Shown piece by piece: positions 1 through 64,000 of a stretch of DNA of 64,000 bases. The notes beneath the pieces are model-generated. The model did not search any database. It worked only from the letters and a program-made list of their open reading frames with translations, and had not been told where the DNA came from. Position numbers and translations under genes: made by a program. Source of the stretch: Mycolicibacterium anyangense (lineage in GTDB: Bacteria > Actinomycetota > Actinomycetes > Mycobacteriales > Mycobacteriaceae); the NCBI RefSeq assembly GCF_010731855.1, contig NZ_AP022620.1, positions 2,108,001-2,172,000 on the forward strand, read 5' to 3'. Within the stretch, counting starts at the first letter, position 1, and each line of letters opens with the position of its first letter.

Positions 1-506
1 CCGACATCTCCTACCGCATCGGCCACCACGCCGATATCACCGAGCCGCCGTCAATCCAGGTGCACGAGTACACCGAAGGTCAGGTGTGGGATACCGACGG
101 GGTACGCATCACCGTGGCGCCCACCGACCATCGTCCGGTGGAACCGACCATCGCCTTCCGCATCGAACATGACGGCACGTCGGTGGTATTGGCCGGCGAC
201 ACGGTTCCCTGCGCCAGCCTCGACGAGTTGGCAAGCGGGGCAGGCGCGTTGGTGCACACCGTGATCCGCGCCGACCTGGTGCAGCAGCTGCCGGTCCAGC
301 GGATCCGCGACATCCTCGACTATCACTCGTCGGTGGAACAGGCCGCCGCGACGGCGGCGCGCGCCGGGGTGGGCACACTCGTCCTCACCCACTACGTGCC
401 GCCGCTGGTACCCGGGCAAGAGGATCAGTGGCGCGCCCTGGCCGCAGGCGAATTCAGCGGAACCGTGGAGATTGGCGACGACCTGCACCGCGTGTCGGTC
501 GGCTAG
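1..506 (+). CDS. Ribonuclease Z-like metallo-beta-lactamase-fold hydrolase (3' part)
   Basis: The gene enters from the left edge; reading in frame from base 3 gives an open frame to a TAG at 506, so the metal-binding HxHxDH part is outside the window. What remains fits the C-terminal half of the RNase Z / arylsulfatase-type beta-lactamase fold: a segment with [16 protein letters not shown], which carries the late metal-binding Asp, and then VLTHYVPP, the typical final His motif. The family usually processes tRNA 3' ends, or is a related hydrolase. Gene order (next the ATP-grasp trio and rpsT) matches the M. tuberculosis rnz-like locus. An internal GTG at 60 is not taken as the start because the frame and homology continue upstream. 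Confidence 0.75.
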
Positions 507-557
507 ATCTTTCCCGCCGGCGGGAACCAACACCGAAGTGTGGCCGACTAATGCGCC

Positions 558-2138
558 GTGACGACGACGGAGACTTCGAATCGACCGAAACGGCGTAGTG
601 ACGCCGCGGTGCTGCGCCGGATCTGGCGGCTGCACTTCTGGGTGGGGCTGTTCGCAGCGCCGGTCCTGGTAGTGCTGGCCTGCACCGGGCTGGTGATCCT
701 CTACAGCCAGCCGCTCGACGCCGCACTGAACCGACATTTGTTCATCGTCGAGCAGGGGCCGCAGACCATCCCGCTCGATCAACAGGTGGCCACCGCCAAA
801 CAGCATGTCGGTTCCGACTTCTCGCTCGAAGCGGTCACCCCGCCGGACAACGGCCGCGGATCTACTCGGGTGGACTTCCTGGCCCCCAACACCGCCGGCT
901 ACCCGCAGGCCGAGACCAACGTGGTCCAGGTGTTCGTGAACCCCTACACCGGCGCCTACCTCGGTCAGCGCGATCAGCTGTCCGGCCTGGTCGGATGGGC
1001 CAACCAACTGCACCGGATGTTCGGCAACGACGGCCCGCATGTGCAGTTGCCGTCGTTGGGCCATCTGATCAACCCGTCGGCCTACCCCAACTCCACCATC
1101 CCGGTCGGGGTGGGCAATCTGTGGATCGAACTGACCGCCACCTGGATTCTGGTGTTGCTGGCCACCGGTATCTACCTGTGGTGGCCGCGGGCCATCGAGG
1201 CCGCCAAACCGCTGGTCAAAGTCCGGTGGCGCAAGGGCGGCCGGATCCGGTGGCGTGACGTCCATGCGCTGACCGGTGTGGTGATCGCGGTCATCCTGAT
1301 CTGCTACATCGTCTCCGGAATGACCTGGACCCGCTACTGGGGCGAGAACTGGCGCACGGTCGTTGCCACCGTCACTCCATCCACCACGATCGACGCCCCG
1401 TCCACCGCGGCCACACTCGGCGACTACGACCGGCTGGGCCGGCGGATCGCCTGGGCCGCCACCGACGATCCGGTCTATGCATCGCAACCTGGCGGGACCG
1501 TCCCGGCGCGGCTGTCCTATGCCGACATCGACAAGATCGCCAAGGACGAGCACATGCTGCCCGGCTACGCGATCTTCCCGCCGTCGGACTCCACCACGGA
1601 CGGCAAGACCGTCTACGGCAGCTACACGGTGGTCAACCGCTGGCCGCAGCGGGTCTCCGAACAGCGCACGCTGTACCTCAACCAGTTCACCGGAGCGACC
1701 ATCACCAACGCCACCGCCGCCCAGGACGGCGCCCTGTCGCGGCTCACCAGTTTCGGGATCGCCATGCACATGGGTAACCAAATGGGTTGGCTCACCAGGA
1801 TTTCAGCGACCGTCGCCTGCCTCGGCGTGCTGACCAGCGTGCTGACTGGACTGCTCATGTGGTGGAAGCGACGGCCGAAGGGCGGCACCGGTCTGCCCGC
1901 CCCGGTGAGCGAAGCCACCCGTGCCAACACGCCACGGGGCGCGATGACGGCGGCGACGATCGTTGCCGTCACCCTCGGTGTGCTCTACCCAGTGTTCGGG
2001 GTGTCCCTGCTGGTCGTCCTCGTGGTCGAGGCCGTCATCGCCGTGCGGCGTTCCCGGCAGCCGAAAGCCCCTGCGCCAGAGGACAGCACGGTTGACGACA
2101 ACGAGGTGCCGGTCGGCGAACTCACGCCAGGCGGGTGA
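558..2138 (+). CDS. PepSY-associated transmembrane protein
   Basis: A 526-residue membrane protein of the PepSY/PiuB type. An early hydrophobic helix (about residues 22-48) is followed by a long extracytoplasmic part, then helices near 190-212, 235-255, 415-440 and 455-490. The order helix, PepSY region, helix pair with WWP and WWKRRP ends is characteristic of the family, which is often linked to iron or haem uptake or reductive steps at the membrane; the substrate is unknown. The start is GTG at 558. The 3' end overlaps the convergent transglutaminase gene by 17 bases. No iron-box-like site was recognised upstream. Family assignment is firm, function is open. Confidence 0.8.
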   Translation: MTTTETSNRPKRRSDAAVLRRIWRLHFWVGLFAAPVLVVLACTGLVILYSQPLDAALNRHLFIVEQGPQTIPLDQQVATAKQHVGSDFSLEAVTPPDNGRGSTRVDFLAPNTAGYPQAETNVVQVFVNPYTGAYLGQRDQLSGLVGWANQLHRMFGNDGPHVQLPSLGHLINPSAYPNSTIPVGVGNLWIELTATWILVLLATGIYLWWPRAIEAAKPLVKVRWRKGGRIRWRDVHALTGVVIAVILICYIVSGMTWTRYWGENWRTVVATVTPSTTIDAPSTAATLGDYDRLGRRIAWAATDDPVYASQPGGTVPARLSYADIDKIAKDEHMLPGYAIFPPSDSTTDGKTVYGSYTVVNRWPQRVSEQRTLYLNQFTGATITNATAAQDGALSRLTSFGIAMHMGNQMGWLTRISATVACLGVLTSVLTGLLMWWKRRPKGGTGLPAPVSEATRANTPRGAMTAATIVAVTLGVLYPVFGVSLLVVLVVEAVIAVRRSRQPKAPAPEDSTVDDNEVPVGELTPGG

Positions 2139-2961
2139 TCTCCACCACGACGTCCAGATCGGTCGAGCCCTCGCCGGAGTAGATGCCCTTCAGCGGTGAC
2201 ACATCCGCATAGTCCCGACCGACACCGACACTGATGTACTGCTCGTTGATGTCGGTGTCGTTGGTGGGGTCGTAATTCCACCAGCTGCCCGTCCAGGCCT
2301 GGATCCAGGCGTGGCTCTGGCCGTCGACGGTGTCCCCGATGGCCGCCTTGCGGTTGGGATGCAGGTAGCCGGACACGTATCGAGCCGGAATCCCCATGCC
2401 GCGCAGCAGGATCAGGGTCAGGTGGGCGAAGTCCTGGCAGACACCCTTGCCTTCACGCAGCGCATCAAGGCCCGAGGAGTGCACACCGGTGGTGCCGGGC
2501 ACGTACTTGAGTTCGCTGTGCGCCCACCTGGCCGCCGCCACCACGGCGTCGTTGGGCTCGTTCTCCTTCATGATGCGCCTGCCCACCCGCTCCAGCCGAC
2601 GGCTGGCCGGGGTGTAGTGCGTCGGGGTGAGTACCTCGTCAAACCGGTCGCGGACCGCCTCGGAAGCCAGCTCCTCCCACGAGACCGACTCCTCCGGCGG
2701 TTCGCCCTTGTCGGTCTCGACCACCGAGGAGGACGTGACCTCCAGTTCGGTGTGCGGGGCGTGCAGGTCGAAAGCCGTTACGGCCGTTCCCCAATAGTCG
2801 ACGTAGCGGTAGTTGCGGGTCGCGGGGATGGTCTCGACCCGGTTGAGGATCACGTTCTGCCGGGAGTCCGACCGAGGGGTGAGCCGGGCCTCGTTGTAGG
2901 AGGCGGTCACCGGGGACTTGTAGGCATAACCCGTCGCGTGCACCACGCGCATCCGCCACAT
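2122..2961 (-). CDS. Transglutaminase-like (cysteine protease fold) protein
   Basis: A 279-residue protein with an N-terminal beta-rich bacterial transglutaminase-like domain and a core transglutaminase fold. The catalytic triad is visible: Cys175 in GVCQDFAH, His218 in SHAWIQAW and Asp231 in NYDPTND. It is the last gene of a three-gene run: its ATG follows the alpha-E stop directly (TAAATG). The same trio is widespread in actinobacteria and proteobacteria and has been proposed, on context only, to make or modify a peptide; the substrate is not known. The 3' end overlaps the convergent PepSY gene. Confidence 0.85.
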   Translation of the reverse strand: MWRMRVVHATGYAYKSPVTASYNEARLTPRSDSRQNVILNRVETIPATRNYRYVDYWGTAVTAFDLHAPHTELEVTSSSVVETDKGEPPEESVSWEELASEAVRDRFDEVLTPTHYTPASRRLERVGRRIMKENEPNDAVVAAARWAHSELKYVPGTTGVHSSGLDALREGKGVCQDFAHLTLILLRGMGIPARYVSGYLHPNRKAAIGDTVDGQSHAWIQAWTGSWWNYDPTNDTDINEQYISVGVGRDYADVSPLKGIYSGEGSTDLDVVVEITRLA

Positions 2962-3939
2962 TTAAATCTCACCTTCCTCGACGACCAACGCCCCGTTTCG
3001 CCCGGCATCCGACCACGCCACCCAGGGCGCGGAGTGGAAGTACTGCAGGGCCACGGCTTCTCCGACCTCCGCACAGGTCGTCTGCAGCGCGGCCAGCCGC
3101 TGTTCCAACGACTCCAGCAGTACACCGGGCCGGATGAACTCCAACTCACTGCGGGCACGACCCAGTAGGCGCTGCGCCTCGGCGGTGGCGCCGACCCGGT
3201 TGTGGGCGCGGTGCATCAGCTCGTCGAGGCTGTGCTCGGCGAGCTTGAGCGAATAGAAGATCGACCGCGGGAAAAGCCGGTCCAGCAACATGAATTCGAC
3301 CACCCGGTTGGCGTCGAGCACGCCACGGTAGGTCCGCAGATAGGTGTCATGGGCACCGGCCGAACGCAGCACCGTGACCCACGCCGGTGACGAGGCGCTG
3401 TCACCGACGCGGGACAGCAGCAGCCGCACCGTCATGTCCACTCGTTCGATCGCCCGGCCCAGCACCAGGAACCGGTAACCGTCGTCGCGGGACAGCGTCG
3501 AGTCGGCCAGGCCGGCGAACATGGCCGCCCGCCCCTCGATGAACGCGAAGAACTCGTGCGGGCCGAGGCGTCGGGCGGCACGCTCTCGCTCGGCCAGGGC
3601 GTTGTAGGTGGTGTTCAGGCACTCCCACATGTCGGTGGAGGTGACTTCCCTTGCCGAGCGGGCGTTTTCACGTGCCGCGGAGATGGCGTCGACGATCGAG
3701 CAGCCGCTAGGCAGGCCGCGACTGAACGCCACCAGGTCGGTCAGCGACCACAGGTCGAGCTGGTGCTTGGGCGGTTCGATCCCCAGCACCTGCAGCAGTA
3801 CCCGCGACGTCTGGTCGGGGTCGACGCTGGAATCCTCGAGCAGGGTGTGCACGGTGACATCGAGGATCCGGGCGGTGTCGTCGGCGCGCTCGACATAGCG
3901 CCCGATCCAGTACAGCGCCTCGGCGTTACGGGCGAGCAT
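2962..3939 (-). CDS. Alpha-E domain-containing protein
   Basis: A 325-residue, almost wholly alpha-helical protein beginning MLARNAEALYWIGRYVERAD, the signature opening of the alpha-E (DUF403) family. No catalytic motif is evident. It starts one base into the stop codon of the upstream ATP-grasp gene (TGATG, base 3939 shared) and abuts the transglutaminase gene, so the three are certainly co-translated. The family is nearly always found with a permuted ATP-grasp and a transglutaminase. It is presumed to be a partner or scaffold in their reaction; its own activity is unknown. Confidence 0.88.
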   Translation of the reverse strand: MLARNAEALYWIGRYVERADDTARILDVTVHTLLEDSSVDPDQTSRVLLQVLGIEPPKHQLDLWSLTDLVAFSRGLPSGCSIVDAISAARENARSAREVTSTDMWECLNTTYNALAERERAARRLGPHEFFAFIEGRAAMFAGLADSTLSRDDGYRFLVLGRAIERVDMTVRLLLSRVGDSASSPAWVTVLRSAGAHDTYLRTYRGVLDANRVVEFMLLDRLFPRSIFYSLKLAEHSLDELMHRAHNRVGATAEAQRLLGRARSELEFIRPGVLLESLEQRLAALQTTCAEVGEAVALQYFHSAPWVAWSDAGRNGALVVEEGEI

Positions 3940-5603
3940 CAGTGCATCACTCCCTGCTGCTGTTGCTGCTGTTGGCTCTGTTGTTGCTGGCCGGATTGCT
4001 CGGGCGATTTCTCCGTCGCCGGCGCCTTGGCCGTCTTGGTCACCTTGCGCACGATCTCCGCGCCCACCAGTTCGCGCGCCGCCACCGACGTCCGCGACGC
4101 CAGGACCCAGGTGTCTTTGGAACCACCGCCCTGGCTGGAGTTCACCACCAGTGAGCCTTCGGGAAGCGCCACGCGGGTCAGCCCGCCCGGCAGCACCCAG
4201 ACGTCCTCACCGTCGTTGACGGCGAACGGCCGCAGGTCGACATGGCGGGGCGCCAGGGTGTCCCCGACCTTGGTCGGTACCGTCGAGAGCTGAACCACCG
4301 GCTGGGCGATCCAGCCGCGGGGATCGGAAATGACTTTCTTGCGAATGGTGGCCAGTTCCTTCTCAGAGGCCTCCGGCCCGAAGACGATGCCGTACCCGCC
4401 GGAGCCCTCGACCGGTTTGATCACCAGCTCGTCGATGCGGTCGAGGACCTCCTCGCGCTCGTTGTCCAGCCAGCACCGGTAGGTGTCGACGTTGGCCAGC
4501 AGCGGCTTCTCCCCGAGGTAGTACTCGATGATGGTCGGCACGTAGGTGTAGACCAGCTTGTCGTCGCCGACCCCGTTGCCCACGGCGCTGGAGATGACGA
4601 CGTTGCCCGCCCGGGCGGCGTTGAGCAGGCCCGCGACCCCGAGCACCGAGTCGGGCCGAAACTGCATCGGGTCCAGGAAGTCGTCGTCGATGCGGCGGTA
4701 GATCACGTCGACCTGCCGCTCCCCCTCGGTGGTGCGCATGTAGACGGTGTTGTCGCGGCAGAACAGGTCACGGCCCTCGACCAGTTCGACGCCCATCTGG
4801 CGGGCCAGCAGCGAGTGCTCGAAGTAGGCGGAGTTGAACGGGCCGGGGGTGAGCACGACGACCGTGGGGTCGGCCTCGTTGGTGGCGGCGGCGTTGCGCA
4901 GTGCCCGCAGCAGGTGCGAGGAGTAGTCACCGACGGCCCGCACCCGGTGGGTGGCGAACAGGTTCGGGAAGACCCGGGCCATGGTCCGCCGGTTCTCCAT
5001 CACGTACGAGACGCCCGACGGTGAGCGCAGATTGTCCTCGAGCACCCGGAAGGTGCCCTGGGCGTCGCGGACCAGGTCGATGCCGGCGACGTGGATGCGC
5101 ACGCCGTTGGGCGGGTTGATCCCGGCGGCCTGCCGGTGGAAGTGCTCGCACGACGTGACCAGCCGGCGCGGAATCACCCCGTCGCGCAGGATCTCCTGAT
5201 CGCCGTAGATGTCGTCGAGGTACATCTCGAGGGCTTTGACCCGCTGGGTGATGCCGCGTTCGAGCCGCGACCATTCAGCGGCCGAGATGACCCGCGGCAC
5301 CAGGTCCAGCGGGAAGGGCCGCTCCTGGCCGGACAGCGAGAAGGTGATGCCCTGGTCGATGAAGGCGCGGCCCAGGGCCTCGGCCCGGGCTTCGAGCTCC
5401 TCGTCATCGGACGGGGCGAGCTCGGCGAAGATGCCCTTATAGGGTCCCCGCACATTGCCCTGCGCGTCGAACATCTCGTCGAACGCCTTCGCATACGAGC
5501 CCATCTTGTTGTAACCACCGAAGATGTGGTCGTGATGGCGCGGCTGGCGAGAACCGTTGCGCGACGAGCGGCTGGATTCGGAGGGCAGGGTGCGAAGGCT
5601 CAC
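3939..5603 (-). CDS. Circularly permuted type 2 ATP-grasp protein
   Basis: A 554-residue ligase-like protein of the circularly permuted ATP-grasp type 2 family. Recognisable pieces are GVRIHVAGIDLVRD and LEDNLRSPSGVSYVMENRR in the middle, and KPVEGSGGYGIVFGPEAS toward the end. It probably forms an amide or peptide bond using ATP. The called start is GTG 5603; ATG 5504 (residue 34) is an alternative, and neither has a good Shine-Dalgarno. The extreme C-terminus is a low-complexity Gln-rich tail (QQQQSQQQQQQQ) encoded by CAG/CAA runs, directly before the overlapping alpha-E start. The divergent neighbour is rpsT. Confidence 0.85.
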   Translation of the reverse strand: MSLRTLPSESSRSSRNGSRQPRHHDHIFGGYNKMGSYAKAFDEMFDAQGNVRGPYKGIFAELAPSDDEELEARAEALGRAFIDQGITFSLSGQERPFPLDLVPRVISAAEWSRLERGITQRVKALEMYLDDIYGDQEILRDGVIPRRLVTSCEHFHRQAAGINPPNGVRIHVAGIDLVRDAQGTFRVLEDNLRSPSGVSYVMENRRTMARVFPNLFATHRVRAVGDYSSHLLRALRNAAATNEADPTVVVLTPGPFNSAYFEHSLLARQMGVELVEGRDLFCRDNTVYMRTTEGERQVDVIYRRIDDDFLDPMQFRPDSVLGVAGLLNAARAGNVVISSAVGNGVGDDKLVYTYVPTIIEYYLGEKPLLANVDTYRCWLDNEREEVLDRIDELVIKPVEGSGGYGIVFGPEASEKELATIRKKVISDPRGWIAQPVVQLSTVPTKVGDTLAPRHVDLRPFAVNDGEDVWVLPGGLTRVALPEGSLVVNSSQGGGSKDTWVLASRTSVAARELVGAEIVRKVTKTAKAPATEKSPEQSGQQQQSQQQQQQQGVMH

Positions 5604-5655
5604 CCGTCACATGCTGCACCAAGTTGGCCATTTCGGCAGGCCACTGCAGTCCCTT

Positions 5656-5685
5656 TTGGGCGATTGTGCCCCACACTGGTACCCT
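5656..5685 (+). promoter_or_regulatory. Candidate rpsT promoter
   Basis: TTGGGC at 5656-5661 and TACCCT at 5680-5685 are separated by 18 bases, fitting a housekeeping sigma -35/-10 pair (the -10 matches TANNNT). It would give an rpsT leader of about 70 bases. Pattern match by eye only. Confidence 0.4.
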
Positions 5686-5764
5686 GAACAGTCGCTGCCC
5701 GAGGGCCCGACCGGCCCCGGCAAGACTGACAACCCCAGCTTGAGAACGAAGAGGATATTCACGC

Positions 5765-6025
5765 GTGGCTAACATCAAGTCGCAGGAGAAGCGGATCCGC
5801 ACCAACGAGCGCCGCCGCCAGCGGAACAAGTCGGTGAAGAGCTCGCTCCACACGGCTGTCCGCGCATTCCGCTCGGCCGCTGCCGAAGGCGACAAGGACA
5901 AGGCCGGCGAGCTGCTGCTGTCGACCAGCCGCAAGCTGGACAAGGCCGCCAGCAAGGGCGTGATCCACAAGAACCAGGCCGCCAACAAGAAGTCGGCGCT
6001 CGCCCAGGCCTTCAACAAGATCTGA
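5765..6025 (+). CDS. rpsT: 30S ribosomal protein S20
   Basis: An 86-residue, Lys/Arg-rich helical protein beginning [22 protein letters not shown], the typical S20 N-terminus, and ending in the [13 protein letters not shown] segment. It binds 16S rRNA in the small subunit body. The start is GTG 5765 with an AGAGGA Shine-Dalgarno about nine bases upstream. It is a single-gene unit, divergent from the ATP-grasp gene and convergent with holA, with a hairpin just after the stop. Normal length for the family. Confidence 0.97.
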
Positions 6026-6042
6026 TTCGACGGTAACTCAGC

Positions 6043-6064
6043 ACTGACCCGACCTCGGGTCAGT
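6043..6064. terminator. Bidirectional hairpin between rpsT and holA
   Basis: ACTGACCCGA at 6043-6052 is followed by its exact reverse complement at 6055-6064 (10-bp arms; realistically 9 bp with a 4-base loop). It lies 18 bases after the rpsT stop and 6 bases before the holA stop, so it can serve both convergent transcripts. No T run follows, as is usual in mycobacteria. Confidence 0.65.
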
Positions 6065-6069
6065 CGCCG

Positions 6070-7044
6070 TCAGTCCCGGCCGCTTCCCGCGGCCAGGTGC
6101 GCCACCTTGCGCACCGCATCTTCCAACACATAGTCGGCGTCGGCTGCTACGCCCTTGACGTCGGCGTTCAACGCCGCCACCAGGCGGATCGCGGTGGCGA
6201 TCCGGTCCCGTGACCAGCGCCGGGATTGTTTCTGCGCCTTCTGGATGCGCCACGGCGGCATACCGAGTTCGGAGGCCAGCCGGTAGGGGTCACCCGTGAG
6301 CGGGCCGACCCTGGCGATGGTGTGGACGGCCTCGGCCAGGGCGTCCGCCAGTACGACGTGCGGCATACCGCGCAGCATGGCCCAGCGCAGGGCCTCGGTG
6401 GATCCGGCGATGTCACCGGTGACCGCCTTGTCGGCGATGTCAAAGCCGGAGACCTCCGCTTTACCGCTGTGATACCGCCGCACCGCCGCGACGTCCACCT
6501 GTCCCCCGGTGTCGGCGACCAACTGTGAGCACGCCGAGGCCAATTCCCGGATATCGGAGCCGACTGCGTCGAGCAGGGCCGCCAGTGTGTCGTCGTCGAC
6601 CTTCACCTTCAGCGCACGGAACTCGGCGCGCACGAAATCCGAGCGCTCGGCGGCCTTGGTGATCTTGGCGCAGGAATGGACCTGGGCGCCCAGCTTCTTG
6701 AGCTGATCGGCCAGCGCCTTGGCCCGACCACCACCGGTGTGCACGACGACCAGCACGGTGCCGGGCGGCAGATCGGCGGCCGCCGACCCGATCAGGTCGA
6801 CGGCCTCCTTGCCAGCCTCGGCGGCCGATTCCAGGACCACGACACGCTCGTCGGCGAACAGTGACGGACTGAGCAGTTCGGCCAGTTCATTGGTGGACAC
6901 CTCACCGGCACGCATCCGGTTGACCGGGATGTCGTCGGTACCCGCGGCAGCGCGTGCGGCTCGCAGCACCTGGCTGATGGCGCGGTCGACCAGCAACTCC
7001 TCATCGCCCAGGATCAGATGCAGGCCGGCCACCGTCGCGCTCAC
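6070..7044 (-). CDS. holA: DNA polymerase III subunit delta
   Basis: A 324-residue clamp-loader delta subunit. The N-terminal part has the AAA-like fold opening ([17 protein letters not shown], then a [15 protein letters not shown] strand-turn), and the C-terminal helical collar contains [17 protein letters not shown]. Delta opens the sliding clamp within the replicative holoenzyme. The start is GTG 7044. It lies just downstream of comEC on the same strand, a common arrangement (comEA-comEC-holA), and ends next to the shared hairpin with rpsT. Confidence 0.93.
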
Positions 7045-7079
7045 GCCCCGATCGTTTCATGCCGGCCCGACAGTGCCGA

Positions 7080-7107
7080 ATCACCACCGCCGGATCACCA
7101 CCGCCGG
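7080..7107. repeat. 14-bp perfect tandem duplication at the comEC stop
   Basis: ATCACCACCGCCGG occurs at 7080-7093 and again, immediately adjacent, at 7094-7107. The comEC stop codon (7095-7097, minus strand) lies in the second copy. A third partial unit (ATCCACCACC) follows. Probably a recent slippage product. Confidence 0.85.
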
Positions 7108-8549
7108 ATCCACCACCACAAGCCCGCACCGGCGGCCGTGACCCCACCGACGGTCGCGGCCCCGGCCGGTCCGGAGGGCACCGAGAGCGCCGCACCGGGC
7201 AGCGCGTCGGCCCAGTGCGCGACGTGCAGCAGCCACCACAGTTCCGGCCCGGTGAACCGGATCAGCAGGCCGGCTCCCGGCGGCCACAGCGGGCATAGGG
7301 CCGCGGCGGCGGTCCCGAGCACAGTGATGGGCGGAATAGCCACGGCGACAGCCAGATTCGCCAGCACCGCGACCAGACTGAAGCGCCCGGAGATCGCCGC
7401 CACCAACGGTGCGGTGACCAGCTGAGCCGCCAGCGCGATACTCACCGCGTCAGCCAGCGGGACCGGCCAGCCGCGAGCGACCAGCCGGGCCGACCACACC
7501 GGGGCCAGGATCACCAGCGCTGCCGTCGCCGACACCGATAGCGCGAATCCGACGTCGACCGCCAACTGCGGGGCGAACACGAGCAGCGCCAGCACAGCCG
7601 CTGACAGGGCGGGGATCGCCTGGCGGCGGCGCCCGCACAGCACCGCCAGCAGTGCCAGTGCACCCATCACCGCGGCGCGCAACACGCTGGCCCCGGGTTG
7701 GACCACCACGACGAATGCCGCCAGCGCCACTGCGGCCAGCGCGACCGCCGGCCGCGGGCCGATCCAGCGGGCACACCATAGGACGGTGCCGCACACGATC
7801 GTCACGTTGGCACCGGAAACCGCGGTCAGATGGGTCAGCCCGGCTGTGCGGAACTCGGCGGTAGTGGTAGTGGTGATCGACGACGTATCACCAAGGACGA
7901 GCCCGGGCAGAATCGCCGCTTGGTCGACGGGCAGCACCTTGCGTGCCGCCGCGGCGAAGCGGGAGCGCACCACCTGTGCGGCGCGCTGGATCCGCGAAGC
8001 GTCGCCGAAAACGGGTTCGCCGCTGACGTTCAGGACCGCGACGGTCAGGTCCCGGCGACTGGGCCTGCTGATCCGGGCCCGGAACCGTACCGGCTGACCA
8101 GCCGACAACTCCGCAAACCCGAGCACCGGGGCGAAAACCACTACCCTGCCCGATGATTCGGTGATGTCGAGCAGCTCGATGTTGGCCGGGAACATCAGCC
8201 TTCCATTGCCCAGCGACCGGGGGCTCTCGGTGAGGGTCACGGTCAGCGAGGAGGTGGTGCCGAATTGATGGCTGAGCGGATGCTCGCGCACCGCGTCGCT
8301 GCGCAACGCCACCGCGGCCGCGAACCCGGCACCGAGCACAGCGGTGCCCGCCACCGCGGCTGCCGAGATTCCGATCACCGTGCCGCCGCGGCGCCACCCC
8401 GTCACCGCCGCGATGATGGCCACCACCAGGCATCCGGCCGCGAGCGGGATGCCCACCGGCCAGAGGATGCCGGCAGCGGTCACCGCCCAGGCCGCGAGCG
8501 CGGCAGGAACCAATCGCACGTCCAGTCTGGTGACCGCCTCGGCGTCCAC
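7095..8549 (-). CDS. comEC: ComEC/Rec2-family membrane protein
   Basis: A 484-residue polytopic protein with an early pair of helices (residues 15-65), a DUF4131-like soluble segment, and the ComEC competence core starting around GLVLGDTSSITTTTTAEFRTAGLTHLTAVSGANV, followed by many helices. ComEC forms the inner-membrane channel for single-stranded DNA in transformable bacteria. The C-terminal metallo-beta-lactamase domain found in full-length (about 700-800 residue) ComEC is absent: the protein ends after the last helix at WWWIRRW. The short form is usual in mycobacteria. It follows comEA with a 4-base gap. Confidence 0.85.
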   Translation of the reverse strand: MDAEAVTRLDVRLVPAALAAWAVTAAGILWPVGIPLAAGCLVVAIIAAVTGWRRGGTVIGISAAAVAGTAVLGAGFAAAVALRSDAVREHPLSHQFGTTSSLTVTLTESPRSLGNGRLMFPANIELLDITESSGRVVVFAPVLGFAELSAGQPVRFRARISRPSRRDLTVAVLNVSGEPVFGDASRIQRAAQVVRSRFAAAARKVLPVDQAAILPGLVLGDTSSITTTTTAEFRTAGLTHLTAVSGANVTIVCGTVLWCARWIGPRPAVALAAVALAAFVVVVQPGASVLRAAVMGALALLAVLCGRRRQAIPALSAAVLALLVFAPQLAVDVGFALSVSATAALVILAPVWSARLVARGWPVPLADAVSIALAAQLVTAPLVAAISGRFSLVAVLANLAVAVAIPPITVLGTAAAALCPLWPPGAGLLIRFTGPELWWLLHVAHWADALPGAALSVPSGPAGAATVGGVTAAGAGLWWWIRRW

Positions 8550-8553
8550 GCGA

Positions 8554-9369
8554 TCAGACCTTGACCAGGCTCCGCAGCTTCTCCAGCCGCGCGGTGCCGA
8601 TGCCGTCGACCTCGCCGAGTTGGTCGACGCTGGTGAACTTTCCGTTGGTCTCCCGCCACGCGACGATCGCCGCGGCGGTCACCGGCCCGACGCCGGGAAG
8701 GGCGTCGAGCTGGTCGGCGGTGGCCGTGTTGAGGTCCACCGGCGCCGATGGTGCCGGACCGGCGGGCGTGGCCCCACCGGCGGCCGTGGCCGGCGTCGCG
8801 GGCGCCCCGCCACTCACCGAGCTACCCAACGCGGCAGGCTGGCCGGCCGGCATCGTGATCCCGACGACCACCTGTTCACCGTCGGTGAGGTGGCGGGCCA
8901 TGTTGAGGCCGAGCAGGTCTGCGCCCGCCAGCGCGCCGCCTGCCGCCGAGACGGCGTCGGCGATGCGCGCGTCAGGAGCCAATGTGACCAGCCCGGGTTT
9001 GGTGACCAGTCCCACGACACTGACCACCACGGGGTGGTCGGCGGCGGCCGAGGCGCGGGGGGCGGCCGAGGACACCATCTCCACCGGCGGGAGCTTCGCC
9101 GACATCACCGGAGTGCTGTCGTCGCGCATCAGCGTGACGACCGTGACGAGCACGGCGATCAGCGCCACGAGCCCCATGGCCACGGCACCGGACCGGCCGG
9201 GATCGGCCCGGATGGCGGCCAGCATCCGCTGGCCGCGTTGCGGCCGGCCGGCCGGAATCCAGCTGGGCAACTCCCCGGCCTCGTCGTCGGTGTCCTGGTC
9301 CGCATCGGCGTCCCGGTCGGCCACCCCCAGACGGCGATGCAGGCTGGTCGCCGGTGATTCAGATCCCAT
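8554..9369 (-). CDS. comEA: ComEA-family helix-hairpin-helix DNA-binding protein
   Basis: From ATG 9369 (MGSESPATS) this gives a 271-residue protein; the open frame reaches back to 9459 but the extra residues look like non-coding sequence. A cytoplasmic N-terminus is followed by one transmembrane helix (VAMGLVALIAVLVTVVTLM), an SLBB domain (VSVVGLVTKPGLVTLAPDAR onward), an Ala/Gly/Pro linker and tandem HhH motifs (LNTATADQLDALPGVGPVTA and FTSVDQLGEVDGIGTARL). ComEA is the membrane-anchored DNA receptor for uptake. It is co-transcribed with comEC. Confidence 0.9.
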   Translation of the reverse strand: MGSESPATSLHRRLGVADRDADADQDTDDEAGELPSWIPAGRPQRGQRMLAAIRADPGRSGAVAMGLVALIAVLVTVVTLMRDDSTPVMSAKLPPVEMVSSAAPRASAAADHPVVVSVVGLVTKPGLVTLAPDARIADAVSAAGGALAGADLLGLNMARHLTDGEQVVVGITMPAGQPAALGSSVSGGAPATPATAAGGATPAGPAPSAPVDLNTATADQLDALPGVGPVTAAAIVAWRETNGKFTSVDQLGEVDGIGTARLEKLRSLVKV

Positions 9370-9522
9370 GCCGTGACGGTAGGGCCGGCCCCCGACCGGA
9401 CCGGGCCGCCGCCAGGGCCGACTGCGGCCGGCTGTGGATGAATCCCAGAGTGTGCACAACGTCCGCCACCCATGGTGTACAAAGCGACGAGAGTGTCTAC
9501 TGACGTCCCAGGAGGTTGCCCG

Positions 9523-10581
9523 ATGACCGCACCCGCCGACCGGCCGATCCGGGTGATCCAGTGGACCACCGGCAACATCGGCCGCCGGTCACTGCACGCC
9601 ATCATCGGCCGTCCGGATATGGAACTGGTGGGGGTGTATGCGCACGGCGCCGACAAGGTCGGCGTGGACGCCGCCGAACTGTCCGGCTGGCCGGAACCGA
9701 CCGGCATCACGGCCACTAACGACATCGACGCGCTGCTGGCCGCCAAGCCGGATGCCTGCTGCTACAACCCACTGTGGCCCAGCGTCAACGAACTGGTGCG
9801 GCTCCTGGAAGCCGGGGTAAACGTGTGCGCATCGGCCGCCTGGATCACCGGCGGCAAGCAGACTCCCGAGGACCTCGATCGCATCCAGAAGGCCTGCGAA
9901 AAGGGCGAGTCGACCATCTTCGGCAGCGGGGCGCACCCGGGGATGACCAACATGGTGGGGATGGTGCTCTCCGGCGCGTGTGAGCGGGTCGACGAGATCC
10001 GCATCACCGAATCGGTGGACTGCTCGACCTACGAATCCGCGGGCACCCAGACCGCCATGGGCTTCGGCTGCGACCCCGACACCCCGGGCCTGGCCGAGAG
10101 CGTGCGGCGCGAGAGCGAAGTGTTCGCCGAGTCGGCGGCCATGATGGCCGACGCGATCGGCGCCGACCTGGATCGGATGACGTTCGACGTGACCTTCACC
10201 CCGGCCACCGGCGACTCCGACCTGGGATTCATGACCATCCCGGAGGGCACCGTGGGCGGGGTGCACGGGTACCACCGTGGCTGGGTGGGCGACCGCAATG
10301 TGGTCAGCGTCGGATTCAACTGGATCATGGGCAGCCATGTCACACCGCCCAAGCCGCTCGAACACGGGCACGTCATCCAGGTGTTCGGGGTGCCCAACAT
10401 GCGCACGGTGCTGCACTGTCTGCCGCCCAAGGGCTGGCCGGAGGACGGTTTCATGGGGCTGGGGATGATCTACACGGCGATGCCGGTGACCAATGCGGTG
10501 CCCGCGGTGGTTGCCGCCCGACCGGGTATCGTGACGCTGGCCGACCTGCCGCCGGTGACCGGGCGCTTCGCCGCCAGCTGA
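9523..10581 (+). CDS. NAD(P)-dependent amine dehydrogenase / DapB-like oxidoreductase
   Basis: A 352-residue protein with an N-terminal Rossmann fold (IRVIQWTTGNIGRRSLHAI, glycine motif TTGNIG) and a C-terminal dihydrodipicolinate-reductase-like domain. It belongs to the family named after 2,4-diaminopentanoate dehydrogenase; mycobacteria have many paralogues of unknown substrate. The start is ATG 9523, preceded at 9511-9515 by GGAGG with a 7-base gap; the frame extends to 9472 but has no such site. It stands alone on the plus strand between comEA and degV. Confidence 0.75.
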   Translation: MTAPADRPIRVIQWTTGNIGRRSLHAIIGRPDMELVGVYAHGADKVGVDAAELSGWPEPTGITATNDIDALLAAKPDACCYNPLWPSVNELVRLLEAGVNVCASAAWITGGKQTPEDLDRIQKACEKGESTIFGSGAHPGMTNMVGMVLSGACERVDEIRITESVDCSTYESAGTQTAMGFGCDPDTPGLAESVRRESEVFAESAAMMADAIGADLDRMTFDVTFTPATGDSDLGFMTIPEGTVGGVHGYHRGWVGDRNVVSVGFNWIMGSHVTPPKPLEHGHVIQVFGVPNMRTVLHCLPPKGWPEDGFMGLGMIYTAMPVTNAVPAVVAARPGIVTLADLPPVTGRFAAS

Positions 10582-10584
10582 GGC

Positions 10585-11430
10585 TCAGAGACGCGGTTCG
10601 TCCACGGCGGCAACAACTCCCACCGCACCGCTGCCCACGTGCACACCCAGCACCGGGCCGAGGTCGGAGATGACGGCAGGCCCGCATCCGGGTAACGCCG
10701 CAGCAAGCGTCGCGGCGATGTCGGCCGCGACATCCGGGTTTTCGATGTGATGCACAGCCAGCCGGGCCCGCCGCTCCCCCACCACTGAGAGCACCTGTTC
10801 GACCATCGCGGCGATGGCCTTGGACGCGGTTCGCACCCGGGCGGCGAGGACCAGCTGGCCGTTGTCGTCGATGCGCAACAGAGGTTTGAGCGACAGCGCG
10901 GTGCCCAGCCAGGAGGCCGCGGTGCCGATCCGGCCGCTACGGCGCAGGTTGTCCAGCCGATGCACCACGATGAAGCCGTGCACTCGTCCGGCCGTCGACT
11001 CCGCCTGGGCCGCAACGGCTTCGAGATCCGACCCGGAGCGCGCCGCGCCGGCTGCGGCCAGTGCGACGAATCCGGTGCCCATGGCCGCCGACTTGGAGTC
11101 CACGACCCGCACCGCGCCACCGAACTCACCGGCGGCGTACTCGGCAGCGCCCAGTGTGCTCGACAGCGCCCCGGAAAGGTGCACGGCCACCACGCCGTCG
11201 CCATTGCTGTCGTGCAGCGCACGGCGGTAGGCCACAGCCAGTTCCGCAGGTGTGGCGCCCGCGGTGGACACCTGCCCGCGGTGGTAGAGGTCGGCGGGAA
11301 TCGCGTCGACGCCATCGCGCAGGTCCTGTCCGTCGACCAGGATATGCAGCGGCACAACGTGAATCCCGGACTCCGCGACGCCCTCGGCCGCCAGCCCGGC
11401 CGAGGAGTCTGTCACCACGACGACGGCCAT
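10585..11430 (-). CDS. DegV family fatty-acid-binding protein
   Basis: A 281-residue DegV-fold protein beginning MAVVVVTDSSAGLAAEGV (the family T-D-S-x-x motif), followed by VVPLHILVDGQDLRDGVD and a C-terminal EDD domain ending GVHVGSGAVGVVAAVDE. Members bind a long-chain fatty acid and in some Gram-positives deliver it to fatty-acid kinase. It follows octT by 3 bases on the same strand, the M. tuberculosis order, so it may be linked to the acyl supply or membrane context of that pathway. Convergent with the oxidoreductase at 9523. Confidence 0.88.
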   Translation of the reverse strand: MAVVVVTDSSAGLAAEGVAESGIHVVPLHILVDGQDLRDGVDAIPADLYHRGQVSTAGATPAELAVAYRRALHDSNGDGVVAVHLSGALSSTLGAAEYAAGEFGGAVRVVDSKSAAMGTGFVALAAAGAARSGSDLEAVAAQAESTAGRVHGFIVVHRLDNLRRSGRIGTAASWLGTALSLKPLLRIDDNGQLVLAARVRTASKAIAAMVEQVLSVVGERRARLAVHHIENPDVAADIAATLAAALPGCGPAVISDLGPVLGVHVGSGAVGVVAAVDEPRL

Positions 11431-11433
11431 GGT

Positions 11434-12174
11434 TCAGTCGAGCGGATTCTCGGGTGGCACACCCGCGAGCGCGAGCGCCTTGAGCATCAGTTCGGCGACC
11501 GCCTGGTGTGCCTCGAAGTTCCAGTGGATGCCATCCGGATTGCCTCGCCCGGCCAGCACCTCGTCGGCCACCGCCTCTTTGAGGTCCACCAGCGGGATGT
11601 GGTGTTCGTCGGCCCATTCGGTGATGGCCGAGACAGTGCCGCTGCGCCCGTGGTGGGCGTGGCCGTAGGTGTCGGCGGTGTGCACCGACGGCAGCGAGGC
11701 GACAACCGGTATCCCCGGGCGGTTGAAGTCGATTGCAGCCCGGGTCATTTCGAGATATTCGACAGTCAGGTGTGGAGGCAGCGCGGAACGCGAGATCGGC
11801 GACAGCCGGGGCTGCGCCCAACCGTACCCATCGCGCACCCAGCGGCGCAGGCTCGCGGGGCGCACATACCGGATGAGTTCACGCAACGCCGTCGGCAGCG
11901 GCGAGGGAAGCGAATCCATGCCGCTGGTCGCAAAGATCACCGCGCCGGCGCGCGGCAGTGCGGCCCAGGCGCGCGGATCCTGGGTGGCCGCCCACCAGAC
12001 GTCACGCGAGGTCCACCCGATGCGCCCGATCAGCTCCAGATCCCAATCCAGATGGCGGGCAACGATAGTGGGCCAGATCCGGGGGTCGTCGGCGGGAAGC
12101 CCGCCCTGCGGTCCGTAGTAGGACAGCGAATCGCAGAACACCAGCAGGGTCCGGCGGGCTGGGTCAGAGGACAT
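11434..12174 (-). CDS. octT: Diglucosylglycerate octanoyltransferase (SGNH hydrolase fold)
   Basis: A 246-residue SGNH/GDSL-fold protein from ATG 12174. The frame runs on to 12279, but that part overlaps gpgP and has no family likeness. Block I appears as [12 protein letters not shown] (Cys-Asp-Ser in place of Gly-Asp-Ser) and the distal Asp/His pair as [12 protein letters not shown]. In mycobacteria the gene at this position encodes the enzyme that adds octanoate to diglucosylglycerate, a primer of methylglucose lipopolysaccharide. It overlaps gpgP by 11 bases, which supports a shared pathway. The orthology call rests on sequence style and gene order. Confidence 0.82.
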
Positions 12175-12832
12175 CGTTGGCCACCTGGGCCGAGGCATTC
12201 CACACGTCGAGCCGCCAGCGGATGTCGGCGAACGGCGCCCCCTCGGGGCTGTGCCCGGACAGCTGCGCCCAACTGGCATTGCCCATGCCGCCGAGCACCG
12301 GCCAGCTGTCCACCGGGAGGTCCAGCAGGGCCGCGCACAACGCCGCGATCAGTCCGCCGTGGGCCACCAGAACCACCGGCCTGTCCGGCTCGTCGCGTCC
12401 CCACTCTGGTTCAGCCGCAACCAGTTCGGCTACCAACGGCACACTGCGATCGGCCACGTCGATGCGGCTCTCGCCGCCGTGCGGGGCCCATGCGGCATCG
12501 TCACGCCAGGCGATCCGGGCACCCGGGGCGGCAGCGTCGACCTCGTGGTGGGTCAGGCCCTGCCAGTCACCGAGATGGGTTTCCCGCAGCCGGGTGTCGA
12601 CATGCACCGGCAGCGCGGTGCGCTCGTGCAGCGCCACCGCGGTGTCGTAGGCGCGGCGCAGATCCGAGGACACGATCAGCAACGGCTGACGTTTGGCCAG
12701 TACCTCGGCAGCCGCCACTGCCTGGGCCCGACCCAGATCGGTCAGATCGGTGTCGAGTTGGCCCTGCATCCGGCTGCCCGCGTTGTACTCGGTCTGGCCG
12801 TGCCGCAGCATGACCAGCCTGCGGATCCTCAC
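12164..12832 (-). CDS. gpgP: Glucosyl-3-phosphoglycerate phosphatase (histidine phosphatase)
   Basis: From GTG 12832 this gives a 222-residue phosphoglycerate-mutase-like phosphatase. The catalytic motif LRHGQTEYN carries His11, and the second histidine is in [24 protein letters not shown] matches the family acidic residue region. The start overlaps the rsfS stop in a GTGA (12829-12832). The longer frame to 12883 would be internal to rsfS. The mycobacterial enzyme at this locus removes phosphate from glucosyl-3-phosphoglycerate to give glucosylglycerate, the step before diglucosylglycerate in methylglucose lipopolysaccharide synthesis, which agrees with the overlapping octT. Confidence 0.88.
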
Positions 12833-13203
12833 GGCACCTCGTCGACGTCGAGATCGACCTCGATCAAGGGGCAGTCGCGCCACAACCGGTCCAGCGCATA
12901 GAAGTTGCGCTCATCGGTGTGCTGGATGTGCACCACGATGTCGACGTAGTCCAGCAGCACCCACCGGCCTTCCCGGGTGCCTTCCCGGCGGGCGGGCTTG
13001 TGACCGGCCAGCCGCATCTTCTCTTCGACCTCGTCGACGATGGCACCGACCTGACGGTCATTGGCCGCCGAGGCGATCACGAAGCAGTCGGTGATGACGA
13101 GCTGGCCCGAGACGTCGATGACGACGACGTCCTGCGCCAGTTTGGACGCCGCGGCCCTGGCCGCGATCGTGGCCATCTCGATGGCTTCGGCGGATGCTGT
13201 CAC
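12829..13203 (-). CDS. rsfS: Ribosome silencing factor RsfS
   Basis: A 124-residue RsfS/RsfA (Iojap) protein from GTG 13203 ([20 protein letters not shown]). The core [20 protein letters not shown] and the C-terminal [15 protein letters not shown] followed by YALDRLW are diagnostic. It binds ribosomal protein L14 and blocks subunit joining in starvation. The start has a strong AGGAGG site 7-8 bases upstream and overlaps the nadD stop in a GTGA; the gpgP start overlaps its own stop the same way. The longer open frame to 13725 is antisense-like sequence inside nadD. Confidence 0.94.
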
Positions 13204-13865
13204 GTGTTTTCCTCCTGGAGTGTCGCGGCAGCCCTCGTCCCCACCCCGCCCTGGTTGGTGTACAGGCCGCGTTTGGCGACGTACTGCACCACACCGTCGG
13301 GAACCAGGTACCAGATCGGCCTGCCCTTGGCGGCGCGGGACCGGCAATCGGTGGACGAGATGGCCAGCGCCGGCACCTCGACCAGGTTCAGCGCCTCCTC
13401 GGGCAGCTGGTCGAAGGCGGCGACGATGTGCTGCCCGTTGAGTTCGTAACCGGGCCTGCTGACCCCGATGAACCTGGCCAGGGCGAACAGTTCCGCCCAG
13501 TTCTGCCAGGACAGGATCGAGGCCAGCGCGTCGGCGCCGGTGATGAAGTACAGATCGGCGTCGGGGTTCAGGTCGCGCAAGTCGCGCAGTGTGTCGTTGG
13601 TGTAGGTAGGGCCGCCCCGGTCGATGTCCACTCGACTCACCGAGAACCGCGGGTTGGAGGCGGTGGCGATCACCGTCATCAGATAGCGGTCCTCGGCCGG
13701 GGTGACATCGCGGGATTTCTGCCACGGTTGCCCGGTGGGGACGAAGACCACTTCGTCGAGTTCGAAGAGGTCGGCGACCTCGCTGGCGGCAACCAGGTGG
13801 CCGTTGTGGACGGGATCGAACGTCCCACCCATCACGCCCACCCTGCGCCGGCCAGTAGAAACCAC
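13200..13865 (-). CDS. nadD: Nicotinate-nucleotide adenylyltransferase
   Basis: From GTG 13865 ([18 protein letters not shown]) this gives 221 residues. The nucleotidyltransferase motif [12 protein letters not shown] and the C-terminal ISSTDCRSR signature are both present. It converts nicotinate mononucleotide to deamido-NAD in NAD synthesis; nadE, the last step, is 4.6 kb away. The open frame runs on to 14009 without family likeness and into the VWA gene, so that start is rejected. It is followed by rsfS with a 4-base overlap, a very common pairing. Confidence 0.93.
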
Positions 13866-13897
13866 GATTGACCAGCTTACTGGCAGCCCGTCGGGGC

Positions 13898-15343
13898 TCA
13901 GACCGGCAGCAGCTGGTCGATCACCGAGGCCAGCTGTTTGGCCGACCGGCATTCGTGCATGGTGATGACGTCGGAGTAGCGCGGTACCGCCGAGTCGCCG
14001 CTCCCCCACAGGTGACGGGGCTCGGGATTGAGCCAGTGCGCGTGCCTGCTGGCGTTGACCATTCGGGCCAAGACGTCGGCAGCGGGGTTGCGGTAGTTGG
14101 TGCGGGCGTCCCCCAGCACCAGCAGCGAGCTGCGGGGGGAGAGCACGTTGTGGAAGTTCTCGGCGAACGAGACGAACGCGTTGCCGTAGTCGGAATGCCC
14201 GTCGCGGGTGTAGACCCCGGCCTCGCGGGTGATCCGCTGAATCGCGACCGCGAGGTCGGCATCGGGACCGAACAGGTGGGTCACCTCGTCGGTGGTGTCG
14301 ATGAAGGCAAAGACGCGCACCCGGGAGAACTGCTGGCGCAGCGCGTGCACCAGCAGCAAGGTGAAGTGGCTGAACCCGGCCACCGAGCCGGAGACGTCAC
14401 AGAGCACCACCAGTTCGGGGCGGGCCGGGCGCGGCTTGCGCAACACCACGTCGATCGGCACGCCGCCGGTGGACATCGACTTGCGCAGCGTCTTGCGGAG
14501 GTCGATCTGCCCGGCCCGGTGCCGACGCCGCTTGGCGGCCAGCCGGGTGGCCAGCATCCGCGCCAGCGGTTGGACGGTCTTGCGCATCTGGCCCAACTGC
14601 TCACCGGAGGCGCGCAGGAACTCCACGTTCTCGGCGAGCTGCGGGATGCCGTACATCTGAACGTGATCGCGGCCGAGCTGCTCGGCCGTGCGCCGCTTGG
14701 TCTCACTCTCCACCAGCCGGCGCAACTGCTGAATCTTCTGGGCGGCAAGCGCTTTGGCGATCTGCTCCTGAGTGGGGCTCGGGTCGTCGCCGTGCGGCGC
14801 GAGCAGCCCGGCCAGCAACCGGCCCTCCAGCTCATCGAGCCCCATGGCCTTGAGCGCCTGATACGACGAGTAGGACGGGCCGCGGCTGGAGGTGTAGCGC
14901 CCGTAGGCTTCGACGATCTGGGCGATCATCGCCACCAGACGATCGTCCATATCGCCGATGTCCGGGTTGTCGGCGAGTAGGTCGAGCAGCATGCCGCGCA
15001 TGGCCTCGACGTCCTCGGGGGGCAGGCCCTCGGGGGTGGGATCGTCGGAGTCCTCGTCGGCCAGAACGGTTCGCCCGCCGAGCGCGGCCGGCCACCACAG
15101 GTCGAACAGCGCGTCATAGGTCTGCCGGTGGTCGGCGCGGCGCAGCACGGCACAGGCCAGTCCTTCACGCAGTGCCTGCCGGTCCCCGAGGCCGAGCACG
15201 GTGAGCACCCGGCCGGCGTCGACAGTCTCCGACGGCCCGACCGAGATCCCCTGGGCGCGAAGCGCTTCGACGAAGCCGACGAGATGGCCGGGCAGGCCAT
15301 GCGGGGCCAGCGGCTGTGGGGGGCGCACCCTGCGGACGGCCAT
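13898..15343 (-). CDS. VWA domain CoxE-like protein
   Basis: A 481-residue protein of the CoxE/VWA family. The long N-terminal half is helical and charged. The C-terminal von Willebrand A domain has the metal-site motif [10 protein letters not shown] (DxSxS). Such proteins act as adaptor partners of MoxR AAA+ ATPases in activating or assembling metalloenzymes. The MoxR gene lies immediately upstream (stop 10 bases before this ATG), so the pair forms one unit. The client enzyme is not identifiable here; no carbon monoxide dehydrogenase gene is in the window. Confidence 0.87.
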
Positions 15344-15353
15344 CTGTGGACTC

Positions 15354-16241
15354 CTAGTTCAGCCGAAGCTCGCCAGCCGCACGCTGCTGATCGGACTGGT
15401 GCTTGAGCACCACACCGAGGGTGGCGGCGATGGTGGCGTCGTCGATGGTGTCCATCCCCAGCGCCAGGATGGTCCGGCCCCAGTCGATGGTCTCGGCGAC
15501 CGACGGCAGCTTCTTGAGCTGCATCCCGCGCAGCACTCCGATGATGCGAACCAGTTCGGCGGCAAGCGATTCCGGCAGTTCGGGCACCCGGGACAGCAGG
15601 ATGCGCCGCTCCAGATCGGGATCGGGGAAGTCGATGTGCAGGAACAGGCAGCGCCGTTTGAGCGCCTCGGACAGCTCGCGGGTGGCGTTGGAGGTCAGCA
15701 CCACGAACGGGGTCCGGGACGCGGTGATGGTGCCCAGTTCGGGAACGGTCACCGCGAAGTCGGAGAGCACCTCGAGCAGTAGGCCTTCGATCTCGATGTC
15801 CGCCTTGTCGGTCTCGTCGATCAGCAGCACGGTGGGCTCGGTGCGCCGGATCGCGGTCAGCAGCGGGCGCGACAGCAGGAATTCCTCACTGAAGATGTCG
15901 GACTTGGCCTGGTCCCAGTCACTGCCGTCGCCCGAGCCGGCCTGCATCCGCAGGATCTGCTTGGCGTGGTTCCACTCGTAGAGGGCGCGGGCCTCGTCGA
16001 CGCCCTCGTAGCACTGCAGGCGCACCAGTCCGGCTCCCGTGCACTGCGCGACGGCGCGAGCCAGTTCGGTCTTGCCTACCCCGGCGGGACCTTCGACCAG
16101 CAGCGGCTTACCGAGCCGGTCGGCGAGAAACACCGCGGTGGCCGTGGCGGTATCGGGCAGATAGCCGGTCTCGGCCAGCCGCCTGGAGACGTCGTCGATG
16201 TCGGCGAACAGCGGTGCCGGGCGGGCCGGGGTTTCAGTCAC
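15354..16241 (-). CDS. MoxR family AAA+ ATPase
   Basis: From GTG 16241 (VTETPARPAPLF) this gives 295 residues, with an AGGAG site upstream; the frame to 16298 overlaps proA and is rejected. Walker A is GPAGVGKTELARAV, Walker B is VLLIDETDKADIEIEG, sensor 1 is VVLTSNATRELSEALKRRC and the MoxR lid follows. This is a chaperone ATPase acting with the downstream VWA protein. It has a short gap to proA, transcribed in the same direction. Confidence 0.9.
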   Translation of the reverse strand: MTETPARPAPLFADIDDVSRRLAETGYLPDTATATAVFLADRLGKPLLVEGPAGVGKTELARAVAQCTGAGLVRLQCYEGVDEARALYEWNHAKQILRMQAGSGDGSDWDQAKSDIFSEEFLLSRPLLTAIRRTEPTVLLIDETDKADIEIEGLLLEVLSDFAVTVPELGTITASRTPFVVLTSNATRELSEALKRRCLFLHIDFPDPDLERRILLSRVPELPESLAAELVRIIGVLRGMQLKKLPSVAETIDWGRTILALGMDTIDDATIAATLGVVLKHQSDQQRAAGELRLN

Positions 16242-16258
16242 GGATGCTCCTGTCGGGA

Positions 16259-17506
16259 TCAGGCAGGTCGGGTGTGGCCGTCTCCCCAGACGATCCACTT
16301 GGTCGATGTCAATTCCGGCAGACCCATCGGGCCGCGGGCGTGCAGCTTCTGGGTGGAGATGCCGATCTCGGCGCCGAAACCGAACTGCTCACCGTCGGTG
16401 AAGGCGGTCGACGCGTTGACCATCACCGCGGCCGCATCCACCTGTTCGGTGAAGCGTTGCGCCGCTGCGAGATTGGTGGTGACGATGGCCTCGGTGTGGC
16501 CGGTGCCGTAGGTGTTGATGTGCTCGATCGCGGCGTCGAGGCCGTCGACGACGGCGACGGCGATGTCCATCGACAGGAACTCCGCGCGCAGCTCGTCCTC
16601 GCTGGGGTTGTCGTGCACGGTGACCCCGGCCTGCTGCAGCGCGCCGAGCAGTCTCGGCCTTGCGGTCTCGGCGATGCCGGCGTCGATCAGCAGTGTCTCG
16701 GCGGCGTTGCAGACGCTGGGGCGCCGTGTCTTGGCGTTGAGGATGATGCGCTCGGCGACGTCGAGGTCGGCCGCGGCGTGCACGTAGACGTGACAGTTGC
16801 CGACACCGGTCTCGATGGTGGGCACCGTGGCATCACGCACGACAGCGTCGATCAGGCCGGCGCCGCCACGCGGGATCACCACGTCGACCAGACCACGGGC
16901 CTGGATCAGGTGGGTGACGCTGGTGCGGTCGACGCTGGGCAGCAGTTGGACCGCGTCCTCGGCAAGGCCTTCACCGGCGAGTGCGCCGCGCAGCACGGCG
17001 ACGAGTTCAGCGTTGGAGTTGGCCGCCGAGGAGCTGCCGCGCAGGAGTACGGCATTGCCGGATTTCAGCGTCAGCCCGAAGGCGTCGACGGTGACGTTGG
17101 GGCGCCCTTCGTAGACGATGCCGATCACACCGAGAGGCACGCGCTGCTGGCGCAGCTGCAGGCCGTTGGGCAGGGTGCGGCCGCGCAGGACCTCGCCGAT
17201 CGGGTCGGGCAGGCCCGCGACCTGGCGCAGGCCGGCGGCGATGCCGTCGATGCGCTGCGGGTTGAGCGCCAGCCGGTCCAGCATGGCCTCGGGTGTGCCG
17301 GACGCGCGGGCGGCGTCGAGATCCTCGGCGTTCGCGGCGATGATCTGATGGGTGTGGGCCAGTACCGCGTCAGCCGCGGCGTGCAGGGCCCGGTCCTTGA
17401 CCGTGGTCGTCAGAGATCCCAGGGTGCGCGCGGCGACGCGGGCCCGCCGGGCCGCTTCATGCACCTGTTCGCGAACACCGGGAACCGACGGTGCGTCGAC
17501 ACTCAT
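16259..17506 (-). CDS. proA: Gamma-glutamyl phosphate reductase
   Basis: A 415-residue NADPH-dependent reductase from ATG 17506 ([18 protein letters not shown]). Family landmarks are [20 protein letters not shown], the nucleotide-binding [12 protein letters not shown] and the catalytic Cys in [12 protein letters not shown]. It reduces gamma-glutamyl phosphate to the semialdehyde in proline synthesis. Its partner proB lies 5.3 kb downstream in the obg operon rather than adjacent, the usual mycobacterial separation. The frame back to 17581 overlaps the divergent kinase start and is not used. Confidence 0.95.
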
Positions 17507-17574
17507 CGGTCCAGCGTATCGGTCTACCGACCAACCGGCAGGTGGGGGCCGGTTCACCCAGTTAACGTGAGGGT

Positions 17575-18426
17575 GTGACACGGGTGTGCGTCGTCGGCAG
17601 TGTGAACGTCGATCAGTTCTTCACAGTGGCGTCGCTGCCAGGGGCCGGCGAGACGATTCTGGCCAGCTCGGTACGCACCGAACCCGGAGGCAAGGGAGGC
17701 AACCAGGCCGTAGCGGCAGCGCGCGCGGGTGCGTCCGTTCAGTTCGTGGGGGCGGTCGGTACCGATCCGGCCGGTGCCCAACTGCGCGCCCATCTCGGCG
17801 CCAACGGCGTCGGGCTCGACGGGCTGGAGGAGTTGTCGGCTCCCAGTGGGAGCGCGGTGATCCTGGTCGGTGCCGACGGCGACAACCTGATCGTCGTCGC
17901 GCCGGGCGCCAACGGGCACCTGACGCTCAGTTCGCCAGCGGCCCGAACGGCCATCGCGAAGAGCGAGGTTGTGCTGATCCAATTGGAGATCCCGCTGGCC
18001 ACCGCCCTGGCAGCCGCGCGGGAGGCTCGGGCGGCCGGCGCGACCGTCATCGTCAACGCATCCCCGGTGAGCACCGATCCTGTGCTTGCCGACCTGGCGT
18101 CGCTGACCGATGTCGTCGTCGTCAACGACACCGAGGAGCCGCACTGGATCTGGCCGACCCCGCATCGGGTGGTGACCCATGGAGCGCGTGGCGCGAGCTA
18201 TCGCGGCCCACACGGTTCGTTCGAGGTGCCCACTCCCGAGGTCGAGGCGATCGACACCACCGGCGCCGGAGATGTGTTCGCCGGAGTGCTCGCCGCCGAT
18301 TGGGCGACCGGTATCGATCGTGCCCTGCGGCGGGCTTGCGCGGCCGGTGCACTGGCGACGCTGGTCCCCGGCGCCGGTGATTGCGCGCCGGCCGAAGATG
18401 CCATCGACGACGCGCTCACCCGATGA
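17575..18426 (+). CDS. rbsK: PfkB family kinase, ribokinase-like
   Basis: A 283-residue ribokinase-like protein from GTG 17575. The opening [15 protein letters not shown] and [16 protein letters not shown] are the ribokinase substrate-side motifs, and [18 protein letters not shown] carries the catalytic Asp and anion hole. It would phosphorylate ribose or a similar sugar. The segment [13 protein letters not shown] matches the ATP-site region. It is divergent from proA with a 68-base gap and convergent with nadE (6-base gap). No transporter is adjacent. Substrate assignment by family only. Confidence 0.8.
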
Positions 18427-18432
18427 CGGGCC

Positions 18433-20475
18433 CTACTCCTCGGGAATGTCGCGTTCGATCTCGGCGAGCCAGATCCGCGCCGACATGTCCGAGGGTGCGC
18501 GCCAATCACCGCGCGGGGACAGCGAACCACCGTGGGACACCTTGGGGCCGTTCGGCAACGCTGAGCGTTTGAACTGGCTGAACGAGTAGTACCGCTGGGC
18601 GAATACCGCCAACCATTGCCGAATCTCCTTGAGCGAGTAGGCCGGTCGCTTACCTTCCGGGAACCCCGGCGGCCAGCCACCGCGGCCCGGATCGCTCCAG
18701 GCGTGCCAGGCCAAGAACGCGATCTTCGACGGCCGGAAACCGTAGCGCAGCACCTGGAACAACGAAAAGTCCTGCAGCGAATAGGGCCCCACCTTGGCCT
18801 CGCTGCTCTGGATCTCCTCGTCCTCACCGGTCGGGACCAGTTCCGGGGTGATCTCGGTGTCGAGCACCGACTGCAGGATCTCGTCGACCTCGTCGTTGAA
18901 CTGTCCTGAGGAGATGACCCACCGAATGAGATGCTGGATAAGGGTTTTCGGCACGCCCGCATTGACGTTGTAGTGGCTCATCTGGTCGCCCACACCGTAG
19001 GTCGACCACCCCAGCGCCAACTCGGACAGGTCACCGGTGCCCAGCACGATGCCACCGCGCTGGTTGGCGATGCGGAACAGGTAGTCAGTGCGCAGACCGG
19101 CTTGCACGTTCTCGAAGGTGATGTCGTAGACCGGCTCGCCCTGGGAGAAGGGATGCCCGATCTCGGTGAGCATCAACGAGGCCGTCGAGCGGATGTCGAT
19201 CTCCTCGAAGGTCACCCCCAGCGCCCGGGACAGCCTGATGGCGTTGTTCTTGGTGCGCTCGCCGGTGGCGAACCCGGGCAGGGTGAACGCCAGAATGTCG
19301 CTGCGCGGGCGACCTTCCCGGTCCATCGCCCGGGCCGCGACGATGAGCGCGTGGGTGGAATCCAGACCACCGGATACCCCGATCACGACCTTGGGATAGT
19401 TGAGCGCGCGCAACCGCTGCTCCAGACCGGACACCTGGATGCTGTATCCCTCGTAGCAGTCCTGCTCGAGGCGCTGCGGATCGCTGGGCACGAACGGGAA
19501 CCGTTCGACGGCACGCTTGAGGCCGATGTCGCCGGAGGGGGGATCGAGCAGAAATCCGATGCGCCGGAACGACGTCAGCGCATCCTGATGATGGCGGCGG
19601 TTGTCGTCGAAGGTGCCCATCCGCAACCGTTCGGCGCGCAGCAGATCCAGATCGACATCGGCCACCGAGCGGCGCTCGCCCTTCGGGAAACGTTCGGACT
19701 CGGCCAGCAGCCGGCCGTTCTCGTAGATCATGGTCTGGCCGTCCCAGGCCAGATCGGTGCTCGACTCGCCCTCGCCCGCCGCGGCGTAGACGTAGGCCGC
19801 CAGGCAGCGGGCCGACGCGGAACGGACCAGCAACGTGCGGTCCTCCGCACGACCGATCGTGATCGGACTCCCGGACAGGTTGGCCAGGACCGTCGCCCCG
19901 GCCAGCGCGGCGTGCGCACTGGGCGGGACGGGGACGAACATGTCCTCGCAGATCTCCACGTGCAGCACCAGGCCGGCAACGTCGCGCGCCTCGAACAGCA
20001 GATCCGGGCCGAAGGGCACCTCGACACCACCGATGCGGATGTTGCCGTGCACATCGTCACCCGCGGCGACCTGCCGGCTCTCGTAGAACTCGCGGTAGGT
20101 GGGCAGATAGGACTTCGGTGCGACGCCGAGCACCACGCCGCGATGGATCACCACGGCGGTGTTGTAGATACGGTGCAAGTGACGAAGCGGGGCGCCGACG
20201 ACGAGGACCGGAAGCAGGTCCGCAGACGCGGCGACGACGTCGAGCAGGGCTGCTTCGACGGAGTCGAGAAGAGTGTCCTGCAGCAGGATGTCCTCGATCG
20301 AGTACCCCGACAAGGTCAGTTCGGGGAACACCGCCACCGCCACGCCGTCGTCATGGCAGGCCTTGGCGATCCGCACCACCGACGCGGCGTTGGCCGCCGG
20401 ATCGGCCAGCACCGTGTGGTGCGTGCAGGCCGCCACGCGCGCAAACCCGTGCCGGTAGGCGGAGTAGAAGTCCAT
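18433..20475 (-). CDS. nadE: Glutamine-dependent NAD+ synthetase
   Basis: A 680-residue two-domain enzyme from ATG 20475 (MDFYSAYRHGFARVAACTHH); the frame to 20604 extends into the ydcF upstream region and is rejected. The N-terminal nitrilase-like glutaminase domain (about 1-320) contains the Glu in FPELTLSGYS and the Cys in HVEICEDMFVP. The C-terminal synthetase has the P-loop VIGVSGGLDSTHALIV. It amidates deamido-NAD using ammonia tunnelled from glutamine. The length is normal for the actinobacterial glutamine-dependent form. Confidence 0.95.
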   Translation of the reverse strand: MDFYSAYRHGFARVAACTHHTVLADPAANAASVVRIAKACHDDGVAVAVFPELTLSGYSIEDILLQDTLLDSVEAALLDVVAASADLLPVLVVGAPLRHLHRIYNTAVVIHRGVVLGVAPKSYLPTYREFYESRQVAAGDDVHGNIRIGGVEVPFGPDLLFEARDVAGLVLHVEICEDMFVPVPPSAHAALAGATVLANLSGSPITIGRAEDRTLLVRSASARCLAAYVYAAAGEGESSTDLAWDGQTMIYENGRLLAESERFPKGERRSVADVDLDLLRAERLRMGTFDDNRRHHQDALTSFRRIGFLLDPPSGDIGLKRAVERFPFVPSDPQRLEQDCYEGYSIQVSGLEQRLRALNYPKVVIGVSGGLDSTHALIVAARAMDREGRPRSDILAFTLPGFATGERTKNNAIRLSRALGVTFEEIDIRSTASLMLTEIGHPFSQGEPVYDITFENVQAGLRTDYLFRIANQRGGIVLGTGDLSELALGWSTYGVGDQMSHYNVNAGVPKTLIQHLIRWVISSGQFNDEVDEILQSVLDTEITPELVPTGEDEEIQSSEAKVGPYSLQDFSLFQVLRYGFRPSKIAFLAWHAWSDPGRGGWPPGFPEGKRPAYSLKEIRQWLAVFAQRYYSFSQFKRSALPNGPKVSHGGSLSPRGDWRAPSDMSARIWLAEIERDIPEE

Positions 20476-20691
20476 GCCCCATTGTCGCCTGTGTAGCCAT
20501 GGGTCCGGAAACGGGTATGCGAAGAGCCGTGGCTGAAATGCGCTACTGATGGTCGACATGCAACACGAGCACCGAGATGATCCCAGCCGCCTCACGCCTA
20601 CCATCAGGTACTCGCTGACGCTTGCGTAACACTGTCGCGCAGCACGTCGATGTGAGAGTCAGCGGCGGAACCCAACGGTGGCGGAGGAACA

Positions 20692-21279
20692 GTGCGACAC
20701 GTCAAGGCGATCTGGGTTGCTCTTCTGCTGACGCTGGCCGTCTTCGCGGGCGACGTCCTCCCGGCTGCCGCACACGCCGCCCCACCGCCGGTACCGGCAC
20801 CGGTGACCAAGGACTTCTCCAAGCCGGCGATCGTGATCCTGGGCTACGGACTCAATCCCGACGGCACCATGCGGGTGATCCTGCGCCGCCGGGTGCTGAC
20901 CGGCTTGGCCGTCGCGCAGTTCTTCCCCCAATCGCCGATCATCGTCACCGGCGGTAACCCGCAGAACGGGAGGACCGAGGCGAGCCAGATGCGCCGCATG
21001 CTGATGCTGCTGGGCTTCCCGGACAACCGAATCATCGTGGAGGACAAGGCCAACAGCACCGTGCAGAACGCCCAGTTCTCAGTGCCGCTGGCCGAGAAGG
21101 CGGGAACGTCCGGCATCATCCTGGTGACCTCGACGACCCATCAGGACCGCGCGGATGGGAACTTCGTCGACGCGGGAGCCAATCTGCTCGCCACGGTCAG
21201 CTATCCCGACGGTGACCCGTCGGTCAATGTCGCACAGTTCGCCCGCGACGCGGTCAGCCCGTTCGTCAACCTCGGATAG
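20692..21279 (+). CDS. Secreted YdcF/DUF218-family protein
   Basis: A 195-residue protein with a Sec-type signal peptide (residues 1-28, core AIWVALLLTLAVFAGDVLPAAAHA) and a YdcF-like Rossmann domain: IVILGYGLNPDG, then SPIIVTGGNPQNGRTEAS and NTVQNAQFS-type motifs. The start is GTG 20692 behind GGAGG. DUF218 members are linked to envelope functions but lack a settled reaction. It precedes the sirtuin gene by 17 bases and may be co-transcribed with it. The 216 bases upstream hold no gene. Confidence 0.8.
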   Translation: MRHVKAIWVALLLTLAVFAGDVLPAAAHAAPPPVPAPVTKDFSKPAIVILGYGLNPDGTMRVILRRRVLTGLAVAQFFPQSPIIVTGGNPQNGRTEASQMRRMLMLLGFPDNRIIVEDKANSTVQNAQFSVPLAEKAGTSGIILVTSTTHQDRADGNFVDAGANLLATVSYPDGDPSVNVAQFARDAVSPFVNLG

Positions 21280-21296
21280 CCGCCTATCCTGGCGGT

Positions 21297-22130
21297 ATGG
21301 AGTCGCCAGAACTCGTCGCATCACTGTCGGGACGGCGACTGGCGGTGCTCACCGGGGCCGGTATCTCCACCGACTCCGGTATCCCCGACTATCGCGGCCC
21401 GGACTCCCCGCCCGCCAACCCGATGACCATCCGCCAGTTCACCTCCAGCCGGGAGTACCGGCAGCGGTACTGGGCGCGCAACCACCTGGGCTGGCGGCAC
21501 ATGGCCCGGACCCGGCCCAACGCCGGGCACCGTGCGCTGGCCGCACTGGAGCGTGCCGGCGTGGTGACCGGCGTGATCACCCAGAACGTCGACCTGCTGC
21601 ACACCAAGGCGGGCAGCCGCAACGTCATCAACCTGCACGGAACCTATGCGCAGGTGGTGTGCCTCGATTGCGGACACACCATGTCGCGCGCCGAGCTGGC
21701 CGACCAGCTGGAAGCCGCCAACCCGGGCTTCGCCGAACGGGCCGAGCGCGTAGGGGGCATCGCCGTCGCACCGGACGCCGACGCCGTGGTCGACGACACC
21801 GAATCGTTCCACGTCGTCGACTGCCCGGCCTGCGGCGGCATGCTCAAACCCGACATCGTCTACTTTGGCGAGAGCGTGAGCAAAGATGTTGTGGCCCAAG
21901 CCTATTCGATGGTCGAGGCCGCCGATGCGCTGCTGGTCGCCGGATCGTCGCTGACGGTGTTCTCCGGGTACCGGTTCGTCCGGCACGCCGCCGCACTGGG
22001 GATGCCGATCGCGATCATCAACCGCGGCCCCACCCGCGGTGACGAGCTGGCGACGGTGAAGATCGACAACGGCTGCTCGGAGATCCTGGTGCTGCTCGCC
22101 GACGAGCTCACTGAGACCATGTCTGCATGA
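21297..22130 (+). CDS. Sir2-family NAD-dependent protein deacylase
   Basis: A 277-residue sirtuin. The NAD-binding motif GAGISTDSGIPDYRG, the TQNVDLLHTKAG loop, the catalytic His in NLHGTYAQVVC and four zinc cysteines (CLDCG and CPACGG pairs) are all present; the later GSSLTVFSGYRF and INRGPTRGD complete the Rossmann part. It removes acyl groups from lysines using NAD. The 277-residue length and the Asp/Val-rich insertion between the zinc pairs suggest a class distinct from CobB-type sirtuins. The stop overlaps the next gene's start (ATGA), so the two products are coupled. Confidence 0.92.
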   Translation: MESPELVASLSGRRLAVLTGAGISTDSGIPDYRGPDSPPANPMTIRQFTSSREYRQRYWARNHLGWRHMARTRPNAGHRALAALERAGVVTGVITQNVDLLHTKAGSRNVINLHGTYAQVVCLDCGHTMSRAELADQLEAANPGFAERAERVGGIAVAPDADAVVDDTESFHVVDCPACGGMLKPDIVYFGESVSKDVVAQAYSMVEAADALLVAGSSLTVFSGYRFVRHAAALGMPIAIINRGPTRGDELATVKIDNGCSEILVLLADELTETMSA

Positions 22131-22852
22131 AACGTTCCCGGGGTAGGGCCGAGGTTCATACCGAAGAGGACATCGACGAAGAAGCCGGACGGGTTGCCGC
22201 TCTGCTCAAGCGGATGCGTCCGCCGCCGGGGCCGATCACCCAGCGCTGGGCGCTGGGCATCGGTGACATCGTCGCCGACACCACCCGGCTGCCCCAGAAA
22301 TTGCGCGGCGCGGTGCTGTTCCTCAACCGGTTCGGCGGGCTCGCCATCACACCCGAGACCCTGGAGTTCGACGGCGACGACGCCAGATGGTCCAAGATCA
22401 CCGAGATCGATACCCGCAACCTGGTCGAATACCTGCTGTCGGGCGCGGTCGAGAAACAGGTGGACCGGCTACCGGTGCCGTGGTTCCCGGGCCGGGGCCG
22501 GCTGCTCGGCCTGGCCTCGGCGGCGGTGTTGACCCTGCTGATGGCCACCGCCCGCCAGCAGATCGAGAACCATGCCGACGTGCGCATCCCCGCCGAGGTG
22601 CATTTCCGCGGCGGCCTGTTCCGCCGCGACAAGGTGCTCTCGCCCGGCGTGCTGTCCACGCTGATCCTGGCCGACCCCAAGGTGAGCGAATCGGTGATCG
22701 CCACCGCCACGGCCAACGGCATCACCGTGCGTAAGCGCGACGACGATCCGATGGACGTCGCCGGTGACCGGGCCGAGGTGCTCAAGACCAAACTCGGCGA
22801 GCTGGAGAAGAGCGTCCGCAACCTGCTGCACCGCGGGCGCAGCAAGGACTAA
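22127..22852 (+). CDS. Conserved mycobacterial-type protein of unknown function
   Basis: A 241-residue protein I do not recognise beyond a mycobacterial style. The N-terminus is charged. Residues 30-60 contain [20 protein letters not shown], a moderately hydrophobic stretch near 125-145 ([17 protein letters not shown]) may be a membrane helix, and the C-terminus is a charged helix ending [10 protein letters not shown]. It begins inside the sirtuin stop codon (ATGA), so it is translated with it and may be a substrate, partner or membrane anchor. It is convergent with proB, with 4 bases shared. Confidence 0.7.
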
Positions 22853-23994
22853 ACGGCGACCAGGTCGTCGGCGTGCACGGCGGGCCTGCGCATCTCGGCA
22901 GGCAGGTCAGAGGTGGAACGCCCGATCATCGTCGCGAGCTCGCCGGCGTCGTAGGCCACCACACCGCGCGCCACGATCGCCTCATCCGGCCCGCGCAGCT
23001 CCACCACGTCACCGCCGAAGAACCGGCCGGACACCCCGGTGATACCGGCAGGCAGCAGCGAGCGGCGTTGTGCGACGACCGCACGGACCGCGCCGGCGTC
23101 CAGGCTCACGGCACCGGACACCTCGGCGGCGTAACGCACCCAGAACCGCCGCGCCGACATCCGGTCGGGCCGCGGCGCGAACACGGTGCCCACCGAGGCG
23201 TCCGACAGCGCGGCGTCAGCGTTGGCGGCCGCCGCCAGCAGCACCGGAACCCCGGCGTCGGCGGCCAGCAGAGCCGAGGACAGTTTCGAACGCATTCCCC
23301 CGGTGCCCAGCCGGCTGCCCTGCCCGGCGACCACACCGTCGAGGTCGTCCGGGCCGGCGACCTCGGGGATGAACCGGGCCGGATTGTCGTGCGTCGCCTT
23401 ACGCGGATCGCCGTCGTAGAGGCCGTCGATGTCGGACAGCAGGATCAGCGCGTCGGCACCGACAAGGTGGGCCACCAGCGCCGAGAGCCGGTCGTTGTCG
23501 CCGAACCGGATCTCGTTGGTGGCGACGGTGTCGTTCTCGTTGACGATGGCCACCGCGTGCAGTGCCCGCAGCCGGTCCAGGGTGCGCTGGGCGTTGGTGT
23601 GCTGCGCACGCATCGCGATGTCGTGGGCGGTGAGCAGGATCTGGCCGACGGTACGGTCATAGCGGGCGAACGCCGCGCTCCAGGAGTTGACCAGGGCCAC
23701 CTGCCCGACGCTGGCCGCGGCCTGTTTGGTGGCCAGGTCGGTGGGGCGCCGGCTCAAGCCGAGGGGCTCGATACCCGCGGCGATCGCGCCGGAGGACACG
23801 ATCACGACGTCGGAGCCGGCCTGCATCCGCGCCTCGATGGCGTCGGCCAGCTTGGCCAGCCTGCCCGCATCGAACAATCCGGCTTTGGTCGTCAGCGCCG
23901 TGGTACCGATCTTGACGACCACACTGCGCGCGGTGCGGATCGCCTCGCGGAACTGACTCTTCGCCTGTTGGTTCGCTCCGCAAGCGTCGATCAC
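22849..23994 (-). CDS. proB: Glutamate 5-kinase
   Basis: A 381-residue kinase: amino-acid kinase domain from [12 protein letters not shown], with [28 protein letters not shown] and [15 protein letters not shown], then a C-terminal PUA domain (about 285-370, [20 protein letters not shown] onward). It makes gamma-glutamyl phosphate, the first committed proline step. The start is GTG 23994 overlapping the obg stop (GTGA). A shorter start would also be possible but would remove only the less conserved N-terminal tail. It is the last gene of the rplU-rpmA-obg-proB series. Confidence 0.95.
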
Positions 23995-25439
23995 GCGCCG
24001 TCCTCGTGCTCACGCCGCAACCGGCGGGCTTCCTTACGTTCGGCGGCACCGACCCGGTCGGTCTGTTCCAGCCGCACATCGGTGCCTCGGCCGGTCGGGG
24101 TGACGTCGACCCCGGCCGGGGTCTGCGGCTCCCAATCGAACGTCATGTCACCGATGGTCACCGCGCAGCCCGGCTTGGCCCCCCGACGCAGCAGCGCCTC
24201 TTCCACCCCGAGCCGGGCCAGCCGGTCACCGAGGTAACCGACTGCCTCGTCGTTGTCGAAGTTGGTCTGGGCGATCCAGCGTTCGGGCCGGACACCGCGC
24301 ACGATGAAACCGCCGGCGTGGTGCGGGTCATCCTCGACGGTGAACCCGGTCTGGTCCACCGGAATGGGCCGGATGACGGGCCGGCGCGGCACTACCTCAG
24401 GCTGGGCCTTCTGATAGGCCTGCACCAGATCCCACAGCGCAAAGGTCAACTCGCGCAAGCCTTCCCGGCTCACCGTCGACACCTCGAACACCGGCCAGCC
24501 ACGTTCGGCGATCTCTGGGCGGACGAAATCGGCGAGTTCGCGGGCCTCGGGGACGTCGATCTTGTTGAGCACCACCGCGCGCGGCCGGCTGGCCAGGTCA
24601 CCGAGCGTCGAATCACCTTGCAGCGTCGGCTGATACGCGGCCAGTTCGGCTTCCAGTGCGTCGATGTCGGAGATCGGATCGCGGCCCGGTTCCAGGGTCG
24701 CGCAGTCCACCACGTGCACCAGAACCGCACACCGCTCGATGTGCCGAAGGAAATCCAGGCCCAGGCCGCGCCCCTCGGAGGCACCCGGGATCAGGCCCGG
24801 AACATCGGCGACGGTGAAGGTGTGCTCCCCCGCTGACACGACGCCGAGATTGGGCACCAGCGTGGTGAACGGGTAGTCGGCGATCTTGGGCTTGGCCGCG
24901 GAGATGGTGGACACCAGCGAGGACTTGCCCGCCGACGGGAAGCCGATGAGGCCGACATCGGCCACAGTCTTCAGCTCAAGAGTGAGATCGCGCTCCTGGC
25001 CCTTCTCGCCCAGCAGGGCGAATCCGGGCGCCTTGCGGGCCCGGGAGGCCAGCGCGGCGTTACCCAGCCCGCCGCGTCCGCCTTCGGCGGCAACGAAACT
25101 GGTGCCGGTCCCGACCAGGTCGGCCAGCAGTCGGCCGTGCTCGTCGAGCACCACTGTTCCGTCGGGAACCTTGACTTCGAGATCGTCACCATTGGCGCCG
25201 TCGCGGTTGCTGCCCATCCCCTGCTTGCCCGAAGGGGCGACGACATTGGGGTGGAAGTGGAAGTCCAGCAGGGTGTGCACCTGCGGATCGACCACCAGGA
25301 TGACGCTTCCGCCATGGCCGCCGTTGCCGCCATCGGGGCCGCCGAGAGGTTTGAACTTCTCGCGGTGCACCGAGGCGCAGCCGTTACCGCCGTTACCCGC
25401 GCGGGTCTTGATGACGACGCGGTCGACGAAGCGAGGCAT
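23991..25439 (-). CDS. obg: Obg/CgtA GTPase
   Basis: A 482-residue ribosome-associated GTPase. The glycine-rich Obg fold (residues 1-160, with [20 protein letters not shown]) precedes the G domain ([14 protein letters not shown] as G1, DVPGLIPGA as G3, NKID as G4) and a C-terminal OCT domain. It acts in late 50S assembly and stress control. It lies 88 bases after rpmA in the standard rplU-rpmA-obg order and overlaps proB by 4 bases. The C-terminal 40 residues are charged and actinobacterial in style. Confidence 0.96.
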
Positions 25440-25527
25440 CGGAGAGTCCTTTCATTCGTCGAGTGTGTACCTGCTGCGAGATATCGGTCTCAATCTCGCA
25501 GTGGAGGCACACTCGCGAAATTAAGAC

Positions 25528-25791
25528 CTACTCCGGTCGGGCGGCGCGGACGATGTTGACGACCTTGCGGCCGCGCTTCACGCCGAACTCCACCGCGCCC
25601 GGCGCGGTGGCGAACAGGGTGTCGTCGCCGCCGCGGCCGACGTTCACGCCCGGGTGGAAGTGAGTGCCGCGCTGACGGACGAGGATCTCGCCGGCCTTGA
25701 CGACCTGACCGCCGAAACGCTTGACGCCGAGCCGCTGTGCGGCGGACTCGCGACCGTTGCGCGAGCTGGAAGCGCCCTTTTTGTGTGCCAT
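25528..25791 (-). CDS. rpmA: 50S ribosomal protein L27
   Basis: An 87-residue protein beginning [20 protein letters not shown], with the L27 core [24 protein letters not shown]. The N-terminal tail reaches the peptidyl-transferase centre. There is no cleavable leader before the tail, so the mature N-terminus is formed simply by loss of Met. It lies 19 bases after rplU. Family length is normal. Confidence 0.97.
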
Positions 25792-25810
25792 GTCTGTTCG
25801 CTCCCTGTCG

Positions 25811-26122
25811 CTACTTGATCCCGGTGACCTTGAGCACGGTCAACGGCTGACGGTGACCCTGCCGCTTGTGGTAGCCGGTCTTGTTCTTGAACTTGTGGAT
25901 GCGGATCTTGGGACCCTTGGTGTGCTCGAGCACCTCACCGGTGACCGCGACCTTCTCCAGAGCCTTGGCGTCGGTGGTCACCGTGGCGCCGTCGACGACG
26001 AGCGCGACGGGCAGCGAAACGGAGCTACCGGCCTCGACCTCGAGCTTCTCGACCTTGACGATGTCTCCCACGGCGACCTTGTACTGCTTGCCACCGGTCT
26101 TGACGATTGCGTACGTCGCCAT
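25811..26122 (-). CDS. rplU: 50S ribosomal protein L21
   Basis: A 103-residue protein beginning [20 protein letters not shown] and ending in the [17 protein letters not shown] rRNA-binding segment. It contacts 23S rRNA in the large subunit. It is the first gene of rplU-rpmA-obg-proB on the minus strand, 159 bases after the rne stop hairpin, so it probably has its own promoter in that gap; I could not pick one out confidently, nor a classical L21 leader. Confidence 0.97.
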
Positions 26123-26271
26123 TCGTTCCTCTGCCTTGCTCTGTGGGCGCGCGCTAACCGAAGCTGCGTGCGCGGGTCTGGGGGTGCGGGATCTTCAAGC
26201 CCGCTGCCACCGGCGCTGGACGCCTGGCGACAACTGCTCAAGGTTACGTGACCAGCACCGGGAGGGTCAAA

Positions 26272-26292
26272 CCGCCTCGCCTCACGAGGCGG
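26272..26292 (-). terminator. Hairpin on the rne stop codon
   Basis: CCGCCTCG (26272-26279) and CGAGGCGG (26285-26292) form 8-bp perfect arms around a 5-base loop that includes part of the rne stop codon (26282-26284). It is placed to end rne mRNA before rplU. No T run. Confidence 0.5.
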
Positions 26293-29164
26293 GTGGCCCG
26301 GCCGGCCGGGCCGCTGCGCGACGACGCGTCCGCCCCGTCACGGCCACCGGCGCCGGCGCGACGACGGGTTCGTCGACGTCATCGTCGTCGAAGTCGTCGC
26401 CGGCCACCAGGTCGTCGTCCTCCGAGTCGTCCTCGGAATCCTCGTCAACGTCCAGGGTGTCCTCATCGAGGTCCTCGTCGTCCTCGTCGAGGTCGACGTC
26501 GATCTCATCGACCTCGTCGTCGTCCTCGGACTCGTCGGACTCCTCGAAGTCCTCGTCGTCTAGGTCCTCTTCGACGGCGTCCTCGGCCACCTGCTCCTCG
26601 ACGTCAGCCTCGACCTCGGCGATCTCTTCGCGCTCGAGTTCGTCGGCCAACTCCTCCTCGGAGTCCTCGTCCTCGGGCTTGCCGTTGGCCGCGGCCATCG
26701 CCTTGAACATCGGGTGCTCGCCGGCTGCATGCACCGGAACCCGCGACACCGCAGCCGGCTCCTCGGCACGACCCTTCTTCGCACGCTTGCTGCGGCGGTT
26801 GGCCGACTCGCTCTTGCGGGCGACGGCCTGGGTGGTGTCCACCGGGTCGGCGTGCAGCATGATGCCGCGTCCATTGCAGTGGCTGCAGGTGGTGGAGAAC
26901 GCCTCGACCAACCCGGTGCCCAACTTCTTGCGGGTCAGCTGCACCAGTCCCAGCGAGGTGACCTCGGAGACCTGATGCCGGGTGCGGTCGCGGGCCAGCG
27001 CCTCGGTGAGCCGGCGCAGCACCAGATCCCGGTTGGACTCCAGCACCATGTCGATGAAGTCGATCACCACGATGCCGCCGATATCGCGCAGCCGCAGCTG
27101 GCGCACGATCTCCTCGGCCGCCTCGAGGTTGTTCTTGGTCACCGTCTGCTCGAGGTTGCCCCCGGCACCGGTGAACTTGCCGGTGTTGACGTCGACCACC
27201 GTCATCGCCTCGGTGCGATCGATGACCAGGGTGCCGCCCGAGGGCAGCCACACCTTGCGGTCCATCGCCTTGGCCAGCTGCTCGTCGATGCGGTGCACCG
27301 CGAACACGTCCGGTGCGGTCGCACCGCCCGGCGGATCGTACTTCGTCAACTTCGGAAGCAGTTCGGGCGCAACGGAATTGACGTACTCATTGATGGTGTC
27401 CCAGGCGTTGTCGCCGGAGACGACAAGCCCGGAGAAGTCCTCGTTGAACAGGTCGCGGATCACCTTGACCAGGACATCGGGCTCCTCGTAGAGCGCGACG
27501 GCGGCGCCGGCCTTGTTGCCCTTGACCCGGTCGGCCTCGGCGGCGATGGCGTTCCAGCGTTCCTGCAGGCGCTCGACGTCGCCGCGGATGTCCTCTTCTT
27601 TCACCCCTTCCGACGCGGTGCGGATGATCACTCCCGCGTCAGCCGGAACGACCTCGCGCAGGATCTCCTTGAGCCGCTGGCGTTCGGTGTCGGGAAGCTT
27701 GCGGCTGATCCCGGTCGACGAGGCACCCGGCACGTAGACCAGGTAGCGGCCGGCCAGCGAGACCTGCGTGGTGAGCCGGGCGCCCTTGTGCCCCACCGGG
27801 TCCTTGCTGACCTGAACGACGACGTAGTCGCCGGGCTTGAGGGCCTGCTCGATCTTGCGCTGCGCACCACCGAGACCCGCGGCCTCCCAGTTGACCTCAC
27901 CGGCGTAGAGCACGCCGTTGCGGCCGCGGCCGATGTCGACGAAGGCGGCCTCCATCGAGGGCAGCACGTTCTGCACGATGCCCAGGTAGATGTTGCCAAC
28001 CAGGGAGGCCGAGGCCGCCGAGGTGACGAAATGTTCGACGACCACACCGTCCTCGAGCACCGCGATCTGGGTGTAGCGGGCGCCCTCGTGCGGCGGTTCG
28101 GTGCGGACCTTGTCGCGCACGATCATGGTGCGGTCGACGGCTTCCCGACGGGCCAGGAACTCGGCCTCGGTCAGGATGGGCGGCCGGCGCCGGCCGGCGT
28201 CGCGGCCGTCGCGGCGGCGCTGCCGCTTGGCTTCCAGCCGAGTGGAGCCACTGATGCCCTGGATGGCGTCAGGATCGCGTTCGGCTTTGGCCCGCGGGGC
28301 GCGCTCGTGCACGACGGTGTTCGGCGGATCGTCCTCAGACGCGGCCTCGCCGTCCTCGCCACCGGTGCCGGTCTTGCGGCGTCTGCGGCGGCGACGACGA
28401 CGGGTGGCCGCCTCGCCGGTCCCCGCATCCTCGTCGCCGGCGTTCTCCTCGGTCTCGTCGTCCTCAGAGCTTTCGGCGCTGTCCTCGTCGGCGGGCTGTT
28501 CGCCGTCCTCGGCGGCCTCGCCCTGCTCACCGCGACCTCGGCCGCGGCCCCGGCGTCCGCGCCGACGACGCCGGCTGGCCGGCCGTTCGGCCTGGTCCTC
28601 GTCGGTGTCGGCGCCGGACTCCTCGTCGTCGTCCTCGTCGTCGTCGGCCTCGTCGTCACGGTCGGCGACTCGCGCCGCCACCGGCTGCGGGGCGACGAAC
28701 AACGGCATGTAGACCGACTGCTCGACGGTGGTGGTCTCCAGGATCAGCCGCGAATCGGGCTCGTCAGCGGGCAGGACCTCGGCAGTCTCGTCAATCTCGA
28801 CGGCCGGGGCTTCCTCGACAGCAGCCGGCGCTTCGACAGGTGCGGGTGCTTCGGCGGCGGGGGTTTCTGGTGCCGGCGCTTCGGCGGCGGCAGCGGGCTC
28901 CTGGGCCAGGACGTCACGCACCCGCACCGCGTCCGTGCGGTCGACGGTCGAGTGCGCACTGCGCGTGCGGCCATCGAGCTCACTCAGCGCGTCGAGTACG
29001 CGCCGGCTGGTGGTGCCGAGCACCCGCGCGAGGGAGTGCACCCTCAGGCGGTCCGGCAGCTCCTCACCAGCAGGGGCAGCTGCGGTGGGTGATTCCCACG
29101 GCGACCCGTTCGACGGCTCGCTCGGGGTTTCGGGCTGGTCCTGATAGGTGTCATCGTCGGCCAC
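26282..29164 (-). CDS. rne: Ribonuclease E/G with long acidic tails
   Basis: A 960-residue RNase E/G family endonuclease. The N-terminus (about 38-65, RVHSLARVLGTTSRRVLDAL) resembles the small IF2 N-terminal motif. Residues 85-330 are a low-complexity Ala/Glu/Asp/Arg region. The catalytic core begins near 350: an S1-like domain (TQIAVLEDGVVVEHF), the RNase H-like and DNase I-like parts with VVVDVNTGKFTG and GGIVVIDFIDM (metal-binding Asp), and the zinc link CSHCNGRG. The last 130 residues are strongly Asp/Glu-rich, ending in a basic Ala-rich tail. It starts mRNA decay and matures rRNA. Upstream is a 298-base leader region after ndk. Confidence 0.95.
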   Translation of the reverse strand: MADDDTYQDQPETPSEPSNGSPWESPTAAAPAGEELPDRLRVHSLARVLGTTSRRVLDALSELDGRTRSAHSTVDRTDAVRVRDVLAQEPAAAAEAPAPETPAAEAPAPVEAPAAVEEAPAVEIDETAEVLPADEPDSRLILETTTVEQSVYMPLFVAPQPVAARVADRDDEADDDEDDDEESGADTDEDQAERPASRRRRRGRRGRGRGRGEQGEAAEDGEQPADEDSAESSEDDETEENAGDEDAGTGEAATRRRRRRRRRKTGTGGEDGEAASEDDPPNTVVHERAPRAKAERDPDAIQGISGSTRLEAKRQRRRDGRDAGRRRPPILTEAEFLARREAVDRTMIVRDKVRTEPPHEGARYTQIAVLEDGVVVEHFVTSAASASLVGNIYLGIVQNVLPSMEAAFVDIGRGRNGVLYAGEVNWEAAGLGGAQRKIEQALKPGDYVVVQVSKDPVGHKGARLTTQVSLAGRYLVYVPGASSTGISRKLPDTERQRLKEILREVVPADAGVIIRTASEGVKEEDIRGDVERLQERWNAIAAEADRVKGNKAGAAVALYEEPDVLVKVIRDLFNEDFSGLVVSGDNAWDTINEYVNSVAPELLPKLTKYDPPGGATAPDVFAVHRIDEQLAKAMDRKVWLPSGGTLVIDRTEAMTVVDVNTGKFTGAGGNLEQTVTKNNLEAAEEIVRQLRLRDIGGIVVIDFIDMVLESNRDLVLRRLTEALARDRTRHQVSEVTSLGLVQLTRKKLGTGLVEAFSTTCSHCNGRGIMLHADPVDTTQAVARKSESANRRSKRAKKGRAEEPAAVSRVPVHAAGEHPMFKAMAAANGKPEDEDSEEELADELEREEIAEVEADVEEQVAEDAVEEDLDDEDFEESDESEDDDEVDEIDVDLDEDDEDLDEDTLDVDEDSEDDSEDDDLVAGDDFDDDDVDEPVVAPAPVAVTGRTRRRAAARPAGPPAS

Positions 29165-29462
29165 GTAGTCTCCTCGAGCCCCCGGGCGCGTCCTGCGACG
29201 CGGCCACGCGAGGGCTTCCGCTATGCGCCCGGGTTACTTCCCCCGGGCTTGTCATTGGTCTCGCTCCGAACGGCTCGTAGCGAACGCGCTCGGTGCCTGG
29301 CTGAATGACGGCTGTGGACGGTCGGCGCCGCACCGCTGTTTGCGGTGGTCGCGCTCGTCTAAGTCTTCATTCGGATGTGTTTGTGGGCACATCCGTCATC
29401 AGTATCCCACACCGCGGGGGCAGTTCTGACGCAGTGGCACGGCATGGGCCGCGCCCGGGTCG
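29165..29462 (-). other. rne upstream region, no gene, possible long leader
   Basis: 298 bases between ndk and rne without a supportable ORF. It contains an inverted repeat CGGATGTG/CACATCCG (29372-29379 and 29388-29395, 8-base loop). The bases just before rne are GC-rich and start-poor. A long 5' leader would be consistent with the autoregulation known for enterobacterial rne, but nothing here proves it. Confidence 0.5.
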
Positions 29463-29873
29463 TCAGTTGGCGGGGAACCAGAGCGCGATCTCGCGCTCTG
29501 CAGACTCCGGGGAGTCCGAGCCGTGCACCAGATTGAACTGAGTTTCCAGGCCGAAATCGCCCCGGATCGTGCCCGGCGTGGCCTTCTCCACCGGGTCGGT
29601 GCCGCCGGCGAGCTGGCGGAACGCCGCGACGGCGCGCGGGCCCTCCAGGACTGCGGCCACCACCGGACCGGAGGTGATGAATTCCAGCAGGGAGCCGAAG
29701 AACGGCTTGCCCTCGTGTTCGGCGTAATGCGCGCGGGCCAGCTCGTCGCTGACCTGCTTGAGCTCGAGAGCAGCCAGGGTCAAGCCCTTGCGCTCGATGC
29801 GGGTGATGATCTCGCCGACCACCCGTCGTTGCACACCGTCGGGCTTGATCAGCACAAGAGTCCGCTCAGTCAT
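29463..29873 (-). CDS. ndk: Nucleoside diphosphate kinase
   Basis: A 136-residue enzyme: [20 protein letters not shown] opening, catalytic His117 in [21 protein letters not shown] and the GTIRGDF loop. It transfers the gamma phosphate among nucleotides through a phosphohistidine. It sits 70 bases after the DUF4233 gene in the valS-folC-DUF4233-ndk series, the standard mycobacterial order. Full family length. Confidence 0.97.
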
Positions 29874-29943
29874 CTAGCGCCGCTCCTCCTCATCGCTTCG
29901 CTCTGCATCGTCACCGGCGCGGTCACGGCCGACAGCGTACCCG

Positions 29944-30345
29944 TCAGCGCGGGGGTTGCTGCTGGCCGGGCAGCAGGCCACGGCGCTGCCTGCGCAGCAC
30001 CTCGGCGCGCAGGTAGGCGATCACGCCCCAGACCACCAGGAACAGCAGCCCGATGAACCCGATCGCGGGGTAGACGAAGAACCCCGCGACCAGGATCAAT
30101 TGCACGCCGAGGTTCATCCAGATCGCCCAGGGCCTGCCCTGCACACCGGCCAACAAGATGAGGAACACCGTGAAGCCGACCAGGTATGCGGTGGACCACA
30201 CGGTCAGGCCGCCGCCGACCGAACCCACCACGGGCAGGGCGAGCAGGACGACGATCGCCTCCAGGATCAGCGTGCCGGCCATCACCCCGCGAAAGCTCTT
30301 CCAGGGGTCTGGAGCCGCGGGCGTCCCGGGCGTGTCGTCGGTCAT
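29944..30345 (-). CDS. DUF4233 membrane protein
   Basis: A 133-residue protein with four predicted helices (about residues 18-40, 45-65, 70-92, 95-115) in a DUF4233 pattern: WKSFRGVMAGTLILEAIVVL, then LVGFTVFLILLAGVQGRPWAI. The C-terminus is basic and Gln-rich. It starts in an ATGA overlap with the folC stop, so it is co-translated with folC. Its function is unknown; the genomic link folC-DUF4233-ndk is conserved across actinobacteria. Confidence 0.85.
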   Translation of the reverse strand: MTDDTPGTPAAPDPWKSFRGVMAGTLILEAIVVLLALPVVGSVGGGLTVWSTAYLVGFTVFLILLAGVQGRPWAIWMNLGVQLILVAGFFVYPAIGFIGLLFLVVWGVIAYLRAEVLRRQRRGLLPGQQQPPR

Positions 30346-31748
30346 TGCGGGTCCTTCCCGAACAGCGTGCGTGCCGCCCCGGCGGTCACCACCGAACCGG
30401 TGATGACGATCCCGGCGCCGGAGAATCCGTCACCGTCGGCGGCGGACTCCTCCACCAGCGCGGTGGCCATCTCGATCGCGTCGGGCAGCGTCTCGGCGCG
30501 CGATACCCGCTCGGGTCCGAAGATCTCCTCGGCCCGCACAGCCAGCGCATCGACCTCCAGCGCCCGCGGCGATCCGTTGTGGGTGACGACCACCTGATCC
30601 AGGGCCGGTTCGAGTGCGGTCAGGATGCCGGTGACGTCCTTGTCCCCCATCACGCTCAGCACTCCAACGAGGAACCGGAAATCGAACTCGCTGCCGAGCG
30701 CATCGGCGAGCACAGCAGCACCAGCCGGATTGTGCGCGGCGTCGATGAACACCGTCGGCGCGCTGCGCATCCGTTCCAGCCGGCCGGGGCTCGCCGCGTT
30801 GGCGAACCCCGCCCGCACCGCATCGACGTCGAGCTGGCGCTGCGCACCGGCGCCGAAGAACGCCTCCACAGCGGCCAGCGCGACTGCGGCGTTATGCGCC
30901 TGATGCTCACCGTGCAGCGGCAGGAAGATGTCCGGGTACACCCCACCCAGGCCCTGCAGCTCGATGACCTGACCGCCGATGGCGACCTGGCGGCTCAGCA
31001 CGGCGAACTCCGAATCTTCGCGCGCCACAGCGGCATCGGCGCGGACCACCTCGGCCAGGAGCACCTCCATGGCGGCCGGATCCTGACGCCCGATCACCGC
31101 TACGGTGTCGGTCTGCACCACTTCTCCGCGTGGCGCGCTGATGATCCCGGCTTTCTCGGCGGCAATCTCGGCGAGGGTCTCCCCCAGGTACTCGGTGTGG
31201 TCCAGGCCGATCGGGGTGATCACCGCGACAGGGGCGTCGACGATGTTGGTGGCGTCCCATCGCCCGCCCATCCCGACTTCGACGACGGCGATGTCGACGG
31301 GGGCGTCGGCGAACGCGGCGAAGGCCATCGCGGTGAGGACCTCGAACTTGCTCATCGCCGGGCCGCCGGCCGCCTCGGACTGGGCATCGATCATCTGGAC
31401 GAACGGCTCGATCTCCCGGTAGACCTCGACATAGCGGGCTGGGGTGATCGGTTCGTTGTCGATGGCGATGCGTTCGACGGCCGACTGCAGGTGCGGGCTG
31501 GTGGTACGCCCGGTGCGCTGGTGGAACGCCGTGAGCAGCGCATCGATCATGCGCACCACCGAGGTCTTGCCGTTCGTGCCCGCGACATGAATGCACGGAT
31601 AGCTGCGTTGCGGGGAGCCGAGCAGCTCCATCAGCGCCGAGATCCGGGCCGTCGACGGTTCGAGTTTGGTCTCCGGCCAGCGCTGGTCGAGCAAATGCTC
31701 GACCTGCAGCAGCGCGGCGATCTCGTCGGGCGTGGGCTCGCTCATCAC
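30342..31748 (-). CDS. folC: Folylpolyglutamate synthase / dihydrofolate synthase
   Basis: A 468-residue Mur-ligase-family enzyme. The P-loop is [19 protein letters not shown]; the omega-loop region ([18 protein letters not shown]) and C-terminal [17 protein letters not shown] and [10 protein letters not shown] motifs are typical of FolC. It adds glutamate to dihydropteroate and folates. The start may be GTG 31748 (GTGA overlap with the valS stop) or the very next codon ATG 31745; both follow valS without a gap. The 3' end overlaps DUF4233 by 4 bases. Confidence 0.95.
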
Positions 31749-34396
31749 GCCAGCGCGGCCAGGCGCGCGGTGATCCGGTCGACTTCCTCGCGAGCCAGCT
31801 GCTGGCGGCCGCGGATCTTGGCCACGACGTCGTCGGGTGCCTTGGCCAGGAATGCCTCGTTGTCGAGCTTGGCTGTGGTGCCTGCCAATTCCTTCTGCGC
31901 GGCGGCCAGATCCTTTTCCAGGCGACGACGCTCGGCGGCGACGTCTACGGTGCCGGAGGTGTCGAGCTCGACGTTGACGGTGCCGCCGGCGAGCCGCACC
32001 TCGACGTGAGCGGTCGGGTTGAACTCGCCGGCCGGGCTGGTCAGCCAGGCCAGTGCCGTCACCGGCGCCACGTGGGCGTCCAGGCCGGCGGCCTCGATAC
32101 CCGACAGGCGGGCGGGTACCTTCTGACGGTCCGCCAGACCCTGGTCGCTCCGGAACCGGCGCACCTCGGTCACCAGCTTCTGTACGTCGGCGATACGCTG
32201 TGCCGCAGCAGGATCCGACGCAAGACCGGACGGCTGCGGCCAGTCGGCGATCACCAGCGATTCCTCACCAGTCAGCGCTTTCCACAGCGTCTCGGTGACG
32301 AACGGCATCACCGGGTGCAGCAGTTTGAGCAACGCGTCGAGCACCGCCGCCAGCACCGCGGTGGTATGCGAAACCCCTTCGGCGATCTGGACTTTGGCCA
32401 ACTCGAGGTACCAGTCACAGAACTCGTCCCAGGCGAAGTGGTAGAGCGCCTCACAGGCCCGGCTGAACTCGTAACCGTCGAAGGCCGAATCGACTTCGGC
32501 GCGAACCTGTTCCAGCCGGCCGAGTATCCAGCGGTCGGCGTCGGTGAGGTCTGCGGCGGCGGGCAGCGGCGCCGGGGCGGCGCCGTTCATCAACGCGAAC
32601 CGGGTGGCGTTGAACAGCTTGGTGGCGAAGTTGCGCGACGCCCGAGCATGGTCCTCGCCGATCGAGAGGTCGCCGCCGGGGCTGGCACCGCGGGCCAGGG
32701 TGAATCGCAACGCATCCGCGCCGAACAGTTCGACCCAGTCCAGCGGGTCGATGCCGTTGCCGCGGGACTTGCTCATCTTGCGGCCGTGCTCGTCACGGAT
32801 CAGGCCGTGCAGGAAGACATTCTCGAACGGCACCTGCGGACCGCGAGCACCGTCGTTGGTGATGGTGTCGTCACCGGAGACGAAGGTACCGAACATCACC
32901 ATCCGGGCCACCCAGAAGAACAGGATGTCGTAACCGGTCACCAGAACGCTTGTCGGATAGAACTTTTCCAGGTCCGGGGTGCGGTCCGGCCAGCCCATCG
33001 TGGAGAACGGCCACAGCGCCGAGGAGAACCAGGTGTCCAGGACGTCAGGATCCTGCTCCCAGCCCTCCGGCGGGGTCTCGTCCGGGCCGACGCACACCGT
33101 CTGGCCATCCGGGCCGTGCCAGATCGGGATGCGGTGGCCCCACCACAGCTGACGCGAGATGCACCAGTCGTGCATGTCGTCGACCCAGGCGAACCAGCGG
33201 GGCTCCAGGCTCTTGGGGTGGATGACGATGTCGCCACCGCGCACCGCATCACCGGCGGCCTTGGCCATCGAGGAGACCTTCACCCACCACTGCAGGCTCA
33301 GTCGCGGCTCGATGGGCTCACCGCTGCGCTCGGAGTGCCCCACGCTGTGCAGGTAGGGCCGTTTCTCGGCGACGATGCGCCCCTCGGCGGCCAGCGCCTC
33401 ACGGACCTTGACGCGCGCCTCGAAGCGGTCCATGCCGTCGAATGGTGTTCCGGTGTCGGCGATCCGGCCCTTGGTGTCCATGATCGAAGGCATCGGGAGG
33501 TTGTGCCGAAGGCCGATCTCGAAGTCGTTCGGATCGTGGGCCGGGGTCACCTTCACCGCACCGGTGCCGAACTCCGGGTCGACATGCCCGTCGGCGACGA
33601 TCACGATGTCGCGATCCAGGAACGGATGGGGCAGCGTCGTGCCGACCAGGTGCCGGTAGCGGTCGTCGTCGGGATGCACGGCGATAGCGGTATCGCCGAG
33701 CATTGTCTCGATGCGGGTGGTGGCCACCACGATGTGCGGCTCGGCATCGTCCATGGAGCCGTACCGGAACGAGACCAACTCCCCCTCGACGTCGGAGTAC
33801 TTGACCTCGAGGTCGGAGATGGCGGTCTGCAACACCGGCGACCAGTTGACCAAGCGCTCAGCCTGATAGATCAGCCCGGCGTCGTAGAGCCGCTTGAAGA
33901 TGGTGCGCACCGCCCGCGACAGGCCCTCGTCCATGGTGAAGCGGTCGCGGCTCCAGTCGACCCCGTCACCCAGGCGGCGCATCTGCCCGCCGATGGTGCC
34001 GCCGGATTCGTGCTTCCAGTCCCAGACCTTCTGCACGAACAGCTCGCGGCCAAAGTCCTCTTTGGTCTTGCCGTCGGCGGCGATCTGCTTTTCCACCAGC
34101 GTCTGGGTGGCGATGCCGGCGTGATCCATGCCGGGCAACCACAGCACCTCGAAGCCCTGCATCCGCTTGCGACGGGTCAACGCGTCCATCAGCGTGTGAT
34201 CGAGCGCGTGACCCATGTGCAGGCTGCCGGTCACGTTCGGCGGCGGCAGCACGATCGAATACGGGGGCTTGGCGCTGGTGGCGTCGGCGGTGAAGTAGCC
34301 GGCATCCACCCAGCGCTGATAGATCTGCTGCTCTACCGCTCCCGGCTCCCACGACTTGGGCAGGGCCTCGGCACGAGAGTCAGGAGTGGTAGTCAC
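31745..34396 (-). CDS. valS: Valyl-tRNA synthetase
   Basis: An 883-residue class I synthetase. HIGH appears as [19 protein letters not shown] as [12 protein letters not shown], the editing domain sits between them ([15 protein letters not shown]), and a C-terminal coiled-coil arm ([19 protein letters not shown] to the end) is present. It charges tRNA-Val. The start is GTG 34396. It is the first gene of the long minus-strand series. No T-box leader is seen in the 48-base gap to the upstream gene. Confidence 0.97.
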
Positions 34397-34444
34397 CCGT
34401 CAATTCTAGGAACGGGTGCCAGCAGCGTGACGGGCGGTGCGGAT

Positions 34445-35047
34445 CTACCGCTTTCCGCCCAGCAGGCCACCCAGGATGTTGCCGATCGCGCCACCCTGCT
34501 GACCGCCGAGGACGCTGCCCAGAATGCTGCCCAGAGCGTTGTTGCCGCCGCCCCCGCCACCGGTCGCGCCACCGAGGATGCCGCCGAGCAGATCACCGAG
34601 ACCGCCGCCGGAAGAGGCCGCCTGAGTGGAGGCGGTCTGGCCGCCGGAGAACTGCTTGCCGATGTAGGCGATGACGATCGGGGCCAGGATCGGCAGCAGC
34701 TTCTTGATCAGATCGTTGCCGCCGGCGCCGCCGCCGGCCAGTGCCGAGGCGACCTGGTTGGTGTCGTTGCCGCCGAAGATGCGCGAGACGATCGCCTCAC
34801 CCTGGCCGGTGTCGACCTGGTCAACGTTCACGCCGCCGTCGAGGAGATCGCTGTGGGCCGTCTCGGCGATGGTCGACTCGAGCTTGCTGGAATCGATGTC
34901 GTTGGACACGACATTGTGCTGGATGCTGCCGAGCAACGTGGGCACCAGCGTCTGGATCGCCTGGCTCACCTCGCCCTGGTCTGCACCGAGCTTGCTGGCG
35001 ATGTCCGCCACCGGGATCTGGTTGTAGAGGTCTTCGAGACCGGCCAT
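34445..35047 (-). CDS. DUF937 protein
   Basis: From ATG 35047 (MAGLEDLYNQIPVADIASKL), with GGAAG before it, this gives 200 residues. The N-terminal half is the helical DUF937 repeat (QAIQTLVPTLLGSIQHNV), and the C-terminal half is rich in Gly, Gln and Ala (QTASTQAASSGGGLGDLLGG and later Gly-Leu-Leu-Gly-Gly units). It resembles other actinobacterial DUF937 proteins; no enzymatic residues are evident and the role is unknown. It lies 48 bases upstream of valS on the same strand. Confidence 0.85.
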   Translation of the reverse strand: MAGLEDLYNQIPVADIASKLGADQGEVSQAIQTLVPTLLGSIQHNVVSNDIDSSKLESTIAETAHSDLLDGGVNVDQVDTGQGEAIVSRIFGGNDTNQVASALAGGGAGGNDLIKKLLPILAPIVIAYIGKQFSGGQTASTQAASSGGGLGDLLGGILGGATGGGGGGNNALGSILGSVLGGQQGGAIGNILGGLLGGKR

Positions 35048-35140
35048 TGCACTTCCACCTTCGAGACGATTGTTTGCGGTAATCGGAGCCGACATTAGTC
35101 GAGCCGAGGAGTCCGGTCACCTGTTCCGCTCACAGGAAAA

Positions 35141-36397
35141 TCATGTGAGTCGCGCGGTCTCCAAAGTGATCCCGGCCGACGGGAAGCGGGCCAGCAGCGC
35201 GTCGCCCATCGCCGCCGCCGGCGTGAGCACCCCGCGCAGATCCGAGAGCTTCTCGCGGTCGAACGCCAGCGCCAAAGCGCACTCCCCGAGCATCACCGAG
35301 GTCGCCTGGTAACCCGGGTCGCCCTGCTGGGCGATGGTCGCGACGTAGCGGGCGCCGCCCGTGGTGGTGGTGTAGGTCTCGGCGCGGTAGAAGCCCTTCT
35401 CACGGGCCTGCGCGCTGGGACCGGTACCCGGCTTGGGCGCCACCCGCTCGACCACCCGGCGCGGCAGCAGCCGGAAGAACCGGCTGCCCAGCGCCACCAC
35501 ACCGTTGTTCGCGGCGGTGGCCACTGCCGAGATCGCCGGGGCCAGGATGGACGAGCCGACGCTCATGTTCTCCGCGTAGCGGAATCTGGTGCCATAGGCG
35601 TAGTCGAGTAATGCGTTGCTGCGCCGCACAATTCGGGTGTTGTAGAGGGCCATGACGAAGCCGGTGGTCCAGGTGCCCGCCAGCTCCGGCGCGATGTCGC
35701 GCCCCCGCCGCCACGGCAGGTCGGGCTGCGGACCCAGTTCGGGCTCGGCGGCCCGATCCTGGCTCAGGGTGTAGGGATCCTCGAAGAGACGCCGGGTATT
35801 GGGGTCGTTGGACGAGGCCCGGAACACCTCGATCATCGACGCGACGGTGCCCCCGGATACCCCACCGGAGAAGCCGCGCAGCACGAAGTTGGTGTCGCCG
35901 AGCTCACCCGTGCCGTCCTGCTGAGCCCGCCGGTACAACGCGAACACGCTCATATCGGAAGGGATGGAATCGAATCCACAAGCGTGCACGATGCGGGCAC
36001 CGGTATCGACGGCTTCCTTGTGATAGTCGTCGATGCTCTGCCGCACGAACATCGCCTCGCCGGTGAGGTCGGCGTAGTCGGTGCCGGCAGCCGCACAGGC
36101 GGCAACCAGGGGCAGGCCGTACCGGCTGTAGGGGCCGACGGTGGTCACCACGACGCGGGTACGGGCGGCCATGTCGTTCAGCGAGGACGGCGAGGACGCG
36201 TCGGCGGTCAGGATCGGCCAGGACTGCGCCGATTCACCGAGGCTCTCCCGGATGGCCAGCAGACGCTCGGGTGACCGGCCGGCCAGGGCGATCCGGGCCT
36301 CCCCGCCGGCCTTGGCCAGGTACTCGGCGGTGAGCTTGCCGACGAAGCCGGTGGCCCCGTACAGAACGATGTCGAATTCACGCTGCTCTGCGGTCAT
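35141..36397 (-). CDS. Saccharopine dehydrogenase-like / trans-acting enoyl reductase family protein
   Basis: From ATG 36397 (MTAEQREFDIVLYGATG) this gives 418 residues with a Rossmann fold (FDIVLYGATGFVGKLTAEYL) and the family segments VVTTVGPYSRYGLPLVAACA and HACGFDSIPSDMSVF. The frame also continues upstream to a TTG at 36406. Mycobacterial members include a trans-acting enoyl reductase of phthiocerol and phenolphthiocerol lipid synthesis; this gene sits at a different, housekeeping location, so its substrate is open. It follows the S9 peptidase gene by 24 bases. Confidence 0.8.
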   Translation of the reverse strand: MTAEQREFDIVLYGATGFVGKLTAEYLAKAGGEARIALAGRSPERLLAIRESLGESAQSWPILTADASSPSSLNDMAARTRVVVTTVGPYSRYGLPLVAACAAAGTDYADLTGEAMFVRQSIDDYHKEAVDTGARIVHACGFDSIPSDMSVFALYRRAQQDGTGELGDTNFVLRGFSGGVSGGTVASMIEVFRASSNDPNTRRLFEDPYTLSQDRAAEPELGPQPDLPWRRGRDIAPELAGTWTTGFVMALYNTRIVRRSNALLDYAYGTRFRYAENMSVGSSILAPAISAVATAANNGVVALGSRFFRLLPRRVVERVAPKPGTGPSAQAREKGFYRAETYTTTTGGARYVATIAQQGDPGYQATSVMLGECALALAFDREKLSDLRGVLTPAAAMGDALLARFPSAGITLETARLT

Positions 36398-36421
36398 GTC
36401 CGCCAACTTACCGGGACCCGG

Positions 36422-38413
36422 CTACCCCAGGGTTTCGGGCAACGTGCGGCTCTGGCCGAGAACGTGCTCGGCCAGGAATGCGGTGACGACCTGGTACCAG
36501 AGCTTGGCGTGCTGAGGTGAGAGCACCCAGTGGTTCTCGCTCGGAAAGTAGAGGAACCGGTGCGGTGAGGTGCCGTCGGCTGCGGCCGGCAGCCGCGATG
36601 CGGTGAGTAGCTCGTACCACAGCCGCAGCGCTTCGCCGATGGGCACGCGATAGTCCTTGTCGCCGTGGATCACCAGCATCGGCGTGTTGATGCGGTCGAC
36701 GAAGCGGTGCGGTGAATTCGCCTGTGCCATGGCCGGTGTCATCTCCCGGGCCCAGTAGTAGGCGCCATCGGTGGTGGGGCCGAACTGGTCGAGGGCCCAG
36801 AGGCTGGCGTGGGTGACGATGGCCCGGAACCGGTCGGTGTGACCGGCCACCCAGTTGGCCATGTACCCGCCGAATGATCCGCCCATCGCCGCGGTGCGCG
36901 CGGCATCGATGCGAGGGTCGGCGCACGCAGCGTCGACGGCGGCCATCAGGTCCTCATAGGGTGCGCCACCCCATGCACCCCAGCCGCGCTGGATGAAGTC
37001 CTGCCCGTAACCGGTGGACAACGCCGGGTCGGGCAACAACACCGCATATCCGTGCGCCGCCATCAGCCACGGGTTCCACCGCCAGGACCACACGTTCCAG
37101 CTGTTGAGTGGTCCGCCGTGGATCCACAGCAGAAGTGGCGCAGAGTTGGATGAGTCCGGCAACACCAGCCAGGACCGCACCGCGGTGCCGTCGGCGGCCG
37201 TGGCCGTCAGCTCGGTCAGCTCCCCTGGTAGCTCCGGCAGCGCCACGCACGGCAGCACCGTCACCCTCGTCCCGTCGATGCGCACCGGGTGCGGCGGGGC
37301 GGCATACGAGCTGCGCAGGGCGTACACCACCCCGCCCGGTGCGCAGATCACGTTGGTGTAGCTGAAGTCATCGTCGGTGAGCCGGCTCACCGACCCGTCA
37401 AGGCCGATCTCGACGATCGGGCACCGGCCGTGGTCGTCGGCGGTCACCAGCAGAGCCGAGCCGTCGCGCTTCCAGGTCACCGATGCGGGCCAGCGATCCC
37501 AGTCCGGAGCGAGTTGTACCCAGGCGGACGATCCCAACGCCATGTGGCACAACGTGATTCGCGGCGCCTGCAGCGGGGTGGACAGCGATTCGCGGGTAAA
37601 AGCCAGCGCCGTGCCGTCTGGCGATATCGCAGGATTCTCCAGGTCTGCGTCGGGATCGTCGGCGATCACGACGCGTTCGCCGGTGCGTAAGTCGATGCGC
37701 ACCAACACCGATCGCAGCGCCGCGCGCGGCGCCGGCACCCGCCACGTGGCGACCGCGAAACTGCCGTCGGCGCTGACGACGAACTGTGCTTCGCCGCCCA
37801 GCGCGGCCCCCGGCTGCACCGTCACATCGGTCAGCGCCCCATCCTCGCCGACCACGAACAGATGTGTCTGGTCCGGGCCGAGATCGGAGTCCCAGTGCCG
37901 CACCGGATACCCGCTGTGCAGGATCGCGGTGACCTTGTTGTCCTTGCGCAGAGTCCGCAGCCGGCGGTCGTCGTCGATGGAGGACGCGGCGGGTAACAAC
38001 GGCCCGGCCGCCACCACCACCGCCGCCTCGGATGCCGCCAGCGCCGCACCGATACCGCCGGGCAGTTCGGCGACGCGGACGGCCTCTCCGCCCGCTGCCG
38101 CGAGCCGCCAGAGCGCGGCGGGCGGCTTGTCCTCGTCCTCGGTGGGCCGGACCGCGGTGAACAGCAGGTCGTTGCTGGCGGTGAACGCCGGCGCCGACTC
38201 CCCCTTGGCCCCGCGGGTCAGCCGTCGCGCCGGATTCACCCCGGCGGGGTCCAGCTCCCACAGCGCGCTGACATACGCGGTCTTCTTCGCGTCCAGTTCG
38301 GCCACGGTGGTCACGACCCGAGATCCGTCGGGTGACACCGCCAACCCGGACACTCGGGGCAGTGCCAGGTAGGCATCGAGATCGCTGAAGTCACCGAACG
38401 GGCCTGGGGTCAT
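36422..38413 (-). CDS. S9 family (prolyl-oligopeptidase-type) serine peptidase
   Basis: A 663-residue protein: an N-terminal beta-propeller-like half (about 1-400, repeated Asp/Gly/Thr-rich strands) and a C-terminal alpha/beta-hydrolase. The nucleophile is the Ser of GGSFGGYMAN (about 514), with Asp in VIHGDKDYRVP (about 588) and His in SENHWVLS (about 626). It would cleave small peptides or acyl-peptides. No signal peptide is seen, so it is probably cytoplasmic. It is divergent from the FAD monooxygenase with only 38 bases between, so their promoters must overlap. Confidence 0.88.
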   Translation of the reverse strand: MTPGPFGDFSDLDAYLALPRVSGLAVSPDGSRVVTTVAELDAKKTAYVSALWELDPAGVNPARRLTRGAKGESAPAFTASNDLLFTAVRPTEDEDKPPAALWRLAAAGGEAVRVAELPGGIGAALAASEAAVVVAAGPLLPAASSIDDDRRLRTLRKDNKVTAILHSGYPVRHWDSDLGPDQTHLFVVGEDGALTDVTVQPGAALGGEAQFVVSADGSFAVATWRVPAPRAALRSVLVRIDLRTGERVVIADDPDADLENPAISPDGTALAFTRESLSTPLQAPRITLCHMALGSSAWVQLAPDWDRWPASVTWKRDGSALLVTADDHGRCPIVEIGLDGSVSRLTDDDFSYTNVICAPGGVVYALRSSYAAPPHPVRIDGTRVTVLPCVALPELPGELTELTATAADGTAVRSWLVLPDSSNSAPLLLWIHGGPLNSWNVWSWRWNPWLMAAHGYAVLLPDPALSTGYGQDFIQRGWGAWGGAPYEDLMAAVDAACADPRIDAARTAAMGGSFGGYMANWVAGHTDRFRAIVTHASLWALDQFGPTTDGAYYWAREMTPAMAQANSPHRFVDRINTPMLVIHGDKDYRVPIGEALRLWYELLTASRLPAAADGTSPHRFLYFPSENHWVLSPQHAKLWYQVVTAFLAEHVLGQSRTLPETLG

Positions 38414-38451
38414 GACCTGTTCGTAGCACAGCCGGCGCTAGGGTCGGTGCC

Positions 38452-39618
38452 ATGGGCGACATCGCCGTCGTCGGTGCGGGTATCGCCGGACTGGCCACCG
38501 CCATCGCGTTACGGCAGCAGGGACATTGCGTCACTGTGCTCGAAGAGCGGACCGACACCAGTTCGGGAGCCGGCATCAGCATTTGGCCCAACGCCCTGGC
38601 TGCGCTCGACGTCCTCGGCGTCGGTGATCAGGTGCGCGCCGCCGGTGGCCGCGTGACAGCCGGCGCGATCCGCTGGCGCGATGGCCGCTGGCTGCGGCGG
38701 CCGTCCGGGGAGCGCATCGTGACCGCACTCGGCGAACCGCTCGTCGTGTTGCAGCGCGCCGCGCTGCGCGACGTACTGACCGGCGCGCTGACGCCCGGCA
38801 CCGTGGTCGCGGGCGCGGCGGTGCGGGGACTGACCATCACCTCGGCCGGGGTTCGGCTCGACCTCTCCGATTCGACGGACCGCGTTGTCGACGCCGTCGT
38901 CGGCGCCGACGGCACGGGTTCGGTGGTCGCGCGCCACCTCAACGGCCCGCTGCCGCATCGTTACGCCGGTTACACGGCCTGGCGTGGGGTGGCGTCGATG
39001 GCGCTGGATCCCGCCCTGGCCGGCGAGACGATGGGGTCAGGCACTGAGGTCGGTCACGTCCCGATGGGCGCTGACCGCACGTACTGGTTCGCCACCGAGC
39101 GGGTGACCGAGGGCAGCTCGATGCCTGGCGGTGAGCTGGCATATCTGCGGGCCAAGCTGGCGGGGTGGGCCGGGCCGATTCCGGCCATGCTCGCCGCCAC
39201 CGACCCGGCCGAGGTGTTGCGCAACGACCTCTACGACCGCGCGACCGCGAAGACCTGGGCGTCGGGATCCGTCGTCCTGGTCGGTGACGCCGCACACCCG
39301 ATGCGCCCGCACCTGGGCCAGGGCGGCTGCCAGGCGATCGAGGACGCCGCCGTCCTGGGCGCCTTCGTGGACTGGTGCCAGGACCTGCCGAGCGCGTTTG
39401 CCTCCTACGCCGCCTTCCGGCGCGGACGGGTCAGTGCTGTGGTGCGCGAGTCCCGGATGATCGGCCGGATCGTCAACCTGCGGCCGGCGGCGGTGAGCGG
39501 CGCGTTGAGCCGGGCCACGGTCCTCATGCCGGAGGCCGTCATCACCCGGCACCTGGCCACGATCGCCGCACGGTCGGCATTTCGGCTCCCCACCCGCAAC
39601 GACGCCCAGCCGGCATAA
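38452..39618 (+). CDS. FAD-dependent monooxygenase
   Basis: A 388-residue group A flavin monooxygenase. The N-terminal GxGxxG (DIAVVGAGIAGLATAIALRQ), the DG motif (VVGADGTGSVVAR) and the GD motif (VVLVGDAAHPMRPHLGQGG) are all present in order. Such enzymes hydroxylate or epoxidise aromatic or polycyclic substrates with NAD(P)H and oxygen. The stop codon is within a 13-bp-arm hairpin (39601-39631). Substrate unknown. Confidence 0.88.
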   Translation: MGDIAVVGAGIAGLATAIALRQQGHCVTVLEERTDTSSGAGISIWPNALAALDVLGVGDQVRAAGGRVTAGAIRWRDGRWLRRPSGERIVTALGEPLVVLQRAALRDVLTGALTPGTVVAGAAVRGLTITSAGVRLDLSDSTDRVVDAVVGADGTGSVVARHLNGPLPHRYAGYTAWRGVASMALDPALAGETMGSGTEVGHVPMGADRTYWFATERVTEGSSMPGGELAYLRAKLAGWAGPIPAMLAATDPAEVLRNDLYDRATAKTWASGSVVLVGDAAHPMRPHLGQGGCQAIEDAAVLGAFVDWCQDLPSAFASYAAFRRGRVSAVVRESRMIGRIVNLRPAAVSGALSRATVLMPEAVITRHLATIAARSAFRLPTRNDAQPA

Positions 39619-39631
39619 CCGGCTGGGCGTC
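39601..39631. terminator. Perfect hairpin spanning the monooxygenase stop codon
   Basis: GACGCCCAGCCGG (39601-39613) and CCGGCTGGGCGTC (39619-39631) are exact reverse complements around the loop CATAA, whose TAA is the stop codon of the monooxygenase. It also lies 26 bases downstream of the convergent rpf gene stop, so it can end both transcripts. Confidence 0.8.
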
Positions 39632-39656
39632 GTTGATATCGGCGTCGAGGTCGGTG

Positions 39657-40232
<576 letters not shown>

Positions 40233-40252
40233 TCAATTGAATTTTCTGAGAT

Positions 40253-40261
40253 TTTTGATAA
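40253..40261 (-). promoter_or_regulatory. TTATCAAAA motif upstream of the first rpf gene
   Basis: The minus strand reads TTATCAAAA here, about 105-113 bases before the GTG of the downstream rpf; the same 9-mer lies upstream of the second rpf at 40959-40967. It is a candidate shared site of unknown regulator; chance cannot be excluded. Confidence 0.25.
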
Positions 40262-40277
40262 GAGAGTTCCCCATGGG

Positions 40278-40318
40278 ACGAGGGTGGCCCCGGACTCACC
40301 GTCCGGTGCCACCCTCGT
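40278..40318 (-). terminator. Terminator hairpin after the second rpf gene
   Basis: Arms of 18 bases (40278-40295 and 40301-40318) pair with one C/T mismatch around a 5-base loop, starting 16 bases after the stop of the 40334-40675 gene. The long stem would stop that transcript before the next rpf. A T-rich tract (ATTTTTGATAAG on the plus strand) lies further on. Confidence 0.75.
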
Positions 40319-40333
40319 GGAAAACCCGCTCGA

Positions 40334-40675
<342 letters not shown>

Positions 40676-41053
40676 CTATCCTTTCGCCACGCGTCCGCCG
40701 GGGAGTCGCCCCCCACGGGGGCGGGCACCTGGAATTCCAGGAGGGTGTCCTCGGGTCGCGCCGTCTCGGTCGGGCACGACAGTGGTGGCCGACCGGTCCC
40801 GCCGGGGTTCGTCACCGGCGATCCATAGGAGGCCTTGGCCTCCCCAGCCCCACACACACGCAGGGTTTGTTTCTGTGGAGTTGTTTGCTCCCTTTAGGGA
40901 ACGGGAAGGACCGTACGGAGGCTTCGGAACGAAGTCACATCACGACACGCCAATCTCGTTTTGATAACAGGACGATCACAACGCGAACCTGAGAGCAGTC
41001 GACGCAGGTCAGTGGGGTGATTCCGGGCCAGCCCAGAAAATGACGCGGTCGCA
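40676..41053 (-). other. Long structured leader of the short rpf gene
   Basis: 378 bases without a supportable ORF between the short rpf gene and a candidate -10. It holds a 14-bp perfect palindrome (40728-40741), a 6-bp GC hairpin with loop CAC (40708-40722), and GGAGGCC/GGCCTCC (40828-40834, 40837-40843). M. tuberculosis rpfA also has a long regulatory 5' leader, described as carrying a ydaO-type riboswitch. I compared by eye with the ydaO consensus and saw only weak partial likeness (GGCGGGACC, TGCCCGACC), so I do not call that class. Confidence 0.5.
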
Positions 41054-41059
41054 AATTTA
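41054..41059 (-). promoter_or_regulatory. Candidate -10 for the short rpf gene
   Basis: The minus strand reads TAAATT (matches TANNNT), giving a predicted transcript start near 41047. It is placed directly beside the CRP-like site at 41059-41074; no good -35 is present, as expected for an activator-dependent promoter. Confidence 0.4.
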
Positions 41060-41074
41060 GTGATGGATGTCACA
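41059..41074. promoter_or_regulatory. CRP-like site 1
   Basis: AGTGATGGATGTCACA fits TGTGA-N6-TCACA with one mismatch. It is centred about 20 bases before the predicted start, over the -10/-35 spacer, where binding would be expected to hinder transcription. Confidence 0.55.
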
Positions 41075-41081
41075 CAGATTT

Positions 41082-41097
41082 TGTGACTGCGGTCACG
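41082..41097. promoter_or_regulatory. CRP-like site 2
   Basis: TGTGACTGCGGTCACG matches TGTGA-N6-TCACG, within the mycobacterial CRP consensus as I know it. Its centre is 23 bases from site 1 and about 43 bases before the predicted start of the rpf transcript, a usual activating position. Confidence 0.6.
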
Positions 41098-41653
41098 CTG
41101 TTTTCAATAACGCTGAGCCGAAATGCGGCGATAAACATGGCCTTCGCCGCGTCGCATCGCCACAGCAAGCCGATACCGACGGTATCGGCTTGCTTGATGT
41201 TAGCTGCTCAGCTCAGTTCGAGCGGCCATCATTTGCGAGTCGTATTGCGTTGTCTGGCAACATATTACAGAGGTTTCGACGAACACTTCCGCGCTGATCC
41301 GGCCAGCCTTCCGGAAGGGGCGTGCGCGGACATACCACCCCGGAAGGCGCTTGACCATAGGCTTTCTCGGTCGCCCAGATCCGGAGCGTTGGGCGCGCAC
41401 TCCCGTGGGCCTCCGTGCCCGACGCGGCGCAATTCCGCCGGGACCGCGAGCCGGCACCGACCGCCGGTAGCGGTTCGGGCGCCGCAAGGTGATCCGCTCG
41501 CCATCACCGATACGTCCCGCATACCAGCGGTGTTGTTCCGAAAGCCCAGCGGCACAATAGGTTTCACGCTGGACGTTCACTCACACGACAGGTCACGGTC
41601 ATCATCGCGATACCGATTTGTTATCGGCGCGATATCGCCGCCGCTTTTTCGGC
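41098..41653. other. Gene-free stretch between CRP-like sites and mobA
   Basis: 556 bases in which the open frames on both strands are Arg/Ser/Pro-rich, without family likeness or good start sites. The only clear structure is the perfect hairpin at 41164-41194. It could hold a small RNA or simply a long promoter region. Confidence 0.55.
41164..41194. repeat. Perfect 14-bp-arm inverted repeat
   Basis: AGCAAGCCGATACC (41164-41177) and its exact reverse complement (41181-41194) flank a GAC loop. It is the strongest hairpin in the gap. It may terminate a short plus-strand RNA starting near the CRP-like sites, or a readthrough transcript from mobA. No T run. Confidence 0.8.
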
Positions 41654-42232
41654 TTATTTCGAGGGTTGCTGAGCCAAGTCAGCGGGCGAATTGATGTTTG
41701 CCAGCTGATGCTCGAACGGCACCACCACTCGCTGGGTCACCACCGTCTCGGCCAACGCCCGCATGCTGCGTTCCCCCGCAGCCACCAACGAATCGATATG
41801 GTCGGCCAGTCCGGTGCGGTAGATCCCGGCCAGGTAGTGGTCACGGCCGTCCCACGGCAGGACGATGTCAACACCGTCGTCATCGACCAACGCGTCGATG
41901 ACCTCGACCGACAGATTGGGCATGTCGACCGCGGTCACGAATGCCCGGTCGAGGCCGGCGGCCGCCGCGGCCCGCAGGCCGCGACCGGTGGCCAACAGTG
42001 GTCCAACCCCACGGACCTCGTCGCGCAGCACGTTGGCGTTCATGTTGGGCAGCGCCTGCCCGGGTGCGGCGATCACGAACACCGGGGCGCAGCGCGGGCT
42101 CAACACGGCGACGGTGTGCTCCACCATAGTGGTCGGAGCACTCGGATGCGCGAGGGTGGCCTTGTCACGCCCCATTCGGCGCGACGCTCCCCCGGCCAGC
42201 ACTACTGCGGCCAGCGGAGCGGAGGCACCCAC
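41654..42232 (-). CDS. mobA: Molybdenum cofactor guanylyltransferase
   Basis: A 192-residue nucleotidyltransferase with the family opening [18 protein letters not shown] and the [11 protein letters not shown] metal-binding region. It attaches GMP to molybdopterin to form the MGD cofactor used by DMSO-reductase-family enzymes. The start is GTG 42232. It follows korB by 12 bases, the same order as in M. tuberculosis, although no molybdoenzyme is encoded nearby. Confidence 0.9.
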
Positions 42233-42244
42233 GGCGTGTCCCGG

Positions 42245-43318
42245 CTAGTCCACGGTCCAGGTGTCGCGCCCGCGCAGCAGCGACTGCAACGCGTGCAGAT
42301 CGTGCGGGGTGGCCTCGCGTGCCTGGCGGACCTGGTCGCGGGCGGCATCGTCGTAGGCCGGCCGGTTGACCTGCCGGAAGATGCCCATCACCGTGTGCTC
42401 GAGGCTCTGATCGCTCAACCGCGACAGTGCGAACGAGTACGCCGGATCGTCGATCTGGGCGTCGTGCACCACGATGTCGGCGGCCGAGACGTCAGCGGTC
42501 TTCGCGACGTCCAGCCCGAACCCGCTCTTGACCACGCAGTACTCACCGTTGGCACCGAAGACCACGGGCTCACCCTGCTTGACGTTGATGACGCGCTCCT
42601 CGGCACCCTCCTTGCGGAGCACGTCGAAGGAGCCGTCGTTGAAGATCGGGCAGTCCTGCAGGATCTCGACCAGGGCGGCACCGCGGTGTGCGGCGGCCGC
42701 GCGCAGCACTTCCGACAGACCGGCGCGGTCGGAGTCCAGCGCCCGGCCCACGAACGTCGCCTCGGCGCCCAGCGCCAGCGACACCGGGTTGAAGGGGTAG
42801 TCCAGCGAGCCCATCGGGGTGGACTTGGTGACCTTGCCGACCTCCGAGGTCGGCGAGTACTGGCCCTTGGTCAGGCCGTAGATCCGGTTGTTGAACAACA
42901 GGACCGTGATGTTGACGTTGCGGCGCAGCGCATGGATCAGGTGGTTGCCGCCGATCGACAGCGCATCCCCGTCACCGGTGACGACCCACACCGACAGATC
43001 CGGGCGGGCCAGAGCCAGGCCGGTCGCGATGGTCGGGGCGCGCCCGTGGATGGAGTGGAAGCCGTAGCTCTCCAGGTAGTACGGGAACCGGCTGGAACAG
43101 CCGATGCCGCTGACGAAGGCGATGTTCTCCCGCCGCAGCCCGAGCTCGGGCAGGAAGTTGCGGATGGTGTTGAGGATGACGTAGTCACCACACCCCGGGC
43201 ACCAACGCACTTCCTGGTCGGTGGTGAAGTCCTTGGCCTTCTGCGGCTGGTCCGTCGTCGGGACGCCGGCGGTCTTGGACACCGGGGCCAGCAGGTCTGT
43301 TCCGATCAGGTCGGTCAT
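42245..43318 (-). CDS. korB: 2-oxoacid:ferredoxin oxidoreductase, beta subunit
   Basis: A 357-residue thiamine-diphosphate subunit. Cysteines for the iron-sulphur cluster are in VRWCPGCGDYV and FVSGIGCSSRF; the ThDP motif is VVTGDGDALSIGGNHL with LLFNNRIYGLTKGQYSPT after it. Together with the alpha subunit it oxidises 2-oxoglutarate to succinyl-CoA with ferredoxin; the M. tuberculosis pair was shown to be a CoA-dependent 2-oxoglutarate enzyme. It starts in an ATGA overlap with the korA stop. mobA follows. Confidence 0.93.
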   Translation of the reverse strand: MTDLIGTDLLAPVSKTAGVPTTDQPQKAKDFTTDQEVRWCPGCGDYVILNTIRNFLPELGLRRENIAFVSGIGCSSRFPYYLESYGFHSIHGRAPTIATGLALARPDLSVWVVTGDGDALSIGGNHLIHALRRNVNITVLLFNNRIYGLTKGQYSPTSEVGKVTKSTPMGSLDYPFNPVSLALGAEATFVGRALDSDRAGLSEVLRAAAAHRGAALVEILQDCPIFNDGSFDVLRKEGAEERVINVKQGEPVVFGANGEYCVVKSGFGLDVAKTADVSAADIVVHDAQIDDPAYSFALSRLSDQSLEHTVMGIFRQVNRPAYDDAARDQVRQAREATPHDLHALQSLLRGRDTWTVD

Positions 43319-45252
43319 GCGTTCACTCCCGCAGTCGCAGCCGCCAGCCTGGCGAACTTCGCCTTGTCAGTTTCGGTCTCACTGAGTGTTCCGTCGAGGG
43401 CGCCATCGATGATGCCTTCGACCTCGTCGGCCAGGAAGGCCATGCCCTGCACCTTGGTCACCGACTGGACGTCGGCCAGGTACTTCCCGCGCAGCACCAG
43501 CGCCAGCTGGCCCAGGTTCATCTCCGGCACGACGACCTTCGAGTAGCGCGCGAGCACCTCACCGAGGTTGGCCGGGAACGGGTTGAGGTAGCGCAGCTGA
43601 GCGTGGGCCACCTTGATACCGCGCCGACGGGCGCGCCGGCAGGCCTCGCCGATCGGGCCGTAGGAGCTGCCCCAACCGAGCAGCAGCAGCTCGGCGTCAC
43701 CGGTCGGGTCATCGACCTCGAGATCGGGCACCGAGATGCCGTCGATCTTGGCCTGGCGCAGCCGGACCATCAGGTCGTGGTTGGCCGGCTCGTAGGAGAT
43801 GGCGCCTGAGCCGTTGGCCTTCTCCAGGCCACCGATGCGATGCTCCAGGCCCGGGGTGCCGGGGACGGCGAACTGGCGAGCCAGCGTCTCCGGGTCACGG
43901 TTGTAGGGCGCGAAGTCCGCACCGGGCTGGGCGAAGTTCGGATCGATCGGGGCGAAGCTGCCGACGTCGGGGATTCGCCAGGGCTCCGAGCCGTTGGCGA
44001 TCGCGCCGTCGGACAGCAGGATGACCGGAGTGCGGTAGGTCAGGGCGATTCGTGCGGCTTCGATGGCCACCTCGAAGCAGTCCGACGGTGACTTGGCGGC
44101 CAGCACCGCGACCGGGGATTCACCGTTGCGGCCGAACAGCGCCTGCAGCAGGTCGGACTGCTCGGTCTTGGTCGGCAGGCCGGTCGAGGGCCCGCCGCGC
44201 TGCACGTCGATCACCAGCAACGGCAGTTCGGTCATGACCGCCAGGCCGATGGCCTCGGACTTCAGCGAGACACCGGGACCCGAGGTGCTGGTGACACCCA
44301 GCGCTCCACCGTAGGAGGCACCGATCGCGGCACCGACGCCGGCGATCTCGTCCTCGGCCTGGAAGGTCAGCACGTTGAAGTTCTTGTACTTGGAGAGCTC
44401 GTGCAGGATGTCCGACGCCGGGGTGATCGGGTAGGTACCCAGGATCACCTGAATGTCGGCGAGCTGACCGGCGGCGATGACGCCGTACGCCAGCGCCGTG
44501 TTGCCCGAGATCTGCCGGTACTCGCCCGGGGCGAGCTTGGCCGGGGACACCTCGTAGGTGGTGCCGAAGGCCTCGGTGGTCTCGCCGTAGTTCCAGCCGG
44601 CCTTCAGCGCCAGCACGTTCGCCTCGGCGACATCGGGCTTACGGGCGAACTTCTCCCGGATGAACGTCTCGCTGGCCTCGATCGGACGGCCGTACATCCA
44701 CGACAGCAGACCGAGGGCGAACATGTTCTTGGCGCGCTGGCCGTCCTTCTTGGACGCCCCGATCGCCTCGACGGCACCGAGTGTGAGCGTGGTCATCGCG
44801 ACCGGCACGACGACGTACTCCTCGAGGCTGCTGTCCTCCAGGGGGTTGCTCTCGTAACCCACCTTGGCCAGATTGCGCTTGGTGAACTCGTCGGAGTTGG
44901 CGATCACCAGGCCGCCACGCGGCAGGTCGGCGATATTGGCCTTCAACGCCGCCGGGTTCATGGCGACCAGCACGTCGGGACGGTCACCCGCGGTGAGGAT
45001 GTCGTAGTCGGCGATCTGGATCTGGAACGACGAGACACCGGGCAGCGTGCCCTGAGGGGCGCGGATCTCGGCCGGGTAATTCGGTTGCGTCGCAAGGTCG
45101 TTGCCGAACAGCGCGGCCTCCGAGGTGAACCGGTCACCGGTGAGCTGCATACCGTCGCCAGAGTCGCCGGCGAACCGGATGACGACCTTCTCGAGTTTCT
45201 GCCGGTTACCCGCAGCTCCGTTGCCGTTCGGACCCACGTGCCCGCCTTTCAT
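43315..45252 (-). CDS. korA: 2-oxoacid:ferredoxin oxidoreductase, alpha subunit
   Basis: From ATG 45252 (MKGGHVGPNGNGAAGNRQKL) this gives 645 residues; AGAAG precedes it, while the frame's earlier TTG at 45270 looks weaker. The protein fuses the gamma-like domain (VVIRFAGDSGDGMQLTG, about 20-200) to the alpha domain (NTALAYGVIAAGQLADIQVI, GYNFNVLTFQAEDEIAG-type region, GVTSTSGPGVSLKSEA). This fused form is the two-subunit KGOR arrangement. It is upstream of and overlapping korB. Behind its start lies a region with a 16-bp palindrome. Confidence 0.93.
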   Translation of the reverse strand: MKGGHVGPNGNGAAGNRQKLEKVVIRFAGDSGDGMQLTGDRFTSEAALFGNDLATQPNYPAEIRAPQGTLPGVSSFQIQIADYDILTAGDRPDVLVAMNPAALKANIADLPRGGLVIANSDEFTKRNLAKVGYESNPLEDSSLEEYVVVPVAMTTLTLGAVEAIGASKKDGQRAKNMFALGLLSWMYGRPIEASETFIREKFARKPDVAEANVLALKAGWNYGETTEAFGTTYEVSPAKLAPGEYRQISGNTALAYGVIAAGQLADIQVILGTYPITPASDILHELSKYKNFNVLTFQAEDEIAGVGAAIGASYGGALGVTSTSGPGVSLKSEAIGLAVMTELPLLVIDVQRGGPSTGLPTKTEQSDLLQALFGRNGESPVAVLAAKSPSDCFEVAIEAARIALTYRTPVILLSDGAIANGSEPWRIPDVGSFAPIDPNFAQPGADFAPYNRDPETLARQFAVPGTPGLEHRIGGLEKANGSGAISYEPANHDLMVRLRQAKIDGISVPDLEVDDPTGDAELLLLGWGSSYGPIGEACRRARRRGIKVAHAQLRYLNPFPANLGEVLARYSKVVVPEMNLGQLALVLRGKYLADVQSVTKVQGMAFLADEVEGIIDGALDGTLSETETDKAKFARLAAATAGVNA

Positions 45253-45446
45253 TGGTTCTTCTGGGGCCAATTCCGTGTCGCGGTCGAACGACGCGCCAGC
45301 GAAATCGGACAGCCGTGTTCAGTTGCTGTCACTCGCAGTACCGATTATTGCACTTTCTTAGGCAAGCCAGACCACCGGTGGGGCCTGACACGCCGAAGTC
45401 AAGGGAACAAAGTCACTGTTCAGGGCCCATGACGGACGGCCCGGTG

Positions 45447-45462
45447 AGACACCTTTGTGTCT
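45447..45462. repeat. Inverted repeat AGACAC/GTGTCT
   Basis: AGACAC (45447-45452) and GTGTCT (45457-45462) with a CTTT loop, in the korA upstream region. Possible operator or small hairpin; no regulator assigned. Confidence 0.4.
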
Positions 45463-45500
45463 TTCGTCACTCTTACGGTCATGTTAACTCTAAGAATTTT

Positions 45501-45516
45501 GCTACTCATGAGTAGC
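45501..45516. promoter_or_regulatory. 16-bp perfect palindrome, candidate operator
   Basis: GCTACTCATGAGTAGC is an exact 16-bp palindrome between korA (start 45252) and the convergent-side end of the PfkB gene (stop 45547). In length and symmetry it looks like a TetR- or GntR-type operator. I do not recognise the regulator. It is in an unusually AT-rich patch, about 250 bases before korA. Confidence 0.55.
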
Positions 45517-45546
45517 CCGGCGGCGGGTTCGAGGCGACGGCTACGG

Positions 45547-46386
45547 CTACGACCGGTCGCCGCGGCGCCTGTCCAGTTCAGCGGCAACGAGCTCACTGGC
45601 AGCCTTGGCGGCCAAGACCGGCTCCGCCCCGGCCGCCCGGTTGGCCACGTAGCACGAGGTGAACATGTCACCTGCGCCGGTGGTCTGCACCCCATCGACG
45701 CGCCACGCTGCGGGGACCCGCACGCAGCTGCCGTCGGTATAGATGTCGCACCCCTCGGAACCGAACGTCACCAGGATCTCGGGGACGCCGAGCCGGTCGG
45801 CGGTGCCCTGCGCGAAGGCACCATCGGCAACGATCACCGCCTCATCCTCGGCAAGCTTGAGGATGTCGATATCGGCCAGTAGCTCCGGCGGGTAGTCGGC
45901 ATCGACGACCAACGGACCGAGCCGGTCGGCACGGACCAGACCCTGACCGTCGTAGGCGACCCGGTGACCGCGCTGCGCGAGCAGCGCCAGCGTCGAGGCC
46001 GGGAAGTCGGTGCGCAGAAGCGGCGCCAGGTGAACCCACGTCGTATTCGGATTGGCAGCATCGAGCTCGGCGGGCCCCCACACCGGACCGAGCGCCTCTA
46101 CCGACATCTGGCGGTGGTCCACATCGGAGTAGTCGAGCCGGAACGAGCTAGTCCGGTCGGCGCCCAAGATGGTGAGGAGCGGGCCGAACCTCTCGAGCAA
46201 GGGCGCGAATAGTGGTTGGTCCTCGTCGGCGGCCAGGCCCACGATCCGGCCATGACCGCCGGCTGCCTGCAGCGCCACACCGGCGAACGACGCGCATCCA
46301 CCGGGTGAGGGCGGCGCGCCGTCGATGACGTCGATGGCCAGATTGCCCAGCACGGTCACGCCCGGGACAAGCTCGCACGCTGGCAC
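45547..46386 (-). CDS. PfkB family carbohydrate kinase
   Basis: A 279-residue PfkB-fold kinase from GTG 46386, with GAGGAG eight bases upstream. VLGNLAIDVIDGAPPSPGG and GCASFAGVALQAAGG form the substrate side, and VQTTGAGDMFTSCYVANR the catalytic GAGD site. It differs clearly from the iolC-type kinase at 56833 and the ribokinase at 17575. It lies downstream of the LacI regulator, same strand, 93 bases apart, so both probably belong to branch A of the sugar region. Substrate not determinable. Confidence 0.8.
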   Translation of the reverse strand: MPACELVPGVTVLGNLAIDVIDGAPPSPGGCASFAGVALQAAGGHGRIVGLAADEDQPLFAPLLERFGPLLTILGADRTSSFRLDYSDVDHRQMSVEALGPVWGPAELDAANPNTTWVHLAPLLRTDFPASTLALLAQRGHRVAYDGQGLVRADRLGPLVVDADYPPELLADIDILKLAEDEAVIVADGAFAQGTADRLGVPEILVTFGSEGCDIYTDGSCVRVPAAWRVDGVQTTGAGDMFTSCYVANRAAGAEPVLAAKAASELVAAELDRRRGDRS

Positions 46387-46436
46387 CGATCGGTCTCCTC
46401 ATCAACTTTCGGCGGAAACATCGTCGCCGTCGGCGC

Positions 46437-46446
46437 CAAATGTTAG
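46437..46446. promoter_or_regulatory. CAAATGTTAG box and candidate PfkB promoter
   Basis: The 10-mer CAAATGTTAG recurs exactly at 55150-55159. On the minus strand it reads CTAACATTTG, containing TAACAT (a -10 match) with TTTGAT 16 bases upstream as a possible -35 for the PfkB gene. It may be a coincidental shared -10. Confidence 0.35.
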
Positions 46447-46479
46447 TCGCGACTTGCCCCGATCAAAGAGCCGCGGTGC

Positions 46480-47484
46480 TCACCCGGGCAGGTTATACGG
46501 CGTGATCACCTGGATCGGAACGGGCCGCGCTGGCTCTGCCCGCAACGCTCGGTGTTCGGCCAGAATCAACCGCATCGCGAGCCGCGCATCGGCGCGCAGA
46601 TCGTTGTGGAGCACCGCCGACAGGCGGCCCTCGCGGAGCAGCCGCCGGTTGTCCTGGTCCAGGTCGTGGGCGATGAACACTCTGCAGGCGCGCCCCAATC
46701 GGTCGAAGGCAGCCACCGTTGCGGTGTTACCCCCGCCCACCGAATACACGGCCGCCACCGTGGGATGGTGTTCGAGCGCGTCCAGGACGAGGCGCTCGTT
46801 GCTCGCATCGATACCGTCACTTCCGCTGACCTCCACGACGCCGCGACCGGAACGGCGAAGCGCCGACCTGAAACCAACCTCACGTTCCGCCTCATTCCGG
46901 AACACGTTGCGGCTCAAGGTGATCAAGACATCTACCGGTGAATCACCGAGCCACTGGTCCATGAGGTATGCAGCGGTGACCCCGGCACCATGATTGTCGA
47001 TCCCGACATAGCCGCAGCGTGCACTGGCCGGGATGTCGGTGGTGTAGGTAACCACGGGAACATTCGCGGCGACCAGCCGATCGACGGCCTCGGCCACCTC
47101 CGGCTCGTCCTGCGCCTTGAGGATCACCCCATGGCTGCCCCGGATTCGGCTCAACGTCTCCACCATCTGCTCGGTGGACCCGGACTCCCAGAGATGGAAT
47201 CGCGCACGCAGCATCGCCGGCGCGAACGCCGGCAATTCGGCCTCGACCGCAGCGCGGAAAGCGTCGGAGAACCGGCGCGGGGTTTGCATCACGACGTCGA
47301 TGAGATAGCGGCGGCCGTTGAGTCGCAGTTGTGCTCGCTGCTTCTCCAGATCCTCGATCGCCTGCAGCACCTCGGCGCGAGTGGCCTCGCGCACCCCCGG
47401 GCGCCCGTTCAACACCCGATCGATGGTCGCTTCCGACAGCCCGGACTGCTGGGCGATCTCCCGAACCTTGAATCGGTGCGCCAT
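46480..47484 (-). CDS. LacI family transcriptional regulator
   Basis: A 334-residue regulator: N-terminal helix-turn-helix (VREIAQQSGLSEATIDRVLN, residues 7-26, with hinge NGRPGVREATRAEVL) and a periplasmic-binding-protein-like sugar sensor (about 60-325; VFIAHDLDQDNRRLLREGRL). It is divergent from the phyH-led operon with an 84-base gap and probably represses it and the PfkB gene, releasing on a sugar or cyclitol. I could not find a convincing palindromic operator in the gap. Confidence 0.88.
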   Translation of the reverse strand: MAHRFKVREIAQQSGLSEATIDRVLNGRPGVREATRAEVLQAIEDLEKQRAQLRLNGRRYLIDVVMQTPRRFSDAFRAAVEAELPAFAPAMLRARFHLWESGSTEQMVETLSRIRGSHGVILKAQDEPEVAEAVDRLVAANVPVVTYTTDIPASARCGYVGIDNHGAGVTAAYLMDQWLGDSPVDVLITLSRNVFRNEAEREVGFRSALRRSGRGVVEVSGSDGIDASNERLVLDALEHHPTVAAVYSVGGGNTATVAAFDRLGRACRVFIAHDLDQDNRRLLREGRLSAVLHNDLRADARLAMRLILAEHRALRAEPARPVPIQVITPYNLPG

Positions 47485-47568
47485 GCCGGTCGAGACTACC
47501 CGCTGCTGATGGCTTTTTGATGGATTCCTGGTGTTGATTGCGGTCTAGGTCACAGCAAGACTTGAGCC

Positions 47569-48729
47569 ATGACCGACGTCCGGGCACCGGCATCACCCTG
47601 GCTGGACGGCTCGGCACCCGGACTCGCCGAACTGCGACGGGTGGCCGAGCGGGAGACCGACCCGCGCTCTTACCCGCATGCCGCCCAGGTTCGCGACAAC
47701 ATCCTCGTCTACCGCGCTACGGATCTGGCCGACGCCGACCGTCGACTACTACAGGGTGAGCTCATCAGGGCCCTCACCGACGGCCCCGGTGTCGTGGTGT
47801 TCACCGGGGCGTTCGAACCTGCCGTCGTCGATGCGGCCAGCGCAGCGTTCGACACCCTCATCACAGTTCAGCGCGGCTCAGGCGGCACTGCCGGCGACCA
47901 CTTCGGCTCCGCCGGTGCCAATGACCGGCTGTGGAATGCCGCTCAGAAGCTGGCGCTGCAAGCACCCGAGGTGTACGCCGAGTACTACGCCAACGACGCG
48001 CTGGCCCTGATCTGCCAGGCCTGGCTGGGCCCGCGCTATCAGGTCACCGCACAGGTGAACGTGGTCAATCCCGGTGGCGCAGCCCAGGTTCCCCATCGCG
48101 ACTACCATCTCGGCTTCGTCACGCCGGCCCAGCTGGCCGACTATCCGGCCCATGTTCACCGACTGTCCCCGGCCCTGACCCTGCAAGGGGCGGTTGCCCA
48201 CACGGCAATGCCGGTGGAAAGCGGACCGACCATGCTGCTGCCCTATTCGCAGCTTGTCGAGGGCGGTTACCTGGCGTTCCACCGACCCGAATTCATCGAC
48301 TACTTCGCCAGCCATCACGTGCAGATCCCGTTGCAGAAGGGCGATGCTGTCTTCTTCAATCCGGCGCTGTATCACGGGGCGGGGGCCAACACCTCGGCCG
48401 ATATTCGGCGGATGGCCAACCTGCTGCAGGTCTCATCACCCTTCGGCCGGGCGATGGAGGCCCTCGACCACACCGCCATGGTGCGGGCCGTCTACCCGGC
48501 GCTGCGCGCGATGAGGGCGGCTGGCCGCGCACCCGCAGAACTGCTCAATGTCGTCGTCGCCGCCGCGGACGGCTATCCCTTCCCCACCAACCTCGACAAC
48601 GACCAGCCGATCGGCAGCCTTGCACCGCCCAGCCAGGTGGATGTGGTGCTCGCAGCGCTGGCCGACGACCTGACCCCCGATGCCCTCGACGTCGCGCTGC
48701 GCGACCAGAACGAACGGAGAATCCCATGA
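47569..48729 (+). CDS. Phytanoyl-CoA dioxygenase (PhyH) family Fe(II)/2-oxoglutarate enzyme
   Basis: A 386-residue double-stranded beta-helix protein. The iron-binding HxD is in VPHRDYHLGFV, the distal His in NPALYHGAGANTS, and a 2-oxoglutarate Arg in ADIRRMANLLQVS. PhyH proteins hydroxylate or oxidatively demethylate with 2-oxoglutarate and oxygen. It is the first gene of a tightly coupled set (ATGA overlap to the next) with sugar oxidoreductases and an epimerase, so its substrate is probably a sugar, a cyclitol or their ethers rather than phytanoyl-CoA. The start is ATG 47569; the upstream site is weak. Confidence 0.85.
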   Translation: MTDVRAPASPWLDGSAPGLAELRRVAERETDPRSYPHAAQVRDNILVYRATDLADADRRLLQGELIRALTDGPGVVVFTGAFEPAVVDAASAAFDTLITVQRGSGGTAGDHFGSAGANDRLWNAAQKLALQAPEVYAEYYANDALALICQAWLGPRYQVTAQVNVVNPGGAAQVPHRDYHLGFVTPAQLADYPAHVHRLSPALTLQGAVAHTAMPVESGPTMLLPYSQLVEGGYLAFHRPEFIDYFASHHVQIPLQKGDAVFFNPALYHGAGANTSADIRRMANLLQVSSPFGRAMEALDHTAMVRAVYPALRAMRAAGRAPAELLNVVVAAADGYPFPTNLDNDQPIGSLAPPSQVDVVLAALADDLTPDALDVALRDQNERRIP

Positions 48730-49733
48730 CCACACTCGGCGTCATCGGCCTGGGCCGAATCGGTGCATTTCATACCGAAACACTGAGCAACCTCGCCGGT
48801 GTCGACGGCCTTGTCGTCACCGACGAACGGCCGGACGTGGTGGCTGCGGTGGCTGCCAAGCACGGCGCCAAACCGGTGTATTCCGTTGAACAACTGCTTG
48901 ATTCAGGCATCGACGGAGTGGTGGTCGCGGCGGCCACGCCCGCCCACGCGGACCTGACACTGGCGGCGGTCGCCAAGGGACTGCCGACCTTCTGCGAGAA
49001 GCCGATTGCAGCCGGTGCCGCCGAGAGCGCGCGAGTGGCCGAGGTGATCGCCCGCTCCGGAGTCCCGGTGCAGGTGGGTTACCAACGTCGCTTCGACGCC
49101 GCCTTCGCGGCCGCCAAGCGGGCGGTGGACAACGGATCGCTGGGCACGTTGCACACCGTCCGCAGCACCACGATGGATCCCGCCCCGCCGCCGTTCGACT
49201 ACCTGGCCGGCTCGGGCGGCATCTTTCGCGACTGCGCGGTTCACGATTTCGACGCGTTGTGCTGGATCACCGGACAGCGTGCGGTGGAGGTGTACGCCAC
49301 CGGCAGCGTTCAGGGCGATCCGCGTTTCAACGAGATCGACGACGTGGACACCGCCGTCGTGGTCGTGACGTTCGAGAACGGCACACTAGGCGTGGTCTCG
49401 GCGGCCCGCTACAACGCTCGCGGGTACGACTGCCGGCTAGAAGTGCATGGATTCGACGATAGCGTGGTCGCCGGCTGGGACCAGGGAGTGCCGGTTCGAA
49501 ACACCGACCCGCACAACACCTTTCCGGAGGGCCCTGCGCACCATTTCTTCATGGATCGGTTCACCGACGCGTTCCGCGCCGAGCTGGCCGCCTTTGTCGA
49601 CGTGACCAAAGGCAGTGCCACCACCGGTGCCACAGTCGCCGATGCCGTTCAGGTGGCCTGGATCGCCGAGGCCGCCACTGAGTCACTGCACCGGCACGCG
49701 CCGGTGCGTATCGAGGAGGTACAAGCCCGATGA
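48726..49733 (+). CDS. Gfo/Idh/MocA oxidoreductase, inositol 2-dehydrogenase-like
   Basis: A 335-residue NAD-dependent dehydrogenase from ATG 48726. The nucleotide motif is GVIGLGRIGAFHTETL, the EKP motif is CEKPIAAGAAES, and the catalytic region is FRDCAVHDFDALCWITG, close to IolG enzymes. It would oxidise a ring hydroxyl of inositol or a related polyol. Its start is in the phyH stop (ATGA), and its own stop overlaps the next start the same way. The exact substrate is unknown; another IolG-like gene exists at 62434. Confidence 0.87.
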   Translation: MTTLGVIGLGRIGAFHTETLSNLAGVDGLVVTDERPDVVAAVAAKHGAKPVYSVEQLLDSGIDGVVVAAATPAHADLTLAAVAKGLPTFCEKPIAAGAAESARVAEVIARSGVPVQVGYQRRFDAAFAAAKRAVDNGSLGTLHTVRSTTMDPAPPPFDYLAGSGGIFRDCAVHDFDALCWITGQRAVEVYATGSVQGDPRFNEIDDVDTAVVVVTFENGTLGVVSAARYNARGYDCRLEVHGFDDSVVAGWDQGVPVRNTDPHNTFPEGPAHHFFMDRFTDAFRAELAAFVDVTKGSATTGATVADAVQVAWIAEAATESLHRHAPVRIEEVQAR

Positions 49734-50608
49734 ATCTCAAGATTGCCGGTGCCCCGATTTCCTGGGGTGTCTGCGAAGTCCCCGGCTGGGGCTACCAACT
49801 GACCCCTGACCGGGTGCTCGCCGAGATGGCCCAAGCCGGGCTGTCGGCCACCGAGCTGGGACCGGAGGGCTTCCTGCCGTCCGACCCCGCCGCACTGGTC
49901 ACCGTGCTCGATGAACACGGTCTGAGCTGTGTCGGCAGCTTCGCGCCGGTGGTGCTGCACGATCCCAGCCATGACCCGGTCACCGACGTGGCAGCGGTAC
50001 TGGATTCTCTTGTCGCGTCCCGTGGTTCGATGCTCGTTCTCGCGGCGGCCACCGGCACCGAGGGCTATGACTCCCGCCCTGAGCTCGACGAGGAGCAGTG
50101 GTCGACGTTGCTGTCCAACCTGGATCGGCTGGCCGCAGTCGCCGCCGAGCGGGGAATCACCGCGGTGCTGCATCCGCACGTCGGCACTATGGTCGAGAAA
50201 GGCGTCGAGGTGGACAGGGTGCTGACGGGTTCCTCGATCCAGTTGTGCCTGGACACCGGGCACCTGCTGATCGGCGGAACGGATCCACTGCTGTTGGCCC
50301 AGTCGGTACCTGACCGGATCGCCCACACCCACCTCAAGGATGTCGATGCGACGCTGGCCGCCAGCGTGCAGGCCGGTGAACTCACCTACACCGAGGCAGT
50401 CGCCCAGGGCATGTACACCCCGCTCGGCACGGGCGACGTCGACATTGCCGGAATCGTCACCGCGTTGTTGGCCAACGGCTTCGACGGCTGGTTCGTTCTC
50501 GAGCAGGACACCATTCTCAGCGGCGAGCCGGAAGGCCAAGGACCATTGCGCGACGTAGTGGCCAGCGTCACCCACCTGCGGGACATCGCCGGCCGCATCC
50601 CGGCATGA
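49730..50608 (+). CDS. TIM-barrel sugar isomerase/epimerase, IolE-like
   Basis: A 292-residue xylose-isomerase-like TIM barrel. IAGAPISWGVCEVPG, AVLHPHVGTMVEK, LCLDTGHLLIGGTDP and AHTHLKDVDA carry the metal-binding Glu/Asp/His set of inosose dehydratase (IolE) relatives. It would dehydrate or epimerise the ketone made by the upstream dehydrogenase. It overlaps both neighbours in ATGA junctions (49730-49733 and 50605-50608). A second IolE-like protein is encoded at 61517, so the two may handle different substrates. Confidence 0.82.
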   Translation: MNLKIAGAPISWGVCEVPGWGYQLTPDRVLAEMAQAGLSATELGPEGFLPSDPAALVTVLDEHGLSCVGSFAPVVLHDPSHDPVTDVAAVLDSLVASRGSMLVLAAATGTEGYDSRPELDEEQWSTLLSNLDRLAAVAAERGITAVLHPHVGTMVEKGVEVDRVLTGSSIQLCLDTGHLLIGGTDPLLLAQSVPDRIAHTHLKDVDATLAASVQAGELTYTEAVAQGMYTPLGTGDVDIAGIVTALLANGFDGWFVLEQDTILSGEPEGQGPLRDVVASVTHLRDIAGRIPA

Positions 50609-51582
50609 GCCTGCGAATCGGTGTCCTGGGCGCGGCGCGGATCGCCGAACAGGCCATCGTCGCACCGGCCCGTGAACTCGGTCACCGGCTGGTCGTGGTC
50701 GCCGCCCGCGACCCAAGCCGGGCCCGAGCCTTCGCCGAAGCCTACGGCGTGGAGCGCATCGCCGATTCCTACGCCGATGTCATCGGCGACGCCGAGGTCG
50801 ACCTGGTCTACAACCCGCTGGCCAATGCCTTGCATGCCCCATGGAACCTCGAGGCGATCAAGGCGGGCAAGCCGGTGCTCACCGAGAAGCCGTTCGCGCG
50901 CAACCACGATGAGGCTCGAGAGGTGGCCGATGCCGCCGAAGCCGCGGACATCAGCATCCTGGAGGGCTTTCACTACCTGTTCCATCCGGTGACCCGGCGA
51001 ATCTTCGAGCTGGCCACCGACGGAACTCTTGGCGACCTCCGGCATGTGGAAGTGCGGATGGCCATGCCGGCCCCGGCGGCCGACGATCCCCGCTGGTCGC
51101 TCGACCTGGCCGGTGGCGCGTTGATGGACTTGGGCTGCTACGGATTGCACATCATGCGACAGCTGGGTGCTCTCGGATTGGGCCGGCCCACGATCGCCGC
51201 TGCGCACGCCTCGCAGCGCAGCCCCGGTATCGACGAGTGGTGCGACGTCGAGCTCCGCTTCCCCACCGGCGCCACCGGATGCAGCGCCAATACCATGGCC
51301 GGACAGGCATTTTCGTTCACCATCACAGTGGTGGGCACCAAGGGTGACGCAGTCGCACACAACTTCATCAAGCCGCACAGTGACGACCGGATCACCATCC
51401 GCACACCACAATCGACCTGGGTGGAACACCTGGGGCTGCGACCGTCGTACTCCTATCAACTGGAGGCGTTCGCTGCGCACCTCCTCGATGGCATCGCCCT
51501 GCCGATCGGGGTTGGGGACGCGGTGCAGAACATGCACTACGTCGATGCCGCCTATCGCGCGGCGGGGATGTCACCACGCTGA
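50605..51582 (+). CDS. Gfo/Idh/MocA oxidoreductase
   Basis: A 325-residue dehydrogenase of the type near dimeric dihydrodiol or xylose dehydrogenases. IGVLGAARIAEQAIV, TEKPFARNHDEAREV and the ALMDLGCYGLHIMRQLG segment mark the subfamily, which is different from the IolG-like neighbour. Last of four coupled genes. The 3' end is followed 40 bases later by a deazaflavin reductase gene that may or may not belong to the same transcript. Confidence 0.85.
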   Translation: MSLRIGVLGAARIAEQAIVAPARELGHRLVVVAARDPSRARAFAEAYGVERIADSYADVIGDAEVDLVYNPLANALHAPWNLEAIKAGKPVLTEKPFARNHDEAREVADAAEAADISILEGFHYLFHPVTRRIFELATDGTLGDLRHVEVRMAMPAPAADDPRWSLDLAGGALMDLGCYGLHIMRQLGALGLGRPTIAAAHASQRSPGIDEWCDVELRFPTGATGCSANTMAGQAFSFTITVVGTKGDAVAHNFIKPHSDDRITIRTPQSTWVEHLGLRPSYSYQLEAFAAHLLDGIALPIGVGDAVQNMHYVDAAYRAAGMSPR

Positions 51583-51622
51583 ATCGGCCCACGCCGCGCA
51601 CATATTCGGGCACCATTTCAGG

Positions 51623-52129
51623 GTGCCGCAACCGTTCCCTGACGCCCATTGGGGCAATGAAGCCATCCCACCGCTGTTCAAGCCATTTCTCGCAGTTGCA
51701 TCGTCGCCGATCGGGTCACGTTTCATCCGGTTGCTGGTGCCCCTGGATCGGCGCGTGCTGCGCGCCACCGGGGGCAAGTACACCCTGTTCGGACCGACCT
51801 CGCTGCCCGAATTGCTGCTCACCACGACCGGCCGCAAGTCCGGTCAGCCCCGGCTGACGGCGTTGAGTTACCTGCGCGACGGCGATCGTCTCCTGGTGTT
51901 GGGCAGCAATTTCGGTCAGCAACATCACCCGGCCTGGACGGCCAACCTGCTGACTGATCCCCTGGCGGTGGTGGCGATCGCCGGTGTCGAAATACCGGTG
52001 ATCGCAACGCTGCTCACCGGACCTGAGCGCGAGCGTGGTGTGCAGCGTTTCCTGGCGTATCCGATGTACCAGTCGTATCGCACCCGCACCGACCGTGAAT
52101 TGCGGCTGTTCGCCCTCACAGCACGGTGA
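51623..52129 (+). CDS. Nitroreductase/deazaflavin (F420)-dependent oxidoreductase
   Basis: From GTG 51623 this gives 168 residues of the Ddn-like split-beta-barrel family: LLLTTTGRKSGQPRLTALSYLRDGDRLLVLGSNFGQQHHPAW is the diagnostic core region (51810-51940), followed by NLLTDPLAVVAIAG. These enzymes reduce quinones or other acceptors with reduced F420, a cofactor abundant in mycobacteria. The longer frame back to 51167 runs antiphase inside the previous gene. Convergent with the ABC genes. Confidence 0.85.
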   Translation: MPQPFPDAHWGNEAIPPLFKPFLAVASSPIGSRFIRLLVPLDRRVLRATGGKYTLFGPTSLPELLLTTTGRKSGQPRLTALSYLRDGDRLLVLGSNFGQQHHPAWTANLLTDPLAVVAIAGVEIPVIATLLTGPERERGVQRFLAYPMYQSYRTRTDRELRLFALTAR

Positions 52130-52158
52130 CATCCTGCGGCGGCGGGAAGCCGCTGCCC

Positions 52159-52974
52159 TCAGCGACCCAGCTCGTGCGAGAGCGCCTCGAGTTCATCGCC
52201 GCCGGCCATCTCCTGGGTGAGGTGTTCGAGGGTGATGTCGTCGTAGGTGCAGTCCAGCTTCTGACGGCCGCGGTTGAGCAACACGAAGTGGTCGCCCACC
52301 ATGTGCGCGTGATGCGGGTTATGGGTGATGAACACGACGCCGAAGCCGGCTTCCTTGGCGGCGGTGATGTATTTGAGCACAACGCCGGACTGCTTGACGC
52401 CCAGCGCCGCGGTGGGCTCGTCGAGGATGAGCACTCGGGCGCCGAAGAACACCGCGCGCGCGATCGCCACACACTGGCGCTGACCGCCGGACAGCGAGCC
52501 GATCGGCACGTCGACGTCCGGTAGGTCGATGCCCATCTTGGACAGTTCGGACAGCGTGGTCGCCCGCATCGCGTTGGCATCCAGCGACCACGGAAAACTC
52601 TTCTTGCGGATCTCCTGGCCCAGGAAGAAGTTTCGCCACACCGGCATCAACGGCACGACGGCGAGGTTCTGGTACACCGTCGCGATGCCCTTACCCAAGG
52701 CCTCGGCGGGCGAGGAAAACCGGGTCGGTTCGCCGTCGACGAGCAGGTCTCCTTCGGTCTGCTGATGCAGCCCGGCGATGATCTTGATCAGCGTCGACTT
52801 GCCTGCGCCGTTGTCACCGAGGATGCCGGTCACCTCCCCGGCGTGCACCCGTAGGCAGATGTCCTTGAGCGCGGTGATGTTGCCGTAGCTCTTGCCGACG
52901 TTCTTCAACTCGACGAGGGGCACCTTGCCACCGGATTGCGAATCGCTGCTGGGTCTTTCGATAGAGATGGTCAT
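52159..52974 (-). CDS. Sugar ABC transporter ATP-binding protein
   Basis: A 271-residue ABC ATPase with one nucleotide-binding domain: Walker A GDNGAGKST (54-62), signature LSGGQRQ (161-167), Walker B VLILDEPTAALG (181-192) and switch His218 in FITHNP. Ribose-type systems usually have a tandem 500-residue ATPase; a single-domain form as here resembles FrcA-like systems, and it would dimerise. Last gene of the importer operon, 4 bases after the permease. The N-terminus (1-18) is a short disordered tail. Confidence 0.92.
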   Translation of the reverse strand: MTISIERPSSDSQSGGKVPLVELKNVGKSYGNITALKDICLRVHAGEVTGILGDNGAGKSTLIKIIAGLHQQTEGDLLVDGEPTRFSSPAEALGKGIATVYQNLAVVPLMPVWRNFFLGQEIRKKSFPWSLDANAMRATTLSELSKMGIDLPDVDVPIGSLSGGQRQCVAIARAVFFGARVLILDEPTAALGVKQSGVVLKYITAAKEAGFGVVFITHNPHHAHMVGDHFVLLNRGRQKLDCTYDDITLEHLTQEMAGGDELEALSHELGR

Positions 52975-52978
52975 GGCG

Positions 52979-54037
52979 TCATTTCTTCGCTGCGTAGTTA
53001 CGGAAGGCGTTGTTGGCGATCACCGCGAACAGCAGCATCGCGCCCAGGAAGAACTTGAACCAGTCGGGGTTCCAGCCGGCGTAGACGATGCCCTGATTGG
53101 TCATACCGAAGATGAAGGCACCGATGGCCGCACCCACGGCGGTGCCGTAACCACCGGTGAGCAGGCAGCCGCCGATGACTGCGGCGATGATGTAGAAGAA
53201 CTCGTTGCCGATGCCCTGACCGGACTGCACGGTGTTGAACGCGAACAGCAGGTGCATGCCGACGAACCAGGCGCAGAAGCCGACGAACATGAACAGCCCG
53301 ATCTTGACCTTGGTCACCGGAACACCCACGGCGCGTGCGCTCTCCGCGTCACCACCGACGGCGAAGATCCAGTTGCCGATCCTGGTCTTGAACAACACCC
53401 AGGTGGCCGCCGCGGTGAAGACCAGCCACCACACGACGGTGATCCGGATGCTCACACCGAACAGGGTGAACGACGAGGCGAACACCTTCTGCGCGGAATC
53501 CCAGCCCTGCATGTCATTGATGCTCTGGGTGGCGACCTGCCCGGCGAGGAGTTTGGTCACCGCAAGATTGATGCCGGCCAGCATGAAAAACGTGCTCAAC
53601 GTGATGAGGAAGGACGGAATCTTGGTTTTCATCACCAGAAAGCCGTTGAGGAAGCCGACGCCGAGCGCCAGGATCAATGCCAGCCCAGCGCCCGCCCAGA
53701 GATTGAGGTGCAGGTTGTAGGACAGCATCGAGGCCGCCAGCGAGCTGAACGTCACCGCGACGCCGGTCGACAGGTCGAACTCGCCGCCGATCATCAGCAC
53801 CGCGACGCCGCACGCCATGATGCCGATGGTGGAGCTGGCATAGAGCACGGTGGCCAGCGATGCGGCCTCCCGGAACGGCGCGGCCACGACGAGGAAGAAG
53901 ACGAAGATACCGATGGCACCGATGCCCGCGCCCATCTCGGGCCGAATCAGCAGGCGTTGCAGCCGGTTGCGTTCCTTGACACGGTCGTCCCGCACCACTT
54001 TGTGGTCGGCGACCTCGAGGTCTGCTTGCGTAGTCAT
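52979..54037 (-). CDS. Sugar ABC transporter permease
   Basis: A 352-residue permease of the RbsC/FrcB (BPD_transp_2) type with about eight to ten helices. The family signature VLMIGGEFDLSTGV is present, as are FLNGFLVMKTKIPSFLITL and VIGGCLLTGGYGTAVGAAIG. It moves a sugar or polyol across the membrane with the lipoprotein and ATPase encoded beside it. Placed 18 bases after the binding protein gene. Confidence 0.93.
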   Translation of the reverse strand: MTTQADLEVADHKVVRDDRVKERNRLQRLLIRPEMGAGIGAIGIFVFFLVVAAPFREAASLATVLYASSTIGIMACGVAVLMIGGEFDLSTGVAVTFSSLAASMLSYNLHLNLWAGAGLALILALGVGFLNGFLVMKTKIPSFLITLSTFFMLAGINLAVTKLLAGQVATQSINDMQGWDSAQKVFASSFTLFGVSIRITVVWWLVFTAAATWVLFKTRIGNWIFAVGGDAESARAVGVPVTKVKIGLFMFVGFCAWFVGMHLLFAFNTVQSGQGIGNEFFYIIAAVIGGCLLTGGYGTAVGAAIGAFIFGMTNQGIVYAGWNPDWFKFFLGAMLLFAVIANNAFRNYAAKK

Positions 54038-54055
54038 GTCGTTTCCCGCCGATCG

Positions 54056-55042
54056 CTATCGGGTTCCGCCCTTGGCCAATTCGGCCACGGCGTCAATATT
54101 GGACTTGTCGATGAAGGACGGCCCGGTCAGCGTCGGCTGATTGCCACCGATGATGTTCTTGTTGCTCAGGTAGAGCCACAGCGAGTCGACAGCCAGATAG
54201 CCCTGCAGATAAGGCTGCTGGTCGACGGCCCATTGCACGTCGCCCTTCTGGATCGCATCGACCAACGCCGCGTTGGTGTCGAACGTCGCGACCTTGGCAT
54301 TGCTGGCCGCATTCTTGACCGATTGGACCGCCGTCAGCGCGAAGGGTGCACCGAGGGTCAGGATCGTGTCAATGGCCGGATCCTGTTGCAGCTTGGCCGT
54401 GATGGTCGACTCCACCGACGGCATGTCCTTGCCATTGACGTTGAGCACCTCGGTGGCCGGGAAGGTGTTCTTCACCCCGGCGCAGCGCGCTTCCAGATCA
54501 ACGTGGCCCTGTTCCTGGATCACACATACGACCTTCTTGGCACCGTCGGATTGCAACCGCTTACCGGCCTCCTGCCCGGCAATGTAGCCGTCCTGCCCGA
54601 AGTATTCCTTGACGCCCATTGCCTGCCAGGCGTCCAGCCCGGCGTTGAACGCGACCACGGGAATCCCCTTGGCTTCGGCGCCCTCGACGGCGGCCTTCAT
54701 CGCGTCCGGCTTGGCGAGTGTCACCGCGATGCCCTTCACCCCGCTGTCGATTGCGCTCTGGACGAGGTTCGCCTGGTTGGGTGCCTCGGGATCGCTGGAG
54801 TAGCGCAGCTCGATGTTGTCCTTCTTGGCGGCCGTCTCAGCACCCTTGCGGACCAGGTCCCAGAACGAGTCGCCGGGTGCCTCATGGGTGATCATCGCGA
54901 TCGTCATCCGGGGGGTGTCGACGGTGCCGCCGCCGGATCCTGCACCGTTGTCCCGCGGCTTGCCTCCGGTCGCCGAGCAGGCTGCGAGCCCGATGACGAG
55001 CGCGCTCGCTCCGGCCACGGCCGCTAGCCGATTGAACCTCAT
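54056..55042 (-). CDS. Sugar ABC transporter substrate-binding lipoprotein
   Basis: A 328-residue periplasmic-binding-type lipoprotein. The signal peptide ends in the lipobox GLAACS (Cys22), then a Gly-rich linker and a type I sugar-binding fold (MTIAMITHEAPGDSFWDLVR opening; DSGVKGIAVTLAKPDAM; NAGLDAWQAMGVKEYFGQDG). It binds the substrate outside the membrane. It is the first gene of the importer operon; the conserved regulatory element 55105-55158 lies directly upstream. Inositol or a related cyclitol is the likely ligand because the same element is at iolC. Confidence 0.92.
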   Translation of the reverse strand: MRFNRLAAVAGASALVIGLAACSATGGKPRDNGAGSGGGTVDTPRMTIAMITHEAPGDSFWDLVRKGAETAAKKDNIELRYSSDPEAPNQANLVQSAIDSGVKGIAVTLAKPDAMKAAVEGAEAKGIPVVAFNAGLDAWQAMGVKEYFGQDGYIAGQEAGKRLQSDGAKKVVCVIQEQGHVDLEARCAGVKNTFPATEVLNVNGKDMPSVESTITAKLQQDPAIDTILTLGAPFALTAVQSVKNAASNAKVATFDTNAALVDAIQKGDVQWAVDQQPYLQGYLAVDSLWLYLSNKNIIGGNQPTLTGPSFIDKSNIDAVAELAKGGTR

Positions 55043-55104
55043 GACGACTCCTTGTCCTCGACGACATCACGCACGACACGATGCTGTCTCGATGTAATAC
55101 GGCT

Positions 55105-55158
55105 CACAACCGAAAGTCAAGACTTTGTTCGGACATTAGGACTGCAGGTCAAATGTTA
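55105..55158 (-). promoter_or_regulatory. Conserved operator-promoter element, importer copy
   Basis: On the minus strand, blocks TAACATT, TGAC, AG.CC, AATGTC, ACAAAGT, TTGAC and GGTTGTG appear in the same order as at 56726-56782 before iolC; I count about 42 identical positions by hand. TTGACT with a TTACAT 17 bases on forms a possible promoter for the importer. It lies in the 126-base gap shared with the divergent isomerase gene. Confidence 0.7.
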
Positions 55159-55168
55159 GGGTCCGGCG

Positions 55169-55978
55169 ATGGCTGATTTCACGCTGGCGGTCTGCGCGGA
55201 GATGGTGTTCCGCGACCTGCCCATCCTGGAACGCGTGCGCCGGATCGACGCACTGGGCTTCGAGGTCGAGATCTGGAGCTGGCACGACAAAGACTTGGCG
55301 GCACTGGCCGGCACCGGCGCACGATTTTCCTCGATGACCGGCTATCTGCACGGCGACCTGATCGACCCCTCGAGCGCGGACGAGGTGGTGCGCACCGCCG
55401 CGTTGAGCATCAAAGCCGCTGAGCGACTGGGTGTTCCACGACTCAACGTGCACACGTCGGAATTGGCCGACGGCCAGGCCGCCCGCCCGCGGCATCGGGC
55501 CACCGGCCAGATGTGGCTGACCGCGCAACGCACGCTGGAACGTATCGGTGAGCTCGGGGCGAACGCCGGCGTGGTGTTCTGTGTGGAGAACCTCAACACG
55601 ATCGTCGATCATCCGGGCGTACCGCTGGCTCGCGCGAAAGACACCCTGGCACTCGTCGAGTCGGTGGGCCATCCGAACGTCAAGATGATGCTCGACCTCT
55701 ATCACGCTCAGATCGGCGAAGGAAATCTCATCGACCTGGTTCGGCGCTGTGGGCCGGCGATCGGCGAGATCCAGGTAGCCGACGTTCCCGGCCGCTGCGA
55801 GCCGGGAACCGGCGAGATCCACTACCCCGCTATCGCGGCCGCACTGCGCGAGATGGGTTACACCGGGACCGTCGGCTTGGAGGCGTGGGCATCGGGAGAC
55901 AGCGAGGCAGCGCTGGCAGCGTTTCGGACCGCCTTCTGCGCGACGAGTCAGCGGTCGACGACGGTGGTGTCGAAATAG
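55169..55978 (+). CDS. Hydroxypyruvate isomerase-like TIM-barrel protein
   Basis: A 269-residue TIM barrel of the Hyi/OtnI family: TLAVCAEMVFRDLPILERV, FEVEIWSWHDKDL, VVFCVENLNTIVDHPG, MMLDLYHAQIGEGNL and IQVADVPGRCEPGTGEIHY. It would isomerise a small keto acid or sugar such as hydroxypyruvate or a keto-tetronate. It is divergent from the importer operon and shares the control region. The 3' end overlaps the convergent GntR gene by 31 bases. Alternative: an IolH-like partner of inositol catabolism. Confidence 0.82.
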   Translation: MADFTLAVCAEMVFRDLPILERVRRIDALGFEVEIWSWHDKDLAALAGTGARFSSMTGYLHGDLIDPSSADEVVRTAALSIKAAERLGVPRLNVHTSELADGQAARPRHRATGQMWLTAQRTLERIGELGANAGVVFCVENLNTIVDHPGVPLARAKDTLALVESVGHPNVKMMLDLYHAQIGEGNLIDLVRRCGPAIGEIQVADVPGRCEPGTGEIHYPAIAAALREMGYTGTVGLEAWASGDSEAALAAFRTAFCATSQRSTTVVSK

Positions 55979-56679
55979 TATCGAGAGGCGCGATAGCAGT
56001 GCGCGCCGAATTCCACTGCCCGCCCGGAGTCGTCGAACGCCGTGCGGTCCATGGTGAGCAGCGGTGCACCGGGCTTCTCCTCCAACAGTCTGGCCTCGGT
56101 GCGGTTAGCAGCTCGTGCCCCGATGCGCTGACTGGCCAACCTAATGTGCACGCCGCGGGATCGTAGTGATTGATAGAGACCGCTGCGCTCGAGTTCCTCT
56201 GCCGCGGGGGCGATTTCGATGGGAAGGTAGTTCGTCATCAGCGCCAGCGGCTCGCCGTTGGCACACCGCAACCGTTTGATGCAGGCCACCTCGCGGTCGC
56301 CGGCCAGACTGAGTTCACGGGCCACGTCTTCATCGGGCACCCCGACGTGATACTCCAGCAGCTGCGTCGAGGGCTCTTGTCCAGCGCGAGCCAGATCGTC
56401 GAACAGGCTGGTGAGCTCGACTCGGCGATGAACGGGATTCTGCACGACCTGGGTCCCGACACCGCGCTTGCGGACCAACAATCCCTTGTCGACAAGCTCC
56501 TGGATGGCCCGCCTCGTCGTGGGTCTCGACAGCGTCAGCCGCTTGGCCAACGCCAGCTCGTTCTCGAATCGGTCACCAGGTGCGAGTTCGCCACTGCGGA
56601 TGGCAGCTTCAATCGCCTGAGCGAGCTGGTAGTACAGGGGAACAGGACTTGACCTGTCCAGTTCGACTGCCAACGGCAC
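55948..56679 (-). CDS. GntR/HutC-type transcriptional regulator (UTRA domain)
   Basis: A 243-residue regulator with a winged helix (residues 10-75; SSPVPLYYQLAQAIEAAIRS, GDRFENELALAKRLTLSRPT, GLLVRKRGVGTQV) and a UTRA effector domain (about 95-235). Divergent from iolC, it is the obvious candidate for control of the iol operon and importer, similar in role to the GntR-type IolR of Corynebacterium. A -10-like TAAACT (minus strand, 56722-56727) overlaps the conserved element, which suggests autoregulation. It overlaps the isomerase gene tail to tail. Confidence 0.87.
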   Translation of the reverse strand: MPLAVELDRSSPVPLYYQLAQAIEAAIRSGELAPGDRFENELALAKRLTLSRPTTRRAIQELVDKGLLVRKRGVGTQVVQNPVHRRVELTSLFDDLARAGQEPSTQLLEYHVGVPDEDVARELSLAGDREVACIKRLRCANGEPLALMTNYLPIEIAPAAEELERSGLYQSLRSRGVHIRLASQRIGARAANRTEARLLEEKPGAPLLTMDRTAFDDSGRAVEFGAHCYRASRYYFDTTVVDR

Positions 56680-56725
56680 ATCGACTCCGATCGAAGAAAC
56701 TCGAATCCCAACAGTAGCTGCAGTT

Positions 56726-56782
56726 TAACATTGATTGACACAAAGACCGAATGTCAGGACAAAGTATTGACATCAGGTTGTG
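56726..56782 (+). promoter_or_regulatory. Conserved operator-promoter element, iolC copy
   Basis: Block order TAACATT, TTGAC, AG.CC, AATGTC, ACAAAGT, TTGAC, GGTTGTG as in the importer copy. It contains TGTCAGGACA (56752-56761), which fits the reverse complement of the Corynebacterium IolR motif as I remember it, and the inverted pair ATGTCA/TGACAT. It lies between the divergent GntR and iolC genes. Confidence 0.7.
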
Positions 56783-56832
56783 GCGGGGGGCACAGTCATA
56801 ACAAGCCCCATCGAGCCCTGAAAAGAGCTGAC

Positions 56833-57804
56833 GTGACCAGTACCCCGCCCTTCGACGTCCTCGCCATCGGGCGCAGTGGAGTCGACATCTACCCCCTTCA
56901 GGTCGGTGTCGGCCTCGAGCAGGTGCAATCCTTCGGGAAGTTCTTGGGCGGGTCGGCCGCCAACGTTGCCGTGGCCGCCGCCCGGCTGGGCAACAGCGCC
57001 GCACTGATCTCCGGCGTAGGCAACGACCCGTTCGGGCGGTTCGTCCGCGCCGAGCTGGGCCGCCTCGGAGTCGACAACCGCTACGTCACCACCCACTCCG
57101 AGTACCCGACGCCGGTGACGTTCTGTGAGATCTTCCCGCCCGACGACTTCCCGCTGTACTTCTACCGCAAGCCCAGCGCCCCCGACCTCCAGATCGAGGC
57201 CGACGAATTGGATCTGACCGCCATCCGAGCTGCCCGACTCTACTGGTCGACAGTCACCGGACTGTCCGAAGAGCCCAGTCGCAGTGCACATTTCGCAGCC
57301 TGGCTGGCTCGTGGCAGGGCACCTTTGACCGTGCTGGACCTCGACTACCGCCCCATGTTCTGGGACTCCCCCGCCACAGCCTCCGAACAAGTCCACCGCG
57401 CGCTGGACCACGTCACCGTGGCGGTCGGCAACCGGGAGGAATGCGAGATCGCCGTCGGCGAGACCAATCCGCACAAGGCTGCCGACGCACTGCTCGACCT
57501 CGGCGTCGAACTGGCCATCGTCAAGCAGGGCCCGCGTGGCGTGCTCGGCAAGACCAGGAACGCGTCGGTAACGGTGCCTCCGGTCGACGTCGAGGTGGTC
57601 AACGGACTCGGCGCCGGCGACAGCTTCGGCGGCAGCCTCTGCCACGGACTGCTGCACGGCTGGCCGCTGGAGAAGACGTTGCGGTACGCCAACGCCGCAG
57701 GGGCTATCGTCGCCGCACGCCTGGAGTGCTCGACGGCGATGCCCACGGCCGCCGAAGTCGCCGCACTCGCCGAACAGACCGCTGTGGAGGCCGTCAATGT
57801 CTAG
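56833..57804 (+). CDS. iolC: 5-dehydro-2-deoxygluconokinase
   Basis: From GTG 56833 (VTSTPPFDVLAIGRSGVDIY) this gives 323 residues; the frame to 56731 runs back into the operator and is rejected. PfkB-fold kinase: FGKFLGGSAANVAVAAARLG on the substrate side, VVNGLGAGDSFGGSLCHGLL with the catalytic Asp. IolC phosphorylates 2-deoxy-5-keto-gluconate. It overlaps the next gene by 8 bases. First gene of the iol operon. Confidence 0.92.
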   Translation: MTSTPPFDVLAIGRSGVDIYPLQVGVGLEQVQSFGKFLGGSAANVAVAAARLGNSAALISGVGNDPFGRFVRAELGRLGVDNRYVTTHSEYPTPVTFCEIFPPDDFPLYFYRKPSAPDLQIEADELDLTAIRAARLYWSTVTGLSEEPSRSAHFAAWLARGRAPLTVLDLDYRPMFWDSPATASEQVHRALDHVTVAVGNREECEIAVGETNPHKAADALLDLGVELAIVKQGPRGVLGKTRNASVTVPPVDVEVVNGLGAGDSFGGSLCHGLLHGWPLEKTLRYANAAGAIVAARLECSTAMPTAAEVAALAEQTAVEAVNV

Positions 57805-58675
57805 CCCCTGCAAGGATTACGCCGATATCACCGAACTGCGCGCCACCGACCCCGCCGCGATCACCCGGGCCTGGCAGACCCGTACCACCCGAACCGCCAT
57901 CCGCGGCAACGGCCGGTTGATGATCGTGGCCGCCGACCACCCCGCCCGTGGTGCGCTGGCTGTCGGATCGCGGCCCACCGCGATGAACAGCCGCACCGAC
58001 CTGCTCGACCGGTTACGCACTGCGTTGGCCGATCCCGGTGTCGACGGGGTGCTGGCCACCTCGGACATCCTCGACGATCTGTTGCTGCTGGGGGCGTTGG
58101 AGGACAAGGTGGTGTTCTCCTCGATGAACCGCGGTGGGCTGGCCGGCTCCAGTTTCGAACTCGACGACCGGATGACCGCCGCGACCGCGAAGGCCACGGC
58201 TGCTGCCCGCATGAATGGTGGAAAGATGCTGTGCCGCATCGACCTTGCCGATCCCGGCACGGTAGCGACGCTGGCGGCCTGCGCACAGGCCGTCGACGAG
58301 CTCGCCGCACACGGACTGATCGCGATGCTCGAACCGTTCCTGTCCCGCCGGGTCGACGGCAAGGTCCGCAACGACCTCAGCCCCGACGCGGTGATCAAGT
58401 CCATCCACATCAGCCAGGGCCTGGGTTCGACATCGGCCTATACCTGGATGAAACTGCCGGTGGTCGCCGAAATGGATCGGGTCATGGATGCCACCACCCT
58501 GCCGACCCTGCTCCTGGGTGGCGACCCCACCGACCCCGACGAGGCGTTCGCCAGCTGGGAGAAAGCCCTTGCCCTGCCGTCGGTGCGTGGCCTGATCGTC
58601 GGGCGCACCCTGCTCTATCCGGCAGACGACGACGTGAGCTCCGCGGTGGCGACCGCCGTGGCGATGGTGCGGTGA
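57797..58675 (+). CDS. Cgl0159-type (beta/alpha)8 aldolase candidate
   Basis: A 292-residue TIM-barrel protein matching the Cgl0159-like family: MIVAADHPARGALAVGSRP near the start, then DGVLATSDILDDLL, MNRGGLAGSSFELDDRMTA and ISQGLGSTSAYTWMKLP. In corynebacterial iol clusters the same gene follows iolC and is thought to replace IolJ, cleaving the phosphorylated keto-gluconate to dihydroxyacetone phosphate and malonate semialdehyde. The role is by context; a class II aldolase is not otherwise seen here. Confidence 0.8.
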   Translation: MSSPCKDYADITELRATDPAAITRAWQTRTTRTAIRGNGRLMIVAADHPARGALAVGSRPTAMNSRTDLLDRLRTALADPGVDGVLATSDILDDLLLLGALEDKVVFSSMNRGGLAGSSFELDDRMTAATAKATAAARMNGGKMLCRIDLADPGTVATLAACAQAVDELAAHGLIAMLEPFLSRRVDGKVRNDLSPDAVIKSIHISQGLGSTSAYTWMKLPVVAEMDRVMDATTLPTLLLGGDPTDPDEAFASWEKALALPSVRGLIVGRTLLYPADDDVSSAVATAVAMVR

Positions 58676-58683
58676 AGGACGCG

Positions 58684-59553
58684 ATGAACAGCACGTACTA
58701 CATTCCGGCCCGAAGCGCCGAGCTCCCGTTCACCGTCGACGTCACCCCTGAGTCGGCCGGTTGGACCGAATCATCGCTGCGGATCGTCGAATTGGACGAG
58801 AGTCAACGCATCGAGCTGACCACCGGCGCCACCGAGGTCATGATCCTGCCGCTGGTCGGGGGCGGCAGGATCATGTGTGGCGACGAGACCTTCGAGCTCT
58901 CGCGGCGGGAATCGGTGTTCGACGGCCCTGCCGACATGGTTTACATCGGTATCGACAAGATCTACACCCTGACCGGCGAGGGCCGGTTCGCCATGTGTGG
59001 CGCCCGCGCGACTCGATCATTCCCGAACCGCCGGGTGGCCGCCACCGACGTGCCGGTCGAGTTGCGCGGCGCGGGCAACTGCAGCCGGCAGGTGCACAAC
59101 TTCGGCACCGCAACCACTTTCGAGGCCGATTCCCTGATCGCCTGTGAGGTGATCACCCCCAGCGGTAACTGGTCGAGCTACCCCGCTCACAAGCACGACG
59201 AGAACTCCGACGTCGAGACCCAACTCGAGGAGATCTACTACTTCGAGATCGCCGACAGCCCGGCCGGCACCCCCGGCTTCGGCTATCACCGGGTGTACGG
59301 CACTCCGGCACGCCCGATCGAGGTGCTCGAAGAAGTCCGCTCCGGTGACGTGGTGCTGGTCCCGCACGGCTATCACGGTCCGTCGATCGCCGCACCCGGC
59401 CACCACATGTACTACCTGAACGTCATGGCGGGTTCGGGTCCCAACCGGGCGTGGCTGATCTGTGACGACCCGAATCACACCTGGCTGCGGGACAGCTGGG
59501 AGCACCAGGAGATCGATCCGCGTCTGCCGATGCGCACCAACCGAGGAGTCTGA
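58684..59553 (+). CDS. iolB: 5-deoxy-glucuronate isomerase
   Basis: A 289-residue cupin from ATG 58684, which has AAGGA four bases upstream; GTG 58672 in a GTGA overlap with the previous stop is the alternative and adds four residues. IolB motifs: GSGRIMCGDETFEL-type strand, YPAHKHDENSDVETQLEEIY with the metal His/Glu set, and VLVPHGYHGPS. It converts 5-deoxyglucuronate to 2-deoxy-5-keto-gluconate. The long frame beginning at 58231 lies out of phase in the previous gene. Confidence 0.93.
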   Translation: MNSTYYIPARSAELPFTVDVTPESAGWTESSLRIVELDESQRIELTTGATEVMILPLVGGGRIMCGDETFELSRRESVFDGPADMVYIGIDKIYTLTGEGRFAMCGARATRSFPNRRVAATDVPVELRGAGNCSRQVHNFGTATTFEADSLIACEVITPSGNWSSYPAHKHDENSDVETQLEEIYYFEIADSPAGTPGFGYHRVYGTPARPIEVLEEVRSGDVVLVPHGYHGPSIAAPGHHMYYLNVMAGSGPNRAWLICDDPNHTWLRDSWEHQEIDPRLPMRTNRGV

Positions 59554-59555
59554 CC

Positions 59556-61505
59556 GTGGTATCCACCGCGCCGAAGTCGACCGAGAAGCTGGCCGACACC
59601 GAAGCCACCGTGCGGCTGACCGTTGCTCAGGCCACCGTCCGGTTCCTCGCCAACCAGTACGTCGAGCGCGACGGCGTGCGCACCAAGTTCTTCGCCGGGT
59701 GCCTCGGAATCTTCGGGCACGGCAATGTCGCCGGACTCGGCCAGGCGCTCCTGCAGGACGAGGTCCACTCGTTGGCCGCCGGCCGCGAACCCGCTCTGCG
59801 GTACGTGCTGGGCCGCAACGAGCAAGCCATGGTGCACACCGCCGTCGCCTTTGCGCGTCAGAAGGACCGGCTGGCGACCTGGGCCGTCACCGCCAGCGTC
59901 GGACCCGGCTCCACCAACATGCTCACCGGCGCGGCGTTGGCGACCATCAACCGGTTGCCGGTGTTGCTGCTGCCCGCCGACACCTTCGCCACCCGGGTCA
60001 GTGCCCCGGTTCTCCAGGAACTCGAGCTGCCCTGCGCCGGCGACGTAACGGTCAACGACGCCTTCAAACCCTTGTCCCGTTACTTCGACCGGGTCTGGCG
60101 TCCTGAGCAGCTGCCCGCTGCACTGCTCGGTGCCATGCGGGTGCTGACCGATCCGGTCGAGACCGGTGCGGCGACGGTGTCGGTCCCCCAGGACGTCCAG
60201 GCGCAGGCGCACGATTGGCCGAAATCGCTGTTCGCCGAACGCACCTGGCACATCGCCCGCCCGCTGCCCGAGCGCTCGGTGATCGCCCGGGCCGCCGAGA
60301 TCATCGCCGCGGCCAGTAAGCCACTGATTGTCGCCGGTGGCGGTGTGCACTACTCCGCGGCCGAACAGGCTCTGGCAGCCCTGGCCGAGAGGACGGGCAT
60401 CCCCGTCTCGGAGAGTCAGGCTGGCAAAGGGTCGCTGCCGTTCGACCATCCGCAAGCCGTGGGTGCGGTCGGCTCGACGGGTACCACCGCAGCCAACGCA
60501 CTGGCCGCCGAAGCTGACGTGGTCATCGGAATCGGCACTCGCTACAGCGATTTCACCTCGGCGTCACGCACGGCGTTCAACAACCCCGAGGTGCGGTTCG
60601 TCAACATCAACGTCGCCTCGCTGGATGCGGTCAAGCAGGGCGGCGTCAGCGTCGTCGCCGATGCCCGGGAAGCTCTCGAGGCACTGGCTGAGGCGCTGGA
60701 CCACTACACCGTCGGCGACGAATACCGCTCCCGCATCACCGAACTGGCCGCCGAATGGGACGACACCGTGTCCTCGGTGTACGCCTGCGAAGACGGGGTG
60801 CAGCTCAACCAGAATCAGGTCATCGGGTTGGTGAATACCCTGTCGGATCCGCGTGACGTGGTGGTGTGTGCCGCGGGCTCGATGCCTGGGGACCTGCACA
60901 AGTTGTGGCGCACCCGCGACCGCAAGGGATATCACGTCGAATACGGTTACTCGTGCATGGGCTACGAGATCGCCGGCGGTATCGGCGTGCGGATGGCCGA
61001 CACCGACCGCGACGTGTTCGTCATGGTCGGCGACGGCTCCTACCTGATGATGGCCACCGAATTGGTGACCGCCGTCCAGGAGGGCGTCAAGATCATCCCG
61101 GTACTGGTGCAGAACCACGGATTCGCCTCCATCGGTGGACTTTCAGAGTCAGTGGGTTCGCAGCGGTTCGGTACCGCCTACCGCTACCGCGGTGACGGCG
61201 GGCGCCTGGACGGCGGCACGCTTCCGGTCGATCTGGCCGCCAATGCCGCGAGCCTGGGCGCCGACGTCATCAAGGTCGCCACCGCCGCCGAGTTCGCCGA
61301 CGCGGTCAAGGCCGCCAAGGCGGCCGACACGGTCACCGTGATTCATGTCGAGACCGACCCGTTGGTCTACGCACCTGACAGCCAGTCCTGGTGGGATGTC
61401 CCCGTCAGCGAGGTCTCCAGTCTGGAATCCACCCAGGCGGCTTATCAGCGGTATGCCGACTGGAAGAAAGTGCAACGCCCCCTGGTCAATCCGTCGGATC
61501 GATAG
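59556..61505 (+). CDS. iolD: 3D-(3,5/4)-trihydroxycyclohexane-1,2-dione hydrolase
   Basis: A 649-residue thiamine-diphosphate enzyme from GTG 59556, with GAGGAG seven bases upstream overlapping the iolB end. It shows the acetolactate-synthase-like architecture: N-terminal Pyr domain (RNEQAMVHTAVAFARQ), central domain, and C-terminal PP domain with VMVGDGSYLMMATELV and VLVQN. IolD hydrolyses the C-C bond of the trihydroxycyclohexanedione ring, the ring-opening step of inositol breakdown. Normal length. Confidence 0.94.
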   Translation: MVSTAPKSTEKLADTEATVRLTVAQATVRFLANQYVERDGVRTKFFAGCLGIFGHGNVAGLGQALLQDEVHSLAAGREPALRYVLGRNEQAMVHTAVAFARQKDRLATWAVTASVGPGSTNMLTGAALATINRLPVLLLPADTFATRVSAPVLQELELPCAGDVTVNDAFKPLSRYFDRVWRPEQLPAALLGAMRVLTDPVETGAATVSVPQDVQAQAHDWPKSLFAERTWHIARPLPERSVIARAAEIIAAASKPLIVAGGGVHYSAAEQALAALAERTGIPVSESQAGKGSLPFDHPQAVGAVGSTGTTAANALAAEADVVIGIGTRYSDFTSASRTAFNNPEVRFVNINVASLDAVKQGGVSVVADAREALEALAEALDHYTVGDEYRSRITELAAEWDDTVSSVYACEDGVQLNQNQVIGLVNTLSDPRDVVVCAAGSMPGDLHKLWRTRDRKGYHVEYGYSCMGYEIAGGIGVRMADTDRDVFVMVGDGSYLMMATELVTAVQEGVKIIPVLVQNHGFASIGGLSESVGSQRFGTAYRYRGDGGRLDGGTLPVDLAANAASLGADVIKVATAAEFADAVKAAKAADTVTVIHVETDPLVYAPDSQSWWDVPVSEVSSLESTQAAYQRYADWKKVQRPLVNPSDR

Positions 61506-61516
61506 CGGCCCGCCCG

Positions 61517-62422
61517 GTGAGTACGATTCTGGTCGGATCAGCCCCCGACTCCTGGGGAGTCTGGTTCCCCGACGACCCACTGCAGACGCCCTACACCCGT
61601 TTTCTCGACGAGGTCTCGGCCGCGGGATATCAATGGATTGAACTCGGCCCGTTCGGCTACCTACCGACCGACCCCGGGCAACTTTCCGACGAGCTGGCGG
61701 CTCGCAACCTGAAGCTGTCGGCGGGCACCGTGTTCGAGCACCTGCACCAGGATGATTCCTGGAGTGCCGTCTGGAGGCAGATCGAAGATGTCGCGAAACT
61801 GACTGCCGCCGTCGGCGGTAAGCACGTGGTGGTGATCCCGGAAATGTGGCGCGATGCGTCCTCGGGCGCGGTGCTCGAGGATCGCACCCTCAGTGCCGAA
61901 CAGTGGCGCAAGAAGACCCGCGGCATGAATGAACTGGGCAAGGCGATGTTCGAGCAGTACGGGGTGCGGGCGCAGTACCACCCACACGCCGACAGCCACG
62001 TCGACACCGAGGAGTCCGTGTACCGCTTCCTCGACGGCACCGACGGCGCGTTCGTCAACCTGTGCCTGGACACCGGCCACATCTCTTACTGCGGCGGAGA
62101 CAACATCGCCATCATCCGACGGGCACCTGAGCGCATCGGCTACCTGCACCTCAAACAGGTCGACCCCCGGGTCCGGGCCAGGGTCGAGGCCGAGGACTTG
62201 CCGTTCGGCGAGGCCGTCAAGCTCGGCGCGATGATCGAGCCGCCACACGGAATCCCATATATGCCAACACTTCTCGCCGAGATCGATAAGCTCGGAATCG
62301 ATGTGTTCGCCATCGTCGAGCAGGACATGTACCCGTGCGATCCCGACGCACCGCTGCCCATCGCCACCCGCACCAGCGCATATCTCGTTTCGTGTGGGGT
62401 CCCGTCGGTGCAATTGCGCTAG
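61517..62422 (+). CDS. iolE: IolE-like TIM-barrel protein (inosose dehydratase candidate)
   Basis: From GTG 61517 this gives 301 residues; the frame to 61391 overlaps iolD and is rejected. SAPDSWGVWFPDDPLQTPY, AQYHPHADSHVDTEESVYR, LCLDTGHISYCGGDN and IGYLHLKQVDPRVR carry the metal-binding set of the IolE family. In this position it is the likely 2-keto-myo-inositol dehydratase. It has no clear Shine-Dalgarno, so a start a little further in is possible. It is 11 bases after iolD and 11 before the dehydrogenase. Confidence 0.83.
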   Translation: MSTILVGSAPDSWGVWFPDDPLQTPYTRFLDEVSAAGYQWIELGPFGYLPTDPGQLSDELAARNLKLSAGTVFEHLHQDDSWSAVWRQIEDVAKLTAAVGGKHVVVIPEMWRDASSGAVLEDRTLSAEQWRKKTRGMNELGKAMFEQYGVRAQYHPHADSHVDTEESVYRFLDGTDGAFVNLCLDTGHISYCGGDNIAIIRRAPERIGYLHLKQVDPRVRARVEAEDLPFGEAVKLGAMIEPPHGIPYMPTLLAEIDKLGIDVFAIVEQDMYPCDPDAPLPIATRTSAYLVSCGVPSVQLR

Positions 62423-62433
62423 GAGCCTGCGTC

Positions 62434-63441
62434 ATGTCTGACTTGAGGATTGCGGTGCTCGGTGCCGGTGTGATGGGTGCGGACCACGTCGCCCGCATCA
62501 CCGCACGGATATCGGGGGCCCGGGTGTCGGTGGTCAACGACTACCTCACCGAGAAGGCCCAGCAGCTCGCCGCTTCGATTCCGGGCTGCCGCGCGGTCGC
62601 CGACCCGCTCGAGGCAGTCGCGGACGTTCAAGTCGACGCAGTGCTGCTGGCGTCCCCGGGTCCGGCCCACGACAAGCAACTGCTCGCCTGCCTGGAGCAC
62701 CGCAAGCCGGTGTTGTGTGAGAAGCCACTGACTACCGATGTCGCCTCGGCACTGGAGATCGTGCGCCGTGAGGCCGAGCTCGGCGCTCCCCTGATCCAGG
62801 TGGGTTTCATGCGCCGCTTCGACCACGAATACGCGGCACTGAAGGCCCACATCGACGGCGGCGGGCTCGGCCAGCCCCTGGTGATGCACTGCGTGCATCG
62901 CAATCCGGCGGTGCCACCGTCATTCGACAGTTCGATGGTGGTCCGGGATTCCCTGGTGCACGAAGTTGACGTGACACGGTTCCTGTTCGGCGAGGAGATC
63001 GCCAGCATCCAGATCGTGCGTCCGAGTCCGAATCCCCTTGCACCGCAGGGGTTGCAGGATCCGCAGATCGCGATCATGAAGACCGTCAGCGGCCGCCATG
63101 TCGACGTCGAGCTGTTCGTGACGACCGGGGTGGCCTACGAGGTGCGCACCGAGGTGGTCGGGGAACGCGGCAGCGCCATGATCGGCCTGGACGTGGGGCT
63201 GGTCCGCACATCGGCGCCCGGCACGTGGGGCGGGACGATCGCCCCGGGCTTCCGGGAGCGGTTCGGACAGGCCTACGACACCGAGGTTCAGCGCTGGGTG
63301 GACGCCGTTCGAAGCGGTGTCAACGTCGACGGACCGACCGCATGGGACGGTTACGCCGCGACCGCGGTGTGCGAGGCCGGCGTCCGCGCCCTCGACAGCG
63401 GTGACGTGGTCCCGGTGGAACTGGCTCGCCGTGACGGGTAA
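62434..63441 (+). CDS. iolG: Inositol 2-dehydrogenase-like Gfo/Idh/MocA oxidoreductase
   Basis: A 335-residue enzyme from ATG 62434, with AGGAG nine bases upstream. LRIAVLGAGVMGADHVARIT is the NAD fold, CEKPLTTDVASALEIV the EKP region, and VVRDSLVHEVDVTRFLFGEE the catalytic part typical of IolG. It would oxidise myo-inositol to the 2-keto form, the first step, placed last in the operon as in Corynebacterium. The stop codon lies in a small hairpin. Confidence 0.88.
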   Translation: MSDLRIAVLGAGVMGADHVARITARISGARVSVVNDYLTEKAQQLAASIPGCRAVADPLEAVADVQVDAVLLASPGPAHDKQLLACLEHRKPVLCEKPLTTDVASALEIVRREAELGAPLIQVGFMRRFDHEYAALKAHIDGGGLGQPLVMHCVHRNPAVPPSFDSSMVVRDSLVHEVDVTRFLFGEEIASIQIVRPSPNPLAPQGLQDPQIAIMKTVSGRHVDVELFVTTGVAYEVRTEVVGERGSAMIGLDVGLVRTSAPGTWGGTIAPGFRERFGQAYDTEVQRWVDAVRSGVNVDGPTAWDGYAATAVCEAGVRALDSGDVVPVELARRDG

Positions 63442-63456
63442 CGCCGCACCGGCGTT
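63440..63456 (+). terminator. Hairpin on the iolG stop codon
   Basis: AACGCCG (63440-63446) and CGGCGTT (63450-63456) form a 7-bp stem with loop CAC; the arm includes the last two bases of the TAA stop. It probably ends the iol transcript. Confidence 0.55.
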
Positions 63457-63492
63457 CTGGGGTGCCCGTTAATCCCTGGCGGGTCTGATCCC

Positions 63493-63541
63493 CTCCCAGT
63501 CGCCGATCTGTCACACGGACAGACCGGCGACCAGGTGGGAG
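63493..63541 (-). terminator. Long imperfect hairpin after the glutamine synthetase gene
   Basis: CTCCCA, GTCGCC and CTGTC pair with GACAG, GGCGAC and TGGGAG across a 5-base loop with two interruptions. It lies 9 bases beyond the stop of the minus-strand gene and fits its terminator. Confidence 0.55.
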
Positions 63542-63549
63542 TCATCGAA

Positions 63550-64000
63550 TCAGAGGATGTAGAGCATCTCCTGATAGGTGGGCAGCGGCCACAGGTCGTC
63601 GGCCACCAGGCCTTCGAGGCTGTCGGCCGCCTCGCGCACCGCCGTCATGGCCGGCAGCACGACATCGCGGTAGTGCAGCGCCTCCGCGTCAGCGCCCTCG
63701 ACGTGGGTGCCCAGCGCGGCCTTGAGGTCGGCAAGACCCGCGGTCAGCGCCGAGATCGGACCCGAAACCTCGGTCAGCAGAGCGGTGTCGGCGTCCACAC
63801 CGGCGGCCTTGAGGGTGGCGACGTTCTGCGCGAGCTCGGTCTGGTAGCGGATGGCGGCCGGCAGGATGACCGTCGTCCCCATTTCCAGAACCAGCTTCGC
63901 CTCCACGGCGATCGTCAGCACGTACTGCTCGAGCCGGACCTCATAGCGGCTGTGCAGCTCGCGCTCGTTGAACACGCCGTACTTCTCGAACAGCGCGATC
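63550..64000 (-). CDS. Glutamine synthetase type III, C-terminal part
   Basis: The gene continues past the right edge; the visible part reads IALFEKYGVFNERELHSRYEV through to PLPTYQEMLYIL, the C-terminal end of the large (about 700-residue) GSIII. The long helical stretch with NVATLKAAGVDADTALLTEV and ALHYRDVVLPAMTAVREAAD matches that family's C-terminal domain, absent from GSI and GSII. It joins ammonia to glutamate. Convergent with the iol operon, separated by 108 bases with two hairpins. The catalytic residues are outside the window. Confidence 0.85.
   Translation of the reverse strand, partial: IALFEKYGVFNERELHSRYEVRLEQYVLTIAVEAKLVLEMGTTVILPAAIRYQTELAQNVATLKAAGVDADTALLTEVSGPISALTAGLADLKAALGTHVEGADAEALHYRDVVLPAMTAVREAADSLEGLVADDLWPLPTYQEMLYIL

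Follow-up and report, generated by a model that had tools for sequence, protein, structure and literature searches.

The window, by which we mean the whole 64-kb stretch of DNA that was analysed, carries the genes of an ABC-type importer and a row of inositol-breakdown genes, with the gene of a GntR-family regulator between them (Table 1). The best PDB match of the importer's substrate-binding protein, 4ru1, is described as a verified myo-inositol transporter (PMC10747050, partial text). Among the breakdown genes, iolC, iolB and iolD exceeded their family cut-offs and the iolE-like and iolG-like genes missed theirs; the gene in the aldolase position (57797–58675) falls into the Cgl0159-like family, and no NCBIfam model matched it at E 0.001 or better. 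The available text of PMC10747050 proposes MSMEI_4538–4540 as the inositol importer of M. smegmatis, clustered with IolB (MSMEI_4544) and IolG (MSMEI_4547), identifies two IolG orthologues and IolB in that species, and reports that the importer ATPase and binding protein rose by 3 log-fold in DMEM, a myo-inositol-containing medium that differs in far more than inositol. The gene order of MSMEI_4538–4547 resembles that of the window, the comparison being one of order and not of sequences.

Table 1. Genes and predicted regulatory features of the inositol locus (window coordinates)
Feature	Position	Strand	Basis
Importer ATPase	52159–52974	−	Profile match
Importer permease	52979–54037	−	Profile match
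Importer substrate-binding protein	54056–55042	−	Best PDB match 4ru1, E 8.5e-107
Putative importer −10 region, TTACATC	55091–55097	−	Conserved block +41 to +47
CRP-like site TGTGAGCCGTATTACA, overlapping the −10	55093–55108	−	9 of 10 to TGTGA-N6-TCACA (consensus PMC7739888)
Putative importer −35, TTGACT, overlapped by AAAGTC-TT-GACTTT	55115–55120	−	TTGAC in 65/65 instances (selected by the pattern)
22-base core AATGTCCGAACAAAGTCTTGAC, importer side (operator and start of −35)	55116–55137	−	Pattern searches
Predicted IolR operator core TGTCCGAACA, importer side	55126–55135	−	Conserved column block, 65 importer-side instances
Probable isomerase-gene −10, TAGGGT (divergent)	55157–55162	+	TA[AG]CA block distribution
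Sugar isomerase-like TIM-barrel protein, divergent from importer	55169–55978	+	PF01261
iolR, GntR-family regulator with UTRA domain, 243 aa	55948–56679	−	PF00392 52.9 bits, PF07702 120.9 bits, both above cut-off
Probable iolR −10, TACTGT (divergent)	56711–56716	−	Sequence
22-base core AATGTCAGGACAAAGTATTGAC, iolC side	56750–56771	+	Pattern searches
Predicted IolR operator core TGTCAGGACA, iolC side (minus strand TGTCCTGACA)	56752–56761	+	Exact decamer in 70/89 distinct iolC-side instances
Putative iolC −35, TTGACA	56767–56772	+	Sequence, column conservation
CRP-like site TGTGGCGGGGGGCACA, overlapping the −10	56779–56794	+	8 of 10 to TGTGA-N6-TCACA
Putative iolC −10 region, CACAGT, spacer 18	56791–56796	+	Conserved block +42 to +47
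iolC, 5-dehydro-2-deoxygluconokinase	56833–57804	+	TIGR04382 above cut-off
Remaining breakdown genes: aldolase-position gene (PF22649), iolB, iolD, iolE-like, iolG-like	57797–63441	+

A composite sequence in front of the importer and iolC genes

Local alignment of the importer/isomerase gap (minus strand, 55158–55105) with the GntR/iolC gap (plus strand, 56726–56782) reproduced the coordinates of both copies of the element that had been noticed by eye, and gave exactly 42 identical positions among 54 aligned (57 columns with one 3-base gap), where the hand count had been about 42. The alignment score was 53, as against a mean of 17.9, a standard deviation of 3.0 and a maximum of 35 for 2000 pairs of dinucleotide shuffles. 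The compared stretches (130 and 150 bases) have GC contents of 51% and 49%, versus 67.6% for the window. No Rfam model reached its gathering threshold across 54900–57000, and an RNA element was rejected on that ground.

To collect further instances of the element, we used a 22-mer pattern, AATGTC-N-GRACAAA-S-T-N-TTGAC, written AATGTCNGRACAAASTNTTGAC. The collection comprises 157 distinct instances: iolC follows 89 of them and the binding-protein gene 65, and 3 are followed by neither; the count covers the loci below L161 together with L180, and sites that lie away from locus ends and have at most three mismatches. Some instances are shifted by one base between the two blocks described below and were left unrealigned. 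The column profile separates into two blocks, at about −14 to +23 and +30 to +47, and the importer-side TAACAT tracks the divergent gene rather than the operator. A single regulatory element of about 55 bp, as originally envisaged, was thus given up; judged by its sequence, the stretch is a composite of a predicted operator, a −35, a block belonging to the divergent promoter and a CRP-like half site.

Across the 65 importer-side and 89 iolC-side instances, block one combines the operator AATGTCNGRACAAA and the −35 TTGACA/T with TGA(C) and with a side-specific sequence, AAAG(T) or TGCAGTCC. Because the search pattern demanded part of this block, some of its invariance follows from the selection; the block's outer columns are free of the pattern, and block two lies beyond it. 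Each side also has columns of its own, namely TGCAGTCC and TTACATC in the 65 importer-side instances and AAAG and GCACAGT in the 89 iolC-side ones.

In both modules the operator decamer is a TGTC-NN-RACA palindrome placed immediately upstream of the −35. When compared with KGWCHTRACA, which we take to be the operator motif of Corynebacterium IolR, the iolC-side core agreed at all 10 positions (on the minus strand) and the importer-side core at 9 of them; across the collection, 74 of the 89 iolC-side and 31 of the 65 importer-side instances scored 10, and all others scored 9. The fit to the Corynebacterium motif named in the original prediction is borne out in these numbers; a full-text literature search for the string KGWCHTRACA found no paper. 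A second, weaker palindrome, GTC-NN-GAC, has its centre 11 bp further on and overlaps the −35; on the importer side it reads GTCTTGAC, and the AAAGTC-TT-GACTTT over the importer −35 is possibly a second, weaker pair of IolR half-sites. Of the multi-site operator that the original prediction had pictured, one clear decamer, TGTCNNRACA, and this weaker palindrome are retained, whereas TAACAT would belong to the divergent promoter and GGTTGTG to a CRP-like half site.

A strict sigma-70 promoter scan and a terminator scan of 55000–56900 found none, so that it is conservation that marks the −10 boxes. The TAACAT block most plausibly belongs to the promoter of the divergent gene. Of the importer-side instances, 17 have a divergent isomerase gene close by, and TA[AG]CA occurs in 13 of these as against none of the other 48; on the iolC side, 82 of 89 instances lie close to the divergent regulator gene, and the block is found in 62 of these 82 and in 3 of the remaining 7. 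At the g6 and g24 loci, a TACACT lies at the same distance from TAACAT as TACTGT does here. With TAGGGT as its −10, the isomerase gene would have its ATG (55169) at or near the start of the transcript.

Occurrence in the genome and among relatives

The genome from which the window derives (5,696,751 bases, one contig) was searched by pattern with mismatches allowed, with the reversed pattern as a control. With up to 3 mismatches, the 22-mer matched at two places alone in the whole 5.70-Mb genome (reversed control 0), and the shorter pattern WWTGTCMKRACAWW found the same two places alone (reversed control 0). The looser ATGTCNNRACAAANNNTTGAC matched the importer and iolC sites without mismatch and gave 12 additional matches at 3 mismatches, which we ascribe to chance because the reversed control likewise yielded 12. 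The genome-wide motif scan that had been recommended thus confines the element to these two promoters; the scatter over many unrelated genes that had been named as counter-evidence was not seen in this genome. Since the patterns match at two places only, the IolR regulon here probably consists of two promoter regions.

A second inositol-type cluster lies at 45547–51582 of the window and includes a LacI-family regulator (46480–47484), an iolE-like gene (49730–50608), an iolG-like gene (50605–51582) and a PhyH-type oxygenase. We considered it as a further target and rejected it: TGTCNNRACA is absent from the cluster (45.5–51.6 kb), and the sole match to KGWCHTRACA, at 48950, is intragenic. Lacking a TGTCNNRACA site, the cluster is probably under separate control.

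The genus sample comprised 198 genomes, and an orthologue of the GntR regulator is encoded in 68 of them (73–100% identity, E at most 8.6e-113; next match 2e-33). Allowing up to 2 mismatches, the 22-mer was present in all 68 of these genomes as against 2 of the 130 others, as cross-tabulated by hand; the two genomes with the pattern and without the orthologue (G026 and G070) have one copy each, with 2 mismatches. All but one of the 68 hold at least two copies, the exception, G191, having one. The association recurred in a sample of 301 genomes of the family, where the orthologue (E below 1e-90, 60–100% identity) occurs in 76, and the pattern in 61 of these 76 versus 1 of the other 225 (G395, 2 mismatches). 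Reversed patterns gave 0 matches in both samples. In total the 22-mer is present in 10 genera. Six of them (g1, g6, g9, g16, g24 and g25), those where the genes were identified, have the element at both promoters; g19, g22, g28 and g29 have single matches only, one to two mismatches off. In three genomes of g25 (L156, L160 and G221), both copies of the element read TGTT for TGTC, a parallel change at the two promoters.

The 15 orthologue-bearing genomes of the family sample in which the 22-mer is missing comprise 12 of g30 and 3 of g9. We analysed nine iolC regions devoid of the 22-mer (five of g30, three of g9, and G225) and scanned three more (L202, L203 and L206) for the decamer. The eight inspected among the 15 genomes have an altered decamer near the start of iolC, which is TGACAGGACA in 5/5 g30 regions; an intact decamer lies farther upstream in 2/3 of the g9 regions. 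In 7 of the 9 regions, a decamer with 0 or 1 mismatch to TGTYNNRACA, mostly one, directly follows TAGATT or TACATT, a box that looks like a −10; a decamer so placed would cover the transcription start, which is a repressor position. L202 and L203 contain the decamer; L206 does not, and its genome gave no GntR match with an E value of 1e-30 or less.

As to the genes that follow the element, 154 of the 157 collected instances stand at iolC or the binding-protein gene, and in the genome of the window the sites are confined to inositol genes. Among 18 further regions, picked by hand to cover other genera and unusual additional copies, 13 have a copy before a binding-protein gene. Binding-protein paralogues distant from the iol cluster are preceded by extra copies at L143, L144 and L146, and there the remote gene has the same operator plus a TGTGA-N6-TTACA block. 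Other extra copies precede a Gfo/Idh-type dehydrogenase (L147) and a gene 28% identical to the iolE-like 49730 gene of the window (L149). At L148 (G251, contig C46), a second iolC beside an Idh-like gene has its own TGTTAGGACA-type element, and the genome keeps the usual copy too. The site at L145 has no downstream gene identified by the automated annotation of the hand-picked regions, and that at L158, with 2 mismatches, precedes a protein that has no match among the window proteins.

The GntR regulator and its proposed control of both promoters

HutC/FarR-type GntR repressors (DasR, YvoA/NagR and PhnF) share the UTRA domain with the window regulator and have palindromic GTC-NN-GAC-like operators; their ligands and targets are other than those considered here. 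The window regulator did not reach the cut-offs of the HutC-, PhnF- or Rv0792c-type NCBIfam equivalogs (120.2 of 220, 119 of 156.8 and 117 of 400 bits, respectively). The IolR proteins of Bacillus and Salmonella are of the DeoR and RpiR types, families unrelated to the GntR-type IolR, and do the same job of repressing inositol genes.

A closer relative was found in genus g3, which we assign to Corynebacterium because named Corynebacterium loci encode regulators 83–84% identical to the g3 query. iolC occurs in 8 of 242 g3 genomes, and in 8/8 it has a divergent GntR protein 50–53% identical to that of the window. The regulator on the iolC side of G527, presumably C. glutamicum ATCC 13032, shares 127 of 243 residues with the window protein (52% over 239 aa), including 53 of 79 in the DNA-reading region and 27 of 30 in the recognition stretch. 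The iolC promoter of G527 features TTTGTCAGGACAATG, which holds the window's iolC-side decamer, then TTGTCATGACAT 19 bp on, and also TGTCATGACA. With the G527 protein we found 20 named loci, from Corynebacterium, Microbacteriaceae and one Mycobacterium MAG; in 19 of them, all but L175, the 500 bp in front of the regulator gene contain a TGTCNNRACA-type decamer. These stretches add up to 10 kb, and by hand count they hold 27 of the 38 decamers of this type present in about 396 kb.

According to the parts of these papers that were available, C. glutamicum IolR is a repressor of iolT1 that is released by myo-inositol (PMC8634428), mutation of its operator abolished binding (PMC5948850), and 22 genes are under its control (PMC6475665). 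The C. glutamicum regulon and the locus described here have in common a GntR/UTRA regulator divergent from iolC, the decamer TGTCAGGACA in the iolC promoter, and genes of both uptake and breakdown. They differ in that the importer here is an ABC system and not the IolT symporter that the C. glutamicum papers name, that sites occur at two places as opposed to 22 controlled genes (PMC6475665, partial text), and that here a −35 and a CRP-like site adjoin the operator.

Because the shared element is unique to the two places in the genome, tracks the GntR gene and has the same decamer at Corynebacterium iolC, it is very probably the IolR operator. The idea that an operator of the GntR regulator couples uptake to breakdown, put forward in the original prediction, is strengthened by this exclusive occurrence, by the co-occurrence with the GntR gene, by the spread over 10 genera and by the Corynebacterium decamer. 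We consider it highly likely that the two copies are operator–promoter modules of IolR, a GntR/UTRA repressor encoded between them, and that both are shut in the absence of inositol. In such a scheme, an IolR dimer would sit on TGTC-NN-RACA upstream of the importer and iolC −35 boxes when inositol is lacking, the weaker GTC-NN-GAC over the −35 perhaps assisting as a second contact, and the bound protein would deny RNA polymerase access to both promoters, and probably also to those of the divergent iolR and isomerase genes. An inositol-derived ligand would then bind the UTRA domain and release IolR, so that uptake and breakdown would start together. The CRP-like site over both −10 regions might provide a second, cAMP-linked input.

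The position of the operator upstream of the −35 also suits an activator, and we weighed the reading that IolR is an activator or dual regulator, the operator with a good −35 and a poor −10 serving to recruit polymerase in the presence of inositol. This arrangement in both modules and the weakness of the −10 boxes agree with it. We nevertheless regard it as unlikely, since the C. glutamicum relative of this regulator acts as a repressor according to PMC8634428 and PMC5948850 (partial texts) and since the decamer in 7/9 of the diverged iolC regions comes right after TAGATT/TACATT, over the probable start site. Less likely still is that the block mainly serves another regulator, CRP or the LacI-type protein of 46480–47484, with IolR incidental to it: CRP-like halves do occur in both modules at an equal distance and at the best-scoring offset of the aligned region, but the TGTCNNRACA core is unlike a CRP site, its presence tracks the GntR gene (68/68 versus 2/130), and Microbacteriaceae have kept the decamer by itself in front of the regulator gene. 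That the similarity reflects a recent promoter duplication or a repeat without shared regulation is scarcely credible, for the 42/54 identity within one window that speaks for it is countered by the existence of two genome copies only, by the retention of two or more copies in 67/68 genomes, and by the specific columns that each side keeps across 65 and 89 instances.

Control by IolR as a repressor, if correct, would assign an operator with its exact bases, a regulator and a two-promoter regulon to inositol uptake and use in mycobacteria and their relatives, and might explain the rise of the M. smegmatis importer in the myo-inositol medium (PMC10747050, partial text). A literature search, which reached subscription papers poorly and full texts partially, turned up no account of a mycobacterial IolR operator. 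The type of regulon is already known from IolR; any novelty would lie in the composite with the CRP-like site, which raises the question of a cAMP input.

A CRP-like site over the −10 regions

The GGTTGTG shared by the two gaps supplies the left half of the CRP-like site that overlaps the −10, a feature absent from the original prediction. The mycobacterial Crp consensus is given as TGTGA-N6-TCACA (PMC7739888, partial text). On the importer side, block two reads TGTGA-N6-TTACATC, with TGTGA in 55 and TTACA in 55 of the 65 instances; on the iolC side it reads GTG-N8-CACAGT, with GCACA in 70 of the 89 instances and GTG in about 87%. When all offsets of the 142-base region were scored against TGTGA-N6-TCACA, +30 came out on top in both groups, and at least 8 of 10 bases agreed in 86% of the 65 importer-side and 67% of the 89 iolC-side instances. 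The site thus shares the spacing and 8–9 of 10 bases with the mycobacterial Crp sites of PMC7739888 (partial text), and differs from them in its imperfect right half and in its placement over the −10.

How much of this conservation speaks for CRP is limited by the promoter itself: the right half coincides with the −10 and so is not independent evidence, whereas the left half sits in the spacer. There is about an even chance that TGTGA-N6-TTACA and GTG-N8-CAC are mere promoter sequence and no CRP site. In keeping with this, the 55 TTACA instances of the importer side have T and not C as the second base of the right half, and the left half is absent or displaced by one base in some instances: 10 of the 65 importer-side instances are not TGTGA there, and the iolC side of L153 lacks TGTG. 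M. smegmatis, moreover, reportedly uses inositol in the presence of a thousandfold excess of glucose (PMC10747050, partial text), which argues against strict catabolite repression through the site. What a promoter alone does not readily account for is the left half, where TGTGA (55/65, importer side) and GTG (about 87%, iolC side) are kept within the spacer and amid poorly conserved neighbouring columns on the iolC side. We therefore put forward, tentatively and with somewhat less confidence than the promoter-only explanation, that the two promoters may be copies of one two-input module, made up of an IolR operator, a −35 and a CRP (GlxR-type) site across the −10 and held in near-fixed phase over several genera, through which inositol and cAMP would jointly set uptake and breakdown.

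In the Corynebacterium iolC promoters inspected (L134–L141), GTGA-N6-CCACA follows the IolR-type site in 8/8; should the two-input module be real, this would make the pairing of IolR with a CRP-like site an old one. A literature search for papers treating GlxR together with iolC found none. The sequence concerned, GTGAGGNTCGCCACA, lies a few bases past the last IolR-type decamer in 8/8 of these promoters and resembles a GlxR site. Within the 64-kb window, TGTGA-N6-TCACA with at most one mismatch occurs at four places; two CRP-like sites, with one mismatch each, stand 23 bp apart at 41059–41097, and another is found at 40190.
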